A DNA stretch of 64,000 bases from Antitrichia curtipendula. Its lineage: Eukaryota > Streptophyta > Bryopsida > Hypnales > Leucodontaceae. Below, piece by piece: positions 1 through 64,000 of the stretch. The stretch is taken from contig OX579633.1 in NCBI GenBank assembly GCA_951230915.1, forward strand, positions 27,252,574-27,316,573, given 5' to 3'. Position 1 is the stretch's first letter. Each line of letters starts with the position of its first letter. Both the position numbers and the translations under genes were made by a program. The notes beneath the pieces were generated by a model, which was not told the origin of the DNA, did not search any database, and worked only from the letters and a program-made list of their open reading frames with translations.

Positions 1-740
1 ATGTCGGAAATTTGGCATTTAGTCAGCATCCGGAACTCTTGCCTTCAAGTTCGCACCATTTGTATGCATCCGAATTAAAGTGCGTAACTGGAATTTCTGT
101 GCTGAAGGACTTCACTCAAAGCTCGTGGCACAAGTCAGATTCACCACCAGAATCCTGTCAGCACCATGGAGGAGCTGTAATCTGGGCTCCTCATTTTCGT
201 CAAGACCTTCATTGTCATCCTTGTAAACAACAGAAAAAGTCCTGAGGCCATGATCTGAACATTTTGCAATCATATCTCCTCGCCAATTCCTGGACTCCAT
301 TGTTCATACAACATCCAATGAAGGCGGATATTCCACGACAGATTGCTCTGTCCTTCCATCGATTTCTGAAAATTTTGTCTCAAGTTTCTTACTCCAACTC
401 AGCCAATGCCCTAGTACTTATTCCCGTCAGTCTTCAATTTCTATCCCTGAAGAATCCAAAACGTCACTGAACGGACTCTCGGAATTGCGTTTCTTAAGTA
501 GCAATTTCCATTTCCAGTTTCAGTAGTCGATAGACTCCCTATTCTTTAAGAGGTACAAGATTAAAGATCTGGACCAAAGCCATATTCCGACAACATGCTG
601 AACGGCCGATTTGCCAATCATGTACTCTATCACCAGCAAGCGCACGTGCGTCACTAGCTATGCCATATTCTCCCAGAATGTCTCCTAATTTAAAGCAACC
701 GTCGAAGAGTCCCAAGAGGAATGTAGACTGCAGAAGGAGA
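1..740 (-). pseudogene. Decayed coding region, unrecognised
   Basis: Read on the minus strand, this stretch gives several protein-like segments interrupted by stops. One runs about 62 residues from position 300 down to 112 and contains FSVVYKDDNEGLDENEEP. A segment upstream of it, around 480-310, reads LSWSKKLETKFSEIDG. A third at about 720-560 reads LGEYGIASDARALAGDRVHDW and so on. The amino-acid usage looks like real protein, but the frame is broken by several stops and I cannot name the family. It could be the decayed 3' part of a host gene or a retro-element fragment running off the left edge. This is a weak call based on composition only. Confidence 0.25.
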
Positions 741-2040
741 AATCCGAAATTCGACAGTCACGTATGAATACCTGCAACCTGCAAATTCGACAGCATTATT
801 AACTTTCAGTCTCTGCATCAATAGATACTTCACACGAGACAAAAATATCGCAATATTCAAAAGAAGCAGTAACCAATGCTAGGAACGACACATACTTAAT
901 GTAATCACTATTTACACTCAGAAATGTCAGCGTCAGCCTTAAAGGTCTCAAACAAGCAGACAACGACACGAACCATTGCTTGGAGAATGAAATTAACCAT
1001 CGCCTTCATACAGAGGACCGAAGTCTTTAAAGCAGAGCGTGCCCTCGCACAATGCCACCAACTAAATGCACGCTACAAACTGGCTCGAACTCATTAATTC
1101 TGTCAGTTTCTATTCAAGCATACTTGACATGGACATTAACGTCGTTTCTCAAGACTCATACTAGCTACTATTCGTCTTCAGTTCCTTCTCTCTCCTCCGT
1201 TTGTCTATTAACGAACGACACTAAAAAGCCAGACCAAACGCCGTTCCAGCTCCGCATAAATGAACTTGCAGAGAACGAATGAAGCTAGCCAGAAGCAATG
1301 CAGACCTCTCCAACAGCCAAGGAAAAATATACAACGAGAAAGAAAGTCCCTGCGTCTCACCTCTCATAGCGCAGCGCCTGCATTGCAAGTCCTTGCCCTA
1401 CTTAACTTGTTGAGCCTTTCAAGCTAGCAGCGAGAGCCGCACCTGCTCCCGTCAACAACGCAAACGGAACACCAACTAACCACCTCCTAGGCACAGAGGC
1501 TCGAGCCTCGAGCCTCGACCTAAGCTCCCGTCTAGCTCCCGTCCTTCCTCCTCGGGCAGAGCTTTCCGGCCTAGTCCCGCCAGAGTCAGCTCCTAGACTA
1601 AACTACAGCATGAAAGACTGCAATGCCGCAAAATTAGAACCTGGAAGCGATCGCAATGTTCTCCTCCGACCTTCCCCTTCTCGAGCTCTCGTCTTCCATC
1701 TCCTGCTGGTGCGCTAGCTGTGCAAGAAATGGCGGACAAAGGTCGGGGAGCCAGCTAGCTATGGCGGGCAGAGGTCGGAGGAGAGCCTTGAGGCGACGAC
1801 AACGACGAGAGACGAAACGGAAGCCCAAAGATGGCTTTCTTTCGGGACCTGTCTGCGCTGCTCCGCCTGGCTGTGGCAGCAGACGCTGTGGGGTCTCCAT
1901 CAATGGCGCGCCATTCTCTCGCGGGTCCACGGGCCGGGAAGGGTTGGGTCACCCGTCCGCGGTAACCGGGCTCGCCTGCTCCGGTTGTGGAAATAGGGGC
2001 ACGGTAACACCTACCTCATTCATTTGAAATCAAAGGTTTT
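741..2040. other. Intergenic; GC-rich stretch at 1300-2030
   Basis: No convincing gene was seen. From about 1300 to 2030 the sequence is clearly more GC- and CpG-rich than its surroundings, with a short tandem ctcgagc-type repeat near 1500. Both strands carry open frames of about 100 codons here, which is expected of GC-rich DNA and shows no family signature. It could be a promoter/5' region or an old insertion. Confidence 0.3.
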
Positions 2041-3320
2041 ATCTGTCTCCGTGAGTTATTATAAATGTTTATGGCATTGGGAGTAAGGGCCTGAGGTAGG
2101 ACTGTAGGAGGTCCTAAAACTGACCAGGCTTTAAAAGCGTCTTCTAACACAGAGGTACATTTTGATTCTTTAAATGCATCTCTAATGTGCGTGTAATGTA
2201 CATTTCAGGACATGGATGATTTTAATGACCATTGTGTTTCAACTTCAAAAATTTGTAACTAATTTCAAGGAGGTTCAAAAAATATGAATTGGATTGGATG
2301 CCAATTCCATTTTTCTTTCTATGAATATTTATTTAAAAATAATTTAAAGAGTTTAGTTTCTTCCAAAATGTAATCAGCTACTAAAGACATGCTTTCTTGA
2401 CCTCCTACATTATATTAGCCAATTTCTTTAGTTTTTGAGTTGGGAGGGGAGTTGGAAGGGGAGAGCCTTACACCTTGGAATTGCATGCAAGTAAAGGGAA
2501 AATGAATGTGAATGTTCATCTATAATATTATCTATTACTAACCCGGGTACTTCACTAATGGTTAATTTGAAAACAATGTGAGACCTACTATAGTGTACAT
2601 TTAAAATGTTGGAGCTAATAATTTAAAAAATATTTGAGTTACTATAGCATCATTTTTTTTAAGTATATTGTATTACAACTACTATACTATATATATAATG
2701 ATCCATAGTGCATAATTGGTAAATCTATCCAAATGATAGTCTAATAAAAAAGGTAACAACTTGCATGAAGAACTTCCATTTTCCATTTGCAAATTGACAA
2801 ATTCATGACAACATCTCCTTTGGGATTGTTATTTGTTTGTTTGGTCCAATTTAGATATGTGGCAAGCAGTTTTCAAAAACATGTTGTACAAGTCAAGCTT
2901 AGCCAATACAATACCACTTGTGGGATTTTCAATTTTCATGGGGTTTTCTCCTATTATACGTGTATGATGCATTTGTGTGAATTGTTTGATATATGATGTC
3001 TATATGTATTTTGTTTGTGTAGGTTGTATTTTACTTAGAGTAATCAATCCTAAAATTGCTTATTCATTTGTGAATTAATATAGAGACATGTTTAAATGCC
3101 TCAAATTTTAGTTTTAACTACTATAGGATGTAGGAAATGGACAAAAAGTAGAAATAGAAAAAAAAATAGGGGCGTATATGTTGTGAAATAATAGGTAAAT
3201 AGCCCTACGAGCTCCCAATTTGTCACTTGGGACTCGTAGAATTATTTTTTTGGAAATTTGCAATTTAAAGTTAAGAAAAATATACAAAAAGCCATAAAAA
3301 GAATGTAGAACCAAAATAGG
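2041..3320. other. AT-rich intergenic DNA
   Basis: Low-complexity AT-rich sequence with no open frame of interest, no terminal repeats that I can pair, and no RNA gene. Confidence 0.5.
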
Positions 3321-4476
3321 GTTGTAACATACCCATTATAGTATTTGGTCTAGATTTGTGTTTAGACTTAGAATCCCACTAAACCAAGTCCAAAAATAGG
3401 TAGAAAGAACGAAACGGGTGGATTTGTAGGATTCAAGTCACATAGGCCCAAAAGGGCTAAATCCCACCATGAATGTGGCAATTCATGGCTAAGTCGGTCC
3501 GAGGGATCCACAACGAGGCCACTAGGTCAGGTCCTAGAGTTAGGTTTAGAAATACACTAAAACCACGATTGTTAGTATGCAGGAGCCACTAACGCAAGAC
3601 CGGGCCCGTGGAGGAATCCACAGCCCAAGGATGGTGTCCTAGGGTAAATCCCATGCCAGGAGTCCAACGACGAAATCGATTCGCCAAGATTCCTCTATCT
3701 GCAAAAGATTCTCGCACCATCGATAAACTCAAGGAGATGACCAATTCATCTCCACTGACCAATTGTGCCAGGTACGGAAACGCACCTGCACATCTTTCAT
3801 GTGACCCCATGAGAGGTCTTGTGGAAAATCCCGTCATCTTCCGACTTGCAGAAGAACCTTTTGCGGGTGGTCAACCCTGGTAACTTCCAACGGGAATTTC
3901 ATGGAAATTATCCAAGTTGCCAGAAAATCTCACTAAAAATTAGACTAGCTTGTTTTATGTTAATAATGCGCTCCGTGAAGTTTCGCGACATTCCGATAGC
4001 GGCAAGTACCCGAACCGGCGAGATTCCTCGAGAATTAATCACGTGGCAGGGTCCCCGCCACGTTGACCGGCATTCCGGGACCATACGACGGCGGAACGAA
4101 GTCAACCAAGAGTCTTTTCCGACTCTCTCACACCTACCGGAGACCCTAAGCTATTTACATTTCTCAAAATAGGAGACCCCCAATATCTAGGATTTTACCA
4201 CGGTTTAGTTTTTTAAACTAAATTAGCCTACGATGGTTTTTTGTCCTCGGCATGGGGGGTAAGGGGACCTTGGACTAAACACGGCAATCTGGAGCCAATG
4301 GCGCAATCCGTTTGATGATTGGAGTAATTCTCCAAAAGTTAGGAGGTTGGTCCAGCGTAGATAAGTAAAAGTAGTTTTTTAGGGATTAGGATGAAAATCT
4401 TTGAAGATGAGGATGAAAATCCAAGTTGATAAGGTTACTTTAGAACTCTTGAGGGGAAAGTGGGGCCTTGGAAACC

Positions 4477-4484
4477 TATTTAAG
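4477..4484 (+). promoter_or_regulatory. TATA-like box in the long repeat
   Basis: TATTTAAG followed by a pyrimidine-rich stretch. It is conserved in the inverted copy near 63.70 kb ('accttaaatagg'). This is consistent with a retroelement promoter but not proven. Confidence 0.3.
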
Positions 4485-4825
4485 GTCCCCATTTTTCTCT
4501 CAAGAACACACCCAAATCTTGTTTTGGGTCCGTGGGTCCAACTTTTGTTGGGATTTTTTGGCATTTTAGCCAAGAAACCTCTACGGTGTTTTTGGAGCAC
4601 TTTTTGCTCCCCTTGTTGCTCTATTTCAAGCTTCCTTTGGAGGTCCTTTTGGGTCCTTCTACCTTACCTTGCCTTGCATCCTTGTTGTGAGTGAACGGGT
4701 CTCCCCTATACTTGTGTGACTTCTTATGCCTTGTACTAATCCTAAAGTCACCCCCCACCGTACCTTGGCGATGCCGCTTTGGGGGGCCTTTAGTGTATGA
4801 GAGTTTTCCCGTTATCATTGACCTT

Positions 4826-5230
4826 GTGTGCATGTGTGCCCCCGTATTGAGTCCTAACCAAAGTTGTCTTTTTTTTGTTGTTGGTTGTAAGTGGGCCCAC
4901 CCCTCGGGGAACAGCGAAGCTTTGAACCTGTGACCAGTCCCAGTCCTAAAGTATGTGGTAAACACGTGCATGTGTGCCCCCGTATTGAGTCCTAACCAAA
5001 GTTGTCCTTTTTGTTGTTGGTTGTAAGTGGGCCCACCCCCCGGGGAACGGCGAAGCTTTGAACCTGTGACCAGTCCTAGTCCTAAAGTATGTGGTAAACA
5101 CGTGCATGTGTGCCCCGTATCGAGTCCTAACCGGAGTTGTCTTTTTTTTTGTTGTTGGTTATAAGTGGGCCCTCCCCCCGGGGAACGGCGAAGCTTTGAA
5201 CCTGTGACCAGCCTTAGTCCTAAAGTGCGT
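4826..5230 (+). repeat. Tandem repeat, ~137-bp unit, about three copies
   Basis: Three successive units share 'gtgcatgtgtgcccc', 'gagtcctaacc', 'gttgttggtt' and 'ggggaacggcgaagctttga', starting near 4826, 4965 and 5101. The repetitive open frame on the minus strand across it reflects the repeat and is not a gene. Confidence 0.7.
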
Positions 5231-6529
5231 GTTAAAAACAAGCCTTAGACGGCGGAGCTTTGAACACAAGGGTATCATAAGTCCTAAAGTTGGTGTTAAA
5301 ACCAATTCTACGGCGAAGTTTTGAACCCTTATGTACTCTCGTTCCAAAGTCTAGAGTCCGAGACGTTCTCGGAAAAGTCCAAGGTTTAGCGTCCAAGGTT
5401 TAGCGTCCAAGATTAAGTCTAAGTTAAGAGTCCCCCCACCCCTTGTGAGCCGACGTTCGTAAAACAAGAAACCACACCAAAAATCAGGGAAAATTAACCA
5501 AAAATCCGATTTAGATTTGCTTAGGTGGGTTCCCTTAAGGAACCCAAAAAAGTCGGGTTGAGTCCCTGGGGGATCTGGTCCAGTTGCAAGGAAGTCGGGG
5601 TGAGTCCTTGGGGAGTCGGAGTGAGTCAAGGGGTCTGGTCCAGTGTAAGGAAGTCGGGGTGAGTCCTGGGGAGTCGGGAAGGTCGCTGGGGTGGTCTGGC
5701 AGGTCGCTGGGGTGGTCCAGGGAGTCCATGGCTGGAGAGAGAGAGAGAGAGAGGAAAAAGAAAACAAAGAGAAAGGTTGGGATTAGTGGGAGAAAGGTTG
5801 GGATTAGTGGGGGTTAGGAGAAGACTAACGGGGTTGAAATCAAGGGAAAGAAAACAACCACAAAAGGGAGGAGAATAGGGGAAGTAGAAAGAAGGAATAA
5901 GTCGCACCTCCATACATGCATCAAACAACTCTCAACTCTCCCCAAAATCACAACTATACGCAATGGAGGGAGGTTAGTGAGTCATAGAATTAAATAGGAG
6001 AAGGGGGAGAGAGACGATAAATAGTGCCCTAGGCTTAGCTAAATAGGTGTTAGAAAGGAAATTTCGAGGATTCATAGTGACCATTAGGAAGTAGGATTAG
6101 GATGACACGAAGACAAGGTTGTGTAAGAGGTTAGGAGGGACATTAAAACTTCTTGGGGTTTGAATCTATAGTTGTAAGACACCCCATCAAAGCTTAGGTA
6201 GAATAGTGTTAATGTAGAAAGAGAGGAAGGGAAAGAAAAGAAGAGAGAAGGGGAAAGAAAAGAAGAGAGAAGGAAGGAGGAGGGAAAGAAAGAGGTTAGA
6301 TTGCACGGGTCCTAGTTTTTGAAACATAAGTGGTGAAATTGGGAAAAAGGTCCCACCACCCAAGGGCCACCATGGAGTATGGGAATGTACGCACGAATGC
6401 GGACGAGCGTATTTCCGACACCGGAAGTGACGAGGTGAGTTCTTGAATCCATACTCGGTGTTGTGTTTTTTCCTCTTTAGCATTGATCTCCTTAATTAGC
6501 CCTTTCCACGTGAAAAGTACACCGTGACA

Positions 6530-7010
6530 AGAAAAGATAAAAATTAGAAATAGAAGATAGAATTTAGAGTTACAATTAGGAGTCAAAATTTAGAGTTAAA
6601 AATTTAGAGTAAAAATTAGGAATAAAAATTTAGAGTTAAAAATTAGGAGTAAAGATTTCGAGTTAAAATTAGGAGTCAAAATTTAGAGTTAAAAATTTAG
6701 AGTAAAAATTAGGAATAAAAATTTAGAGTTAAAAATTAGGAGTAAAGATTTCGAGTTAAAATTAGGAGTCAAAATTTAGAGTTAAAAATTAGGAGTAAAG
6801 ATTTCGAGTTAAAATTAGGAATAAAAATTTAGAGTTAAAAAATTAGGAGTAAAAATTTCGGGTTAAAATTAGGAGTAAACAATTAGGAGTAAACATTTAG
6901 AGTTAAATCGAGGAGTAAAAATTAGAAGTTAAAATTAGGAGTAACCATTTAGAGTTAAATTTAGGAATAAAAATTTAGAGTTATATTTAGAAGTCAGGAA
7001 TTAAAGGAAA
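6530..7010 (+). repeat. AT-rich minisatellite inside the long repeat
   Basis: Interleaved short units of the form 'aaaatttagagttaaa', 'aattaggagtaaa' and 'gatttcgagttaaa' repeat across ~480 bp. The inverted copy at 60.09-60.65 kb carries the complementary units in a more decayed state. Confidence 0.75.
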
Positions 7011-7290
7011 AAAACTTAAGCTTAGGGTTAGCCGTAAGGTTGAAACTTCCAGGAGTAGTGTCAACCCTCCAAAAATTAGTATTCAACACTTATGGAAGGA
7101 ACATAAGGTTCCCCGCTCACATAGTTAAGGACGTTAGAAATGACGCCAACTACCCAGCCAACCCTATACATAGGATAGGCAGTTAAAGAGGTAGGAATTA
7201 CCATTCACCTTTGCTCATCACAGTCAGCTTGCGAGTTATACATGCAATTCTAGTAGTATTCGCTGCCATCCACGACACTCAGAAAACATT

Positions 7291-9545
7291 AGCACAAAAG
7301 ATCCATTGCTTGGAAGGCACAGTGGACCGCGCTCACAACACCCCCTTATATTTAAAAAGGTGGATAAAGGCATAGAACCTGGTCGGTGTTCGCCCGATTA
7401 CCAAGGGTGGGTAATCTTGCGCCCACAAGCCCCCCAAATAAAAAAATTTGACACTCATATATATGGATTACAAAGTATAGTGAAATACCCGGGATTACTA
7501 ATAACTTCCATTCAACTCTAATTTCTTTATAGAATGATTTGTCAATTTGATCCGATTTTCACTTAATTTTCTTTGGATTAACCCTTGAAACTATTTGGGC
7601 ATTTTTGAGCAAAATTGCCACCAAACAATACATATTAAAAATAAGGTAGACTAGTCAACTTTGTGATCTTTTTTGCAACCTTTAACCGGAAAATCTTATA
7701 CCTAACTTGAATATCTACTTTTTTACTAAATTTCAAGCTCTAATACTTTAGCATCTGCAATATCACAATAGTCAGAATAGTTCAATAAGCTTTTTCCAAT
7801 TGTTCCAAAAAAGATAGAGTTTCAATGATTGTCTTTTGCTATTTAACCTCTAAGTGCTCCAACATTAGGATCTTGTTCCTCAAAATTGGAAAAAAGGTTC
7901 CAGCTGCCAGATGGGCTTATAGTATATAAATAATTGTACGCAAGAAAAGCAGAGTGGGATACTAAGTAAAATTGAACGCGAGCACATGTTGGGGAGGTAG
8001 TCATATGTTGCTTTCTACAAACCAGACCACAAATGCAACGTTCTAGGGTTTGATGCTCAGCCACTGAACAACTGGGACTATTGGGGAGGGGTGGTGGCAT
8101 ACTATTGGGGCGTTTTGGTACAAGATGGGGTATGAGACCCTTGTTCATTTTTCCTCTCTTGCACATGACATTTGGTAGTGATTTGGGAGTGTGAGGACAA
8201 GGGTGGAGGTTTAGGATATGAGTTTGATTGACAGATGTTTGCATACCTCCCCTTCATTGACATATATTTGCAACAATTTGTTTGGCTAGAGATTGAAGTT
8301 GCTTTGTGCAAAAGGTTGGGTAGACATTGATGAAGTGCCGAAGAGTGCACTAAATTATGATGGTGTGATTTGCAGATGCAAAATGGTGAATGTTGCCAAG
8401 ACATGGTGGATGTTTAATGATGGGTCGTGCTTAATGGATGCAAATTGGTCACCCTTCATATTTCTTTTTGGTGCTTTGGGGTTCAATGCTCAATGGCGAC
8501 AAATGGATTTTCTTAGCTTTTTTGGGGGGGGGGGGGTAGGGGGTGGGATAGGCTATAAATTGTCTAAGAATTTTGTACTTTTGAATTTGGGCTCATTCCT
8601 AATTTGAATTGATCCATTTTGAATGGAAAGTTTCCATTTCTCACATCAACATGAGTAAATGGTTTCATTTTTCGACGTGATTGGTACTTGTTATGTTTGG
8701 TGTGGGAGAGATGTTGTATTTTTATGTAGTTGGGGAATTGGGGTTGTACAATTGTTCTTATGTGCCTGAGTCGCCATAATGTTGTGAAGGCAAATGCTAG
8801 GGAGAACAATTGTTTTATGGAGTTTATCACTATTGCATTTTGTTGTTGTTGTTGAATGGGAGATTATTGGTCTTAGAATAGTTCATTTATTGTTTTTCTA
8901 AGCTCAATTGGGCTCGTACTATACAAACAACACTTGCATCTAGATTATTCTATTTTCTATTCTCACAGTACTGTGCTAAAAGTCTCAGGAGTGTACATGA
9001 TTTTTTTGTTTTAGAATCCTCGTGTTGCATAACCAACAACATTTGACAGCGAGTAAATTGGTTTGACTTGTTTTTCCTTAAATTCGTGACGTTGTCAAGC
9101 CTACTCTGGGAAGCGGCTTTAGTCGACCTTGACAAGTGAGCCGGGGACACAAGTGATTGCAAGTAGCACTCCCCGTGCTAGTGTGTGCCAGGTACAGTAC
9201 AATGTGTCAATAACTGCCATATGCTACTCCTAGTCCACATTTCCTTGGAGGATATTAGGCACACACATTCAAAGCCTAATTTGTCAATCATTTTGGAGCC
9301 AGAAAGCACTATAAATCTGTAGGGCATAAGATACCTTGAAACTGCAACTAATTCCAAATTTGGACTTTGATAAATACTTATACCTTTGTCAGCGATCGTG
9401 GAAAGTACCCCCCCCCCCCTTTTTGGCTAAATAGCCAAATTCAACGCATGTTTGATTGTTATAAATTTTGGAAATGTACGGTGAAAACATTTGTGATTAG
9501 TCTCCATCCTCGTCTCCATCTAATGTGTACATTTTCTTCTACTGA
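7291..9545. other. Intergenic, no supported gene
   Basis: Open frames of 60-130 codons occur on both strands but none shows a family motif or coherent exon structure. Homopolymer runs of about a dozen G (8525-8536) and about ten C (9410-9419) lie here and are possible assembly trouble spots. Confidence 0.4.
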
Positions 9546-9553
9546 TTCCTACA

Positions 9554-10115
9554 CTCGGGGGGTCCACTTGTGCTACTACAACAAATCACGTGCGAACAAG
9601 TGGTTTCTAATAAACAATAATTTCAACCTAAAATTTTGAGCATTGTTTAATAATGACTATAGGTTTCTATTGCCGAAATTTCCAACCCAAATAAAATGTG
9701 AAATGATTTGTAGAAGAAGTTGAAAATGAGCTAAAATGACATGTTTTTCAACTCAAATAATTACAGAGAATACATTTAGATGACCATTAAATCAGTATTC
9801 AACTCAAAATGAGCTTTCAACAAAGAGTTATTTTTAGGAGTTTTTTGTTCATTTTTTAGACAATTTTTTCTTATATAATATAGGGGTGTGAAAGTTATTT
9901 TTCAGTTCTACAATGTATCTTTTTACTTCAAAATTTGTAACTAATTATTATTAACAAATAAAAATATCAATAATTCAAAATATAAACTTTCAAAGTAGGA
10001 AAACATATTCATATTTTTTATTTTTTGTTTTATTTAAAATTCAAAAAGTAAATAGGGGGTCCAAAGTTTTGTTCGTACATAGTTTCTAATGGACACTCTA
10101 AGTGAACTCCCCGTG
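9554..10115. mobile_element. hAT-like non-autonomous element, copy 1
   Basis: A 562-bp element with imperfect terminal inverted repeats: left end CTCGGGGGGTCCACTT, and right end CACGGGGAGTTCACTT when read inward. It is flanked by a perfect 8-bp duplication TTCCTACA at 9546-9553 and 10116-10123. The interior matches 60,999-61,561 along almost its full length, for example 'cacgtgcgaacaagtggttt' and 'gggtgtgaaagttatttttc'. An 8-bp duplication is typical of hAT (and P) elements; there is no coding capacity, so it must move in trans. Confidence 0.85.
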
Positions 10116-10123
10116 TTCCTACA

Positions 10124-11165
10124 ATCAAGTTTTTTGGATCTCAATTGCGAGTCTCTGGGGTCTATTTAATTGGAATGACCCGATTATAGTTTATAATGAC
10201 CCGACTGTGTTTACCCTTTACAAGCTAGGCACTTAGTGGTTAAAGAATTTGATATTAAATTCAAAAAAATGAATTGGAAATTGGAAATAAAAATTCAAGA
10301 AAAAAAATTGCATTTCTTTTTTTATATAATCATTACATAAAATGATGTACTAGATAACAGAAAGAACTAAATTGCTAATAAACCTAACATGGAATTGAAA
10401 AAAATGAGTTGTTAATAAACATGTTGTAGAAAATCATCCAAAACCTACGCACATCTTAGTTTTCAAAAATTGTGAAAATTGAGTTGACCAAGCTCGAGAG
10501 GCATGGTTAAAAGTCAAATTTGAATTTTATATAGTTCTTAATTATAAATGTCTTTTATCTTGACTAAAAAAATGTTGTTCCATTAGAGTTATTCGTAAAG
10601 TACCCAAAACCGGGGTTTAAACCCTACAATTTTGTGAAAAAGCAGGTTCCGGGCAAAAAATCGCCCGCACCTAATATACCCAACACAAAAGTGGGTATCA
10701 AACTTTTTTTTGCATCCAAATCAACTAAAAAGAAGTTTCATCTGGACTTTACCTGCGGGGTCGTGGTCACAAGCGTCGAAAGGGTGGAGTAGGTGGTCTC
10801 TCACTTGTGGGCGTGCGCAACTTAGGCGAAGGATTTCTAGGCGCATCGGGAGGGCGGAGCAGGTAGTCTCTCACTCACAAGCACGTGGCTTAGGTGAAGG
10901 GTTTCCATTGGGTGCACGACGTTGGGGGTGCGAGCACGACAACAACTGCCTCACCAGGTTTGCAAAGGTGCATCATATACTTCAATCCCTTCCGCTTTGA
11001 TTTCCATTCAATTCCGTTTACAATGCATCTTACTGGATATTTCTGCAATTAGTGACCTGGGTGAATTGCCCTCTTTGTGAGCGATGCCACGTGATGATTT
11101 CCGTCAATTCCTATTGTGTGAAGAAGTCGCAAAGTCACTTAGGGTTTTTGATTTAGTCCCGTAAG
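10124..11165. other. Intergenic, AT-rich then mixed
   Basis: No supported gene. From ~10.7 kb the composition becomes more gene-like, leading into the Harbinger-type ORF1 remains. Confidence 0.4.
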
Positions 11166-12063
11166 GTGTGGAGAGTGAGTGACACAACCACATTTCAATA
11201 TTTTTGTTGCAGATTTCCCATAGCCGACGAACCAGATGATTGCAATGTGTTGGACTCCCAGTGCCTTTCTCAACGATTGGCAGAATTGCCACGTTGGGAG
11301 AAGACCCATCGCCCTATTGTTGATTCCGTTGTCCTCTCTACTCTAGTTGCAACCTACATGATCCACTTTGCGGCCTACAGTAGGGGCAAGGCGAGTGTCA
11401 TACATTTGATGCTAGGGAAGGTGTGGAAATTGGTTTAGGGCCAATTCTTTTGTGAGCACCCTGGCAGCAAGTTCGCAGAGGAGACTTTGAAAGACAAGCT
11501 TCGGGAGACCCTCAAGGAGCTGAAGACAGGCACGTCAAATGAAGAAGGATTGGATAAGGACTGTCCTGCACGCCGACGACGTTCTCACCTGCTTGAGAAA
11601 CACAGATTTCCATGCAACACACAATATTTTGAGGCTTCGCCAAAACATGCTAGAGCAAGCATCGTCAGGTGGTGGGAACTCGCCTACAACATTTTCGCAG
11701 CCCTCATCACCTGGAATGGCGCCGAGTCAAGTACATGATGCAAATCTAGGGTCGCAAGCATCCACCCATGGAGTAGGTACCCATTCATCAAGCCCCTTGT
11801 CAAATCAAAAGCTACCATCAAAAGTTGAGCTCCTAGCAACTCAATTTAAGAGTATGAAATCCATTGCACGCAGTATGGAAGCCAGAATAGAAGGGAAAGA
11901 GGCTCTTCTCTCTTTGAAGATGGACATCAAGATGGAGAAAAAGAAAGCTGCTAAAATTGCAAACCTAGAGCGTGCAAAGGATTTGGGCGCCATCACTAAT
12001 GTCAAATTCAAGTCCAAGGTTAGGGCCATTCATGGTCTACACTTCGAGGCACCCCTAGAATGA
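11166..12063 (+). pseudogene. Harbinger-type ORF1-like DNA-binding/coiled-coil protein, degraded
   Basis: Two overlapping frames give a broken protein. The upstream frame (11166 to about 11540, stop at 11436-11438) includes AELPRWEKTHRPIVDSVVLS and FCEHPGSKFAEETLKDKL. The downstream frame (11539-12063) has a Ser/Pro-rich linker followed by a basic helical, coiled-coil-like C-terminus (about residues 95-165, rich in K, E and A). Layout and position, about 1.3 kb from a PIF/Harbinger transposase remnant, suggest the Myb/SANT-like ORF1 partner that helps target Harbinger transposase. No clean trihelix signature is visible, so the family is inferred mainly from context. At least one stop and one frameshift imply a dead copy. 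Confidence 0.4.
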
Positions 12064-12506
12064 TATTCAATTTGGTACATCTCGACTTCCAATCTAGTTT
12101 GCTTCCTTGGTAGGCGTTATTTTGGAGTCTGCTACTTGATTCCAACTTGTACTATCCGTTGTTGTAATGTAAGCTCATGTTTCAGGACTCATGTTCTAAT
12201 GTAAGCTCATGTTCCAAGACTCTTGAATCTCAGTCACTTTCCTTAAGGCAGGAAGAGTTCATCACTGACCAGCGAGGTACTTTCCTATGCGATGCCTTCT
12301 TTTAAATATAAGTTGATAGAGATTTCAAGAGTGTAAGAGGGGAGGGACGTCGACAAATTTTTTATTGATTTTGTGCGAACTCGTTCAGACTCACAGAGTG
12401 CTTTTACGCTCTGACTGTGCCCTTGCTTGGATGTGTACATGACTTGCGGAAGTTCTTCGAGGTAAGCAATGGACCAATTTTGGGCGTTGTAGTCATTGGG
12501 AGTTGA

Positions 12507-13129
12507 GATGCACGTATGCGTCTCATGAAGCACAATGTGAATCTCGGTAGAAGTGTGTTCTGGGATATCAAGAACCGTCTCCCTCAAAGCATAACAACCT
12601 TAGAATGGGAGAACTCTTTTGTGTTAGTTTACAACAAGGATAATCCGAACTTGCTGTTTAGCATGTGTGGATTTGAAGTTTGTATTTTACCCAAGATCCG
12701 CATGACTCAAGAGGCATTTGGTAGCAAAGATGGCGTGTGGAACTTGCAGAATGAGCAAACCAAGGAGCGAACTGCTATAGCTTATCTTCAGGTGGATGAT
12801 GAACATAAAAAAAATTCGAGAATTATATCAAACAGATTCTCATGTCCTTTGGCTCCACAACATTTACCAAGATCGTCAACAAGTGGAACACTGCCCTCAT
12901 TGGTCTGATGACCTATTTCAGGGAAGCAGTAGTTCATACGCAAGAGTTGCTGGATCTTCTCGTAAAATATGAGAACAAGATTCAGACTCGTATCAAGATT
13001 GGGTTGAACTCCAAAATACCTAGCAGATTTGACCCCAAACTAGTTGTGACCCCAAACCAGAATGTGACAGTTGACACTTCAGCGGGTGCCTATTTACGGC
13101 CAAAGAAGCAAAAATGTAATGAATTCTGA
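12507..13129 (+). pseudogene. PRP8 (fragment): Fragment of spliceosomal protein PRP8
   Basis: The frame opens with [15 protein letters not shown], and further on has [43 protein letters not shown], and [13 protein letters not shown]. This is unmistakably the central part of PRP8, the U5 snRNP scaffold of the spliceosome, covering ~177 of its ~2,350 residues. A one-base expansion of an A run near 12,807-12,814 shifts the frame (VDDEHKK then [10 protein letters not shown] in the next frame). After SRFDP at ~13,036 the similarity stops and unrelated residues run to 13,129. The fragment has no introns and lies between Harbinger-type ORF1 and transposase remains, so it may be a captured gene fragment or a partial retrocopy. 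Confidence 0.92.
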
Positions 13130-13389
13130 TAAAAAAAAAGCTAGACTTTGAAGTCTGTAGCTTCAAAAACATGAGTTGTAGCTGCTGAAGCTAAGAACAT
13201 AACCTGGCTAAATCAGCATGTGAAGGTGTAATGACTCGTAGCTGCCATCATTAGCAGCTTAGATTGAAATCACAAAAAAAGAGCAAACCCTAAACCCAAA
13301 GCAGTGACAACAATTGATGTTGCAATGGTTAGAAATCCCCACCTCAGCCAATGTGCTCCTCGTTTTCTTCTTGCTCATCTGAAACAACA

Positions 13390-14396
13390 ATATTGAAGTT
13401 CATGTGGCGGCAATGAAGGAAGTTAGTTAACTTTGCAGCAGCCTCAAAAAAATGACAAAATCATGGCCTTTGGTTGTCAAATTATTTCGTCAGCCTTCGC
13501 CACTTTTGCTTCAAACCTCCAATGCCCCATTCCACCTAAATGCGATAGCGTGCATGCATCTTGTTCCAAGCGTTTACCACTTCTTGTGAGATCCCCTCAC
13601 CTATCTCATGGCCTTGAATCCGTCTCATAATAAACATTTCTGTACCAACGTTCCTCGAGTCCCCAAGCACGTATTCAAAATATTGGTTGACGTCGTTATG
13701 AGCAAAATGCTCACGTCATGTTTCGTGCAGCTGTGATGCGCATAGGCAGCTCACATCATGAAATGACCCGAGGTAGGTAGAATCTATATAGATGAACAAA
13801 CCATGGTGATCTACAATGACAACGTTGTTCATGTAGTACATTTTCTTGCGACTGTTGAACCACTTGCTATAATCTGGATTTTTCCATAGCCTACGAATCT
13901 TGACCAAGGTACCATCAATAATCCCAATACACCCTAGAAATCCAAGCACCATAGAAGCTAAGGCCTGCCTCTCCATAACGTCAAGCCATTTGATTTCATC
14001 CCTCAAAGCCCAACTCACACAACTAGCAATAAAAACTTGATCACTTATAACTAAGAACTTTGACCAATTCTAGAGGAAACTTGGCAAGGTTGTAGTAGGA
14101 TTGTGCTTCATATACAACAAAAAGCTAAGCAATTGTTGTTCTGGATTTAGCTTAGACGGACGCCTTGATAGGATGCGAACAACACCTGTAGATCGTGCAT
14201 GGTCTACAATTGTCAGACAAACCAATTGGCACAATTCCGCAAATTCAGAAATGGAGAAGTTTGTTAGAACCTTAAACAGAGCTGGAGAAGACACCATGGA
14301 TCCTAGCACATTACAAACACCTTCGCTGGGGTTTACTGACTCTTGCCCATCTTCTTCCAATTTGTTTGTGTGAAGGAGCTCCATCATGCTCTACAT
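13390..14396 (-). pseudogene. PIF/Harbinger DDE transposase, degenerate
   Basis: On the minus strand the order is: an N-terminal helical part (FSISEFAELCQLVCLTIVDH, SKLNPEQQLLSFLLYMKHN) at 14,387-14,070; the first catalytic block GCIGIIDGTLVKIRR with YSKWFNSRKKMYYMNNVVIV and GSFHDVSCLCASQL at 14,018-13,716; the second block YVLGDS near 13,660; and the third, VEWGIGGLKQKWRRL, near 13,520. These are the DDE_Tnp_4 landmarks (IDGT, LGDS, E in VEW). Several stops and frame changes break the gene, including between 14,070 and 14,018 and after the third block. It would have been a cut-and-paste transposase acting with an ORF1 protein; the ORF1-like gene at 11.2-12.06 kb is the likely partner. Confidence 0.8.
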
Positions 14397-14792
14397 TGCT
14401 AATTGAATGACAAGCATGGCCTACTCCTCATCACTCTCTGATGAGGAGGATAAATCTGATGTGCTGCTATCCATCTCCGCCCTAACAGATTGCCCTAACG
14501 ACCACCAGAACTCATCGAAAGTGGATAACTCAAACTGAACACCAACAACGAGAAACCAATTTCGCCTAAACCTAAGAATGATCAAAATCACGTTTCAAAA
14601 CCCACTACAATCATTGCAGCAATTACAAGGATCATAAATTGATGTGCGTCTGGGCCTTGGAGCAACACATCTACAAGAAAAAGGTCCGATGTAGGTGACA
14701 TTGCGAACAAGATGCGGCAGGCGCTTCACCAACCATCAGAGGAGGGAGACGACGTCACCGGGTATATCTCCAAGTATCACAGAACTCCCCAT
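14397..14792. other. Short spacer before the 21.5-kb element
   Basis: No gene. It contains the 4-bp target duplication CCAT at 14,789-14,792 directly before the left terminal repeat. Confidence 0.5.
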
Positions 14793-14820
14793 ATGCCATA
14801 TTTAACTACTTCTGGACTTT
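14793..14820 (+). repeat. Left terminal inverted repeat, copy 1
   Basis: 28 bp, starting ATGCCATATTTAACTACTTC and continuing into TGGACTTT. It is 27/28 identical to the right terminus read inward. Just inside, GGACTTTCAATAGTCC forms a small hairpin that is kept in copy 2 (GGACTTTTAATAGTCC). Confidence 0.88.
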
Positions 14821-15046
14821 CAATAGTCCAAAATTAAAGAGATGGTGAAATCCCTTGATCTACCTCAATTTCTGCACTCATAAGTCTTTTGGAGAGTGCT
14901 TCTTCGTGTGCTTGGAAATGCTAGAAAGTTTGTAAATTACTGTTCCGTAGTTGACTGTGCCAGAGTTCATGTGCCTGGATTGGGAGATTTGTGGACCGGG
15001 TTTCCATAATTTCAGCATCCCATTTACAGCTCACGTCCCCGAACCT

Positions 15047-16102
15047 ATCGAGAGATCCCACGATGACAACTAGTTCAAGCAAATACGGCTCCGAGCCCTA
15101 TATTAATACCTCACTCAACGTTCTGTTTGAAACGAATGCATCGTGAGATCCCCTGACAAGGTTGTCGAATATGCGGCAGCTTCATTGACAATTTTTGCGT
15201 CGAAGCGCTACAATTTGATTCATGTGCTGTAGACAGTGCAATTCATAGATACATTGATGGAGGAAAACTTGAAATTCACTGGAAGTCCCAAACATCACTT
15301 CAGAATGATCAAACAAGCACTTCCTCTCGGGAAGAAGGAGACCATTTTTATCTAAGCAGGAGATCCCCCGATGGAGTGCTAACACAAGAAACATTGTCAT
15401 TTCACACTACATCTAGTGGAATGACAGGACTGTAGACAAGTGAGTCACAAGTGCTCAGACATTCAGCATACATCTGTAGACTGATGAATATCAGCTAATG
15501 TACTATTCCATTTGAGATATTTCAATCTGTGTGGAGAAAATCGGGGTTCTATCACTACTGAAATACATCCAATCTCTGATGTCCACGTAATTGTGAACAT
15601 GCAGAACCCAGTCAACTGGAATTCCAACACGGACTGAAAGGGTAAAAAAATAAATGCGTATTCAGACTAATCTTTGTCCATGTATAATCCGAACACTGTA
15701 TTTGTCATTGATAAAAACATGAACCACTTCCATTTCAGCAGAGGAAAGAAAAACATCCCGCACTTCACATATCAGGTGACTGCCCGTGTTTCGTACGCAT
15801 AATGAATACCATAAACGAATTCATATATTCATAAAGATTTATGATGCTAATATATGTCACATAAAAACAACACTGAGAGGTTCATCGTCTAACAATCGAA
15901 CTCAAACAGGGTAGTGTACCTAAAAAACCTAACTTTCGACTAAGCTACCTCAATGTGGAAAGCCTCATGGGATCTCACGATGTCCGCAGCGACCTGAACA
16001 ATGCATCGTGAGATCACATGATGGCCGCGACAACCCCCGCAATGCATCGTGAGATATCACGATAGGCGCGCTACTCCACCGTATGTCGGGAGATCTCACG
16101 AT
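15047..16102. repeat. Palindrome cluster A (six sites), downstream of the minus gene
   Basis: Six 18-bp sites related to ATCGTGRGATCYCACGAT occur at 15,047-15,064; 15,140-15,157; 15,964-15,981; 16,005-16,022; 16,046-16,063 (ATCGTGAGATATCACGAT); and 16,085-16,102. The last four lie within 140 bp of each other, directly beyond the 3' end of the DUF7869-like gene, between it and the left terminal repeat. Confidence 0.85.
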
Positions 16103-16131
16103 GGATTACTGTTCTCAAACAAGGCGCTTGA

Positions 16132-19100
16132 TCATGGGTCCAACATGTTTGCCCGATTCAAATTTGCCAAGGCAGCCTCCCTACTCTTCTTAGGAATGGT
16201 CCTCGATTTTGGATCTACTATTTTCGACCAATTCGCATACGCCACAGCAACTGCGTCAACCCAGGTAGGGGCTGAATCTTCAACAACCCATTTACCGTAC
16301 CAGCAATTCCGGTACCTCAACTCTAGCGTACTTTCGGAGTTATCGGGTCGCCAATACTGAATCAAAAACTTCCCGTAATTTGCGTCTCCTTCCAGTTTGC
16401 ATACAGTAGACAATGCTCTTCCTTGCCAAACAGCATATGTTTCCGGGACTTCTGGCCTAAGAAGTACCCATGAGCCCGGTTGTATGTCCAGGTACGGATT
16501 GAATCTTTCTATTGGCGCTTCATTTGCGGGGCCGCAATAAGTTTCGGGTTCCTCTTCTTCCTCCGGGATCACATCCATGGGATTTCCTTGGCGAGGGACT
16601 CCATTCTGCGCTACCCTCCAATTATACTGTGGCCAGAAGCCTTCCACCAACTCCGGAGGACACTCAAGTAGTGGCTCCTTCAGCTCATCCAGTACACACT
16701 TCCAGTATTCCACGTAAGGGCCGAATGCAGCTGCAAATCCCTCGCATTTTGACATTCCTTGTTGCCAGTACTGAATGTACTTCTCGAGTCCCACCAAAAT
16801 GAAACCCTTGTTCACGGTAGCTTTCCGCGCCATTTCCCTTGCTTTCTCTTGATTTCCACCCGCGACGGGAACCTCGTTGCCCCACATGGGCTTAAATGGA
16901 ACAGACTTCGAACAACCGCGAGGGAGCATGGGGCGACCATTTTCATCTCTCCTCCAAATGCGTTGAGAAGGTTTATTAGACGGAAGCCACTTTGAATCAA
17001 TCGCTGACTCCTTGTAATTCATGACGGGGACCCCATCAGTGTCTACGTAGAACTTGAACAGGTGCATCTCCCCCAATCCAATTAATCTTTCGGAGCCACC
17101 GGTCTGGTAATCCTCCACGAACACCTTGAAATCCCCCACCTCCTGTATAAACTCCGGCAGAAATGACAATTCTTGGGACTGCATGAAGGCTTTCATGAGG
17201 TCAACAACGACGAAAGTGTTCTTGGTCTTAAGCGCCTTCGAAAGGTGGCTGAAATAGGCATCGATATCCTCGTGAGTATGTCCGACTAGTAGAAACTCGA
17301 CCTGAATTTCCTTGAAGACACCTCGTGCAGTGAGCAACGACAAAAACGCCATTAGGTATTTGTTCTTGTTATCCTTAGCAGAGTTGTCGAGTTGAAGATA
17401 TAACTTTTCAGGAAGGGGGTCCTACCGACCCGAGCTCCTGGTTCAGTGAGAGTCAGGCTGTCTATACATCTCGACTTTCCTTTGAGCAGTGCCTCAAACA
17501 TTGGATTCGCCGGAGGGTATGGAAAGAGGTCGCCTGCCTCTCGAATCGGTGGACCCTCCAGTCGGCGCAACAACCTCGCCAAAGACGAAATGGTGAAGTT
17601 GGAGTCTGCCGGCCAACACGATGGAGCATAATGGGTGTACGCACCGTCACCATGACCATGAGCTACCATTCTTGTGACGCTCATGGAAAGCTGCCCCAAA
17701 CCCGCCGTGGCCTTTGTCGTCACCCGCATTCTAGGGAGAGCCGTCTTCGCCGTATCCATCTTGTCGTGAATTATATATAAAATTCTCCGTGGATCTCGTT
17801 TGGATTCCTCACGTCAAGACGCATACAGACGACGGCAAGACGCTTGGTGATTCAGATGATGAGCCCTTTGATTCATGAACTCCACGTATTGGAGGCTTCC
17901 CTTTAGGGACTTCAGGATGTACTGCTGTAGATCGTCGCACAGGGTACATTTTGCGAACGAACTCCCAACAGGTTTAATGTGGACGTTGTTGAAGTGGTCC
18001 TTCTTAATTCTACTAATGGTCGACTGGCTAACGGGCGGCAGACCGTAGTCGACATTCAATTGGAAAAACAGAACGACTAAGCTTCAGAAATAGTACGAGC
18101 AAAAAGAGCCAGCAAACGAAAATGACAAACACTATTTCAGAGAAACGATCGTGACATCCCACGATCGTTGATCCAGTCGAGGGATCTCACGATCACTAAC
18201 TGCATTATTCAGAATCAATGGGTTTACCTTGTTAGCATCCGCTTGGACTCGTTTCCAGTTTCTGCCTACAGGCAGATATTTAAGAGTGTCCACTCGGCCA
18301 TTACCGATACTGCGCATTTGGTGGGGCATTTGATCAGCGTTCTCGTCAATAATGGCTTTCATAGTCCTTGTAACCTGAACAGTCCGAGTCCTCGGTCGCT
18401 TAATCCCTTTGTTTCCGTGCGTCCCCAAATTCACGCCGTCGTTGTACATCTCGATGTAAGTGTGGTAGGTCGACTTTGGGATTTCGTGAATTATGTACCA
18501 CGCCGTACCACAAACTTCCACTCCCTGTCGTGTGATGAATTTTTGCTTTCGATTCCTATTCATTTCATGGAGTTGCCCTGCCACTGCAATCCCATATTCG
18601 CGGCGGTCCTCGAACAACTTCAAGTAGTATTTCTGCCTAAGCAACAGCGTCAACTCCTGGTTAAAATGCTGACAACACAGATGTTTGCAGCACTTTTGCA
18701 AGCTCACTTTGCGGATCTCTTCGTCTGCCGTTTTCCGGTCTAACTGTGATTCCTTCAGCTTTATACTGAGTTTACGAACTACAAAGCGATATGGTGCTTT
18801 CATTCTACCTCCGAGATAAGCGAGAGGGTCGTCTGTATTTGGATTGGCGGTGAAATGATCCACGGTCTCCTTCAATGACCGACCGCTTGGAAACCAGCAC
18901 TCCGACAATGACCACCTCTCGTGCGACATTATGGCTTCTTCGTTACCCACAAAATCATCAAGGACTAATACACCCACGAAGCCCTCACCAAGTGTTTCAT
19001 CCTGGAAATGATCCTCTGCCCTCCAGCAAATGATACGGCCCGACGAAACGTGGAGTCCCCATCCGTCTTTCCGATGAACATCAAGTGCAAACCAGGCCCC

Positions 19101-19508
19101 CTGGCGAATATACAGACAGGGATCCATTGGGGGATCCCTCGACCCTCTTACAATGTCGGCGATTCTCCATAGCACAACACATCCCTAAACATCATACAAT
19201 GTTCTATAACTCCTGTGTTGGGGGTTAAATCTTAAGTTTTTGAACTCTAACTTTATGGAATGAGGCTGCACCAGCATATAAATCCAGGGCTCTATAGGTA
19301 GAGGCACACCCAGCCACTGGTTTTGAGGACGAACCTCCTTAACAATCCCGGATCCGACCTCACCGTATCCAGGAACAAACAGCTTAACCCAATCATCGAT
19401 CAAGAACGATGGAGATTCTTCGCTGGACTCCTGTGATCCACTTCCCACATGCTCACCGCGTACATATGGAACAATCGCATCAGCAGCGGACTCACTAAAT
19501 GAATCCAT
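16132..19508 (-). pseudogene. DUF7869-like protein, candidate transposase (copy 1)
   Basis: Two predicted exons: 19,508-18,228 (427 codons, donor AAG|GTAAAC) and about 18,059-16,132. Exon 1 carries an acidic start (MDSFSESAADAIV), a segment that may be a BAH/Tudor-like module (WVKLFVPGYGEVGSGIV to IICWRAEDHF), then a Cys/His cluster (CCKHLCCQHF) and VCGTAWYIIHEIPKSTYH. Exon 2 has FAKCTLCDDL, then IIHDKMD (~residue 525), LQLDNSAKDNKNKYL (~650) and GHTHEDIDAYFSHL (~685), which I recognise as DUF7869 hallmarks. The spaced D...D...E/D pattern on predicted strands suggests an RNase H-like transposase; that is inference. Damage: a TAG at 19,185-19,187 (CAG in copy 2), a TGA at 17,814-17,816 shared with copy 2, and a one-base frameshift near 17,405-17,420. 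The likely exon 2 acceptor reads CAA where copy 2 has CAG. A recently disabled copy is the simplest reading. Confidence 0.75.
18148..18193. repeat. Palindrome pair B in the intron of the minus gene
   Basis: Two sites, 18,148-18,165 (ATCGTGACATCCCACGAT) and 18,176-18,193 (GTCGAGGGATCTCACGAT), lie in the predicted 168-bp intron of the DUF7869-like gene. Copy 2 keeps one diverged site in the same intron (45,126-45,143). Confidence 0.85.
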
Positions 19509-21240
19509 TCTCGGTGATTTATGGCGAAGAGATCTCGAAGATTTGTTGAACCTACAAAAATCATGAACTATACCAGGAGTTAGTGTAGTTAAGAGATCGG
19601 CGTTCCCTTCGTAGCCAAGGAACCTGACGACAATTTCTTCAGTTTCGGCTGACTACTAAGGAAACACTTGCAGTACGATATACAAGATACCTAGTCAATC
19701 ATCAATAATAGTGTCAGGGAATCTAAGGATAGCAGATCTTGGCAAATGAATAGAGTACCCCGACAAGGTACACAAGAACATCTGATGTCCACAAGCGATC
19801 GTGAGATCACACGATGCCCGTGAAGGGAGCACTGAGCCAGTACGTACATTGAGGAGTAGGCCACTGGAACCAGACAGAAAGGTCCACACACCAAGGATCA
19901 ATGCGTCGTTGGAACCCACGACACACAAGTCATTGGGTCACCCTTTTCAGAGATCGTAGCATCCCACGATCCTCCTACCGAATTACGCTTGGAGGGAGTG
20001 AAATGCTAATAAATAAGTAAACGAACATAATCATGCAGGCAGATCCCAATCTCATATCTAATCGGTCATGTGATCCCACGACCAAAACATTCTAGGATCC
20101 ACGAAACAGAGATCCCGAGATCTGCTCATTAGAAAGAGAGACAACTGGATCCCTTGATCGTCGGGAACCGACGGAGACATAGTCCCGAGTTAACGAGACC
20201 CAGAACCAAATTTGGTGTAGTGAATCGTTGGATCCCACGAAACCAAGATCGTGAGATCCCACGATACTACGATCCTGTGATCCTCCGATTTCTGGGTCAC
20301 TGATTTCCTCCATTCAGAGATCAGCGGGAGTCACTAAACTTCAGAATCACTGATTGTGGGATTTCACGATCCTGTCTGATATGTACGCGTACTACTCTAC
20401 CGTATATCACCGTATCTAGACTTTGTCCTCAACATATGACGGCACCGTGGTTGTATTTACAGGCACATTAAGCTCTGTCTTCTGCCGTCTCCAAGTGAAC
20501 CTCCATGTCACTAGAGCGTGGTGATCGCTTCACTTTTGAGCTTCACTAGGTGAGTTTATCGTAAGTAAATCTATTGCTCAAAGCAACCACCCGCAGTCGG
20601 ACTCTTCTGCACTCTGAATCTACACGCGCTTGAAGAGTTTCACGAAATTGCAGTGGCATGCATTCAACTGATGAAACACTCAGGCTCGAAATTCCACTGT
20701 AGTTGATAGGAATGCATTGCTTACCTTGTGAATAATGGCCCGGTCAAAGCATCGTCCGCCTCCACTCCAATCTCGTCGCCTACATCGGTAGACACTGACT
20801 CCACTCCCCGCAGCGTGCTCCACTTGTTCACGTGTGCAAGCGAAAAGGAAAAGCTAAAGGTTCGTTTCGGGTTATAAAACACCTGCACTGGAATTCAAGA
20901 GCTGTGGATTCCCGCCGTGAGTTTTCAAATTTTCAAGCGTTCTTTTTTTTCAAATGTTGGTTGGATGCGTTCTAGATTGCCAAGCCGCAATCAAGACGTG
21001 AAGTACGTGCGGTTTTACACTTTGGAAGTGGAACGAACTCTCGAATTCCGTGCTGCTCCGACCACAAGGAGGGAGGGTGTGGGGCTCTTGACTTTGTGAG
21101 TGGAAATTCGCAGCTCCAGTGTTCCCTGCATTCCGGATCTTCACTGACATTCTGAAATTTGCCGCATTCAAGGATGGTATCGCTGCACGGTTTCAGAGGA
21201 GTCAATGATGCTTCGAGCAAAGAGGATTCGGTCTTCTAGA
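19509..21240 (-). promoter_or_regulatory. Upstream region of the minus gene
   Basis: Between the start of the DUF7869-like gene and the AT-rich core. It holds palindrome cluster C (19,798-20,370), then a motif-free stretch. The segment 20,920-21,230 is recognisably conserved in copy 2 at 48,300-48,600 (shared 'gttggatgcgtt', 'gtacgtgcgg', 'tttac' blocks). It probably contains the promoter and an untranslated first exon for the minus gene; a 'tttgtag' just before 'gttcaac' near 19,550 would serve as a 5'-UTR splice acceptor. Confidence 0.45.
19798..20370. repeat. Palindrome cluster C (eight sites) upstream of the minus gene
   Basis: Sites at 19,798-19,815; 19,953-19,970; 20,065-20,082; 20,141-20,158; 20,224-20,241; 20,248-20,265 (ATCGTGAGATCCCACGAT); 20,272-20,289; and 20,353-20,370. 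Three sites at 20,224-20,289 are spaced exactly 24 bp start to start, an arrangement suited to side-by-side protein binding. Confidence 0.85.
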
Positions 21241-22184
21241 CTTTCATTTCTCCGGATTTCACACGCGTCCAGGTCAATACTTGGACGAGTAACTCTGTGT
21301 CCCTCCACCTCAAGGCGATCTAATGACCTGAATACCAACATAACGGTTCCAGAATTGCTGTGCCCTGGTCTGTTCTGTGCCTAATGTGCTCTGCAGACAG
21401 GGGACTTTTTCGGTTCAATCTGCTAGTCGGGGAGTCAAGGAGCGAGGGTTTGTTTTCCTTAGCCCCAGACCGCCTGCGGTTTTAGGGTGTGTACTAGTGA
21501 TCTTAGAACTGCTTTACTAAATTTAGTGAAACATGTTACCTAGGTTATTAGGATTTAGTGCAATATGCTACTTCCTCAAGACAAATGGGACTCAATTTTG
21601 GCTACCTTGAGGGTGAGTAGTATTAGAAAAAATAAAGAAGATAGGATTTTGCAAGTTTTAAAAAATCATTGGGAGTACTATAATACAAAACAACCAAAAT
21701 AGCTGCTAATTTCAATATAGAGGAAGTTGCACATTGCCTACCAAATTCTATTGTTTGTTGCAATCTTGACTAAAATCTAATTTTTTCAAGGATTTTTTCG
21801 AATACACTTTTAGCTCCTGAAGTTTTTTAGTAGCAATGGAGCAAAATTTAGCCATTTCTATGATCATTAGTTTGTACTGGAACCCCTAAATGGCCAAGGC
21901 ACCAATTAGGTTTAGGTGGTTTCCGAAGAAGTGTTGAGGTGGCAACTTACAAGAAAATGCTCTAGCCAAATATTTTAGTATTCAACTAAATTTTATATGG
22001 AGTTATGTTTTCATCCACATTTTTCGATGAGTGTCGTTTATACATGACATTTTCATTCAAAATTTTAAAAAAATTAGAGCAATTTGGCATTGTCATCTAA
22101 ATTTTCTTCAAATTTCTTCATACACTAGTAGGCTCGATGCAACCCATTTGTTTTTGAGGGATGGAGCTACACAAGGCCAAAAAA

Positions 22185-22258
22185 TAGGGTTTACGGATTA
22201 GGATTTTTAGGATTTTAGGGTTTAGGGTTTTAAGGGTTTAGGATTTAGGATGTAGGGT
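22185..22258 (+). repeat. Short interstitial telomere-like tract
   Basis: Degenerate copies of the plant telomere unit TTTAGGG (gggtttagggttttaaggg and neighbours) over ~70 bp. Too short and mixed to be a telomere end; more likely a random or repair-derived tract. Confidence 0.5.
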
Positions 22259-23432
22259 GCAAGGCCCCCGTAGGTGGTGTCTAAGAAACTTTTTTTGGAA
22301 AACTTTCTTAAGATGCAAATGAATTTCACTGAAAGTAAAACCGTACCAAATTCCTATTTTTAGTAGAAAATATTATTGGAAGATTTTTTTTTAAGTCTAA
22401 CCGTAAATCCAAAAACCAATTTTGGGGCATGAATGATTATGATTTTCCTATTCAAAATTTGTGCAAAGGGTTCCATTGCAATCTTGACTTCTTGTATTGT
22501 TCAGAGGTCTTGGAAATTTGCCTCAAATACTCTAGATTTTAATGAAAAAATCATTGACACTAGGAATTCTTTATAAAAATTGGTAGTGTAGATTTTGAGA
22601 TGTCATAAAATGATTGGGCTTATATATTTGATTAGGCCCTTCAACCTCATATTTTGGAGGTCTTGAATGTTTTAGATTTGACATGCAGAAGGAGAATGAT
22701 TGAACTCAAAGGTTTTCATAGTTTTAACACACTGATGATCAAACATTACAATCTTTCAATTGATACAAATTATGATGTTGTTGTGTTTCCTTTTCCTATG
22801 TGATATTTAACATGTGTAGTTTGAATTTGTATAGTTACAATACCCCAAAATTTGATTCAACTTATCAAAAGGTTGGCCTCTAGTTCAATATAGAATAAAT
22901 TCAAAGAGGCAAAAAACAGGCCTTCGGTATTTAGAGGTTAACGTTTCCAATGAAATTCTAGAGCATTGGAATCCAAAACAAAAACAAATTCTCCAAAAAA
23001 AGAGGTATTGAACCCCTCATTTTTTATTAAATGAAGGATTAATTTTCACCTGAATCCCCTCATTTGCAAAAAGAATTCACAATAATTTCAGGTTCATAGG
23101 TGTTTATACTTGATATTTTATATTTGAATGACTGAAGTCTTAAGGTCTAGGTTCCACGGTTATAAGGGCGATTGTCCGCGGTTTAAGGACGCAAAGTACA
23201 CACTTGTACGGTTGAAGTTTAACATGTGAAGAGTCATGATTTTTGGGTTTAGGGTTTAGCATTCAGGAGGGCATTGTTCATGACTAATAATGCTCAGGCT
23301 TAGGATTAATTCATTTCAGGATCATGGTGATTGGTTTGAACTGAAGGTGTATACTTCATGGTTTAGGGTGGTCAATTCTAGAGTCTTCGATTTTAGATGG
23401 ATGATTTTCGGATTACCGGTTCCAAAACATTG

Positions 23433-24340
23433 TTCCATTTCTTAGTTACGTGGTCCATTTTGGGAAAAAGTTGCATGGATTGTTTCCGCTCATGAATCTT
23501 AACTTCATGAGCGGAGTATTTATAACTTCAATTTACATTTTTTTTTTTCATCCCAACGTGTACTATTTTGAATAGGACTTATGGAATGAGGTTTCTTTGA
23601 ACCGCAGGACGAGAGTCCCATTTCTTAGTTGCATGGTCCATTTTGGGAAAAAATTGCATGGATTGTTTCCGCTCATGAATCTTAACTTCATGAGCGGAGT
23701 ATTTACAACTTCAATCTACATTTTTTTTTTTCATCCCAACGTGTACTATTTTGAATAGGACTTATGGAATGAGGTTTCTTTGAACCGCAAGACGCCGGGA
23801 GTAACATTATATTCATTAGTTTGGGAGATTGAGGACCTCCCAAAATAATCATGCTGATCTCGACTTAAATCAACAACTCACATTTAAAATGAGAGTTTTG
23901 ATATAAATTGACATAAAACCTTTCAATATTAGGTCAAATCTTGAAAGATTTTCTATCCGTTTAACTCGAATCGAGTTAAATTGATATAAAACCTTTCAAT
24001 ATTAGGTCAAATCTGAAAGGTTTTCTATCAATTTAACTCAAATCGACTTAAATTGACATAAAATCTTTCAATATTAGGTCAAATCTGAAAGGTTTTCTAT
24101 CAATTTAACTCGAATCGACTTAAATTGACAAGAAAACCTTTCAATTTTAGTTGAATTGATATAATACTTTTCGTTGAGTTTTTTTTAAATAACCTCTCAT
24201 TTCAATGGAAAACTCCCATTTTAATGAATATGGTGTTGAGTCCCATTTTTAAGTTACGTGATCCATTTTGGGAAAAGGTGCATGGATTATTTCTGCTCAT
24301 GAATCTTAACTTCATGAGCGGAGTATTACAACTTCGACCT
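23433..24340 (+). repeat. 182-bp tandem repeat with internal hairpin, split by a MITE
   Basis: Two nearly identical units (about 23,433-23,614 and 23,615-23,798) run from 'cccatttcttagtt' to 'tttgaaccgca'. A third partial unit continues after the MITE at 24,238-24,340. Each unit contains the hairpin CCGCTCATGAA / TTCATGAGCGG with a 7-base loop. Confidence 0.8.
23803..24237. mobile_element. AACACCATATT-type MITE, copy 1 (435 bp)
   Basis: Ends read AACATTATATTCATTA (left) and AACACCATATTCATTA (right, read inward). The flanks show a 4-bp duplication GAGT (23,799-23,802 and 24,238-24,241). It has inserted into the 182-bp tandem repeat, which continues after it. Internal short repeats such as 'taaattgacataaaacctttcaat' recur three or four times, probably expanded by slippage. 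The related element at 62,372-62,658 shares both ends and 'atcatgctgatctcgac'. Confidence 0.75.
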
Positions 24341-25330
24341 TTTTCTTAAAAACTTAAGTTAATTATCTATACAATTTGAAGACAGTGTTTTTGTCTAATT
24401 TGAGTCAGATTTTTAGAAGTTCAATATTGCCTTCCAATTTGGTGTTTCAGTGAAAATCCTCCGCTGTCCCTCTGCCAATCCAATTTGAATGCAAGCGCTT
24501 TACTTTGCTAAAGCCTCAGAATTGGAAGCCACCGGAAATTTATCATTGATTTAGGATGCAACTGAAGTTAGGCCACAATATATCCAGAAAATGCAGGACC
24601 TAAATCCGGTAGCGAGAAAAATGAATTTGATCATGAAATTGGGGTCTTCACGCTTTGCTACTCATATTTCTAATTAATAGCAATAAATATATTGAGGAAG
24701 GTGACTGTCTCAAATTTTTTTGGCTTCCAACATAATGAAAGTATCTTGCAATTTCAGTTATCTAATAATTTGCACTCCGTTCTCATAGTCGCTCGCAGAG
24801 TTATAGTATTAAAACAAGGTCAACTTGCGGTGCTTAAAAAAAAATTCAATTTTGGGGCATAAAAAATGTTTGTTTGAAAGGTTCTATGATGGGAATAAGG
24901 ACTTTGGACTTCATGTTTTCTTGGATCTAATATCGCTAAACCCTCTTATATTCTTATATTTTTAGTATCACCCTATGATTGAAGGTTTTATATATGATTT
25001 GAATCATTTCTCAAATTTTATTAGAATCGATTTCTATAAGAAAACACTTTATTTTTTCATTTGAGAGTTTGTTTAATTTTTGGGGCATTTAGACTTTCAT
25101 ATTTGAAGCCTATAACTTACTAATAGAGGAGTTCAAGACATGCAAGTAACTATAACTATGAGTATAAATGGAAAAGAGAGTAATTTAATTCTCATATATG
25201 GTAAGTTCATGGTAACTTCATTTTCACTTATGGTATCCCATTTTCAATGATGATAACTTCATTTTCACTTATGGTAAGTTAATATTCACTTATGACTTTG
25301 TTTAGGGTCATGAGTGACCCGAAACCGTAG

Positions 25331-26473
25331 ATTTCTCAGTAATGATGAAGAGGGCTGACAGTGATTTCCTCCGCCGCCTCTCCCCTGATAGCGCCACGTC
25401 GATAGAAGGAGCTGGGTTTCCCTTCCCCAGTGCACACGATATCGAGTGCTCTCCTCCTTCACCCAATGTTGTATGCAGCTGGAGAGTTCCCTTTCGTATT
25501 CCCTGCAGAGCTTGTGTTCCGCTGTGGAGTGTGCGTGAACTTGACCGATTCATGAGTGTTTGACACCGCGATTTCAATTGTGCTTGACGCCGCGAGTTGG
25601 ATTGTGTTTGACGCCGCGAGTGTCCAAGAGTTGTTGGCGGAGCGTTGAAGGCGGTTGCGTGTGGGGCGTCGTCATTTACGGAGGGAAGGGAGGCGATCAA
25701 ATTCCGTTTCCAGTCTGTGGGTGGGAGTTGTCGTTGGTGCCTGGTGGAGACGAGCGCGTGAGATTCCTCGTTTTGGCGACCCACCATTTGCTGGTGGAGA
25801 CGGGCGTGCAAGGTGGTGGAAGTTGGCGGCCAAGCATTTGCCGAAGGAGACATTTCGTGAGCTACGCACCGGATTTGTTGTGGCGAAAGTGTGCGCGAAC
25901 TTGACTCCAGAAGTGAGTTTCCTGCACATTCTTCCGCTAACGTTCATTGTTTGAGTTTTTTATTTCCATTTGCACAGATTGGCTTCATTTCTAGAGGGAG
26001 AGAACTACCGATTCAAGTGCGCGGCGTTAGACAGTCTTCATAATTATACTCGAGCTCCTAATTATCCTTTCCACTTTCCAGCTCGCATCCCTTCCCGACT
26101 GAAATCCCCCATTTACATTATTATTTTGAATGTTCTCAGTTCTCGAATGATGCATATAGTAAGACAGTCATGACATTGTTTGTTTTGAAATCGATACTAG
26201 GCATGTTCTGCATTAATTTCCTAGTATCGTGACTTTTCGGTTTCAATTGGCCTGATGTGTCGTCGTTCAAGGTTGCAATTTCTAGTTTTGTGTTGAATGT
26301 GATCAGGCTTGAATGGCAGTAAGATAGTCCAATGCATCTGGGAAATATTGTTTTGCTGTCGAAACTAGTCGTCACATTCTGTTGTACTGATTGGATCGTA
26401 TGACTTTTTTTTGGCATCCGTCGATTTTTGTACAGTTGTATTGCATTCCGGACTCGGGCAAGCTGCCGGTACG
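25331..26473 (+). promoter_or_regulatory. GC-rich 5' region of the plus gene
   Basis: After the AT-rich core the sequence turns GC- and CpG-rich (25,340-25,930) and then mixed up to the predicted start codon at 26,474. This is the expected place for the promoter and untranslated leader of the plus-strand gene. GC-rich open frames here on both strands do not resemble known proteins. Copy 2 has a similarly GC-rich stretch at 53.67-54.35 kb before its plus gene. Confidence 0.4.
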
Positions 26474-26746
26474 ATGGCAGGGACTTCAGCTCTGCGTACA
26501 GGAGGTCAAGTAGATTGGAATGCCCCGTAAGTTTCTAAATGCAACCCTCATTTCCTTTTCGTGAGGAATGCAAGAAATAAAGAGAGTGCAGAGTACCCGA
26601 AAAGTGCATTCTTTTAGGGTACTCTGCACTCTCTTTATTCTTTGTTACAAACCCTGTCGAGAGTTACGGTAGTGCAAATCAGTAGAACAATACACGGTAA
26701 TAAGTATTCCACCTTATTACCGTGCTTTGAACCCCTAAATCCGTGC

Positions 26747-27425
26747 ATCGTGGGATCCCACGATTTGCCATTTCTTAGTCAGTTGGCATTGAAAATCATC
26801 GTGAGATATCACGATAGGTTACAATTTCAAGATATTAGAGGACTGTCCATCGTGGGATCCCCCGATTAAGGCTCATGGAAGAGCCTAATTATGTCCCGAG
26901 GACCGTTCTCACTAGAGTAGAACACGCCACATCGTGGGATCCCCCGATGAAATGTCGTAGAGACTCCAAGGAAATGCAAACGAAACCTCAAGTGCAAATG
27001 AGGAAGGAACAAAATCCAACATCGTGGGACATCACGATGCATCATTGTGTGCCGCCTCATCGAACACAGACAAATAAGTGAATAGGCCTCAAAGATTACT
27101 CATCGTGGGATCTCATGATCGATGTAGACAATACCCTGTGAAAATCATTAATAGAAGGCGGTCGTGAACTATCCCAAAAGCATGATCAACATACTTCAGA
27201 GGTCATCGTGATTTCCTACGATGTCTATGCCATCGTGATATCCTACGATCTAGAAGCTCTCGTGATAGCCCTACACTCCACCGTCTAGTTAGTTAGGCGA
27301 TATCCCGTTCTATTTTGTCCCAAAACAAGGAGTAGGCGTCATAACGACTGCTAAGTAGAATGAATCACAGATGTCTTACGTCTCAAGGAAATGTCATAAA
27401 ATCAACAATCGTGATATCCTACGAT
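26747..27425. repeat. Palindrome cluster D (nine sites) in intron 1 of the plus gene
   Basis: Nine sites in the 993-bp first intron: 26,747-26,764 (perfect ATCGTGGGATCCCACGAT); 26,798-26,815; 26,849-26,866; 26,931-26,948; 27,021-27,038; 27,102-27,119; 27,205-27,222; 27,232-27,249; 27,408-27,425. Mean spacing is about 80 bp. This is the densest and best-preserved cluster in the window. Later sites shift towards ATCGTGATATCCTACGAT. Confidence 0.9.
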
Positions 27426-28901
27426 CGTGCTTGTAATACAAGCATATAGAGAGAATTAGAATTGCAAGACTATTGATTTTCCATCTCCCTCACTAACATC
27501 ACTGTCTATAATGCTGCAGAGAACATCAATTCGATGACGGTCCGGAAGAGTGTTCACCGAGGAAGCTTAGTCACTTTGTCGACTCCTGGATCCGCGACTT
27601 CACGTACAAGGGTCCACATAAACCTGGAGCTATATTCCGATGCGACCAAAGCGTTACAAAATGGGGCCTGGTCTGGAAGGTTGAGAGTGACGGATTAGCT
27701 TTGATTCTTCCCTCTATCCTAAACAACAGCAAGGAACATGGAACAGGCGGTCTCAAGGTCGCGGAAGTGCAAGGACTTGACAACAAAACAGCTCTTCTTG
27801 TCATAGAAGAGAAGGTACCCCTATCCACTGAGTCCATTACCTATGGCTTCATCCTGGACTACGAGACGATGAACATGGGACTCTGTGAGACTATGACAGC
27901 CAAGGCGCATTTGATGTGCAAGGACCCCGCAAAGCCTTCTTGGAAGCCTCAAGAAATGAAGAACCAATGGGATATCATTCAGGAAGATTTGGCTGAATTG
28001 AGTGCTGCCTCCAAGGCAGTCGAAGAGGATGCTCCCACGCCGTCACCGGCCAAAAAGACCAAGAAGAGGAAGTCAGTGGTTGGAGCTCCAGGCGATGACG
28101 ATGATGTTGGACAGGGTTCAGCCGGAAAGAGGAAGAAAGCTGAGACCCCGCTTTTGCTGCACGAGGCTGTCGCTCTAGGGGAAGCAGAGATCAAGAAGAT
28201 GCGACCGGAGCAAATGATGGCGATGAAGACATTGTACGAGAAATCCTTCAGTGGCTTCTACAAATGGGGAAGAAAAGCCCTTTGTGACAAAAATGGGGAG
28301 CTGATCCGCGTCAATATGAAGTGCCTGCATGAGGCATCGAAAGCACTGCTTGTATATAGGGCCATCGATCCTGAACAGCTGGACAGAATCACGAGGAAGG
28401 CACGTATCACGCCAGATTATAACTCAGAGAGCAGAGTGATTATAGTCCTCCCACTTAAAGTTGGCCCATATGGCCCAAATGGCGTAGTGATGCACTATGA
28501 AAAGACACCACCGAAACCAGAAATCTTTGAAGACCTGAAGACGCAATACTTCATTATTGGGGGACAACACACTGTCAAGGCCTTCAAGAACCTGATTGAT
28601 GCTAAGGAAATTCCCGAGGCCGACAAAAAGCTCGCGTCTACGTTCTACATCATTCTAGTCTGGACACCCAAGGTCAACCACGGAGACCTACTGCACTTCT
28701 CGCGGGCACTGAACCAGAATCTCGCTGGTGAACAGAAGGAGATGAATTTCACCAAGCAGCTCTTGTACGCAAGAACAAAATGGCGCAGTATGGGAAGTCC
28801 GCAGCCCGCCATAATGGAGAGAACTCACACGCAAGAATATAATGTAAGATTCCAATTCATATTTATGTTGACTCTGCATCTCAATGGAACACTTAGCAGT
28901 C

Positions 28902-31900
28902 ATCGTGGGATCCCATGATCGACTTGTACTTACAGACATAAGCAGACGACATTGTAATGAAATCACTATGGGTTCCACCATTGCTCCGGCAAAGCATTCT
29001 CAAATCCTTTGTGGACATAACTAAGGTCTAAATGATTTGGTTTCTGGCTTCATTTCTAGGAATTGTATTGTGGATTCCTGTTCTTGACTTTTCGGATCAA
29101 CTATCGGAATATCAATCGTGTGATCCCACGATGTCCATGTTTGTGTTCTACTTCCATTTCCTTCGCAATGCCATCATTGTAATATCCTCTGATGGTTTTC
29201 TAGTCTATCCCACACAATTGACGCTATGCCAATTTGTTTTACTGTAACTATTGATGATCGTGGGATCTCACGACTTCGTATCCCATTCATGGTGTAAACT
29301 TGATCATTGGGTACTCACTTTGACTCTGTTGTGCAGGCATTTCATCTGTGTTTGGTGACAATCTTTGCGGGTGTCAAGACTGTTGATATGTCGGAACTGC
29401 GAATACCCCTGCTCTTCCTGGAGGATGACGCCGACGTAAAGATGTGGATCGACATTGAGGAGAAATTTATGAAAGGATATCTTCCTGATGGAACGGGCCT
29501 GGTTGATGTATGCGGGAAGCAGAACCGAAAACCCTTAATGCAGAATGACTTCAAGACGCTCTAAGGACTTTGATCGGAGGACATAAACTACCTTGCGAAT
29601 CAAGTGGAAGCCAACTGCGTCTGTGTAAAGAGTTCGAGGATGACAAGTCAGAAGAGTGGCCGACAGAATTTCAAAATCATCCCTCTCAATACCGCTGGTG
29701 CAAGATTGAGGCTAGTGAGGGCCATGAAGAACGAGCTCTTGGCACACTATACGAATCAACTGCTGCCCATGAGGAAGATGGAGTATGTACCATATCCGGA
29801 ATCCATATGGGAGGACTTCGCGACCGAGAAGGACATCGGACGCGACGAATTAGGTTTGTGGGTGAACAAGGCCATGGAAGTCTCTGCTGGGAAGAAGTGG
29901 CTGGAAGGCAGGACAAAGGGATTGAATAAGACGTTCGACCCAAAGGACCTCCCCGAATTCGTCATTAATATGTGGGAGTCGTTCTTCAAGTCCGTTGTGG
30001 AGGATGAAGTGACACAAGCGCATGTACAGGATTTCTCGAAGCACTATCTGTGCAAAATGATGGACGAGAGAACTTGGGATATCAGCAAAACTTTGTCGGC
30101 CCCAGACGTCAAGGCATGGCGGGGAAAGAAGAAGCGTCACCTTTACATGTGGTTCATGGTTGAGGAAGCACCCTATGGATCCCGTACGAAGATGCTGGAG
30201 TTTGGAAAACTGAACAAACTCTTCAATGCTCTGGAGTTCTACGACCCAAAGGACAAGACTGTCTCACCGCAGGCTGGCGCCGTCCTCATCACAGATGCCG
30301 AGGGATTCCACACTATTGCGGGTTATCTCGAGAAAAGAGATGAGGAGATGAGAGCAAGGTTGTGGGACTGGCACATTGTGACTTACATGGCTGGGCCGGA
30401 CGACTTCTTCCCTATGTCACCGGCCGGGGAGGGGTTCAACGTGTTTCTCGTCTTCATCTTCGAGCACATCCCTCACGGAACCAAGCACGATTCCTTCAAA
30501 GCCTACTTCCCTGGATTAATTGATCTGAAGCAGACTTACAGATCGCAAGACATGAAGGATGTCCACCCGTATTGGCGACGACAGCATGTGCCTTGCCTGA
30601 AGATCAAGACAACGGAGGAGATATTTAAAGGACTCGCATGCACCGACCTTGTCCTCGTGAATGTCAACGGCGGTCCCGAGTTCACCTACTTGGGACTGGT
30701 AAGGTCTTGGGCTCCACAATCTTCCTTTCATTTCGAGCAACGCAATGTTTTGGTCTTGCCAGTTTCAGGCACACTAACAACTGATTGGTGTATTTCAGAA
30801 TTTAGGAGGTGTTCAAGTGCTGGAGGTAGTGCATTCCGCTGAAGCTGTGACGGCAAGTGAGGTCGTCGCCAAACAGATTTGGGACGACAAGGAAGCACCC
30901 GCGGCAACTCCTCCAGTTCTAGAAGGCACCGGCGAGGCCGAGGATCAACCAGACATGGAGGCTGATAATGACGAAATCAACCCATCCGATCCTCTAGATT
31001 CCCATGACGAGCATGAGGACAATATAGTGAATGAGGTCATCGACGAATCCCAGCAATGTATAGGAACAAGGTCGGTTGATCACAACGAGGTTAGTGTGTG
31101 TTAATTGCTGAACCATCGTGAGATCCCCTGATCTTGGGAAGCTCACATTAGTGATTTCTGGTGTTTGATTGGGATTCTAAATGTCCAAGTGATTTGTTTT
31201 TGGATTCGACGCAGGAGGAAGATGCGCTTGCAATAACTCCAGTAGGACGGTCAGAGGACGTAAACGTTAGTGACCCCAATGTTTAGTCGCCTCCAACGGG
31301 TCCAAACAATGTAGTCGAATAATAGGAGCATCATTCTGAACTGCCAGCACCAGGTCGGCTGGGAGATGTAGTCAAGCAGCCACAGAAAGCTCCTCAGCCG
31401 GAAGGAGCTGGACAACAAGTGCATTTTCTATCCGACAGTTCAACAAGCGATGAGGTTACAGGCCCTCCGCTAGAGAACCCGAGGACATCCAGAAGGAAGA
31501 CTGGAAGTAATCAAGCCAAGTATCTTGGCTGTAGAAGAAATACTGCTGGGAAGAAGGCTACGAAGCGACGACGGCAAGGTAGTGCAGCCGCAGTGCAAAT
31601 GCGGAAGGTGGTCAGTCCCAAAGCGAATCCGAACAGGGACGTCGCCGAGGGGGAACAAGATCCGCAGATGTCAACTGGGATTGTGAATCCCGAAGCATCA
31701 CACGCGGCAGGCATACTTCTGACATGTGCTTGCCCACCGTCAACTCTGGAGATTGTCGATTTAGGCGTTCCCGACGAGGAGGTGCCGCAGACAGCTAGTG
31801 GTGATGGAGTTATCACGAATTTGCCCGATGGGACAGAACCTGCTTGAGGGATGAATCAGACGGAGGTCAGAAGAATTCCAGGTCCATCAGGGGATCCCAC

Positions 31901-32242
31901 GATGAACACAAGGACTGTGTTGGACATAATGAAGGGTCTGGAAAACTCAGATGAAAGCACCGGCGGCCAATCAACTGAAGGGTGCCCAGAGCTTACTCTT
32001 GGTGGAGACCTCACGGGGATTGATGCCAGCAGACTTGATTTGGAGGTTCCCGCGACAGATGCCCCTGCACTAGGCTCTGAAAACCGTAATAAGGGGATTA
32101 GGGCGGGCACAGAGGCATCGTGGGATCCCCTGATTGTTCAGGAAACGGAGGTCGTCATGGCGCACGTTGATCAGGCAGCAAGCAAGGATATTGACGGACA
32201 TCTGGTAGGGTTAGCAACTTCTACATCAGGGGATATCACGAC
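28902..32242. repeat. Palindromes in introns 2 and 4 and in predicted exon 5
   Basis: Intron 2 holds 28,902-28,919; 29,115-29,132 (ATCGTGTGATCCCACGAT) and 29,257-29,274. Intron 4 holds 31,115-31,132. Predicted exon 5 holds 31,886-31,903 (ATCAGGGGATCCCACGAT), 32,117-32,134 and 32,225-32,242. The exon 5 sites are read as SGDP, SWDP and SGDI, so the motif is tolerated in disordered coding sequence. Confidence 0.85.
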
Positions 32243-33700
32243 GGTCGCTTCGCGAGGTCTCCTGCTCACGGGAATTACGGTGGACGAACATGAGGACACC
32301 CTCGTTGACTTGGTACCCATGAGTCCGAGATTCAGAGGGAGGGTGGCTGTGGATATTGCTTCTGTTGCCTCCACTGTTGCACTGGAGGTGTCAAGTGAAG
32401 TGGCTCCTGGAAACGGTGAGGGAATTAACGAAGAAGTGCTGGAGGCCTTACCATATGAGGCCGTAGACATAATGAAATTGTGCGTTGTGGATGGGGTCAA
32501 ATCACTTGCTGAATCTCTGAGTAATGATTTAATTGTGTTCGGAATCATCGACCCTTCGGATCCTATTGCACTTCAAAAGAAGAAACAGCATACGCAAGCC
32601 GTAAGGCGAGCGCACCGATTTCTGTACAAACCCTTGTTTAACTGGGCATTTCAGAATGGGCCGCATGCAGGACTGGAAGGAGGGGATCCAATGGATCAAC
32701 TATTCTACGAGGAAGGCGATGAGGAAGAGCAAGAGAGCGACGACGACATGGAAAAAGGGAAGGGGTCAATTACTGGCAACGATAGGGGGGAAGAGGAAAA
32801 TCGCGGCGACGAGAGGGGGAAAGGGCCAATGATTCAGGACGAGATAGGAAATCGGCAACGGGACGGTGATGAGGGCAAGAAAGCACTTCAGGGTGTCGAC
32901 AAGAGCAAAGAAGGGTCTCCCCGAAAATACCTCCGACCCCGGATTCCAAGTAAGAAGCTAACCATTTTTTATAATGCTTATACTTGAGAACGGATTCTTA
33001 AATGGACTCTAACGCGCTGTTTGTCGGATTTTCAGTAGGTTGTCGAGTCACCAAAGTCTCTCGGGAAGAGGTGCGGAAGCCGTTGAATAAGATAGAACCG
33101 CGGCCGTATTTTGTGACCTTTGACCTGAATGGAGTTCTAGTTCACAAGACTTTCGATAATCGTAATAGACGTCGCTATGCTGTGCAACCGAGTTGCCCAC
33201 ACTTCCTGGACTGGGTGCATAGGACTGTTAAGCTCGCATTCTGGAGTAGTATGACAAAACAGAATGCGACATTCGCTTTGAACCAGATGCTGTCCGGGGC
33301 GGTTGTGAAGCCGAAGGATGTGCTTGTTCTCACGCAGGAGGACTGCACACTCTCGTCTTACAGAGACCGTCGTTGTCCGGATAGGCCTTACTTTCTAAAG
33401 GATTTGTCACACTTCGCCCGTAAGCTGAATTTGCGGACACAAGAAAATATTCTATTCTTCGGTGACGACCCATTAAAGAACCTCCAGAACGACTATTATA
33501 GCGCCATCTTCCCCACAACTTGGGATGGTGACATGAGAGATGATTACTTAATGGGGAAGTTGTTTCCTTATCTCAACCAACTTTTCAAGTCACATGAAGC
33601 TGTCCCAGCGTATGTTAGAGCCCACCTGCTTCTTCATGGTCAGCATCCGGAGATCCTGTTGACCAGACCGGGGTGTGACATATTGAAGGGTGTAACTTAG

Positions 33701-36239
33701 ATGTGGTTATTCTTTTGCGTGGGACTGGATCCGGAGATATCACGATCTCATTCTATCATACTTCATTACTTACTGTTTAATACTCTTGAACTCACTGTGA
33801 GTTTTGTAAATGCATTTTTCAAATACTTGACTTTCCCATTTCTTAAGAGTCATTTTAAACTTTACTCATTTTGTAAGGCACATTGTAAATATTATTGTAT
33901 GATTATATGTGAAATCCATTTGTGAGTTAGAGTTATGATTTCAATTGGATAATTTTGACCTCCATAATTAACGTCGTGCGTGAATATACTAAGATGTGTT
34001 TGTATAGTATGCAAGTTCATTTCCTGTCGTGAGATCTCACGATGGACTGTAGGGGCGATTTTAACTGACATGTATTGTCGTACTCATTGTGCACAGCGTC
34101 AGTCTCTCTTCTTCTTTTGTTAAATCGCATATCATGTTGCTGGGGATAATGAAATTGTATTTAACTCTGAAGTATTTTATTTCTGTTTCTCCAAAACAAC
34201 CGATGGATCATTGCATTTAGAATGGTAAGCAAGATTGAAGCCATGACATATGGCATTAAGAAATTAAAGCAAAGTAAAGAGATAAATGAAGAGAATAGAG
34301 CAAAGAGAAACATGAAGACTAAGTGAAGGAGCAAAGTGGGGGACCTACACTCCAGCAATCTCCATCACGTCTGAAGACGATGGTAAGGTCCCATCATGTC
34401 TCGCGAAGATGGGGGAATGCTAGGAAGCGGTATCTTCAATAGATTTTATTAGTGTGGGCCTCATAATGTTCAGCTACTTAGTTCAATCAGGAGATCGCAC
34501 GATCTTCCCTCTTGCCGTCCAAGGAATTTAATGGATCACCATGTACATGTCCGATAGTACAAACAGTTGTGCGTCTTTCGTCCCCGTAATGTCCTCCATT
34601 TTGGTTTATGTAATAGGGGATGATAGTTGTAGTTGTGCTTCTGCAATTTGTTGGGCGTGTTCCTCCTATTGTCAGCAAGACTTCACCCTAAAACCGCTGA
34701 AGTCTTGATTTGAATTTGTTTACATAATCTTGTCTCTATGGCTTGATCGGGATATCTCATGGTCGTGTGACTTTGCCTCTAATGGATACTCTGAACTTTG
34801 TAATTCTCTCGCTGCAATGTAATGCAGATCCTTCTTTTCTTTTGTATTAATTTTTGGATCTCATATTATTTATGCCTAATTCCACTTTCTGTATTTAAAA
34901 AAATCATTTATCTGCATGCCTCACTAGTCTTGCATTTTTGGACTGCAGTCACATTCTACACGAAATATTAACTTTCCTAAGCTCATCTGCAAATGAGATT
35001 TTCACTTGATGTTCTCTTTTCTAATCTGCCAGTTCTATTCGATACGCGGTTCTGTAGTAATGCATATTGATCGTGATATCTCACGATCATTCGACGTCCT
35101 CTTCTGTCTTTACATCATTTATGTGTGCTGAGATGTACTTGGTCTTTGCAGAAGGCGATGCTCCTTGTACTGACTGGGGATCTCTGCGTTAAGGGCGGTG
35201 TGGAGGATCTTCCACAGAATATACAAATACGGGCTGGCTTCCACGATCTTCTGTGATATCTTGTTGAAGAAACTCACTGTGGCTTGTGGGCGGCAGTGCA
35301 ACCTTCGACATTAGCTGTTCTCCTTCGACGTATTCTACCGCTGGAGATTCTTTCAAGGTTCCTTTTCTTTTCTGGATCCGACAATCTATACAAGAACCAA
35401 CTGTATCCGCGGCGTCATGCACTACTGAGGACTCTTTCAAGTAATCCTCGGACGCGCAGGGTACTCTTGAATGACATTGTCGTAATGTTTGTTCTCGATC
35501 CTCTGAATTTGGGCACGTCTGCATTTACTTCAACCGGCGTTGCATGTGAGGGATGATGTAGATACTTCAAATTGGCAATGTGCACACGTTATAGGACCGC
35601 GCTTTGATTGGTCATGGGCCCAGAAATAAGCATAGGTTCACATGGAACTAGTGGCACTTATTTGATTGGCACCCATTCGATTTGAATGGCATGTATTTGT
35701 TGCATCCAAATGATTATAAAGTCATTTTTGCTCGTTATCACTTGGGTTGTGCAGAGTCATCGCTTTGGCTGTTTTGTATTGTATTTTCAAGTAGTGGGTT
35801 CGCCCTATTCGTTTCACCAAAAAGTAAAAGATGATTATGAATTGGTGAATCCACCTTCTGTATTTCACTATTATTACAACTTATCAAATGTCCGTAACTG
35901 CATGATTGTTTTGCCTCATCACATCTTTCTTCTTGGGTAATGCTCTGCGAAATATGTCGTGACATCTCCCGATTTGTAATGTCGCATATTTAAAGCCAAC
36001 CCTAAATATGAAGCCACTCCTTACAGTAAATATGGGAGTTGACATCATCCAAAATGCATCAATTTGTTCCTACACTTTAAATCCAAAAGGGATACAATTC
36101 CACTGCATCAACAATCTCCCGATGACTCCACATCCTAAGGTAGTGTAAGCCTCCATCAAAAGGCATTGCAGCCTCAGTTTACATAAGATCAGGATATCCT
36201 ACGATGCCCTAAACCTTCTCGAAGTCCAGAATTCCTGCT
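33701..36239 (+). other. 3' flank of the plus gene, with palindrome cluster E
   Basis: No supported gene up to the right terminal repeat. Palindrome sites lie at 33,730-33,746 (partial), 34,026-34,043 (GTCGTGAGATCTCACGAT), 34,486-34,503, 34,746-34,763, 35,070-35,087 (ATCGTGATATCTCACGAT), 35,956-35,973 and 36,188-36,205. The last is only 35 bp from the right terminal repeat. Short frames at 35.2-35.5 kb overlap on both strands and are not convincing. Confidence 0.6.
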
Positions 36240-36267
36240 AAAGTCCAGAAGTAGTTAAATGTGGCAT
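36240..36267 (-). repeat. Right terminal inverted repeat, copy 1
   Basis: Read inward it is ATGCCACATTTAACTACTTC plus TGGACTTT, differing from the left end at one base. The CCAT duplication follows at 36,268-36,271. A second GGACTT copy lies just inside (36,230s), where the left end has its small hairpin. Confidence 0.88.
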
Positions 36268-36271
36268 CCAT

Positions 36272-37744
36272 TTGTTGGCTGGAGTTTCAAAATTCCAGCT
36301 GACTTTGCATTTTTACTCCATCGGAGGAAATTTGTGAAAAAATCCCCTCCAAATTGAGGGGGACTTTACGAATAACTCTATTGAACTAATTTTTGTTCTG
36401 TTTTCATGTTTGTGACACTCTGAAAGTAACATCTTAAAAGCTTAAAATACACCACTTTTTGAAATTTTCTATTAGATTCTGTTAGTTTGAGTTCAAGGAG
36501 TACATCAGTTATATCGTAATATTTATCACTCTTATCTCCATTTTTGCTAAAGTTTTTATGCTAATTTTAAATATTCATGTAATTATTATAAATTTCATTA
36601 AAAAATAATTCAAAAAATAGTATTGGTTTTTTTTTAATATCTTTAATTATAAAAAACTAAAGTTTAAATTTGTACATATATTACTATATGAAAAAAAATT
36701 CAAATTTTTGAAAGGTGTCTTCTAATATTAAAAACTATTGAAGTTTGATCATGCAAGAACGTGGAATGTTGAACAAGGGTTCCAAAACAGACCTCATAGT
36801 TATTTGGGGGAGAACAATTCTTAACTACCTATAAAAAAAAAACCCTTATATCTTTTATTTCACTTATTAGAATGGAATGAGTGTAAATTTCTTAGTAGAT
36901 ACAAAATACTTCTTCAAGACTTTTTTTCAATTTCTAAAAATATTTATTTTAGCTACTTCAAAGTGTAAGTGAATTGAAAAACAAACATAAATCTCTAAGT
37001 ACAAACTTGTTTACTTGCAAATTGGCTCTTTTGAAAGCTAGAAGAAATATCCATTCTACATAAAAAGTTTCAGAAAAACATTGTCAAGAATTGCATTCAT
37101 AGGAGCTTGCCCCAAAATGCAAAAAGTGATTTTGATCATTGAAAGACTTGTAGACATTGAAAGGTAATAGTACCAAATTGCGACATGTTTGCAAAAATGT
37201 CCCATCTAGATTCTTGCTTAAAATGTAAATCTTCTTAATACAAGAGATTGGGATTGATTTTCGATAAATATATTTTCATCACTTTATAATTTCATAGTCT
37301 ATTGAATTTTTACTATTTTCTAAAGGTAAAAGCATCTGAGTATTCATTTTCTTGAAACAAAACAACAATCCATTTGTTGAAAAATTATCCATTCCTGTCT
37401 TTTTGAAAATTTGATAAATCTTTGCACTTCAATTCAATAAAATTATAAAGGTGTCTTATAGGCAGTGAAAACAAAAACATATTGCTTTTCTACTGTAGAC
37501 AATAGAAGTGGACTATCCCTGCAATTTCCAATTTCAATTTAGCTGGATTGAACGCATGTACCATTAAGACAATTATTCTACATGTCACTCTAAGGTGAGA
37601 GACATGAATCCCAAGAAGCCAATCACGTACTAACATCCCTTTCATTACATTGGTAACTATTTCCACGAACTTCGCACTTTTCGAGGCACGAGCCTTGAAA
37701 TCTCTGTCTATCCAGTCATAGTTTTTTTTGCCAATAGGATCAGC
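36272..37744. other. AT-rich host intergenic DNA
   Basis: No gene, no palindromes, and no repeat that I could pair within the window. Confidence 0.5.
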
Positions 37745-37749
37745 TTGAA

Positions 37750-38140
37750 ATGCGGTATTTCTTCTTCAAACAATCAAACCTCGAGACAGTGGCAAGCAGA
37801 CTCATTAGCGGACAGGTATTCAATCCTCAATCGACGGGACAATGATTTGATCTATACTATCGGCGGCCAAATTCCAGAAGAGCGGTATGACAGTCGGAGA
37901 AGTACAGCATATGGCCAAATCTTCAGAGTCTCCGAGGTAAAGAACTCCTTGCTTCCTGGTACTTTCCGTATACTATGGAATACATTCCTCTCTTCATGAG
38001 TTCGATCTAGATCACTGTCCTGGTCAAGCGGAATCCCATTTACCAGGTATACCGGAACAAAAGTCAGAGATATATGATCAAATCCAAAACGACTCTGATC
38101 TGAAGCGACCAACAGAGCGCAAATGAGACAAGGAAATCTC
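37750..38140 (-). CDS. Hypothetical coding segment
   Basis: The minus strand is open from about 38,112 to 37,852 and the frame looks protein-like (FGFDHISLTFVPVYLVNGIP, NVFHSIRKVPGSKEFFTSE). No family is recognised. It may belong to the same decayed or multi-exon gene as the segment at 38,616-38,890; no splice links could be established. The opposite strand is also open, so this is a weak call. Confidence 0.25.
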
Positions 38141-38345
38141 TTGAAAGAGCCTCAGCACAAACTAAGGACTAAGAACAGAAGGGGAATTCATTTGGTGAAT
38201 CTGGCATAAAGCAGTCAGTGGCGATATGTCTTGTCTTCGTTGTGGTGTCCTGGTTGTGAAGCGCGGAGCACCAGAAGGTAATTACATCCACAGACGTACA
38301 ATTCCTTCATCCGCAAGCAAGCACAAGAAATTTGGATATGGAGCT

Positions 38346-38561
38346 CACAGGGAGCTCATATCGCGTTCCCGGTGTTCATTCCCGGTGAATTCCCGGTGAG
38401 TCTCAAATTTCCCTGTGTATGTGTAGTTGCAACATGTGTCCAAAATACCTGTAAATAGAAAGTTTTTATAGGTGTCAAATTTTAAAGTTCAGTGGGAAAT
38501 TTGAGACTCACCGGGAATTCACCGGGAATGAACACCGGGAACGCGATATGAACTCCCTGTG
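38346..38561. mobile_element. Foldback MITE, 216 bp
   Basis: Left arm from 38,346 (CACAGGGAGCTCATATCGCG) and right arm ending at 38,561 are inverted repeats of roughly 68 bp with very few mismatches. They include a threefold 'ttcccggtg' internal repeat, and leave only ~80 bp between the arms. It is flanked by a 3-bp duplication GCT (38,343-38,345 and 38,562-38,564). CAC ends and a 3-bp duplication resemble CACTA-type elements, but the class is uncertain. Confidence 0.85.
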
Positions 38562-38615
38562 GCTTCAACTTGCTTGGAAAGCTCGAGTCAGGTCCTCTGA
38601 ATCCCCTCAAGTCAG

Positions 38616-38890
38616 ATTACAGCACTGCCTCTTCGGGAAGAAAAGTCCACGTAGATTCCACAAAGTCAGGAAACATCGGTAATTCTTTCGAGGATTCACT
38701 TTGGGGACGATTTGGGTTCAGCGAAATGCTAAAGTCTTCGAACACGAGACTTGGCAAATCAGCATGTAGTTGACTTCTCTCGAAGTTCAAAAGCCCTTCC
38801 GTAGTCACGTTGGATCCTCCCGTAGTGACAAAGTCGTCACTCTCCAGAGTTGGGTTCCCATACGCCGGTGACTTGTGGGTTGCACTATCC
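38616..38890 (-). CDS. Hypothetical coding segment, possibly a gene fragment
   Basis: The minus strand is open for ~90 codons, beginning near MHCKKDSATHKSPAYGN-like sequence (first residues uncertain), then FERSQLHADLPSLVFEDFSI and ending WTFLPEEAVL with a stop. It is rich in Ser, Asp and Glu. No family is recognised; a fragment of a regulatory protein is possible. It sits next to the foldback MITE. Confidence 0.3.
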
Positions 38891-39111
38891 TTTTTGCAAT
38901 GAATGAATATGTACTTTAATTTGCATCAAAAAAGAAAAGAAAGTTTTATCAAATGTCACATCGATCATCTCGATGAGTAAGGTGTGAATGCTGAGAGCAT
39001 GAGATGATGCACCTTTCATGAAGTAAAGGTGTCATCCGTGGCACCCCGTCATCAGTCAAATGCTAACCCTCGTGAAGTAAAATGTCGTCGGGAACTAAGG
39101 AGCAGCTCAAG

Positions 39112-39119
39112 TATAAATA
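39112..39119 (+). promoter_or_regulatory. TATA box of the thaumatin-like gene
   Basis: TATAAATA lies 188 bp before the predicted start codon at 39,300, which fits a transcription start near 39,145 and a ~155-base leader. Confidence 0.6.
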
Positions 39120-39299
39120 CACACCGGCTTCAAATCATCAGCATCTGTATCCATTTCATGCATATGAACTGAGATTCACATGGTTGAGCCCACTAGTACA
39201 TTGTGTTCGTCTTCCCATTGAGAATTGGAGATCGAGTTTCCGAGTTGCACTTCTTGTGCCACTATGGCCACCTTGTCGGCAAAAATCTGATTGCCAGCC

Positions 39300-40363
39300 A
39301 TGGTTCTCACGCTGCTGGCAATCAGCAGTTCTGTGCAAGGTAATGGATTGAACTTTATATACTTGGTTTGAGCTCTGTTTTTGAAGATTCTCACTGCGTA
39401 CATGGAAGGCTCGAGAATCACTATCGATACACTTAAGTTGGCATTCATTTACGTTTCCTTATTGTTGATGCTTTATGTATGGTCTAAGCACCATTTACCC
39501 AATCATAGTCCTGTCATTGACAAATTTGCACTTCATCAACCTGGCTTTCACTTGCAGGCACCACAATCAATGTCCGCAACCAGTGCTCGTTTAATCTTAC
39601 GGCTTGTGATCAAGCTCAAGGCACCAACGTCGAATGCTTCGTACTCAACAACGGTGACTCACATCCTCTCGACGTGGGTACTGTCTGGACAGGAGGTGTA
39701 ATTTGGGGATTTCCAGGTGGCAATGGTTCTACAGTTCTAGGAAACCAGGCCAAGCCTCAAGCAGATCTGGCTGAGTTCACCATCGGCAGCAATGGCCAGG
39801 ACTTTTATGACCTGAGCAATGTGGTAATGAGGGTTATCCTGACCTTCAACTAAATCCCTGGCTGTCATCTTAGAAGCTTCCATCAGCACTAGCATTAGAT
39901 TAAGCTTAAGTAGTTCATGTTAATGTAACTCAATATTAGCCAATCCTGTAACTGAACTTTCATGATGTGATACATTGTTTTCTAGTGTACAAACAATTGA
40001 TTATAAAAATGTCAGAACTAATTAGTGGCTGGGACGGTTGGGTGCTGTACGCAGAATGCCTACAATCTGCCTCTGGGGATCAACGTCACTTCTTTTGTCA
40101 ATGGAGACCAAGCCAATGGTACGCATTGTGGGAGTCCCAGCTGCACGATTCTTGACCTGGACACCTTCTGCCAGCCTCCAAACAAACCCACAGGCCTACC
40201 TGGAGAGGGCTGCTATAACACCGACGGGCCTGGCGATGTTCCCACCAATGGAACTATGCAATTTGATAAGGCCTGCCCCGATGCTTACTCCTACTCCAAG
40301 GACGACACAAAAGTCTACAATTGCGACACTGGCAGCAACTACGATGTGGTCTTCTGCCCATGA
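39300..40363 (+). CDS. Thaumatin-like protein (PR-5 family), small type
   Basis: Three exons: 39,300-39,339, 39,558-39,823 and 40,055-40,363 (205 codons including the stop). Introns are GT-AG, and the phases close exactly. A short hydrophobic start (MVLTLLAISSSVQ) looks like a secretion signal, though shorter than usual; an upstream ATG at 39,264 hits a stop. The mature part follows the family order: INVRNQCSFNLTAC, a tract with GGVIWGFPGG, ADLAEFTIG, FYDLSNV joined across the intron to NAYNLPLGINV, ACPDAYSYSKDD and a C-terminal FCP. I count ten cysteines, as in the small thaumatin-like class, rather than the usual sixteen. The family is extracellular and linked to defence and beta-glucan binding. 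The gene has a TATA box and a polyadenylation signal, no damage, and lies in the host segment between the two element copies. Confidence 0.9.
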
Positions 40364-40502
40364 TGAAATTATCTTTGGTTGCAAAAGGAATCTCACTGGA
40401 AACACGAGTCTTGTTGTTCATAAATAGTTTAAGTTTAGACAACTGTAGTTAAGACGATGAAGGAAAAGAATAAGAACTCCAGCCTTCAGTTGGAGTGGCG
40501 TG

Positions 40503-40508
40503 AATAAA
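40503..40508 (+). terminator. Polyadenylation signal
   Basis: AATAAA 140 bases after the thaumatin-like stop codon. Confidence 0.5.
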
Positions 40509-42114
40509 GAGTCTGTTCATCTTGGTTCCCACTTAAAATCCACTGGATGGCAAGAGTGACACCAAGACTACGTTCCTCGGTTAGAAGGGAGAGACTCTAT
40601 ACTACTTGATAGGAAAACCTCGTGCAGGTTTCTTGGCAGAGTGCAGAAATCGGGGTATAGATTTATGTATGTTTTGTGAAACTCAATGAGTCAGTGGTTG
40701 AGTTTTTGTGAAGGGATCATACCTTTTTGAAAGTTGTAGAAGCTTTCTTTAAAGGGGGATCCATAAATGTGGGGAGAGTTTTTTTTGTTTTTTTTACTCT
40801 TGGGAAGGAGTATGAATGTTGAATATTTATTTTCAATGTTATAAATGTTATTAGTGCATGCTGTCTAAGTGATCTGAAAGGTTTGAATTTTTCATGTGAT
40901 GCTTGGATGATTGGAACTTGTGTTAGTAGTGCCTCTAGCACTTGTTACAACTAGTGGTGGCTTGTATTTTTTAGCCATAATGTGTTGTACAATTGTAATT
41001 TGTACCACTTATATAAGAGACTAGATGGTGTGTTAAAATTCTAGTGTTTTAGCAATGGATGTGTGGTGGCGCTTATTCCTGTTCTTTAAGTAATTTTCCA
41101 TACTTTGAGGTGAAATCAATACGAACATGAAATTATTTTTCACTTGTTGGCAATTTGAGAATATGGAGTTTTTAGAGAAATGAAAATTTCTAATTTTGTA
41201 TGAATATGATACATGAAATGCTTTCTTTGCTTCATACAGATGGAAGGGCCATATCATCATATTTGTTAAAATAGAATTTTTCCCAATGGCCGTCACGTGC
41301 CTAGGAATTTTGATAGGAAGGCTCTTCTCTTATGCATACTTAGAGAAGCCTTGAGTGAGTGTTACTTATACGATCCACCTTGTGTTGTCAAATTCCTGTA
41401 AATTAGATCTTGTATGTAATGTGTGTCAATGGATTCAAATCGATCATAGTGCTTCCTAATCAGCATTGTACGCCATACATGTTTCAATTCACGATCATGG
41501 ACTCCCTCTGGAAACTACGTCCAAAAATAATAGACCAATCTTGTTCTGTAAAACTGAATTGTCTTACTAACGCAAAATATCATTTCAAAACAGAAAGATG
41601 AAGCATTGTTCACAAAAAGATGAAACATCACGGTGCCTTTCTTTGTACAGAAAGTTTTGGATAATGATCTCTTGGATGTAAAGGTGGATGTGCCCACAAT
41701 GATTAAATAGGTCATAGAGTGGCAGAGCAAGTAGAGAGCGAGCAAGCAACGCGTGTAATTGCACTTCCTACATGTGTAAAAGGATGTGTAGGCTTAATAG
41801 AAGATAATGTTGCTAGAGAAGGTAATGCTTGATGATGTACCATAGGTGAAGGTGTGATTTGGCACCTTAGTGCCGAAATTGAGTTTCCTCGTTAGATTCA
41901 TATATATCCATGTTACCTCAGACCATTGACAAAATGGCATTTGTTACATAATTTCAAAAATGACTTAATTTTTGCCAAATCTAATCTTCATGTAGGATAT
42001 AAGGTAACTGTCTACACCTAAAATTGCACAAATATTCAATTTAACATGCTTCCTAATCGATTTTAGAAAGCGGTCAAAATTAGGTGTAGTTACTTTAGTT
42101 CTTTTTGAGGGATG
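40509..42114. other. Intergenic, AT-rich
   Basis: No supported gene or paired repeat between the thaumatin-like gene and the left end of element copy 2. Confidence 0.5.
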
Positions 42115-42142
42115 ATGCCCTATTTAACTACTCTCGGACTTT
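42115..42142 (+). repeat. Left terminal repeat, copy 2
   Basis: Starts ATGCCCTATTTAACTACTCT and runs into CGGACTTT, followed by the conserved small hairpin GGACTTTTAATAGTCC. Confidence 0.8.
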
Positions 42143-42395
42143 TAATAGTCCAGAATTAAAAAAGGGACAAATTCCCCGAGGATTTTTGTTGGCTGTCCAT
42201 AGATCCCTAGGTATTAGCATTTGGCATGCATCAAAGTTGCATCGGTGAGTATTGTCACTTACAAATGATATAGGCCACTAATACAAAGGTATAGTGACCC
42301 CAAAAATTCACTGGAAAAATCAGAAGTGTCAAATATGAGGACAAAATCACGAAATGAGCGATTGCTTTTAGGAATAAGTGCTGGTGCCAAATCCA

Positions 42396-42981
42396 ATCAT
42401 GAGATCACCCGACTAATAGTTGCCTTCAGGCCAGTTGTGCCAGGCTAAAGAGTGCTGAACTGGAGTCACATTGCCTCTTGTAATTTTGAAGAACATCAAC
42501 TGAAGGTGCTTTCATGGCTAATGTATATCTGTTCATGCTTGCCCTCCCTACAGTGACAATGTAGACCCTGAAAGCCCACAATTCCATAAATGACTGACAA
42601 TTGAAAGAGAAGGAGTACACATACTTATAATCCAAACACTGAATTTTGTATTACATCCAATGAAATATGAACCACATCCATTTTAGTAGATCAGAAAACT
42701 TCAGCTATGACTTCATGGACCCTATACTGCACGTAAAGAATAAAACAACAAAAAACAAGTTCATCGTATGTCATCAAGATTTCTTATGCAGTTATATATC
42801 ACAAATGACACTCAGGTGGTAAAAGACTATTCTCTAACAGTTATACTAAAACAAGAAAGTGTACCTTAAAACCTAACTGGTAACAACGCTCACAGGAAGG
42901 AGAACTTGTCGGGAGACCCCACGACGGCCCGCTTGGTGACAGTGCTCATTGGAGGGAGAACTCATCGGAGGACCCCATGAC
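42396..42981. repeat. Diverged palindromes, left flank of copy 2
   Basis: Three diverged sites at 42,396-42,413 (ATCATGAGATCACCCGAC), 42,908-42,925 (GTCGGGAGACCCCACGAC) and 42,964-42,981, in the same position relative to the minus gene as cluster A in copy 1. Confidence 0.65.
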
Positions 42982-43081
42982 GTCTCGCTTAGTGACAACG
43001 CGACACTGAATGTACATTGAGTCGGATAGTCCCGCCCTAAACCCGCATGATGCATTGGTCCAACTTGGACAAGGTACGAAA

Positions 43082-46000
43082 TCATAGGTTCACTTGGTTT
43101 GACTGATCCAAATTCGCTAAGGCAGCCTCCCTACACTTCTTGGAAATCATCCTTGACTTCGGATCTACTATCTTGGACCAAATCGAGTATACTATGCAAG
43201 TAGCGTCCACCTAAGTGGGCTTACTGTTTTCAACAATCCACTTATCATACTAGCAATTCCAATACTGTGATTCCAAGGTTGTTTCAGAGTTATCCGGATG
43301 CCAATACTGCAACAAGAACTTCCCATTATTTACATCTCCTTCCAATCTGCATACGCTGGAAAGTGCTCTTCCTTGCTAGATAGGGCAGACGTCGGGGTCT
43401 TCAGGCCTGACAAAAATCCATGAACCTGGGCGTATGTCCAGCCAAGGGTTGAAGCTCTCTAGTGGCGCTTCATTTGCTGGTCCACAATAAGGTTCTAGAT
43501 CCTCTTCCTCCGGCACTACGTCCACAAGATTGGTAGTTGATCCTGCACGAGGAATTTCTTGTTGTGCCAACCTCCAATCGTACTATGGCCAGAAGCCTTC
43601 CACCAATTCCGCCAGACTTTTGGGTAGTGGTTGCTTCAGTTCAAAGAGGACATTTTGCTAGTACTCCACGTAAGGCTTGAACGCAGTCGCAAATCCATCG
43701 CATTTTGACATTCCATTCTGCCAATATTGGATGTACTTCCCTAATCCTACCATTATGAAACCCTTGTTTACAGTAGCTTTCCGCGCGAATTCCCTAGCTT
43801 TTTTTTTATTTCCTGTCGACTTGGAAACTTTGCTTCCCCACATGGGTTTGAATGGGACCGGCTTGGGACACTCCGAAGGAAGCATCGGCCAACCATTGAT
43901 GTCTTTTTTCCAGAGGCAAAGAGATGGTTTATTAGCCGGAAGCCACTATGAATCGACTGCTGACTTCTTAAACCGCATGAATGGGACCCCATCAATGTCC
44001 ACATAGAACCTGAATAAATGCATCTCCCCCAACCCAATTAATCTAGCGGATCTGTTGCACTGGTAATCCTTGACAAAGGACTTGAAGTCCGCCACCTCCT
44101 GTATGAATTCTGGCATGAAAGAGAGTTCTTGGGATTGCATGAAGGCTTTCATGAGGTCAACAACAACAAAAGTGTTCTTGCTCTTCAAGGCCTTCGAGAG
44201 GTGGCTGAAATAGGCATCAATGTCTTCATGAGTGTGTCCTACAAGTAGAAATCCGACCTAAATTTCCTTGAAGACACCTCGTGTTGTCAACAGTAAAAGA
44301 AATGCCATGAGTTACTTGTTCTTATTATCCTTAGCAGAGTTGTCAAGCTGTAGGTATAAATTTTGAGGAAGTAGGGTGCATCCGGGGGTCCCTCGATCTC
44401 TAAGTCCAGTGAAGTTTATGCTGTCCATACATCTGGACTTTCTTCTTAGCAGAGCCTCGAACATTGAATTCGCAGGTGGATATGGAAAGAGCTCGCTGCC
44501 CTCTCAAATTGGTGGACCCTCCAGCCGCCAAATCAACCTGGCCAATGACAAAATCGTGAAGTTCGAGTCTACTAGCCAACACGATGGAACGTAATGAGCG
44601 TACGCCCCGTCACCATGATCATGAGCTACTATTCCAGTTACGCTCATCGAAAGCTTCTTCAATCCCGCCGTGGCCTTAGTTGTCACCCGCATTCTCGGTA
44701 GAACTGTCTTGAATGTGACCATCTTGTCGTGAATTATACATAATATGTCTTGAGGGTTTCGTTTGGACTCCTCGCATCAGGACGCATACAATCGACGGCA
44801 AGAAGCTTGGTGATTGAGATGTTGAGTCCGTTGCTTCATGAATTCCACGGACTCAGGGCTGCCCTTAGGTGATTTGAGCAGGAACTGCTGGAGTTGATTG
44901 CAGGTACTACACTTCGCGAACAAACTTCCAACGGGCTTAATGGAGACATTGTTGAAATGCTCTTTCTTTTCTACTTATGGCTGACAGGTGGAAGACTGTA
45001 ATTTGCATTCAACTGTACATCCAAAACTAGTACACTTCAGCAACAACTTGAGTAAGAAGAAAAGGAATACAACGAGGAATACGCCTTTGAAAGCAACATC
45101 ATAGGAATCGAAGAGGACTGATCAGGTTGGGGGATCCCTCGATCAATATTGCATTAATCAGAAACTAGGGACACTACCTCGTTGGCATCCGCTTGGATTC
45201 GTTTCCAATTCCTTCCAACAGGCAGAAATTTGATTGTGTCCACGCGTCCGTTGCCCATGGTACGCATTTGGTGGGGCATTTGATCCGCGTTCTCATCTAT
45301 GATCGCTTTTATAGTTCCAGTGACTTGCACAGTTCGAATCCTCAGGCGCTTAACCCCTCTATTACTATGCATCCCCGAAATCACACCTTCGTTGAACCTC
45401 TCGACATAACTGTGGTATGTGGACTTCGGAATACTGTGAATTAGGTACCACGCCGTGCCACAAACTTCCACTCCATGTAGCGTGATGAATTTCCTCTTCC
45501 AATCCCCCGACACTTCGTAAAGTTGTCTACCAACGGAAATGCCATACTTGCAGCGGTCCTTGAACGACTTCAAATAGAATTTCTTCTTTACCAGAAGCGT
45601 CAGGTACTGGCTGAAATGCTGGCAACACAAACGCTTGCAGCACCTCTTTGAGCTGACCATCTGAATCACATCTTCTCCAGTTTTACGGTCATACAGCGAA
45701 TCTTTGAACTCTAAATTGGGCTTGCAAACAGCAAATTGATAAAGGGCTTTCATTCTACCGCCAAGATAAGCTAGAGGATCATCCGTGTCGGAAATGACAG
45801 AGAAGTGATCTACAGTCTCCTTCAACAAACGACCATTGTGAAACCAACACTTGGACATTGGCCACCGAGCATGAGTCATAGTCATGTCCCGATCACCAAC
45901 GAAGACATCGAGGATTGTCACACCTACATATTCTTCACCAAATGTTTCATCTTAAAAATAATCTTCCGGCTTCCAGCAGATTATACGACTCGATGAAATA

Positions 46001-46479
46001 ATTACTCCTTCAACGTCCTTCAGATGTACGTCCTGTCCAAACCAGGCTTCCAAACCAATATATGGGATAGAATCCATCGGCAGTTCCCTAGAGGCTCTGA
46101 CAACGTCTGCAGCTCTCCACAACACTACGCGCCCCTGAACATCTTCCAATCGTAACACACCTTTCTGAGGAGGTGAGTATAGTACATTCTGAAATTCTAA
46201 TTTTATTGAGTAAGGCTGAACCAAAATGTAAACCCATGGCTGCACCGAAATTGGCACACCAAGCCACTGACCTTGGGGACAAACCTCCCTCACAATTCCA
46301 ACTCCAACTTCACCGATTCCATGAAAAAACAGCTTAATCCAATCGCCGTTCACGAACGGTGCAGCTTTTGCATTGGCAAACGATGCGGATTCTCCAATGG
46401 ACCCCTGTGATTCACCTTCTACACTTGCTCCTTGGTATGGAATAATCGCTTCACCATCAGATTCAAATAATGAATCCAT
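43082..46479 (-). pseudogene. DUF7869-like protein, degraded (copy 2)
   Basis: Homologous along its length to the copy 1 minus gene. Exon 1 spans 46,479-45,178 with donor GAG|GTAGTG; exon 2 starts after ACAG near 45,020. Recognisable blocks are GDWIKLFFHGIGEVGVGIV, CCKRLCCQHF, VCGTAWYLIHSIPKSTYH, then LYLQLDNSAKDN, DIDAYF and PSGECPKP-like downstream parts. It has multiple stops, including TAA for CAA near 45,950, TAG for CAG near 43,585, TAG near 43,950, and the TGA near 44,775 that copy 1 also has. There is a frameshift just after the exon 2 start. The C-terminus (REAALANLDQSNQVNL) is intact. It is useful as an outgroup: it shows CAG where copy 1 has its exon 1 stop. Confidence 0.8.
45126..45143. 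repeat. Diverged palindrome in the intron of the copy 2 minus gene
   Basis: GTTGGGGGATCCCTCGAT, in the intron position that holds two sites in copy 1. Confidence 0.6.
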
Positions 46480-47081
46480 TATCAGTCTCTAGTTTCTTTT
46501 CGACTGTCGAAGTCGAGAATGATCCAGAATATGTGTAACCCGAAATTCAAAATATACACGGAACCTGCAGATAGCGGAAACGAAATTTGGAGTGAGATGG
46601 ATAGTGAAAATAGAAGCCACATTACATCATAGCATAAGAACATCACGTCTTTATTCACACACCTAATATGAAGCAATGCCCCTTGTGCTAAAACTCAAAT
46701 TCCAATCATTTCAAAATGCAGAATCGTCTAGAGCGACATCTGAATTAGGAAACAGAGATCATGTAGTTCTTCGATTGTAAATCCGCACTACAGTAAAACT
46801 CCTCGAGCATGGGATCCTCAAAAGTAGGTAATGACAACTGGAAATGTAACGAAAAATCGAGCTTAGGATCCGAAACACAGCTATAGCGGGGAATACAAAT
46901 CTTGAAACTTGAACTCAAAGCTCGGGAGGTCCGAAAATAAAGAATATCTTCAAGTTGCTGATTTAGAGATGATAGGGCTACAGAAGATATACTTGAATCC
47001 TCCAAGAAGATGACCGCGATACTTATAAAAAAGTGGACTCCGGAATAGCGAACCATCGATTGCAAGATCCCAGATAACACA

Positions 47082-47717
47082 GATCTGGAGATCCCCTGAG
47101 CTAGATTGATAGCCGGTACTTGACATATCTCTTATCCATGCATGATCCCAGGCATAGGCGTTACCAACATATGAAGGTACTACAGAAGAAAGAGGATCTG
47201 GGATCCCCAAATAAAGAAGAACTTGGAATAACGGATCGCCATGAAACAGAAATCCAGGGATCCCCAAACTCAGATACCAAAAAATTAAGAGGAGTAGAGA
47301 TTATGCGGTCCCCCAAATATTATCCTCAGACTACATTAATTCCAAATCCAAAAATCCCTCCAATAGCAGATAGTGGGATCTCGGTGTATACGTACGAGCC
47401 AAGGATCCATTGATTCCAAAATGGCAAGACCCAAGAGAGTATGGATCGTGGGATCCCCTGAACAAGTCATATTTTGATATTACTAATAAGAAGGCTATGG
47501 ACACATATCCCATTAATAGCGGAACCCTAGTAAAAGAGGTGTTGGGATTCCTGGACTCAGTGATCAAAGGCTTTCAAGGACCAGAGATCTAGAGATCCCC
47601 CGACTTAGTAATCCATCTCGTGATTACAGAAGTGGGTCCCCGTTACCAGAGACTGTGGGACCCGAGGTTTCAAAGATCATGGGATCCCTAGATCCAAGGA
47701 TCGTGGGATCCTCCAAT
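47082..47717. repeat. Diverged palindrome cluster upstream of the copy 2 minus gene
   Basis: Sites include 47,082-47,099, about 47,196-47,213, 47,445-47,462 (ATCGTGGGATCCCCTGAA), 47,587-47,604, 47,676-47,693 (ATCATGGGATCCCTAGAT) and 47,700-47,717. This is the equivalent of cluster C in copy 1. The GGGATCCC core is kept better than the outer CG-containing arms. Confidence 0.75.
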
Positions 47718-48600
47718 GTTACTAATGTATACGTAAAATACATACGCGTATTCTACTAATTCATCATACCATTTACGAGTGCAGCTATCGTTGTCACTGT
47801 CTCTACTCTGCTTTCATATTTGCTCAGAGCTCTACAGTACTCTATTTTCTCACAAAAAGGGAGGGAAGCAGATGCAACCTCGATAGCAGGTGAGCTGTTA
47901 CCTATTACCTACAGAAAAGACGTGCATATAGAATACTTTAGAAGTTTACACTCTTGTCCTTTCAATCTCTTCATGTATTTATTTTACAATAGGAAGGAGG
48001 TTCGCATCTACTGATGGATCCTAAATTTGTCAAACGGAAAGCAATCGGAACTGATGCTGTCTTACTTCATAATAGTTCTTTCCCTCTGATCTTGGTTTTC
48101 TTCCAACCCAAAACAGTGGCAACGCCAGGGATCTCCGCAACCTCCTTCGCGTCCGCAGCCTCTATAGTTTCCACAGCCCGCGCAACCTCCTCAGCGTTTT
48201 CTCGTGCTCAAGAGAAAAAAAAGCTACTATAACGTTGCTCATGGCTTAATACAAGAAAACCCCGGATTGGATTTCCTTGATGTCTTTCCTACCCTGAATT
48301 CAGAATAAGGCTAGCGTTCAATGTGTTTGAATGTTGGATGCGTTTTAGAAGAACGTGCCGCAATACATCCTCAATAATGTGTACGTGCGGCCTTTTACTT
48401 CGAAAGTTGACTACATTGGAGGGAGGCCGTGCGCACCCGAATTTGAACATAGGCATTTCCATATTTGACTTGCCAAGCGTGCTAGTGCGATTTTCCACTG
48501 ACAATTGGAAAGTACACGCACTCGAGGAAGGTATCAAGGCGCATGTAATCTTAATTTTGCTACTTCTGCAAATACCCAAAGAACTAGTATAGGGGTTCAA
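47718..48600 (-). promoter_or_regulatory. Conserved upstream block of the copy 2 minus gene
   Basis: 48,300-48,600 aligns by eye with 20,920-21,230 of copy 1. Being retained in both copies outside any open frame, it is a good candidate for the promoter/leader of the minus gene. Confidence 0.4.
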
Positions 48601-48814
48601 AATCAAGGAATAGTCAAATAGTCTAACGTTTTGTAGCTAGGATCACTTGTATTCAAGATTGGAATGAGATTTACTATAATATTTCACAAACCCAAAGAAA
48701 ACATACATTCACTCTTATACCCATTTGTATAATTTGGTTGCCAATCTTTTAAATAATGCTTTGGACGCATGAAATGCCGTCTCAGTCCTGCCTAGTGTTC
48801 TAGGGGAGAGTTCC

Positions 48815-51045
48815 AACAATTTGTCAGGTTTGACCACAATTTGTCATGCGCATGATCTACTTACTAGACAAATGCAAATATAATAATATATTTATATATT
48901 TATATAGTTGTATCCATGTTCCTTAATTATTGGTGATTTGCGTTACCAAGACAATTTATCCAGTCACTATTTACTAGCCTAATCACAAATTTAGATGAGT
49001 AGATACCAGTCCCAGTCCTACAACAATTTGTCTCTAACTAAATGCAAGGGCATGATTGCAATGCATTCACCAAATTTAGTATACTCTGCACAATTGCAAC
49101 AATTCGTCAAAGTACACAATTCATTTCGAATATAGGAGACAAACTAAAGCACAGAAACTTACTATTAGTCTTACTCACTCAAGCTGATCCTCAAACTAAT
49201 TGTCGTATCTAAGAACAAATCACTTCATTTAGGACTATACTCATATCTACCAAGTAATCCCAATTCAATTTCACACAACAACTAGTTCATACCCTTACGG
49301 TGGTAACTAATAAGACAATTAGTCATACTAAACATTCACCCAAATTGGGCTTATTCTATTCACTAAATTCACAATCGTATTTGAACTAATCACTAGTTCA
49401 GCTCAACTCTTCAAACTCGGTCTTTGACAATTTGTCTAATTGCTTCAAACTTAACGATTAGAGATCAAGAGACAATTTGTTGAATTTACAATCAGGAAAT
49501 TTAACACTCTTAACAACTTCAATAATCACACTCAGTAAAAATTACTTGAAGACATCACTCACTGTAGGATCAAACAATTTAATTCTCACACATATCAATC
49601 ACACACAAAATACAATCAATCACAAACACACATAATTCAAATTTACAATTTAATTCGATTTATAATGACAATTTGTCTGCAAACCATTGGTCCTTCTCTG
49701 TCTTCAACAATTCCACAGCTTAATACATACATCAAGCATGACGATTAGTCTTAATATATAACACAAATAATAATTTCTTGAATTACACAATTCAAATTGT
49801 TTTTAACACTTAACAATTTCACATACATAGATTTATTTTTGATTCACAAAAATCCATAGAATTAATTATTTCACTCTTTACACAATCATAATTTCAATTG
49901 GATTTTTATCATATCCAATTCATATTAATTACAATGAGAAATTGTCTATACTCACTTCTTCTCATTCACTGATTTAAAACAATCAACAATATAGTCGTTC
50001 ATATAACGACATGATAAATAATAATTTGATCATATTCAACTAACAATTTGTCTCTCACAATTCCTCTCAACAGGATATTTTAATCAATTGTTTTACAGTC
50101 AGACCTCACATGATTTCATAATTTTGCATTCCAATTGCAATTCAAAGACAACTAGTCCAATAACATTATAAGGCTAATTGTAATTCAAACCATTTGTTTA
50201 CGAATTACATACCAGATGAATTGTTTCGGCTGGTCCTTCACGATCCAACACCGAGTTTGATTTCCTCAGATGTTTCTTTCGTCTAGCTGCTCCAACTCCA
50301 CAGTTGACAAATTGTTCCAGAGCCAGTATCCAAGTATAGTGCTCAATTGACAATTTGTTTTACACAAATAACATTCACTAAATTCAAGAATTTACAATGA
50401 AAACTATATTGGCAAACTCACAGTTCCATGGACTAAAATTAATTATGCAACTCGTATGACAATTAGTCATAACACAATCAAAGGCATCCAGTTATATTGA
50501 CCAAATGCAATAACTCATTCAATTATGCACTCACAATTTGTCACAACCACATACATACAACACATAGTGAAAGAACTTGGAATGTCAATTTGTTATATTA
50601 ATAATCACAGAATTCAATAATCCAATCACTGGGTTATTTCACAATTTCAAATATAATTTGTCTCACACAATAAATAATCCAATCACTGGATTACAATGAT
50701 GCACCGCAGCACTCCTGTGGTGGACAATTAGTTCAAAAAGACGATTTGTATTACACGATTGAAGGAGTTCACGATTTACAAGAATAGCTTGACACTTTAA
50801 GATACACAAAAGATAGCTGAGAGAGTGAGAGAGAAGAAGTTGACAATTTGTTCATCTTAAGCTACTGGAAAGGTGTGAGACCTTGAATATCAACCGATGC
50901 TAAGACAATTTGTCACTCTTCTGATCTAATCTATTCACAGCTTTTAAAATCCTTCATCTACTTGTTCATTCATCATTCCTTTTCCGTTTAATTCCTAAGA
51001 CAAGTAGTAAATGACTCCTTTCTACACTACTAAAGACAAGTAGTC
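48815..51045. repeat. Dispersed GACAANTTGTC palindrome array
   Basis: At least 20 near-copies of an 11-bp palindrome with a free centre (GACAA-N-TTGTC) are scattered over 2.2 kb. Examples are 49,426-49,436, 49,667-49,677 and 50,904-50,914 (exact GACAATTTGTC), with variants such as GACAATTAGTC at 49,314 and 50,458, GACAACTAGTC at 50,147 and GACAAGTAGTC at 51,035. Spacing is irregular, from 20 to about 250 bp, and the intervening sequence is unique AT-rich DNA. No such density occurs elsewhere in the window. Confidence 0.75.
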
Positions 51046-51049
51046 AAAA

Positions 51050-53660
51050 CCAAAAATTTCACTGTGCTCACAGTGCACTTCTCAATGGAGGGAAACATGA
51101 CTCGTAAGCCGGATTTTGTCAGTAACAAGGTGATCTTGATTCTACACCCTCATTGTGAATCTTGATTGGTCCACTTTCTGAAGATTGTTGCGCTACGAGT
51201 GGATTCGTTGTACGGTTTCCAAGTAGCCAATGATGCTTTCTACAAAGCGGATCAAGTATCGAATTCTAGGCAATGAGTGGTTAAGGTGAGACTAGAAGCC
51301 ACTATAGCCGGGACGCCTTATACAGTTCACAGTCGTAGGGATGTTTTGGTGTTTCCTTCCCTGTTTTTTTGAACATATGAAACTTATTGTAGGGTTATGG
51401 AATGATTTAGGCTTAGGCGGCATAGATTTCATTTCAAGTCGTAAGGTTTAGAGTGCTACGGTTCAATGTTCTCAATAGTAGTGATGAGCAGTTACTAAAT
51501 AATACCTATAATTTAATTTAGTCAGAGGCTCATACTTACAATCATTCCTAACCTCAAAGATAATAAATTACACAAAATAGTGAAATTATTTGGTTCACTT
51601 CAGTTCCCTAACTATCAATTATTTAGATTGCCTAAATTCAAAAAGTTATTGTTAGTAGAAGTTAGCCATGATCATGATCAAATTAAATCAAGGAATAATT
51701 ATCTCTAAAAATATTATCGGCTCTACACATAGTAGGGGGTTCATGAGCCCCAGTTACACCTAAACCTAATTCAAAAGTATCATAATTATTCTTGAACAAT
51801 TGCATAATAATTATATTCATATACTAGTGTCAAATGTTGAGAAATTACAGTGAGATTATTTATTTTACACCCTAATTTTAAAATTCTCTTTGGACTCATG
51901 AACACTCCAATTACCAATAATTTAATTTAGAGTCTCATATTAATACCTCACATCCCACTACCAAGTTTATAAACGTGTTACACAAACCCTTAGTTATTAA
52001 TCATCGATAGTACGATCATACAATATACAATGAAAACAGAGGCTACCTAAAGTGAAACTGAGTTCCAATAAAATGCATGGGGTTTTAGAATTAAAATCTA
52101 AGAGTCCTTAATTCCATTTAGTCATGAATTTAAAGTGTCCTTGACATTTCCAACTTCTCCCTATTTTTTTGGACCTCTTTGGCACATGAATTGTCAAACA
52201 TCGGAGACGTGGGTTTCCAAGGAGAACACGACTCACTCAAGTGCACCATGATTAGGTAATACTATGAATGCTTGGGATTTTAGAATTAAAATCTAAGAAT
52301 CCCGATACAATAGTATATAGTTTTATTTTACTTTCTTTTTTTCATGACGGCCATAATTTCCATTTTGTTCATGATGGAATGAACTTGTATATAGTTGTAG
52401 TGTGTGGTGGGCATGCATAAGTTCTAGTAGATCTTGTGATTAAAATAAAATGAATTTCATTAAATTAAATATAATTATGTAGTTTTTAGTTCTTTTTATT
52501 TTTCCTATTTTTAATGTAGAAATTTATTCCATTATTTTCCTTTATATTATTATTCTTTATTCTAAGTTGCTATGGCTAAATCAGACCACGGTGAAGTGTC
52601 TTTAAATGCCCCTTCAGATTATGGTATATATATCTATTGCATATGTAAAATACAAGTATGCAGTATCATTGATTATTTTGAATCATTCAATCTATTATTA
52701 AAATATTATTTATTTAGCAACTTTTGTAGTTAATAAAGAGACTAAGTGCCTTTTGTAATCAAAATAATCGAAGTTTGTATGTTTTGGAATGATCATAGCT
52801 CCAAATGTATCGTCACTCAATCATTCATCATTTTTGGCCCTAATCAAAGGCTTCCATTGATCATAACAATTATGTAAATCTTAGACATGATGACATATTG
52901 AATGATGATTGAATTATGACATGAGCAACCCTATAAATAAATGCATAAATATTATAAAAAATTTGGACAAAAATCATGATTTTTTTTTTGTGATTTCAGA
53001 TCTCAAAATTATTGACATGATTACACATTTGGATGGTAACCACCAATCAAAATGCCACTATATTAAAAATTAATTAACTCATAATTATTTATCACTTACG
53101 AATCAAAATTAATGTTTCAATTAGTTTAATTTGTGATCCATATAATAATTACACTTTATTTAGGTCTTCATTTTGAACTTGCAAAATGAATTATAAACTT
53201 TAATATGAGTGTGATTATTTCAACCCCAAAAGTTCCATGGCCTTTGAACACTACCATTTTGGTTGGAAATTTACGACTTCCAAAAAATTATCGTTTGCCA
53301 TATCTTTTGCATATAGAACATTCAATAGTAAGTCCAAAGTGACCTACTAGTAAGAGTAGTCAAAAAAATAATGTATGGGTAGAATCTCGTAATTTTGCCC
53401 GCACAGATGGTATTAGATATTTGGATACAGGTTTGTCTCATATTGTTTCCAAGTATGTTGGTTTAGGGTATTACAAAAGGGGGGGAAGAGGGGGAGGGGA
53501 AATGAAAAATTTTAAAATTTTAATTTTCCTAAAAAGGGGACACTCAAGGGACCAAGAGTATGATTTAATTAGAACAAATTAATTCAAATTCACTCAAGGT
53601 GTTCCTCACTATCCACTCAATACACACTAAGACATCTAATTGCCAGTCATGATACATATA
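51050..53660. other. AT-rich non-coding core of copy 2
   Basis: No supported gene, and neither palindrome family. It is probably nested insertion sequence; its borders were not resolved. Confidence 0.45.
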
Positions 53661-53670
53661 CTTACTGCCA

Positions 53671-53874
53671 TCACTTGGACGCCACGGTCATGAAGGCCGC
53701 AAGACCTCCCCAGTCCGTGTCAAGAGCCATCAATTTGGGGGAGCAGCATATCACTTCCGCCATGATGGGCTGCCCTTTCCCAGACATCGCCACCTGGACA
53801 GGTCCTCCCCGTCGGCATCCCTCTCCCCTCAATGCCCTATAGGAGAGCGTCTTCTCCCCCCCAATCTCCGTCAT
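53671..53874 (-). CDS. Short open frame, unrecognised
   Basis: A 67-codon frame with protein-like composition (VQVAMSGKGQPIMAEVICC, LMALDTDWGGLAAFMTVAS) in a GC-rich island before the copy 2 plus gene. It could be a captured exon or a chance frame in a GC-rich promoter. No family recognised. Confidence 0.25.
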   Translation of the reverse strand: MTEIGGEKTLSYRALRGEGCRRGGPVQVAMSGKGQPIMAEVICCSPKLMALDTDWGGLAAFMTVASK

Positions 53875-54577
53875 ACGCTTACCTTGTCTTATGCAGCTTC
53901 AATTCTGCTTTGATGCTCAAGACCCAGGCTCTATGCATTTTGAGGTTGCATCTTCTCGAGTTTGAGTTTTGAGTTTATGTAGTTTGTGAGGAGGAGGGTG
54001 GTTAACTAAGAGTATTGGGAGTCCGAGTGTGAATGTACGGGTCTAGTCTAGTTGTTGAAGGGAGTAGCACATGAAGTTGCCGCCTCGAAGTTCGCACGTT
54101 TACTATCTTGTATCTTGTAGGTAGCTTTGCAAGCACAATGAATTGGAGGTGGCGTGGCTTTGAGAGTGGCACGGAAGAGGTACGCGAGAGATCTGCGGAA
54201 GTGATTCGGAGCTGAGGCGCGGAGTTGGCGCTACGCGAATTTGCAGAGGTGATACGCGGAGGTCCACAAAACGAATTCACCTCTCGGAGGTCCACAGAGT
54301 CCTTCCGCGCAGAGGATCAGGAGGAGGCGCTGATTGAAGTCGCAACAATTGTCTTTAGAAAAGGTATGTGGAAATCTTGTCCGTCTTTTGTTATTCTTGA
54401 TTGGGTTGTCTGTGTAGAGGTAGCTATAGTTGGGATGACATGGAGTGGAAGTTCAAATTGTTTTCATTGAATTGGAAGTACTAATAGGGTGAATATACTC
54501 AGGTGTTAAATCCATTTTGAGTGCCGCATTGCTGTCTTTGAGACGACGCTGAACAGAGTAGGTAATGTAAGCTCGAC

Positions 54578-54893
54578 ATGCATTGTAGTTACATTGGAGA
54601 ATGGTTGCGTTTTAACTTTGTTCTTTTGAAAGCAAATTAAACCAATCATAATCACGCTAGAGAAGGTTTAGGGTGATCTGAAAGCGGTGTTTGGGCTGCA
54701 CAATAGGAAGTTGCGTGAGTACTCATTGAGGTTTTAAGTGCATTATACTTACAATGATAATGTGCGTTACCTTTGTTCTTTTGAAAGCAAACAAATTGAA
54801 GTGAACATAGTCACTGTGGAGAAGGTTTAGGATGATCTGGAGGAGGTTTGGCTGCACAATAGGGAGTTGCGTGAGTTGTTGAGGTTTTAAGTA
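54578..54893 (+). repeat. Imperfect ~160-bp tandem duplication
   Basis: Two units share 'ctttgttcttttgaaagcaa', 'gagaaggttta', 'tgatctg', 'ggctgcacaata' and 'gttgcgtgag' in order, at about 54,578-54,738 and 54,739-54,893, upstream of the copy 2 plus gene. Confidence 0.7.
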
Positions 54894-55939
54894 CTTAAGA
54901 ATCGTCTGGGAAAATCAGTATATTATGAGCTTGACAATTCTGCAAAAGTTTGATGCTTGACTCGTCTAATGCTTTCATTGGATTGAACCGTGTCGTTTGG
55001 TTTTACAAGAAAGCTTGAATCGCGCACTGTTTACACAAAGGCCACCTTCCATTAGAAGAAAATTGGGGTCCTGGGATGCCCAAGTTAGAAATGGCTAATA
55101 TCTAGAAAAGTACATGTACTAATTAGTAAGTAATGCCACCATGGCTGTGTACAGCATGGAGTATAAGGTACCAGCATCAGATTTTGGAGGCATTGCCGCC
55201 AATAGGAACAAATGAAGACAAAATAATGTACTACTACATCATCATTTGCTTGTTCCATGGGTTGAATTAAAAAAGCATTGTTAGAAATAACTTGTATAAG
55301 AATAGGACAGTCCCGCACATCAATATATCTATTTTAATAACCCATCATCATTGCTTGGAGTGTCTTATTATCAACATGGGCCATGTACAACTATCCTATA
55401 CGTCAAAATATTCTTTTATATATTCCATTATTATTTCATGGAGTATTTTGTTGCCAACATGGACCATGTTAGTACAGCAATATGGCATATGGTTGTTGCT
55501 ACATCGGACTCACATGAGTGTTGTCAATTCCAACTCGGCCTATACCACACTTCTTTTGCTAAATCTGATTGGTCCTCAATATTGATGGCAACTTTGACAG
55601 TGACAATAGAAATAGTTTTGTATGCATTTACGTAAATCAAAATATTAATTTTGAGCCCCAAAGTACCAGGCATGTTGAGACCCGAATTATCCTCTAATGA
55701 AGTGAACTCCTGACAATGGCAGCCGAGTCAAGTTGACGCACATCAAGCCTCCCGATGTGGGATGACCTGTAAGTTTGAAACCCCAAATTTTCATTTCCGT
55801 CACTTTCCTGCATTGCAACTGATACAAAAATTGTTGATAATTAGAAAAGTAGAGCACATTGGTCGGGCATAAGGTAATAAGTATTTGGACGATAATAGGT
55901 ATGTGTACCCAATTCTATAGTACAACCCTTTTATCGTGC

Positions 55940-56355
55940 ATCGTGGGATCCCCTGACGGTATAAACGGACCAAGTTGTTTACTATCCATACGAAACAGCT
56001 GTGAGGTCCTACAAAGCCATCCAGGGACCCCACAACTAGAGTAAACGGAATGTAGACTGTCTGGGGATCCCTCAATTCTAACCCATTTTATTAAAATATC
56101 CTGTACATATTATTGTAGATTGTAATAAAGGTCAGACGTCTTCTGAGGGTATGCAATGCACTCGATCTGGGGATCCCCGGACCATGTAGAGTTGAATTTG
56201 TAAACAAGTAAACTGCCTCCAGAACAAATCTAAGTGTCTTTTTAGTGAATGACGTGATTGTGATACCTCACTAAAATAATAATGATCATGGGTTCGCCCG
56301 ATGTTCATGTATCATGCTCTTGCTTTAGTGGCAAATGATCATGGGTTCGCACGAT
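55940..56355. repeat. Diverged palindromes in intron 1 of the copy 2 plus gene
   Basis: Sites at 55,940-55,957 (ATCGTGGGATCCCCTGAC), ~56,058-56,075, 56,165-56,182, 56,285-56,302 (ATCATGGGTTCGCCCGAT) and 56,338-56,355 (ATCATGGGTTCGCACGAT). The position is equivalent to cluster D of copy 1. Confidence 0.75.
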
Positions 56356-57974
56356 CAATAGATCTTATGGACGACCAACTTAGAACACAGATAATGAGTG
56401 GCCTCTGCTGATTCCATTCATACTAACATCTGTCCCTGAAATGATTGCAGTTTATTACAAGATGCAGTCGCCCACCGAATCATACAACAAAGAAGCTTTC
56501 CCTTTTCATCGACTACTGGATCCCGAGTTTTGAATGTCGCAATCAGTATATGCCAGCAGCAACTTTTCGATGCAGCATGCAGATCACAGAGTGGTGCATT
56601 CAGTGGAAGGACTTGAAGGACGAGACATTGGTGATTGTTCTCGCGCTCAGGAATGGGAGGACTGTGCATCCTAATGTTGGGCTTACCGTACAGGATTGTC
56701 AAGGACTTGACCACGACGCAGCACTTCTCATTGTGCAAGAGAAGCTGGCCGTCACAAGAAAATTCATAACATACGGGCTGATCTTGGATTACAACAAATT
56801 TAGTCTCGACATTTGCAAATTGTTGATGTCCAAGTCTTACCTAATGTGCAGAGATCCCTCCAAGCCTCAATGGACACCTCCTGAAATGAGGACCCAATGG
56901 GAACTCCTATTGGAGGCACTGGCAGACGTGCAACCCGACCCTGAGCCAAAAGCAACAGAGGCTGCTACGCCGTTGCCGAAGAAGAAGGTCAATAAATGAA
57001 AGAGCAGACTCGAAGCACCCGGCAATGCTGAAGAGGACGTCGCCTCCTCATCAGCGAAGAGGTCTAAATCTACAACCACTCTGACGTTGCAGAAGTGCGT
57101 GTATATGGAGAAGGCCAATGTGAAGAAGCTGAATAAGGAGGAGATGAAGGTGATGAAGAAGCTATATGAAGATGCCTTTGATGACCTTTACAAATGGGGG
57201 AAGAAGCCAATAGGGTCTGGAAAAGATTTGAAGGGTGAACCCATCCGCATGCACTTCAAGTACTTGCATCAAGCTCCGCCCGCACTTCTCATCTACAAGG
57301 GCATTCAAGCTACACAGCTTGAAGGTATAACGATCAAGGCACGCATTATCCCGGACTATGACGTAGACAATAGAGTCATCACCGTCTTCCCTCTTAAAGC
57401 TGGACCATTTGGGCCGGGGAATGAAGTGACATACTACAAGGATGACGCGCCCAACCAGAAAATCTTTGAAAACAAGTCGACGCACTACATGATCATTGGG
57501 GGCCAGCACACGGTCGAAGTGTACAAGAACTTAGTGAACGGCGGGGAGATTGCCTAGTCGGACATTGACCAGGCATCCACCTTCAAAATCATACCTATCT
57601 GGGCGAAGAAGACGCAGCATCACAATCTTGTGTTCCTCTCTCGCGTGCTAAACCAGAATATTGTAGGCGAACAGAAGGAGCAAAATTTCCTAAAGCAATT
57701 GGTGAACGCAAGAATAAAGTGGCGAGATATGGGAAGTCCGCAGCCAGCTATAATAGGAAGACCACATTTGGCAGAGTTCCTTGTAAGTATCTATCCCCGT
57801 TCTTTTGTTCTTGTCCTGTATAATTGACAATTTATCATAGGGTACACAATGTGGGAACCGCTTGATCTCATCAGAAAACTTTATCATGTATTCCCCCAAT
57901 AATAATAATCCTTTGGTAATTGTATCTGCTTTACAATGTGATTGCCGTGAGTCCTCCCATTGTTGTCCTTCTGG

Positions 57975-58079
57975 TCCAGGGATCTCCCGACTGTCTCTGG
58001 GAACATGTCTCGCTGATGACCATTCAGGTACTACTCCCTTAGGGTCCTATACAATACGCCGGTTTGGGGATCCCCGGAC
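57975..58079. repeat. Diverged palindromes in intron 2 of the copy 2 plus gene
   Basis: 57,975-57,992 (GTCCAGGGATCTCCCGAC) and 58,062-58,079 (GTTTGGGGATCCCCGGAC), in the intron that has three sites in copy 1. Confidence 0.65.
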
Positions 58080-60998
58080 TGTCTACCGGGGATGTCCTAT
58101 CTTTGTCTACATGTGAGTGGTACACTGACAATGTTTTTTTCAATGAGCAAGTGTTTCAACCGATCCTGTTAACAGTATTTGCGGGAGTGAAAACAATAAA
58201 TGAACAAGGATTTAGGATTCCGCTTGTCTTCTTTGAAGACAACGCAGATGTTAAGAGGTGGATCAAAATCAAAGAAAAGCAGCTGGCTAGAGATCTTCTC
58301 GATGGGCAAGGCGTGTTCAATACAATGCCAAACAAAAAGCAAACACCGTTGACGCAACTTGACTTCAAGACACTTTATGGACTTCGATCGAAGGACCTAA
58401 ACTACCTAGCGAACCAAGTAGAGGCCTGAGCCGTCTGCATGAAGAACACCAAAGTAAAACATGGCCTTAGAATAGTCTCTTTACCCGAAGCTGGTCACAG
58501 AGAGAGGCTGATTAGGGCGATGAAGTCGGAGCTCTTAAACCACTACAAGGATGTCCTGCTGCCACAAAGGAATCTGCTATACGTTTCATATCCACCATCC
58601 ACATGGGATGAGTTCGCGGAAGAAAACAAAATCGATCAGGAAGAGTTGAATCTATGGATGAACAAGGCATGGGAAACCTCTGCTGGGAAGTAGTGGTTGG
58701 AGGGACGGATTAAAGCTCTGAACAAGACAAACAATCTGGAATTGTGCCCCTAGGCAGTGAAGGCCCACTTGAATAAGTCGGAGGCAGCCGAATCCATGAA
58801 GGCCTCCGAAGCAGATTTTTCAAAGCATTACCTATGCAAGGTCATGGACGAGAGCAATTGAGACATCTGCAGCATTATGACGAGCCCTAGCGTAAAGGGA
58901 TGGCGGGGCATGAAGTTGCCACACTTGCACGTGTGGTTCATGTTCGAGGCGCAAGGCATTGGATGTCGATCAAAGACCCTAGACGGGCAGAGAATTAGGA
59001 GGTTGTTCGACACTCTCGAGTTTACTGACCCCATACACAAGCCTGTGACGGCCCACTCTGCCGCCGTTCTCCTCACCAATGCCGAAAGGTACCACATGCT
59101 GAGGACTCACATGGATGCTCGGAGAAACGAGGACGGAGCGAAGGTGTGGGACTGCCATGTTGTGAACTACATGGCAGGCCCTGACGACGGATTCCCTTTA
59201 CCCGTGGACGGAGACGAGTACAATATGTTTGTGGTTTTTGTTTACAAGAGCAGCGCTGGCCACCATCCTCGGACATGTTTTAGGAGTTTCTTCCCTGGTT
59301 TGGACGATTTGAAGCAAGTGTATCAGTCTAGCGACATGGGCGACTACCACTCTTTCTAGCGTCGACCAAAAGTCCCGTATCTGAAGATTGGCACGGCTCT
59401 CACAATATTCGGCAGACTCACCTGCGAGGGCTATGTGCTTGTCAACGTCAACAACGAGTCGGAGTTTACCTACCTGGGATTGGTAAGTTTCTCTATTTAC
59501 TGTTGAAAAAATCATGTTGTGGTCCTTTGTGTTTGAGGCACACTAACCATCACTAGTTGTGTTTCAGAGTTGGGGCCGCGTGAAGGTGTTGGAAGATGTA
59601 GATGGCGACGAAGTTGTGGTGGCAGTTCAGACGAGGGTGAGGCAAATTTGGGACACCTTGAAGCCGGTGCCGAATGAAGACAGTGACGCAGCGCTTGAAG
59701 GGGATATTGACAAATCTGCTTCTACGCAGAAGTCCTCAGAGTACACCCATAACAAGATAAGTGTGCATTTCCTGCTAAATGAACGTGAGATCTTGAGTTC
59801 CTGGAAGGCGCTCATTCGTAATATGCAATGTTTGAATGAAATAATTAGGTCTGATGTGGTGAAAATAACTAGAAATGCATGTGGTAACTCACAGGCTAAC
59901 TGCAATGATCACGGGTGATAGTGAATTCTAACTCCCTAACTATCTATCCTATATCTAGGGTTGACTGGGTAGTTGGCATCATTTCTAACAACCCTAACTA
60001 CATGAAAGGGGAACCCTTATATTCCTTCCATGAACCCCTAAGACTATCTTTGTGTTTTGACACTCCACTTGGAAGTTCTACTTCTAAAGACTAATCCTAA
60101 AGCTCAATTTTTACTCTAATTTTCAACCTCTAAATATAACTCTAGATTTTTACTCTTTAGTACTAATTCTAATTTTTAACTTCCAATTTTGACTCTATGT
60201 TTTGACCTTTATTCTCATTTTTTACTCCTAAATTAACTCTAGAATTTACCCTCGGAGTTTAACTCTATCTTTTGACTTTTAACCCTAGTTTTTACTTCTA
60301 GAATTAACTCTACAATTTAACCTCTACTCTAATTTTTACTTCTATTTTGAGCATTGATTTTACTCTAACTTTTTTGCTTCTCAATTGACTCTAAAATTTA
60401 ACCTCTAAATTTAATTCTAACTTTTAAATTTTAACTCTAAGTCTTTACCTTCTATACTAACTCTAGATTTGACTTGAGAACTTGACTCCTAGATTACGCT
60501 TTCAAATTAACTCTAACCGGTTTACTTCCCAAAGTTAATTCTAGATTTTTAACTTCTAATTAATTCCTAGTTTAAATCCTAGATTCTCCTTCTAATCTAA
60601 ATCCCTAATTTCTGTCCATGGTTCCTTTTGGATGAAATTTTAATTCAATTCCTCCGTTTACCCCCTACTACTTAATTTATCCTAACACGGTCGATTCAAA
60701 GCTAAGTCCTAAGTATAATATGTTTTCAGAAACCTCTATCCCTAATTTAGCAACTTTTGGATCTAACTCTTACTTGCACTAATCACGGCTTGCTAATCGC
60801 GCGTAAAGGGCTAATTAAAGAAATCAACGCTAATTAGGGAAAAACACCATGGACTAATTCAAAAACTCACCTCTTCATTGCCGGTGTTAGAAATAAGTTC
60901 GTCCACGTCTGCGTGCACATCCTCGTGCTCTATGGTACTCCTTTGTTGTGTTTGATTTTTTTCCAAGCTCACCGCTTAATTTGAGAATATGTTACACC

Positions 60999-61561
60999 CT
61001 CGGGGAGGTCACTTAGCTCTACTACAACAAACCACGTGCGAACAAGTGGTTTCTAATAAACTATAATTTCAACCTAAAATTTTGAGCATTGTTTAATAAT
61101 GACTATAGGTTTCTATTGCCAAATTTTCCAACTCAAATAAAATATGAAATGATTTCTAGAAGAGGTTGAAAATGGGCTAAAATGGCATGTTTTCAACTCA
61201 AATAATTATAGAGAACACATTTAGATGACCATTGAATCAATATTCAACTCAAAATGAGCTTTCAATAGAGAGTTGTTTTTCAGAATTTTTTGTTTATTTT
61301 TTAGACAATTTTTTCTTATATAATATAGGGGTGTGAAAGTTATTTTTCAGTTCTACAGTGTATCTTTTTACTTCAAAAATTTGTAACTAATTATCATTAA
61401 CAAATAAAAATATCAATAATTCAAAACATAAACTTTCAAAGTAGGAAAATCTATTTATATTTTTTTAATTTTGTTTTATTTAAAATTCAAAAAGTAAATA
61501 GGGGATCCAAAGTTTTGATTGCACGTGGTTTCTAATGGACACTCTAAGTGACCTCTCCGAG
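60999..61561. mobile_element. hAT-like non-autonomous element, copy 2 (563 bp)
   Basis: Ends CTCGGGGAGGTCACTTAG and, read inward from the right, CTCGGAGAGGTCACTTAG (17/18). It is flanked by a perfect 8-bp duplication GTTACACC at 60,991-60,998 and 61,562-61,569. Colinear with 9,554-10,115. Confidence 0.9.
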
Positions 61562-62371
61562 GTTACACCCTTGCAATCTAACTTCCTTCTTTCCTTTCCT
61601 CCTTCTTTTTCTTTCTCCATGGCCAAATTCGTTAAAATGAGACAAAATAGTCATTTTGAGACTTCAACCTTAAAACCGTTTTAGTGATTTTATCCTCGAG
61701 TCAAAGATAAAATGCGAGTGCAATCTTTAGGCAATCAAAGATTTTTATATACATTAACATATGAAAGTCTCAAATTACCGAATAGTCTCAAAATTAAATA
61801 GTTATAACGATTTATCTTTGAGTCGAAGATAAAATTGAGACTACACTTTGTCTCATTTTAATGATTATGGCCTTCACCTTCTCTTCTTCTACACTAATAC
61901 TATTCCACCTAAGCTTTTATGGATGTCTTACAACTATAAACTCAAACCCCAAGGAGGTTTTAATGTCCCTCCTACCCTCTTACACGAAAAGTCTTACACT
62001 TGTCATTCTAATCCTCCTTCTAATGGTCATTACGAACTCTCAAGATTTCCTTCCCGAAGCCTACCTAATCCTAGGCCTAGGTCACTATTTATCATCTCTC
62101 TCCTAGTTCTCCTATATAGTCATATTTTCCTCTACTTCTATTTGTATCTTTGAGTGGTTTTGCAGGTTTTGGACGGCATATATTCCACGTGGAGCTTATC
62201 TTGGGCTTGACCCCATCTTTCCTCTTCTCTTTTCTTCTCCATTTGGTTTCTTTCCCCCCTTCTTCCAATGTTCCCCCGATTAATTTCACGTGTTTAAAAT
62301 GGACCCGACTCCCCACCCAGACTTTGGACCTTCGAGTAGTTTAGAAGTTTCAATTTGTGAGAACTCCACCC

Positions 62372-62658
62372 AACACCATATTTATTAAAATGAGAGATTG
62401 GAGCCCTGTCAAAATAATCATGCTGATCTCGACCTAAATCAGCAGTTTCCATTAAAATGAGAGTTTTGATCTGAATTGATATAAAACCTTTCAATTTTAG
62501 ATCAATATTGAAAGGTTTAGGGTCAATTTCACTCAAATCGAGTTAAATTGACAGAAAACCTTTTAGTTTTAGCTGAATTGACATAAAACCTTTAGTTGAT
62601 TTTTTTTAAATAACCTCTCATTTCAATGGAAAACTCTCAATTTAATGAATATGGTGTT
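62372..62658. mobile_element. AACACCATATT-type MITE, copy 2 (287 bp)
   Basis: Ends AACACCATATTTATTAAAAT and, inward from the right, AACACCATATTCATTAAATT. Flanks ACCC and ACTC differ by one base, consistent with an aged 4-bp duplication. It is shorter than the copy at 23,803 because it has fewer internal repeats. Confidence 0.75.
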
Positions 62659-64000
62659 ACTCGTGTTCCCAACCCCGAAGCCCCTGTCCCAGTAACTCCA
62701 AGCCCTTGCCTTGTTGATTCTGGTCTAGACTGGTCCTTTGGGCTGGTCCGTCTTTTTTATTTCTGATCTAGGCTAGGCTTCCGGGCTGGTCTTGTCTTGT
62801 TGATTTTTTGACATGGTTGGGTACCAAAAAAACTTAGACTTGGGCTTGGGACACTAAAACTCTAGGATTAGACTGGAGGTGTGCCGGTTCCTCCTATCAC
62901 GACTTGGAAGACGGTCTAAACTAATTCACATGTTTGTTTTTGAGACTCATGGATATTTGGAAACTAACGAGAATATCGTCACGTGGATATTTGAAAACTA
63001 AGGAAAAAAGGTGTTTGGATAATCGTAAAAAATGTCAAACTTTTCTAGACCCTTCAATCAAAGCTTCACCGTCGTGAGGGTAATCTTAAAAAATGCCAAA
63101 CTCTTCTAGATCCTATGATCAAAGCTTCGCCGTCTCGGAGAGGGATTCACACGGCAAGACAAGGTTCAGACAAAGGTTAGGACACAAATTAGAAAAACGA
63201 CACGAAGGAGGTTCTAAGCTTCGCCGTCCCGGGGGGTGTTCACTTAACAAGAGAAACAATGGTTGAACAAGGGTTAGGACACAGGAAGATAGAAAAGGAT
63301 ATCAACACAATGTAGCTTTTACTAGTTAGTACAAAAAAAAACTCATATACTAAAGGCCCCCCAAAGCGGCATCGCCAAGTTACGGTGTGGGGCTGCTCTA
63401 GGGTTAGTGCACGACACCCAAAAGACTCTTAAAACACCCAAGTTAGTTCACAAGGATACCCCAAGGATAAGAAGATTCTCAAATAGCAAGAAGAGTCCAC
63501 ACAAACACACGCAAAGGATGTACAAGGCAAGATAGAAGGACCCCCAAGGACCTTCAAAGCTTGAAATATAACAACAAAAGGAGCCCAAAGTGCTCCAAAA
63601 GCACCGTAGAGGTTTTTGGCTTCAAACGCCAAAATATTCAAAATAACTTGGACCCACGGACCCAACAACAAAATGAAGGGGGTGTTCTAGAGAGAAAAAT
63701 GGGGACCTTAAATAGGTTTCCAAGGGCCCACCCCTCCCTCTAGAGTTCTAAGGTAACCTTATCAACTCGGATTTTCATCCTCATCCTCAAAGATTTTCAT
63801 CCTAATCCCTAAAATCTACCATCTATGCTAGACCAACCTCCTAACTTTTGGAGATTAACTCCAATTGTCAAACGGATTGCGTCATTGGCTCCAGATCGCC
63901 GTGTTTAGTCCTAGATCCCTCTACTCCCCATACTGAAGCCAAAAACCCATCGTAGGCTAATTTAGTTTAAAAACCAAATAGTAGTAAAATCCTAGATCTT

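Follow-up and report, generated by a model that had tools for sequence, protein, structure and literature searches.

In the case of Arabidopsis VANDAL elements, both the binding of VANC proteins and hypomethylation have been proven; these proteins carry DUF1985, and the motif of VANC21 is the 9-bp YAGTATTAY (PMC5735166). Among sequence-specific systems by which transposons counter silencing, this is the sole one with proven action that our literature search found; the literature on this subject, in the part available to us, also includes fungal transposons with a TET/JBP enzyme. The available portion of a report on Ectocarpus describes a 21.5-kb transposon, Sola1-1_Ec32, whose opposite-strand gene encodes a protein of 1104 aa, in which a ParB-like domain is combined with one of the N4/N6 methyltransferase type, and mentions ParB-containing transposons in green and red algae as well (PMC12477816). 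While ParB-containing transposons in algae have thus already been reported, the dispersed, diversifying putative cognate site described below is new.

The 64-kb window, i.e., the whole stretch of DNA analysed here, contains a TIR DNA transposon of ~21.5 kb (element A, 14793-36267), delimited by its TIRs and flanks. Its 28-bp left TIR (14793-14820, plus strand) is 96% complementary to the right TIR (36240-36267, minus strand), and the 4-bp TSD CCAT is present on both sides. The left end is sharp in 28 of 30 copies, and all four copies read at both ends have 4-bp TSDs (CCAT, CCTT, ATAG, and AAAT). Sola1 elements also make 4-bp TSDs. On the minus strand, element A carries a gene (16132-19652) that is conserved with element C (see below) and matches PF25273 (DUF7869; E 3.8e-36, 124.9 bits, cut-off 26). 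The product of this gene is probably the transposase; a literature search for DUF7869 found no papers. The reading frames suggest a break near 17421-17445 in this copy; in other copies, such as L013, this region has an open frame of 650 aa free of inner stops. The ParB-like gene lies on the plus strand. Its exon 1 (27512-28841, 443 aa, donor GTAAGA at 28842) encodes an N-terminal beta-rich domain followed by a ParB/Srx-type domain, placed at about 28217-28770 by a structure model and fold search. Intron 1 (28842-29337) is followed by exon 2 (29338-30698), where this copy has two in-frame stops (29562 and 29571), and by exon 3, which encodes an acidic tail (30799-31100; splice sites assigned by eye, end approximate). 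Further downstream, a plus-strand NIF/CTD-phosphatase-like ORF (33002-33700; PF03031, E 7.1e-10) occupies an equal position in the sole other copy compared, C10 (95.6% nucleotide identity over 800 bp).

The 18-mer has 38 matches in the window at up to three mismatches (33 at 15047-35973 and five at 47445-56355), as compared to a mean of 0.11 and a maximum of 1 in 100 shuffles; only two copies, at 20248 and 26747, are exact. At up to four mismatches, element A holds 42 non-overlapping sites, close to the ~39 copies of the original prediction. Eight of them are in the left part and the 3' flank of the DUF7869 gene (14842-16102; at 14842, 15047, 15140, 15355, 15964, 16005, 16046, and 16085), two at an intron/exon edge of this gene (18148-18193), one, weak (four mismatches), in its coding sequence (19126), and eight in its 5' flank (19798-20370). 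The ParB-like gene has nine clustered sites in its 5' flank (26747-27425) and three within intron 1 (28902, 29115, and 29257), and 11 are scattered over the right part (31115-36205; at 31115, 31886, 32117, 32225, 33729, 34026, 34486, 34746, 35070, 35956, and 36188). The clusters in the two 5' flanks are the densest. None of the 42 sites is in the AT-rich core (20400-26700), which comprises tandem and inverted repeats, and so the predicted presence of sites in the flanks and introns of both genes and their absence from the core are borne out. The last site (36188-36205) is also where it had been placed; however, its distance to the element end at 36267 is 62 bp and not 35 bp, the inner edge of the right TIR being 34 bp away. 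When the generic pattern ATCNNGRGNNCYCNNGAT was searched through the window at up to two mismatches, the counts were 0 in 1-14792, 44 in 14793-36267, 0 in 36268-42114, and 21 in 42115-64000. The host segments were thus correctly described as motif-free up to 42114 but not beyond, where a second element is located.

In the segments of element A treated as coding, i.e., exons conserved with element C, there are two of the 42 sites (18176 and 19126) vs. 12.0 expected. The ORFs 31326-32987 and 33002-33700, which are not known to be coding, were excluded from this count; the sites 31886, 32117, and 32225 fall within ORF 31848-32987. The dyads have no loop. The information content of the sites is restricted to 18 columns (pairwise identity 0.745 inside vs. 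0.26 and 0.25 in the flanks), which agrees with the 18-bp size claimed originally, but most copies in element A are imperfect palindromes. Chance origin of the copies is ruled out by the shuffles, the reversed control given below, and the site alignment. Spread via duplication of a longer repeat is rejected for element A because the site flanks are unrelated, while it does hold for families with tandem arrays.

The genome-wide count proposed along with the original prediction gave 202 places with the exact 18-mer and none with its reversed control, and the palindrome is confined to elements, as far as examined. A search without a preset motif, controlled by two plain shuffles per stretch, recovered the same dyad in all but one of 25 stretches, which represent about 14 related families; the exception, the right part of element C, yielded an unrelated AT-rich word (eight copies vs. 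3-4 in shuffles). Groups of families have their own versions of the palindrome (ATCGTG.., ATCTGG.., ATCGGG.., and ACCGTG..), and some, not all, have it in tandem arrays (54-bp in L045, 72-75-bp in L060 and L064, and a paired array in L059). The central GATC of the element A palindrome is missing in some families; GATC as the target base is ruled out, as it is not kept in every family. Sites are present upstream of ParB-like exon 1 in all 24 loci compared, whereas exon 1 itself contains none of 251 sites (77.4 expected). Some agreement between motif versions and the ParB tree is to be expected through common descent, because motif and gene are carried by one element. This agreement is weaker class by class (as low in 26 of 500 shuffles for GTG and 52 of 500 for TGG), with the classes having been named after the motifs had been seen. 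Elements A, B, L043, L045, and L066 have nearly one half-site in common, although the similarity of exon 1 of A to its counterparts in B, L043, and L045 is only 44-53%. Out of 12 sites of A, only five are fitted best by the matrix of A itself.

Two isolated genome matches turned out to be 241-bp MITEs, in which both termini are preserved, along with a single perfect palindrome located about 50 bp inside the left end. Site 14842 of element A, 49 bp from the left end, is about where the MITE carries its sole site; this site and that 62 bp from the right end are degraded. The MITE palindrome counts as one event, because the MITEs are one young family.

The original label of the second protein as ParB-like is supported by a structure model of its domain, which has the ParB N-domain fold and is best matched by bacterial ParB/Noc; the confidence of this model is modest (pLDDT 65). 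A GERR-type nucleotide box is a feature of ParB. At its position in the alignment, GGQHT (GGMHT in one row) was read by eye, and for this reason a CTP clamp is doubtful in the ParB-like protein. No helix-turn-helix was located after the N-domain, where the structure model is unreliable, and a Foldseek search with the model of the whole exon 1, of which the later part is unreliable, was uninformative. Pfam and NCBIfam gave no ParB profile match to this protein. PDB sequence searches with exon 1 and with the alignments A1 and A2 returned either nothing or, in one case, two rows of unrelated proteins (E 0.026 and 1.5), a phage search was matchless, and PHROGs returned one match of unknown function (E 0.0044) and another with E 0.27. 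The proteins scanned against Pfam had no match to DUF1985, the domain of VANC.

Element C (42115-60500, end approximate, as its right end was not found within the window) is a diverged relative of element A with its own variant palindrome. Its left terminus is 87% identical to that of element A over 46 bp, and the DUF7869 genes of the two are 73% identical at the nucleotide level. Amino acid identity between A and C is 71% in the DUF7869 domain and 45% in ParB-like exon 1; the respective values for A and B are about 80% and about 50%. The ParB-like gene changes faster than the DUF7869 domain between these three elements, but within the DUF7869 gene, the 5' exons (just 62% and 44% aa identity between A and C) diverge as much as the ParB-like gene.

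We propose that a dimer of the ParB-like protein binds the palindrome, which would act as a dispersed parS- or operator-like site and may help to keep the element accessible against silencing, and we would put this reading at slightly under an even chance. The ParB-like protein of each element would bind its dispersed palindromes and spread, and the many sites, distributed over promoters, introns, and subterminal DNA, would allow it to recognise and tag the element along its whole length. The likeliest function would be to hold element DNA accessible and expressed despite host silencing, with an action in cis on MITEs as well as full copies that is comparable to that of VANC on VANDAL elements. 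That the palindrome is the predicted site for an element-encoded protein is argued by the sharply bounded non-coding dyads, their group variants, their confinement to elements as far as examined, and their presence in MITEs. Against the proposal, an indirect CpG-decay test of 29 copies of element A found no protection at the motifs (intact CpGs: 88.2% in motifs, 87.8% in other non-coding DNA, and 87.6% in coding DNA). The half-site shared by A, B, L043, L045, and L066, the fast divergence of the DUF7869 5' exons, and the lack of a ParB profile match weigh against it as well.

The same arrangement may concern gene control: the sites would mainly regulate the two promoters of the element and read-through, as KorB does on RK2, with silencing unaffected. 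The dense 5' clusters and the upstream sites in every locus compared are consistent with such a role, and KorB is a ParB-fold repressor that slides from distal sites, according to the part of the report available (PMC11790492). Nevertheless, introns, 3' flanks, and subterminal DNA bear sites too, and the geneless MITE retains a perfect one, so that we consider this unlikely. The MITEs, having retained TIRs and a palindrome near the left end, and the degraded sites near both ends of element A would fit a role in mobilisation, in which the transposition complex uses the palindrome as an accessory site, required in cis near the ends, and finds decoys or points of assembly in the internal copies. 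The majority of the 42 sites, however, are deep inside, at promoters and introns, and a single MITE family is a single event, which makes this role quite unlikely.

The binder may also be a host factor or the DUF7869 protein, in which case the ParB-like protein would be unrelated to the sites. Sites flank the DUF7869 gene as well, its 5' exons also diverge fast, and DNA binding by the ParB-like protein is putative. On the other hand, group-specific versions on a constant 18-bp design argue against a single host factor and the slower change of the DUF7869 domain between A, B, and C argues against the DUF7869 protein; we find this reading very unlikely. The least probable reading is that the ParB-like protein corresponds, in this host, to the ParB-methyltransferase accessory proteins of algae, with a present or past activity of modifying the DNA of its own element at the sites. 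The available description of Sola1-1_Ec32 provides the precedent, and the exon 2-3 junction, by eye, recalls methyltransferase motif I. Pfam methyltransferase models, however, had no match among the three proteins scanned (E up to 10), [DNS]PP[YWF] is absent from 27500-36267 and 56400-62000 in all three forward frames, and the central GATC is not retained in all families.

A broader version of the proposal that the ParB-like protein binds the palindromes is that a superfamily of eukaryotic transposons has domesticated bacterial-type ParB/parS logic: the protein would load on the 18-bp palindromes, spread, and shield the element from silencing, and, with the centre and positions 2 and 4-5 of the half-site diverging between family groups, would serve only its own kin and their MITEs. 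We advance this version tentatively and regard it as rather unlikely. A second anti-silencing system with an unrelated protein fold, together with the readable palindrome versions in so many families of a single genome, would mean that self-marking evolves repeatedly. These versions also form a natural series for a protein-DNA code, and the proposed role of the proteins of ParB-containing transposons becomes testable.

Among the known systems, bacterial ParB-parS shares with element A the ParB N-domain fold and a palindromic site, here with binding proposed, but it differs from a eukaryotic transposon with dozens of sites, no segregation context, and no ParB profile match. KorB of RK2, in the part of its report available, is likewise a ParB-fold protein of a mobile element, with palindromic sites both close to promoters and at a distance from them; it belongs to a bacterial plasmid, recognises another palindrome, and has a proven CTP clamp, while the nucleotide box is altered here (PMC11790492). 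Sola1-1_Ec32, as far as the available portion of its description goes, resembles element A in its size near 21.5 kb and in a ParB-like gene opposite to the transposase strand with a product of about 1000 aa. It has a recognisable DNA methyltransferase domain, in contrast to the element A protein, in which none was found, and that portion describes no cognate site (PMC12477816). VANDAL elements differ in having a 9-bp motif instead of an 18-bp dyad, DUF1985 instead of a ParB-like fold, and proven instead of proposed binding and hypomethylation, while the probable transposase of element A is the DUF7869 protein. Their close likeness to element A consists in an element-encoded second protein, less conserved than the transposase (although here the DUF7869 5' exons diverge too), and in short motifs that are concentrated in introns and in intergenic and terminal non-coding DNA, are often tandem repeats, and differ between related families (PMC5735166).

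The dispersed 18-bp palindrome of the original prediction is borne out: ATCGTGRGATCYCACGAT has 38 matches in the 64-kb window at up to three mismatches, against 0.11 expected, of which 33 lie at 15047-35973 and five at 47445-56355. Element A, a TIR DNA transposon of about 21.5 kb, contains 42 non-overlapping sites at up to four mismatches. Their information is restricted to the 18 columns, with a pairwise identity of 0.745 within them vs. 0.26 and 0.25 in the 25-bp flanks, and, since conservation ends at the palindrome edges, dispersal of the sites as parts of longer repeats is ruled out. They look like protein-binding sites. None of the 42 lies in the AT-rich core (20400-26700), in agreement with the original prediction, and two fall in exons that are also conserved in element C, where 12.0 would be expected. 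Three further sites are inside ORF 31848-32987 (379 aa, no Pfam match), the second of two putatively coding open frames in 31326-32987, of which the first has 173 aa.

A looser dyad pattern occurs 44 times in element A and 21 times in 42115-64000, and is absent from 1-14792 and 36268-42114. The absence of the palindrome from host segments thus holds for the latter two, but the segment from 42115, mistaken for host, contains a diverged element. This element C (42115-60500, with no right terminus found within the window) belongs to the same superfamily as element A and carries its own variant of the palindrome. The two are 87% identical over 46 bp of the left terminus, 73% (nt) in the DUF7869 gene (domain part 71% and 75% aa, 5' exons 62% and 44%) and 45% (aa) in ParB-like exon 1. 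Between them, an inverted repeat at 38346-38561 (68-nt arms, 99% complementary) is perhaps a small foldback element.

The ends of element A, at 14793 and 36267, were assigned by an inverted-repeat match (28-bp TIR, 96%). Of 30 copies, 28 have a sharply defined left end, beyond which their flanks are unrelated, and 4-bp duplications are present in all four copies readable at both ends: CCAT in the window copy, CCTT in a copy on contig C10, and ATAG and AAAT in two MITEs. The minus-strand DUF7869 gene (PF25273) probably encodes the transposase. The plus-strand ParB-like gene has three exons, the first reaching to 28841, the second at 29338-30698 and the third short and acidic. Decay shows in the window copy as two stops in ParB-like exon 2 and a probable frame break in the DUF7869 gene. 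Within 29338-31100, the exon 2-3 junction, VLVNVNGGPEFTYLGL-NLGGVQVLEV, resembles by eye a degenerate motif I of N4/N6 DNA methyltransferases, for which a profile search gave no support. The NIF/CTD-phosphatase-like ORF 33002-33700, present also in the C10 copy (the sole other copy examined) and with no match in element C, is perhaps a captured host gene. Tandem and inverted repeats occupy 23432-24327 in the core, and their part 23803-23932 is 82% similar to 62372-62500.

In the whole genome (400 Mb, 303 contigs, eukaryotic judging by its introns), the exact palindrome occurs at 202 places on the forward strand, and its reversed control at none. Among the 50 places listed on contigs C1-C3 (two in the window), 37 lie within 15 kb of a listed DUF7869 or ParB-like copy, vs. 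1.2% of random points. These genes gave at least 98 (DUF7869, 1470 candidates) and at least 91 (ParB-like, 595 candidates) scored matches genome-wide. Two of the remaining 13 places were examined; each proved to be a 241-bp MITE that retains the two termini and has a single perfect palindrome, some 50 bp in from its left end. This MITE is young, its copies at L069:400-640 and L070:150-390 being 99% identical, with 4-bp TSDs.

When the 18-mer with most copies was sought in each stretch, with no motif preset, 24 of 25 stretches (18 + 7) yielded a dyad of this design, the single failure being among the first 18. Shuffled controls cover those first 18 stretches only: the top 18-mer has 7-15 copies in the 17 successful ones vs. 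2-4 after shuffling. The half-site reads ATCGTG in A, B and L045, ATC[G/A]TG in L043, AT[T/C]GTG in L066, ACCGTG in L060/L064, ATCTGG in L046 and, with a different centre, in L059/L062, ATC[T/C]GG in L061, A[T/A]CGGG in L048-L057 and L063, A[G/T]CGGG in L044, and GTC[C/T][G/T]G in element C (only seven sites). As some versions are common to several families, the versions characterise groups more than single families. The length is constant at 18, and in some families up to ~20 sites stand in tandem arrays (54 or 72-75 bp).

None of the 251 called sites in 24 loci falls in ParB-like exon 1 (77.4 expected), these sites not being independent events, as several loci are near-copies. When 16 of these 24 loci are placed on a tree, four changes suffice for the half-site classes, which were defined after the motifs were seen; shuffles averaged 7.9, with 1 of 200 reaching so few. 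For single classes, shuffles were as low in 26 (GTG), 52 (TGG) and 1 (GGG) of 500. This agreement is partly trivial because of linkage. A leave-one-out comparison was made for 14 of the 24 loci: the matrix of its own family gave the best fit for 99 out of 154 sites (11 by chance), with only 5/12 in family A and 4/10 in B. Of 308 half-sites from 14 families, 283 have C at position 3, and in 264 of these G or HG comes next. This C is therefore almost always part of a CG or CHG, a pattern noticed after the fact and driven by a few families.

The palindrome is almost certainly an element-specific protein site, and the element's ParB-like protein is its likely binder. Anti-silencing is the leading, though unproven, purpose, with operator control of the element's promoters and a role in mobilisation as serious rivals; the gene-less MITE, which still carries the palindrome, counts against control of promoters alone. 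If binding kept copies unmethylated, slower decay of motif CpGs would be expected. In 29 of the 30 copies of element A (L032, without left end and sharing least with the rest, was dropped), intact CpGs amounted to 88.2% in motifs (456 cells), 87.8% in other non-coding (1407) and 87.6% in coding sequence (4509), with non-CpG divergence of 2.1%, 2.5% and 1.8%, respectively. Motif CpGs thus decay no more slowly than the others, which indicates no lasting protection of resident copies. The result argues against a strong and lasting effect, and is compatible with brief anti-silencing by active copies.

The closest published relative that we found is the 21.5-kb Ectocarpus transposon Sola1-1_Ec32, in which a ParB-methyltransferase gene lies on the opposite strand (PMC12477816), so ParB in eukaryotic transposons is already known. 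No report of a dispersed cognate site was found in searches restricted to open-licence PMC papers. KorB, described in PMC11790492, illustrates how operators far away can serve a ParB-fold protein. According to PMC5735166 and PMC10398659, VANC21 binds YAGTATTAY within non-coding parts of VANDAL21, VANDAL targets evolve via tandem repeats, and conservation is higher in the transposase than in VANC. The moss elements have much the same anatomy, but with another protein fold and a palindromic site.
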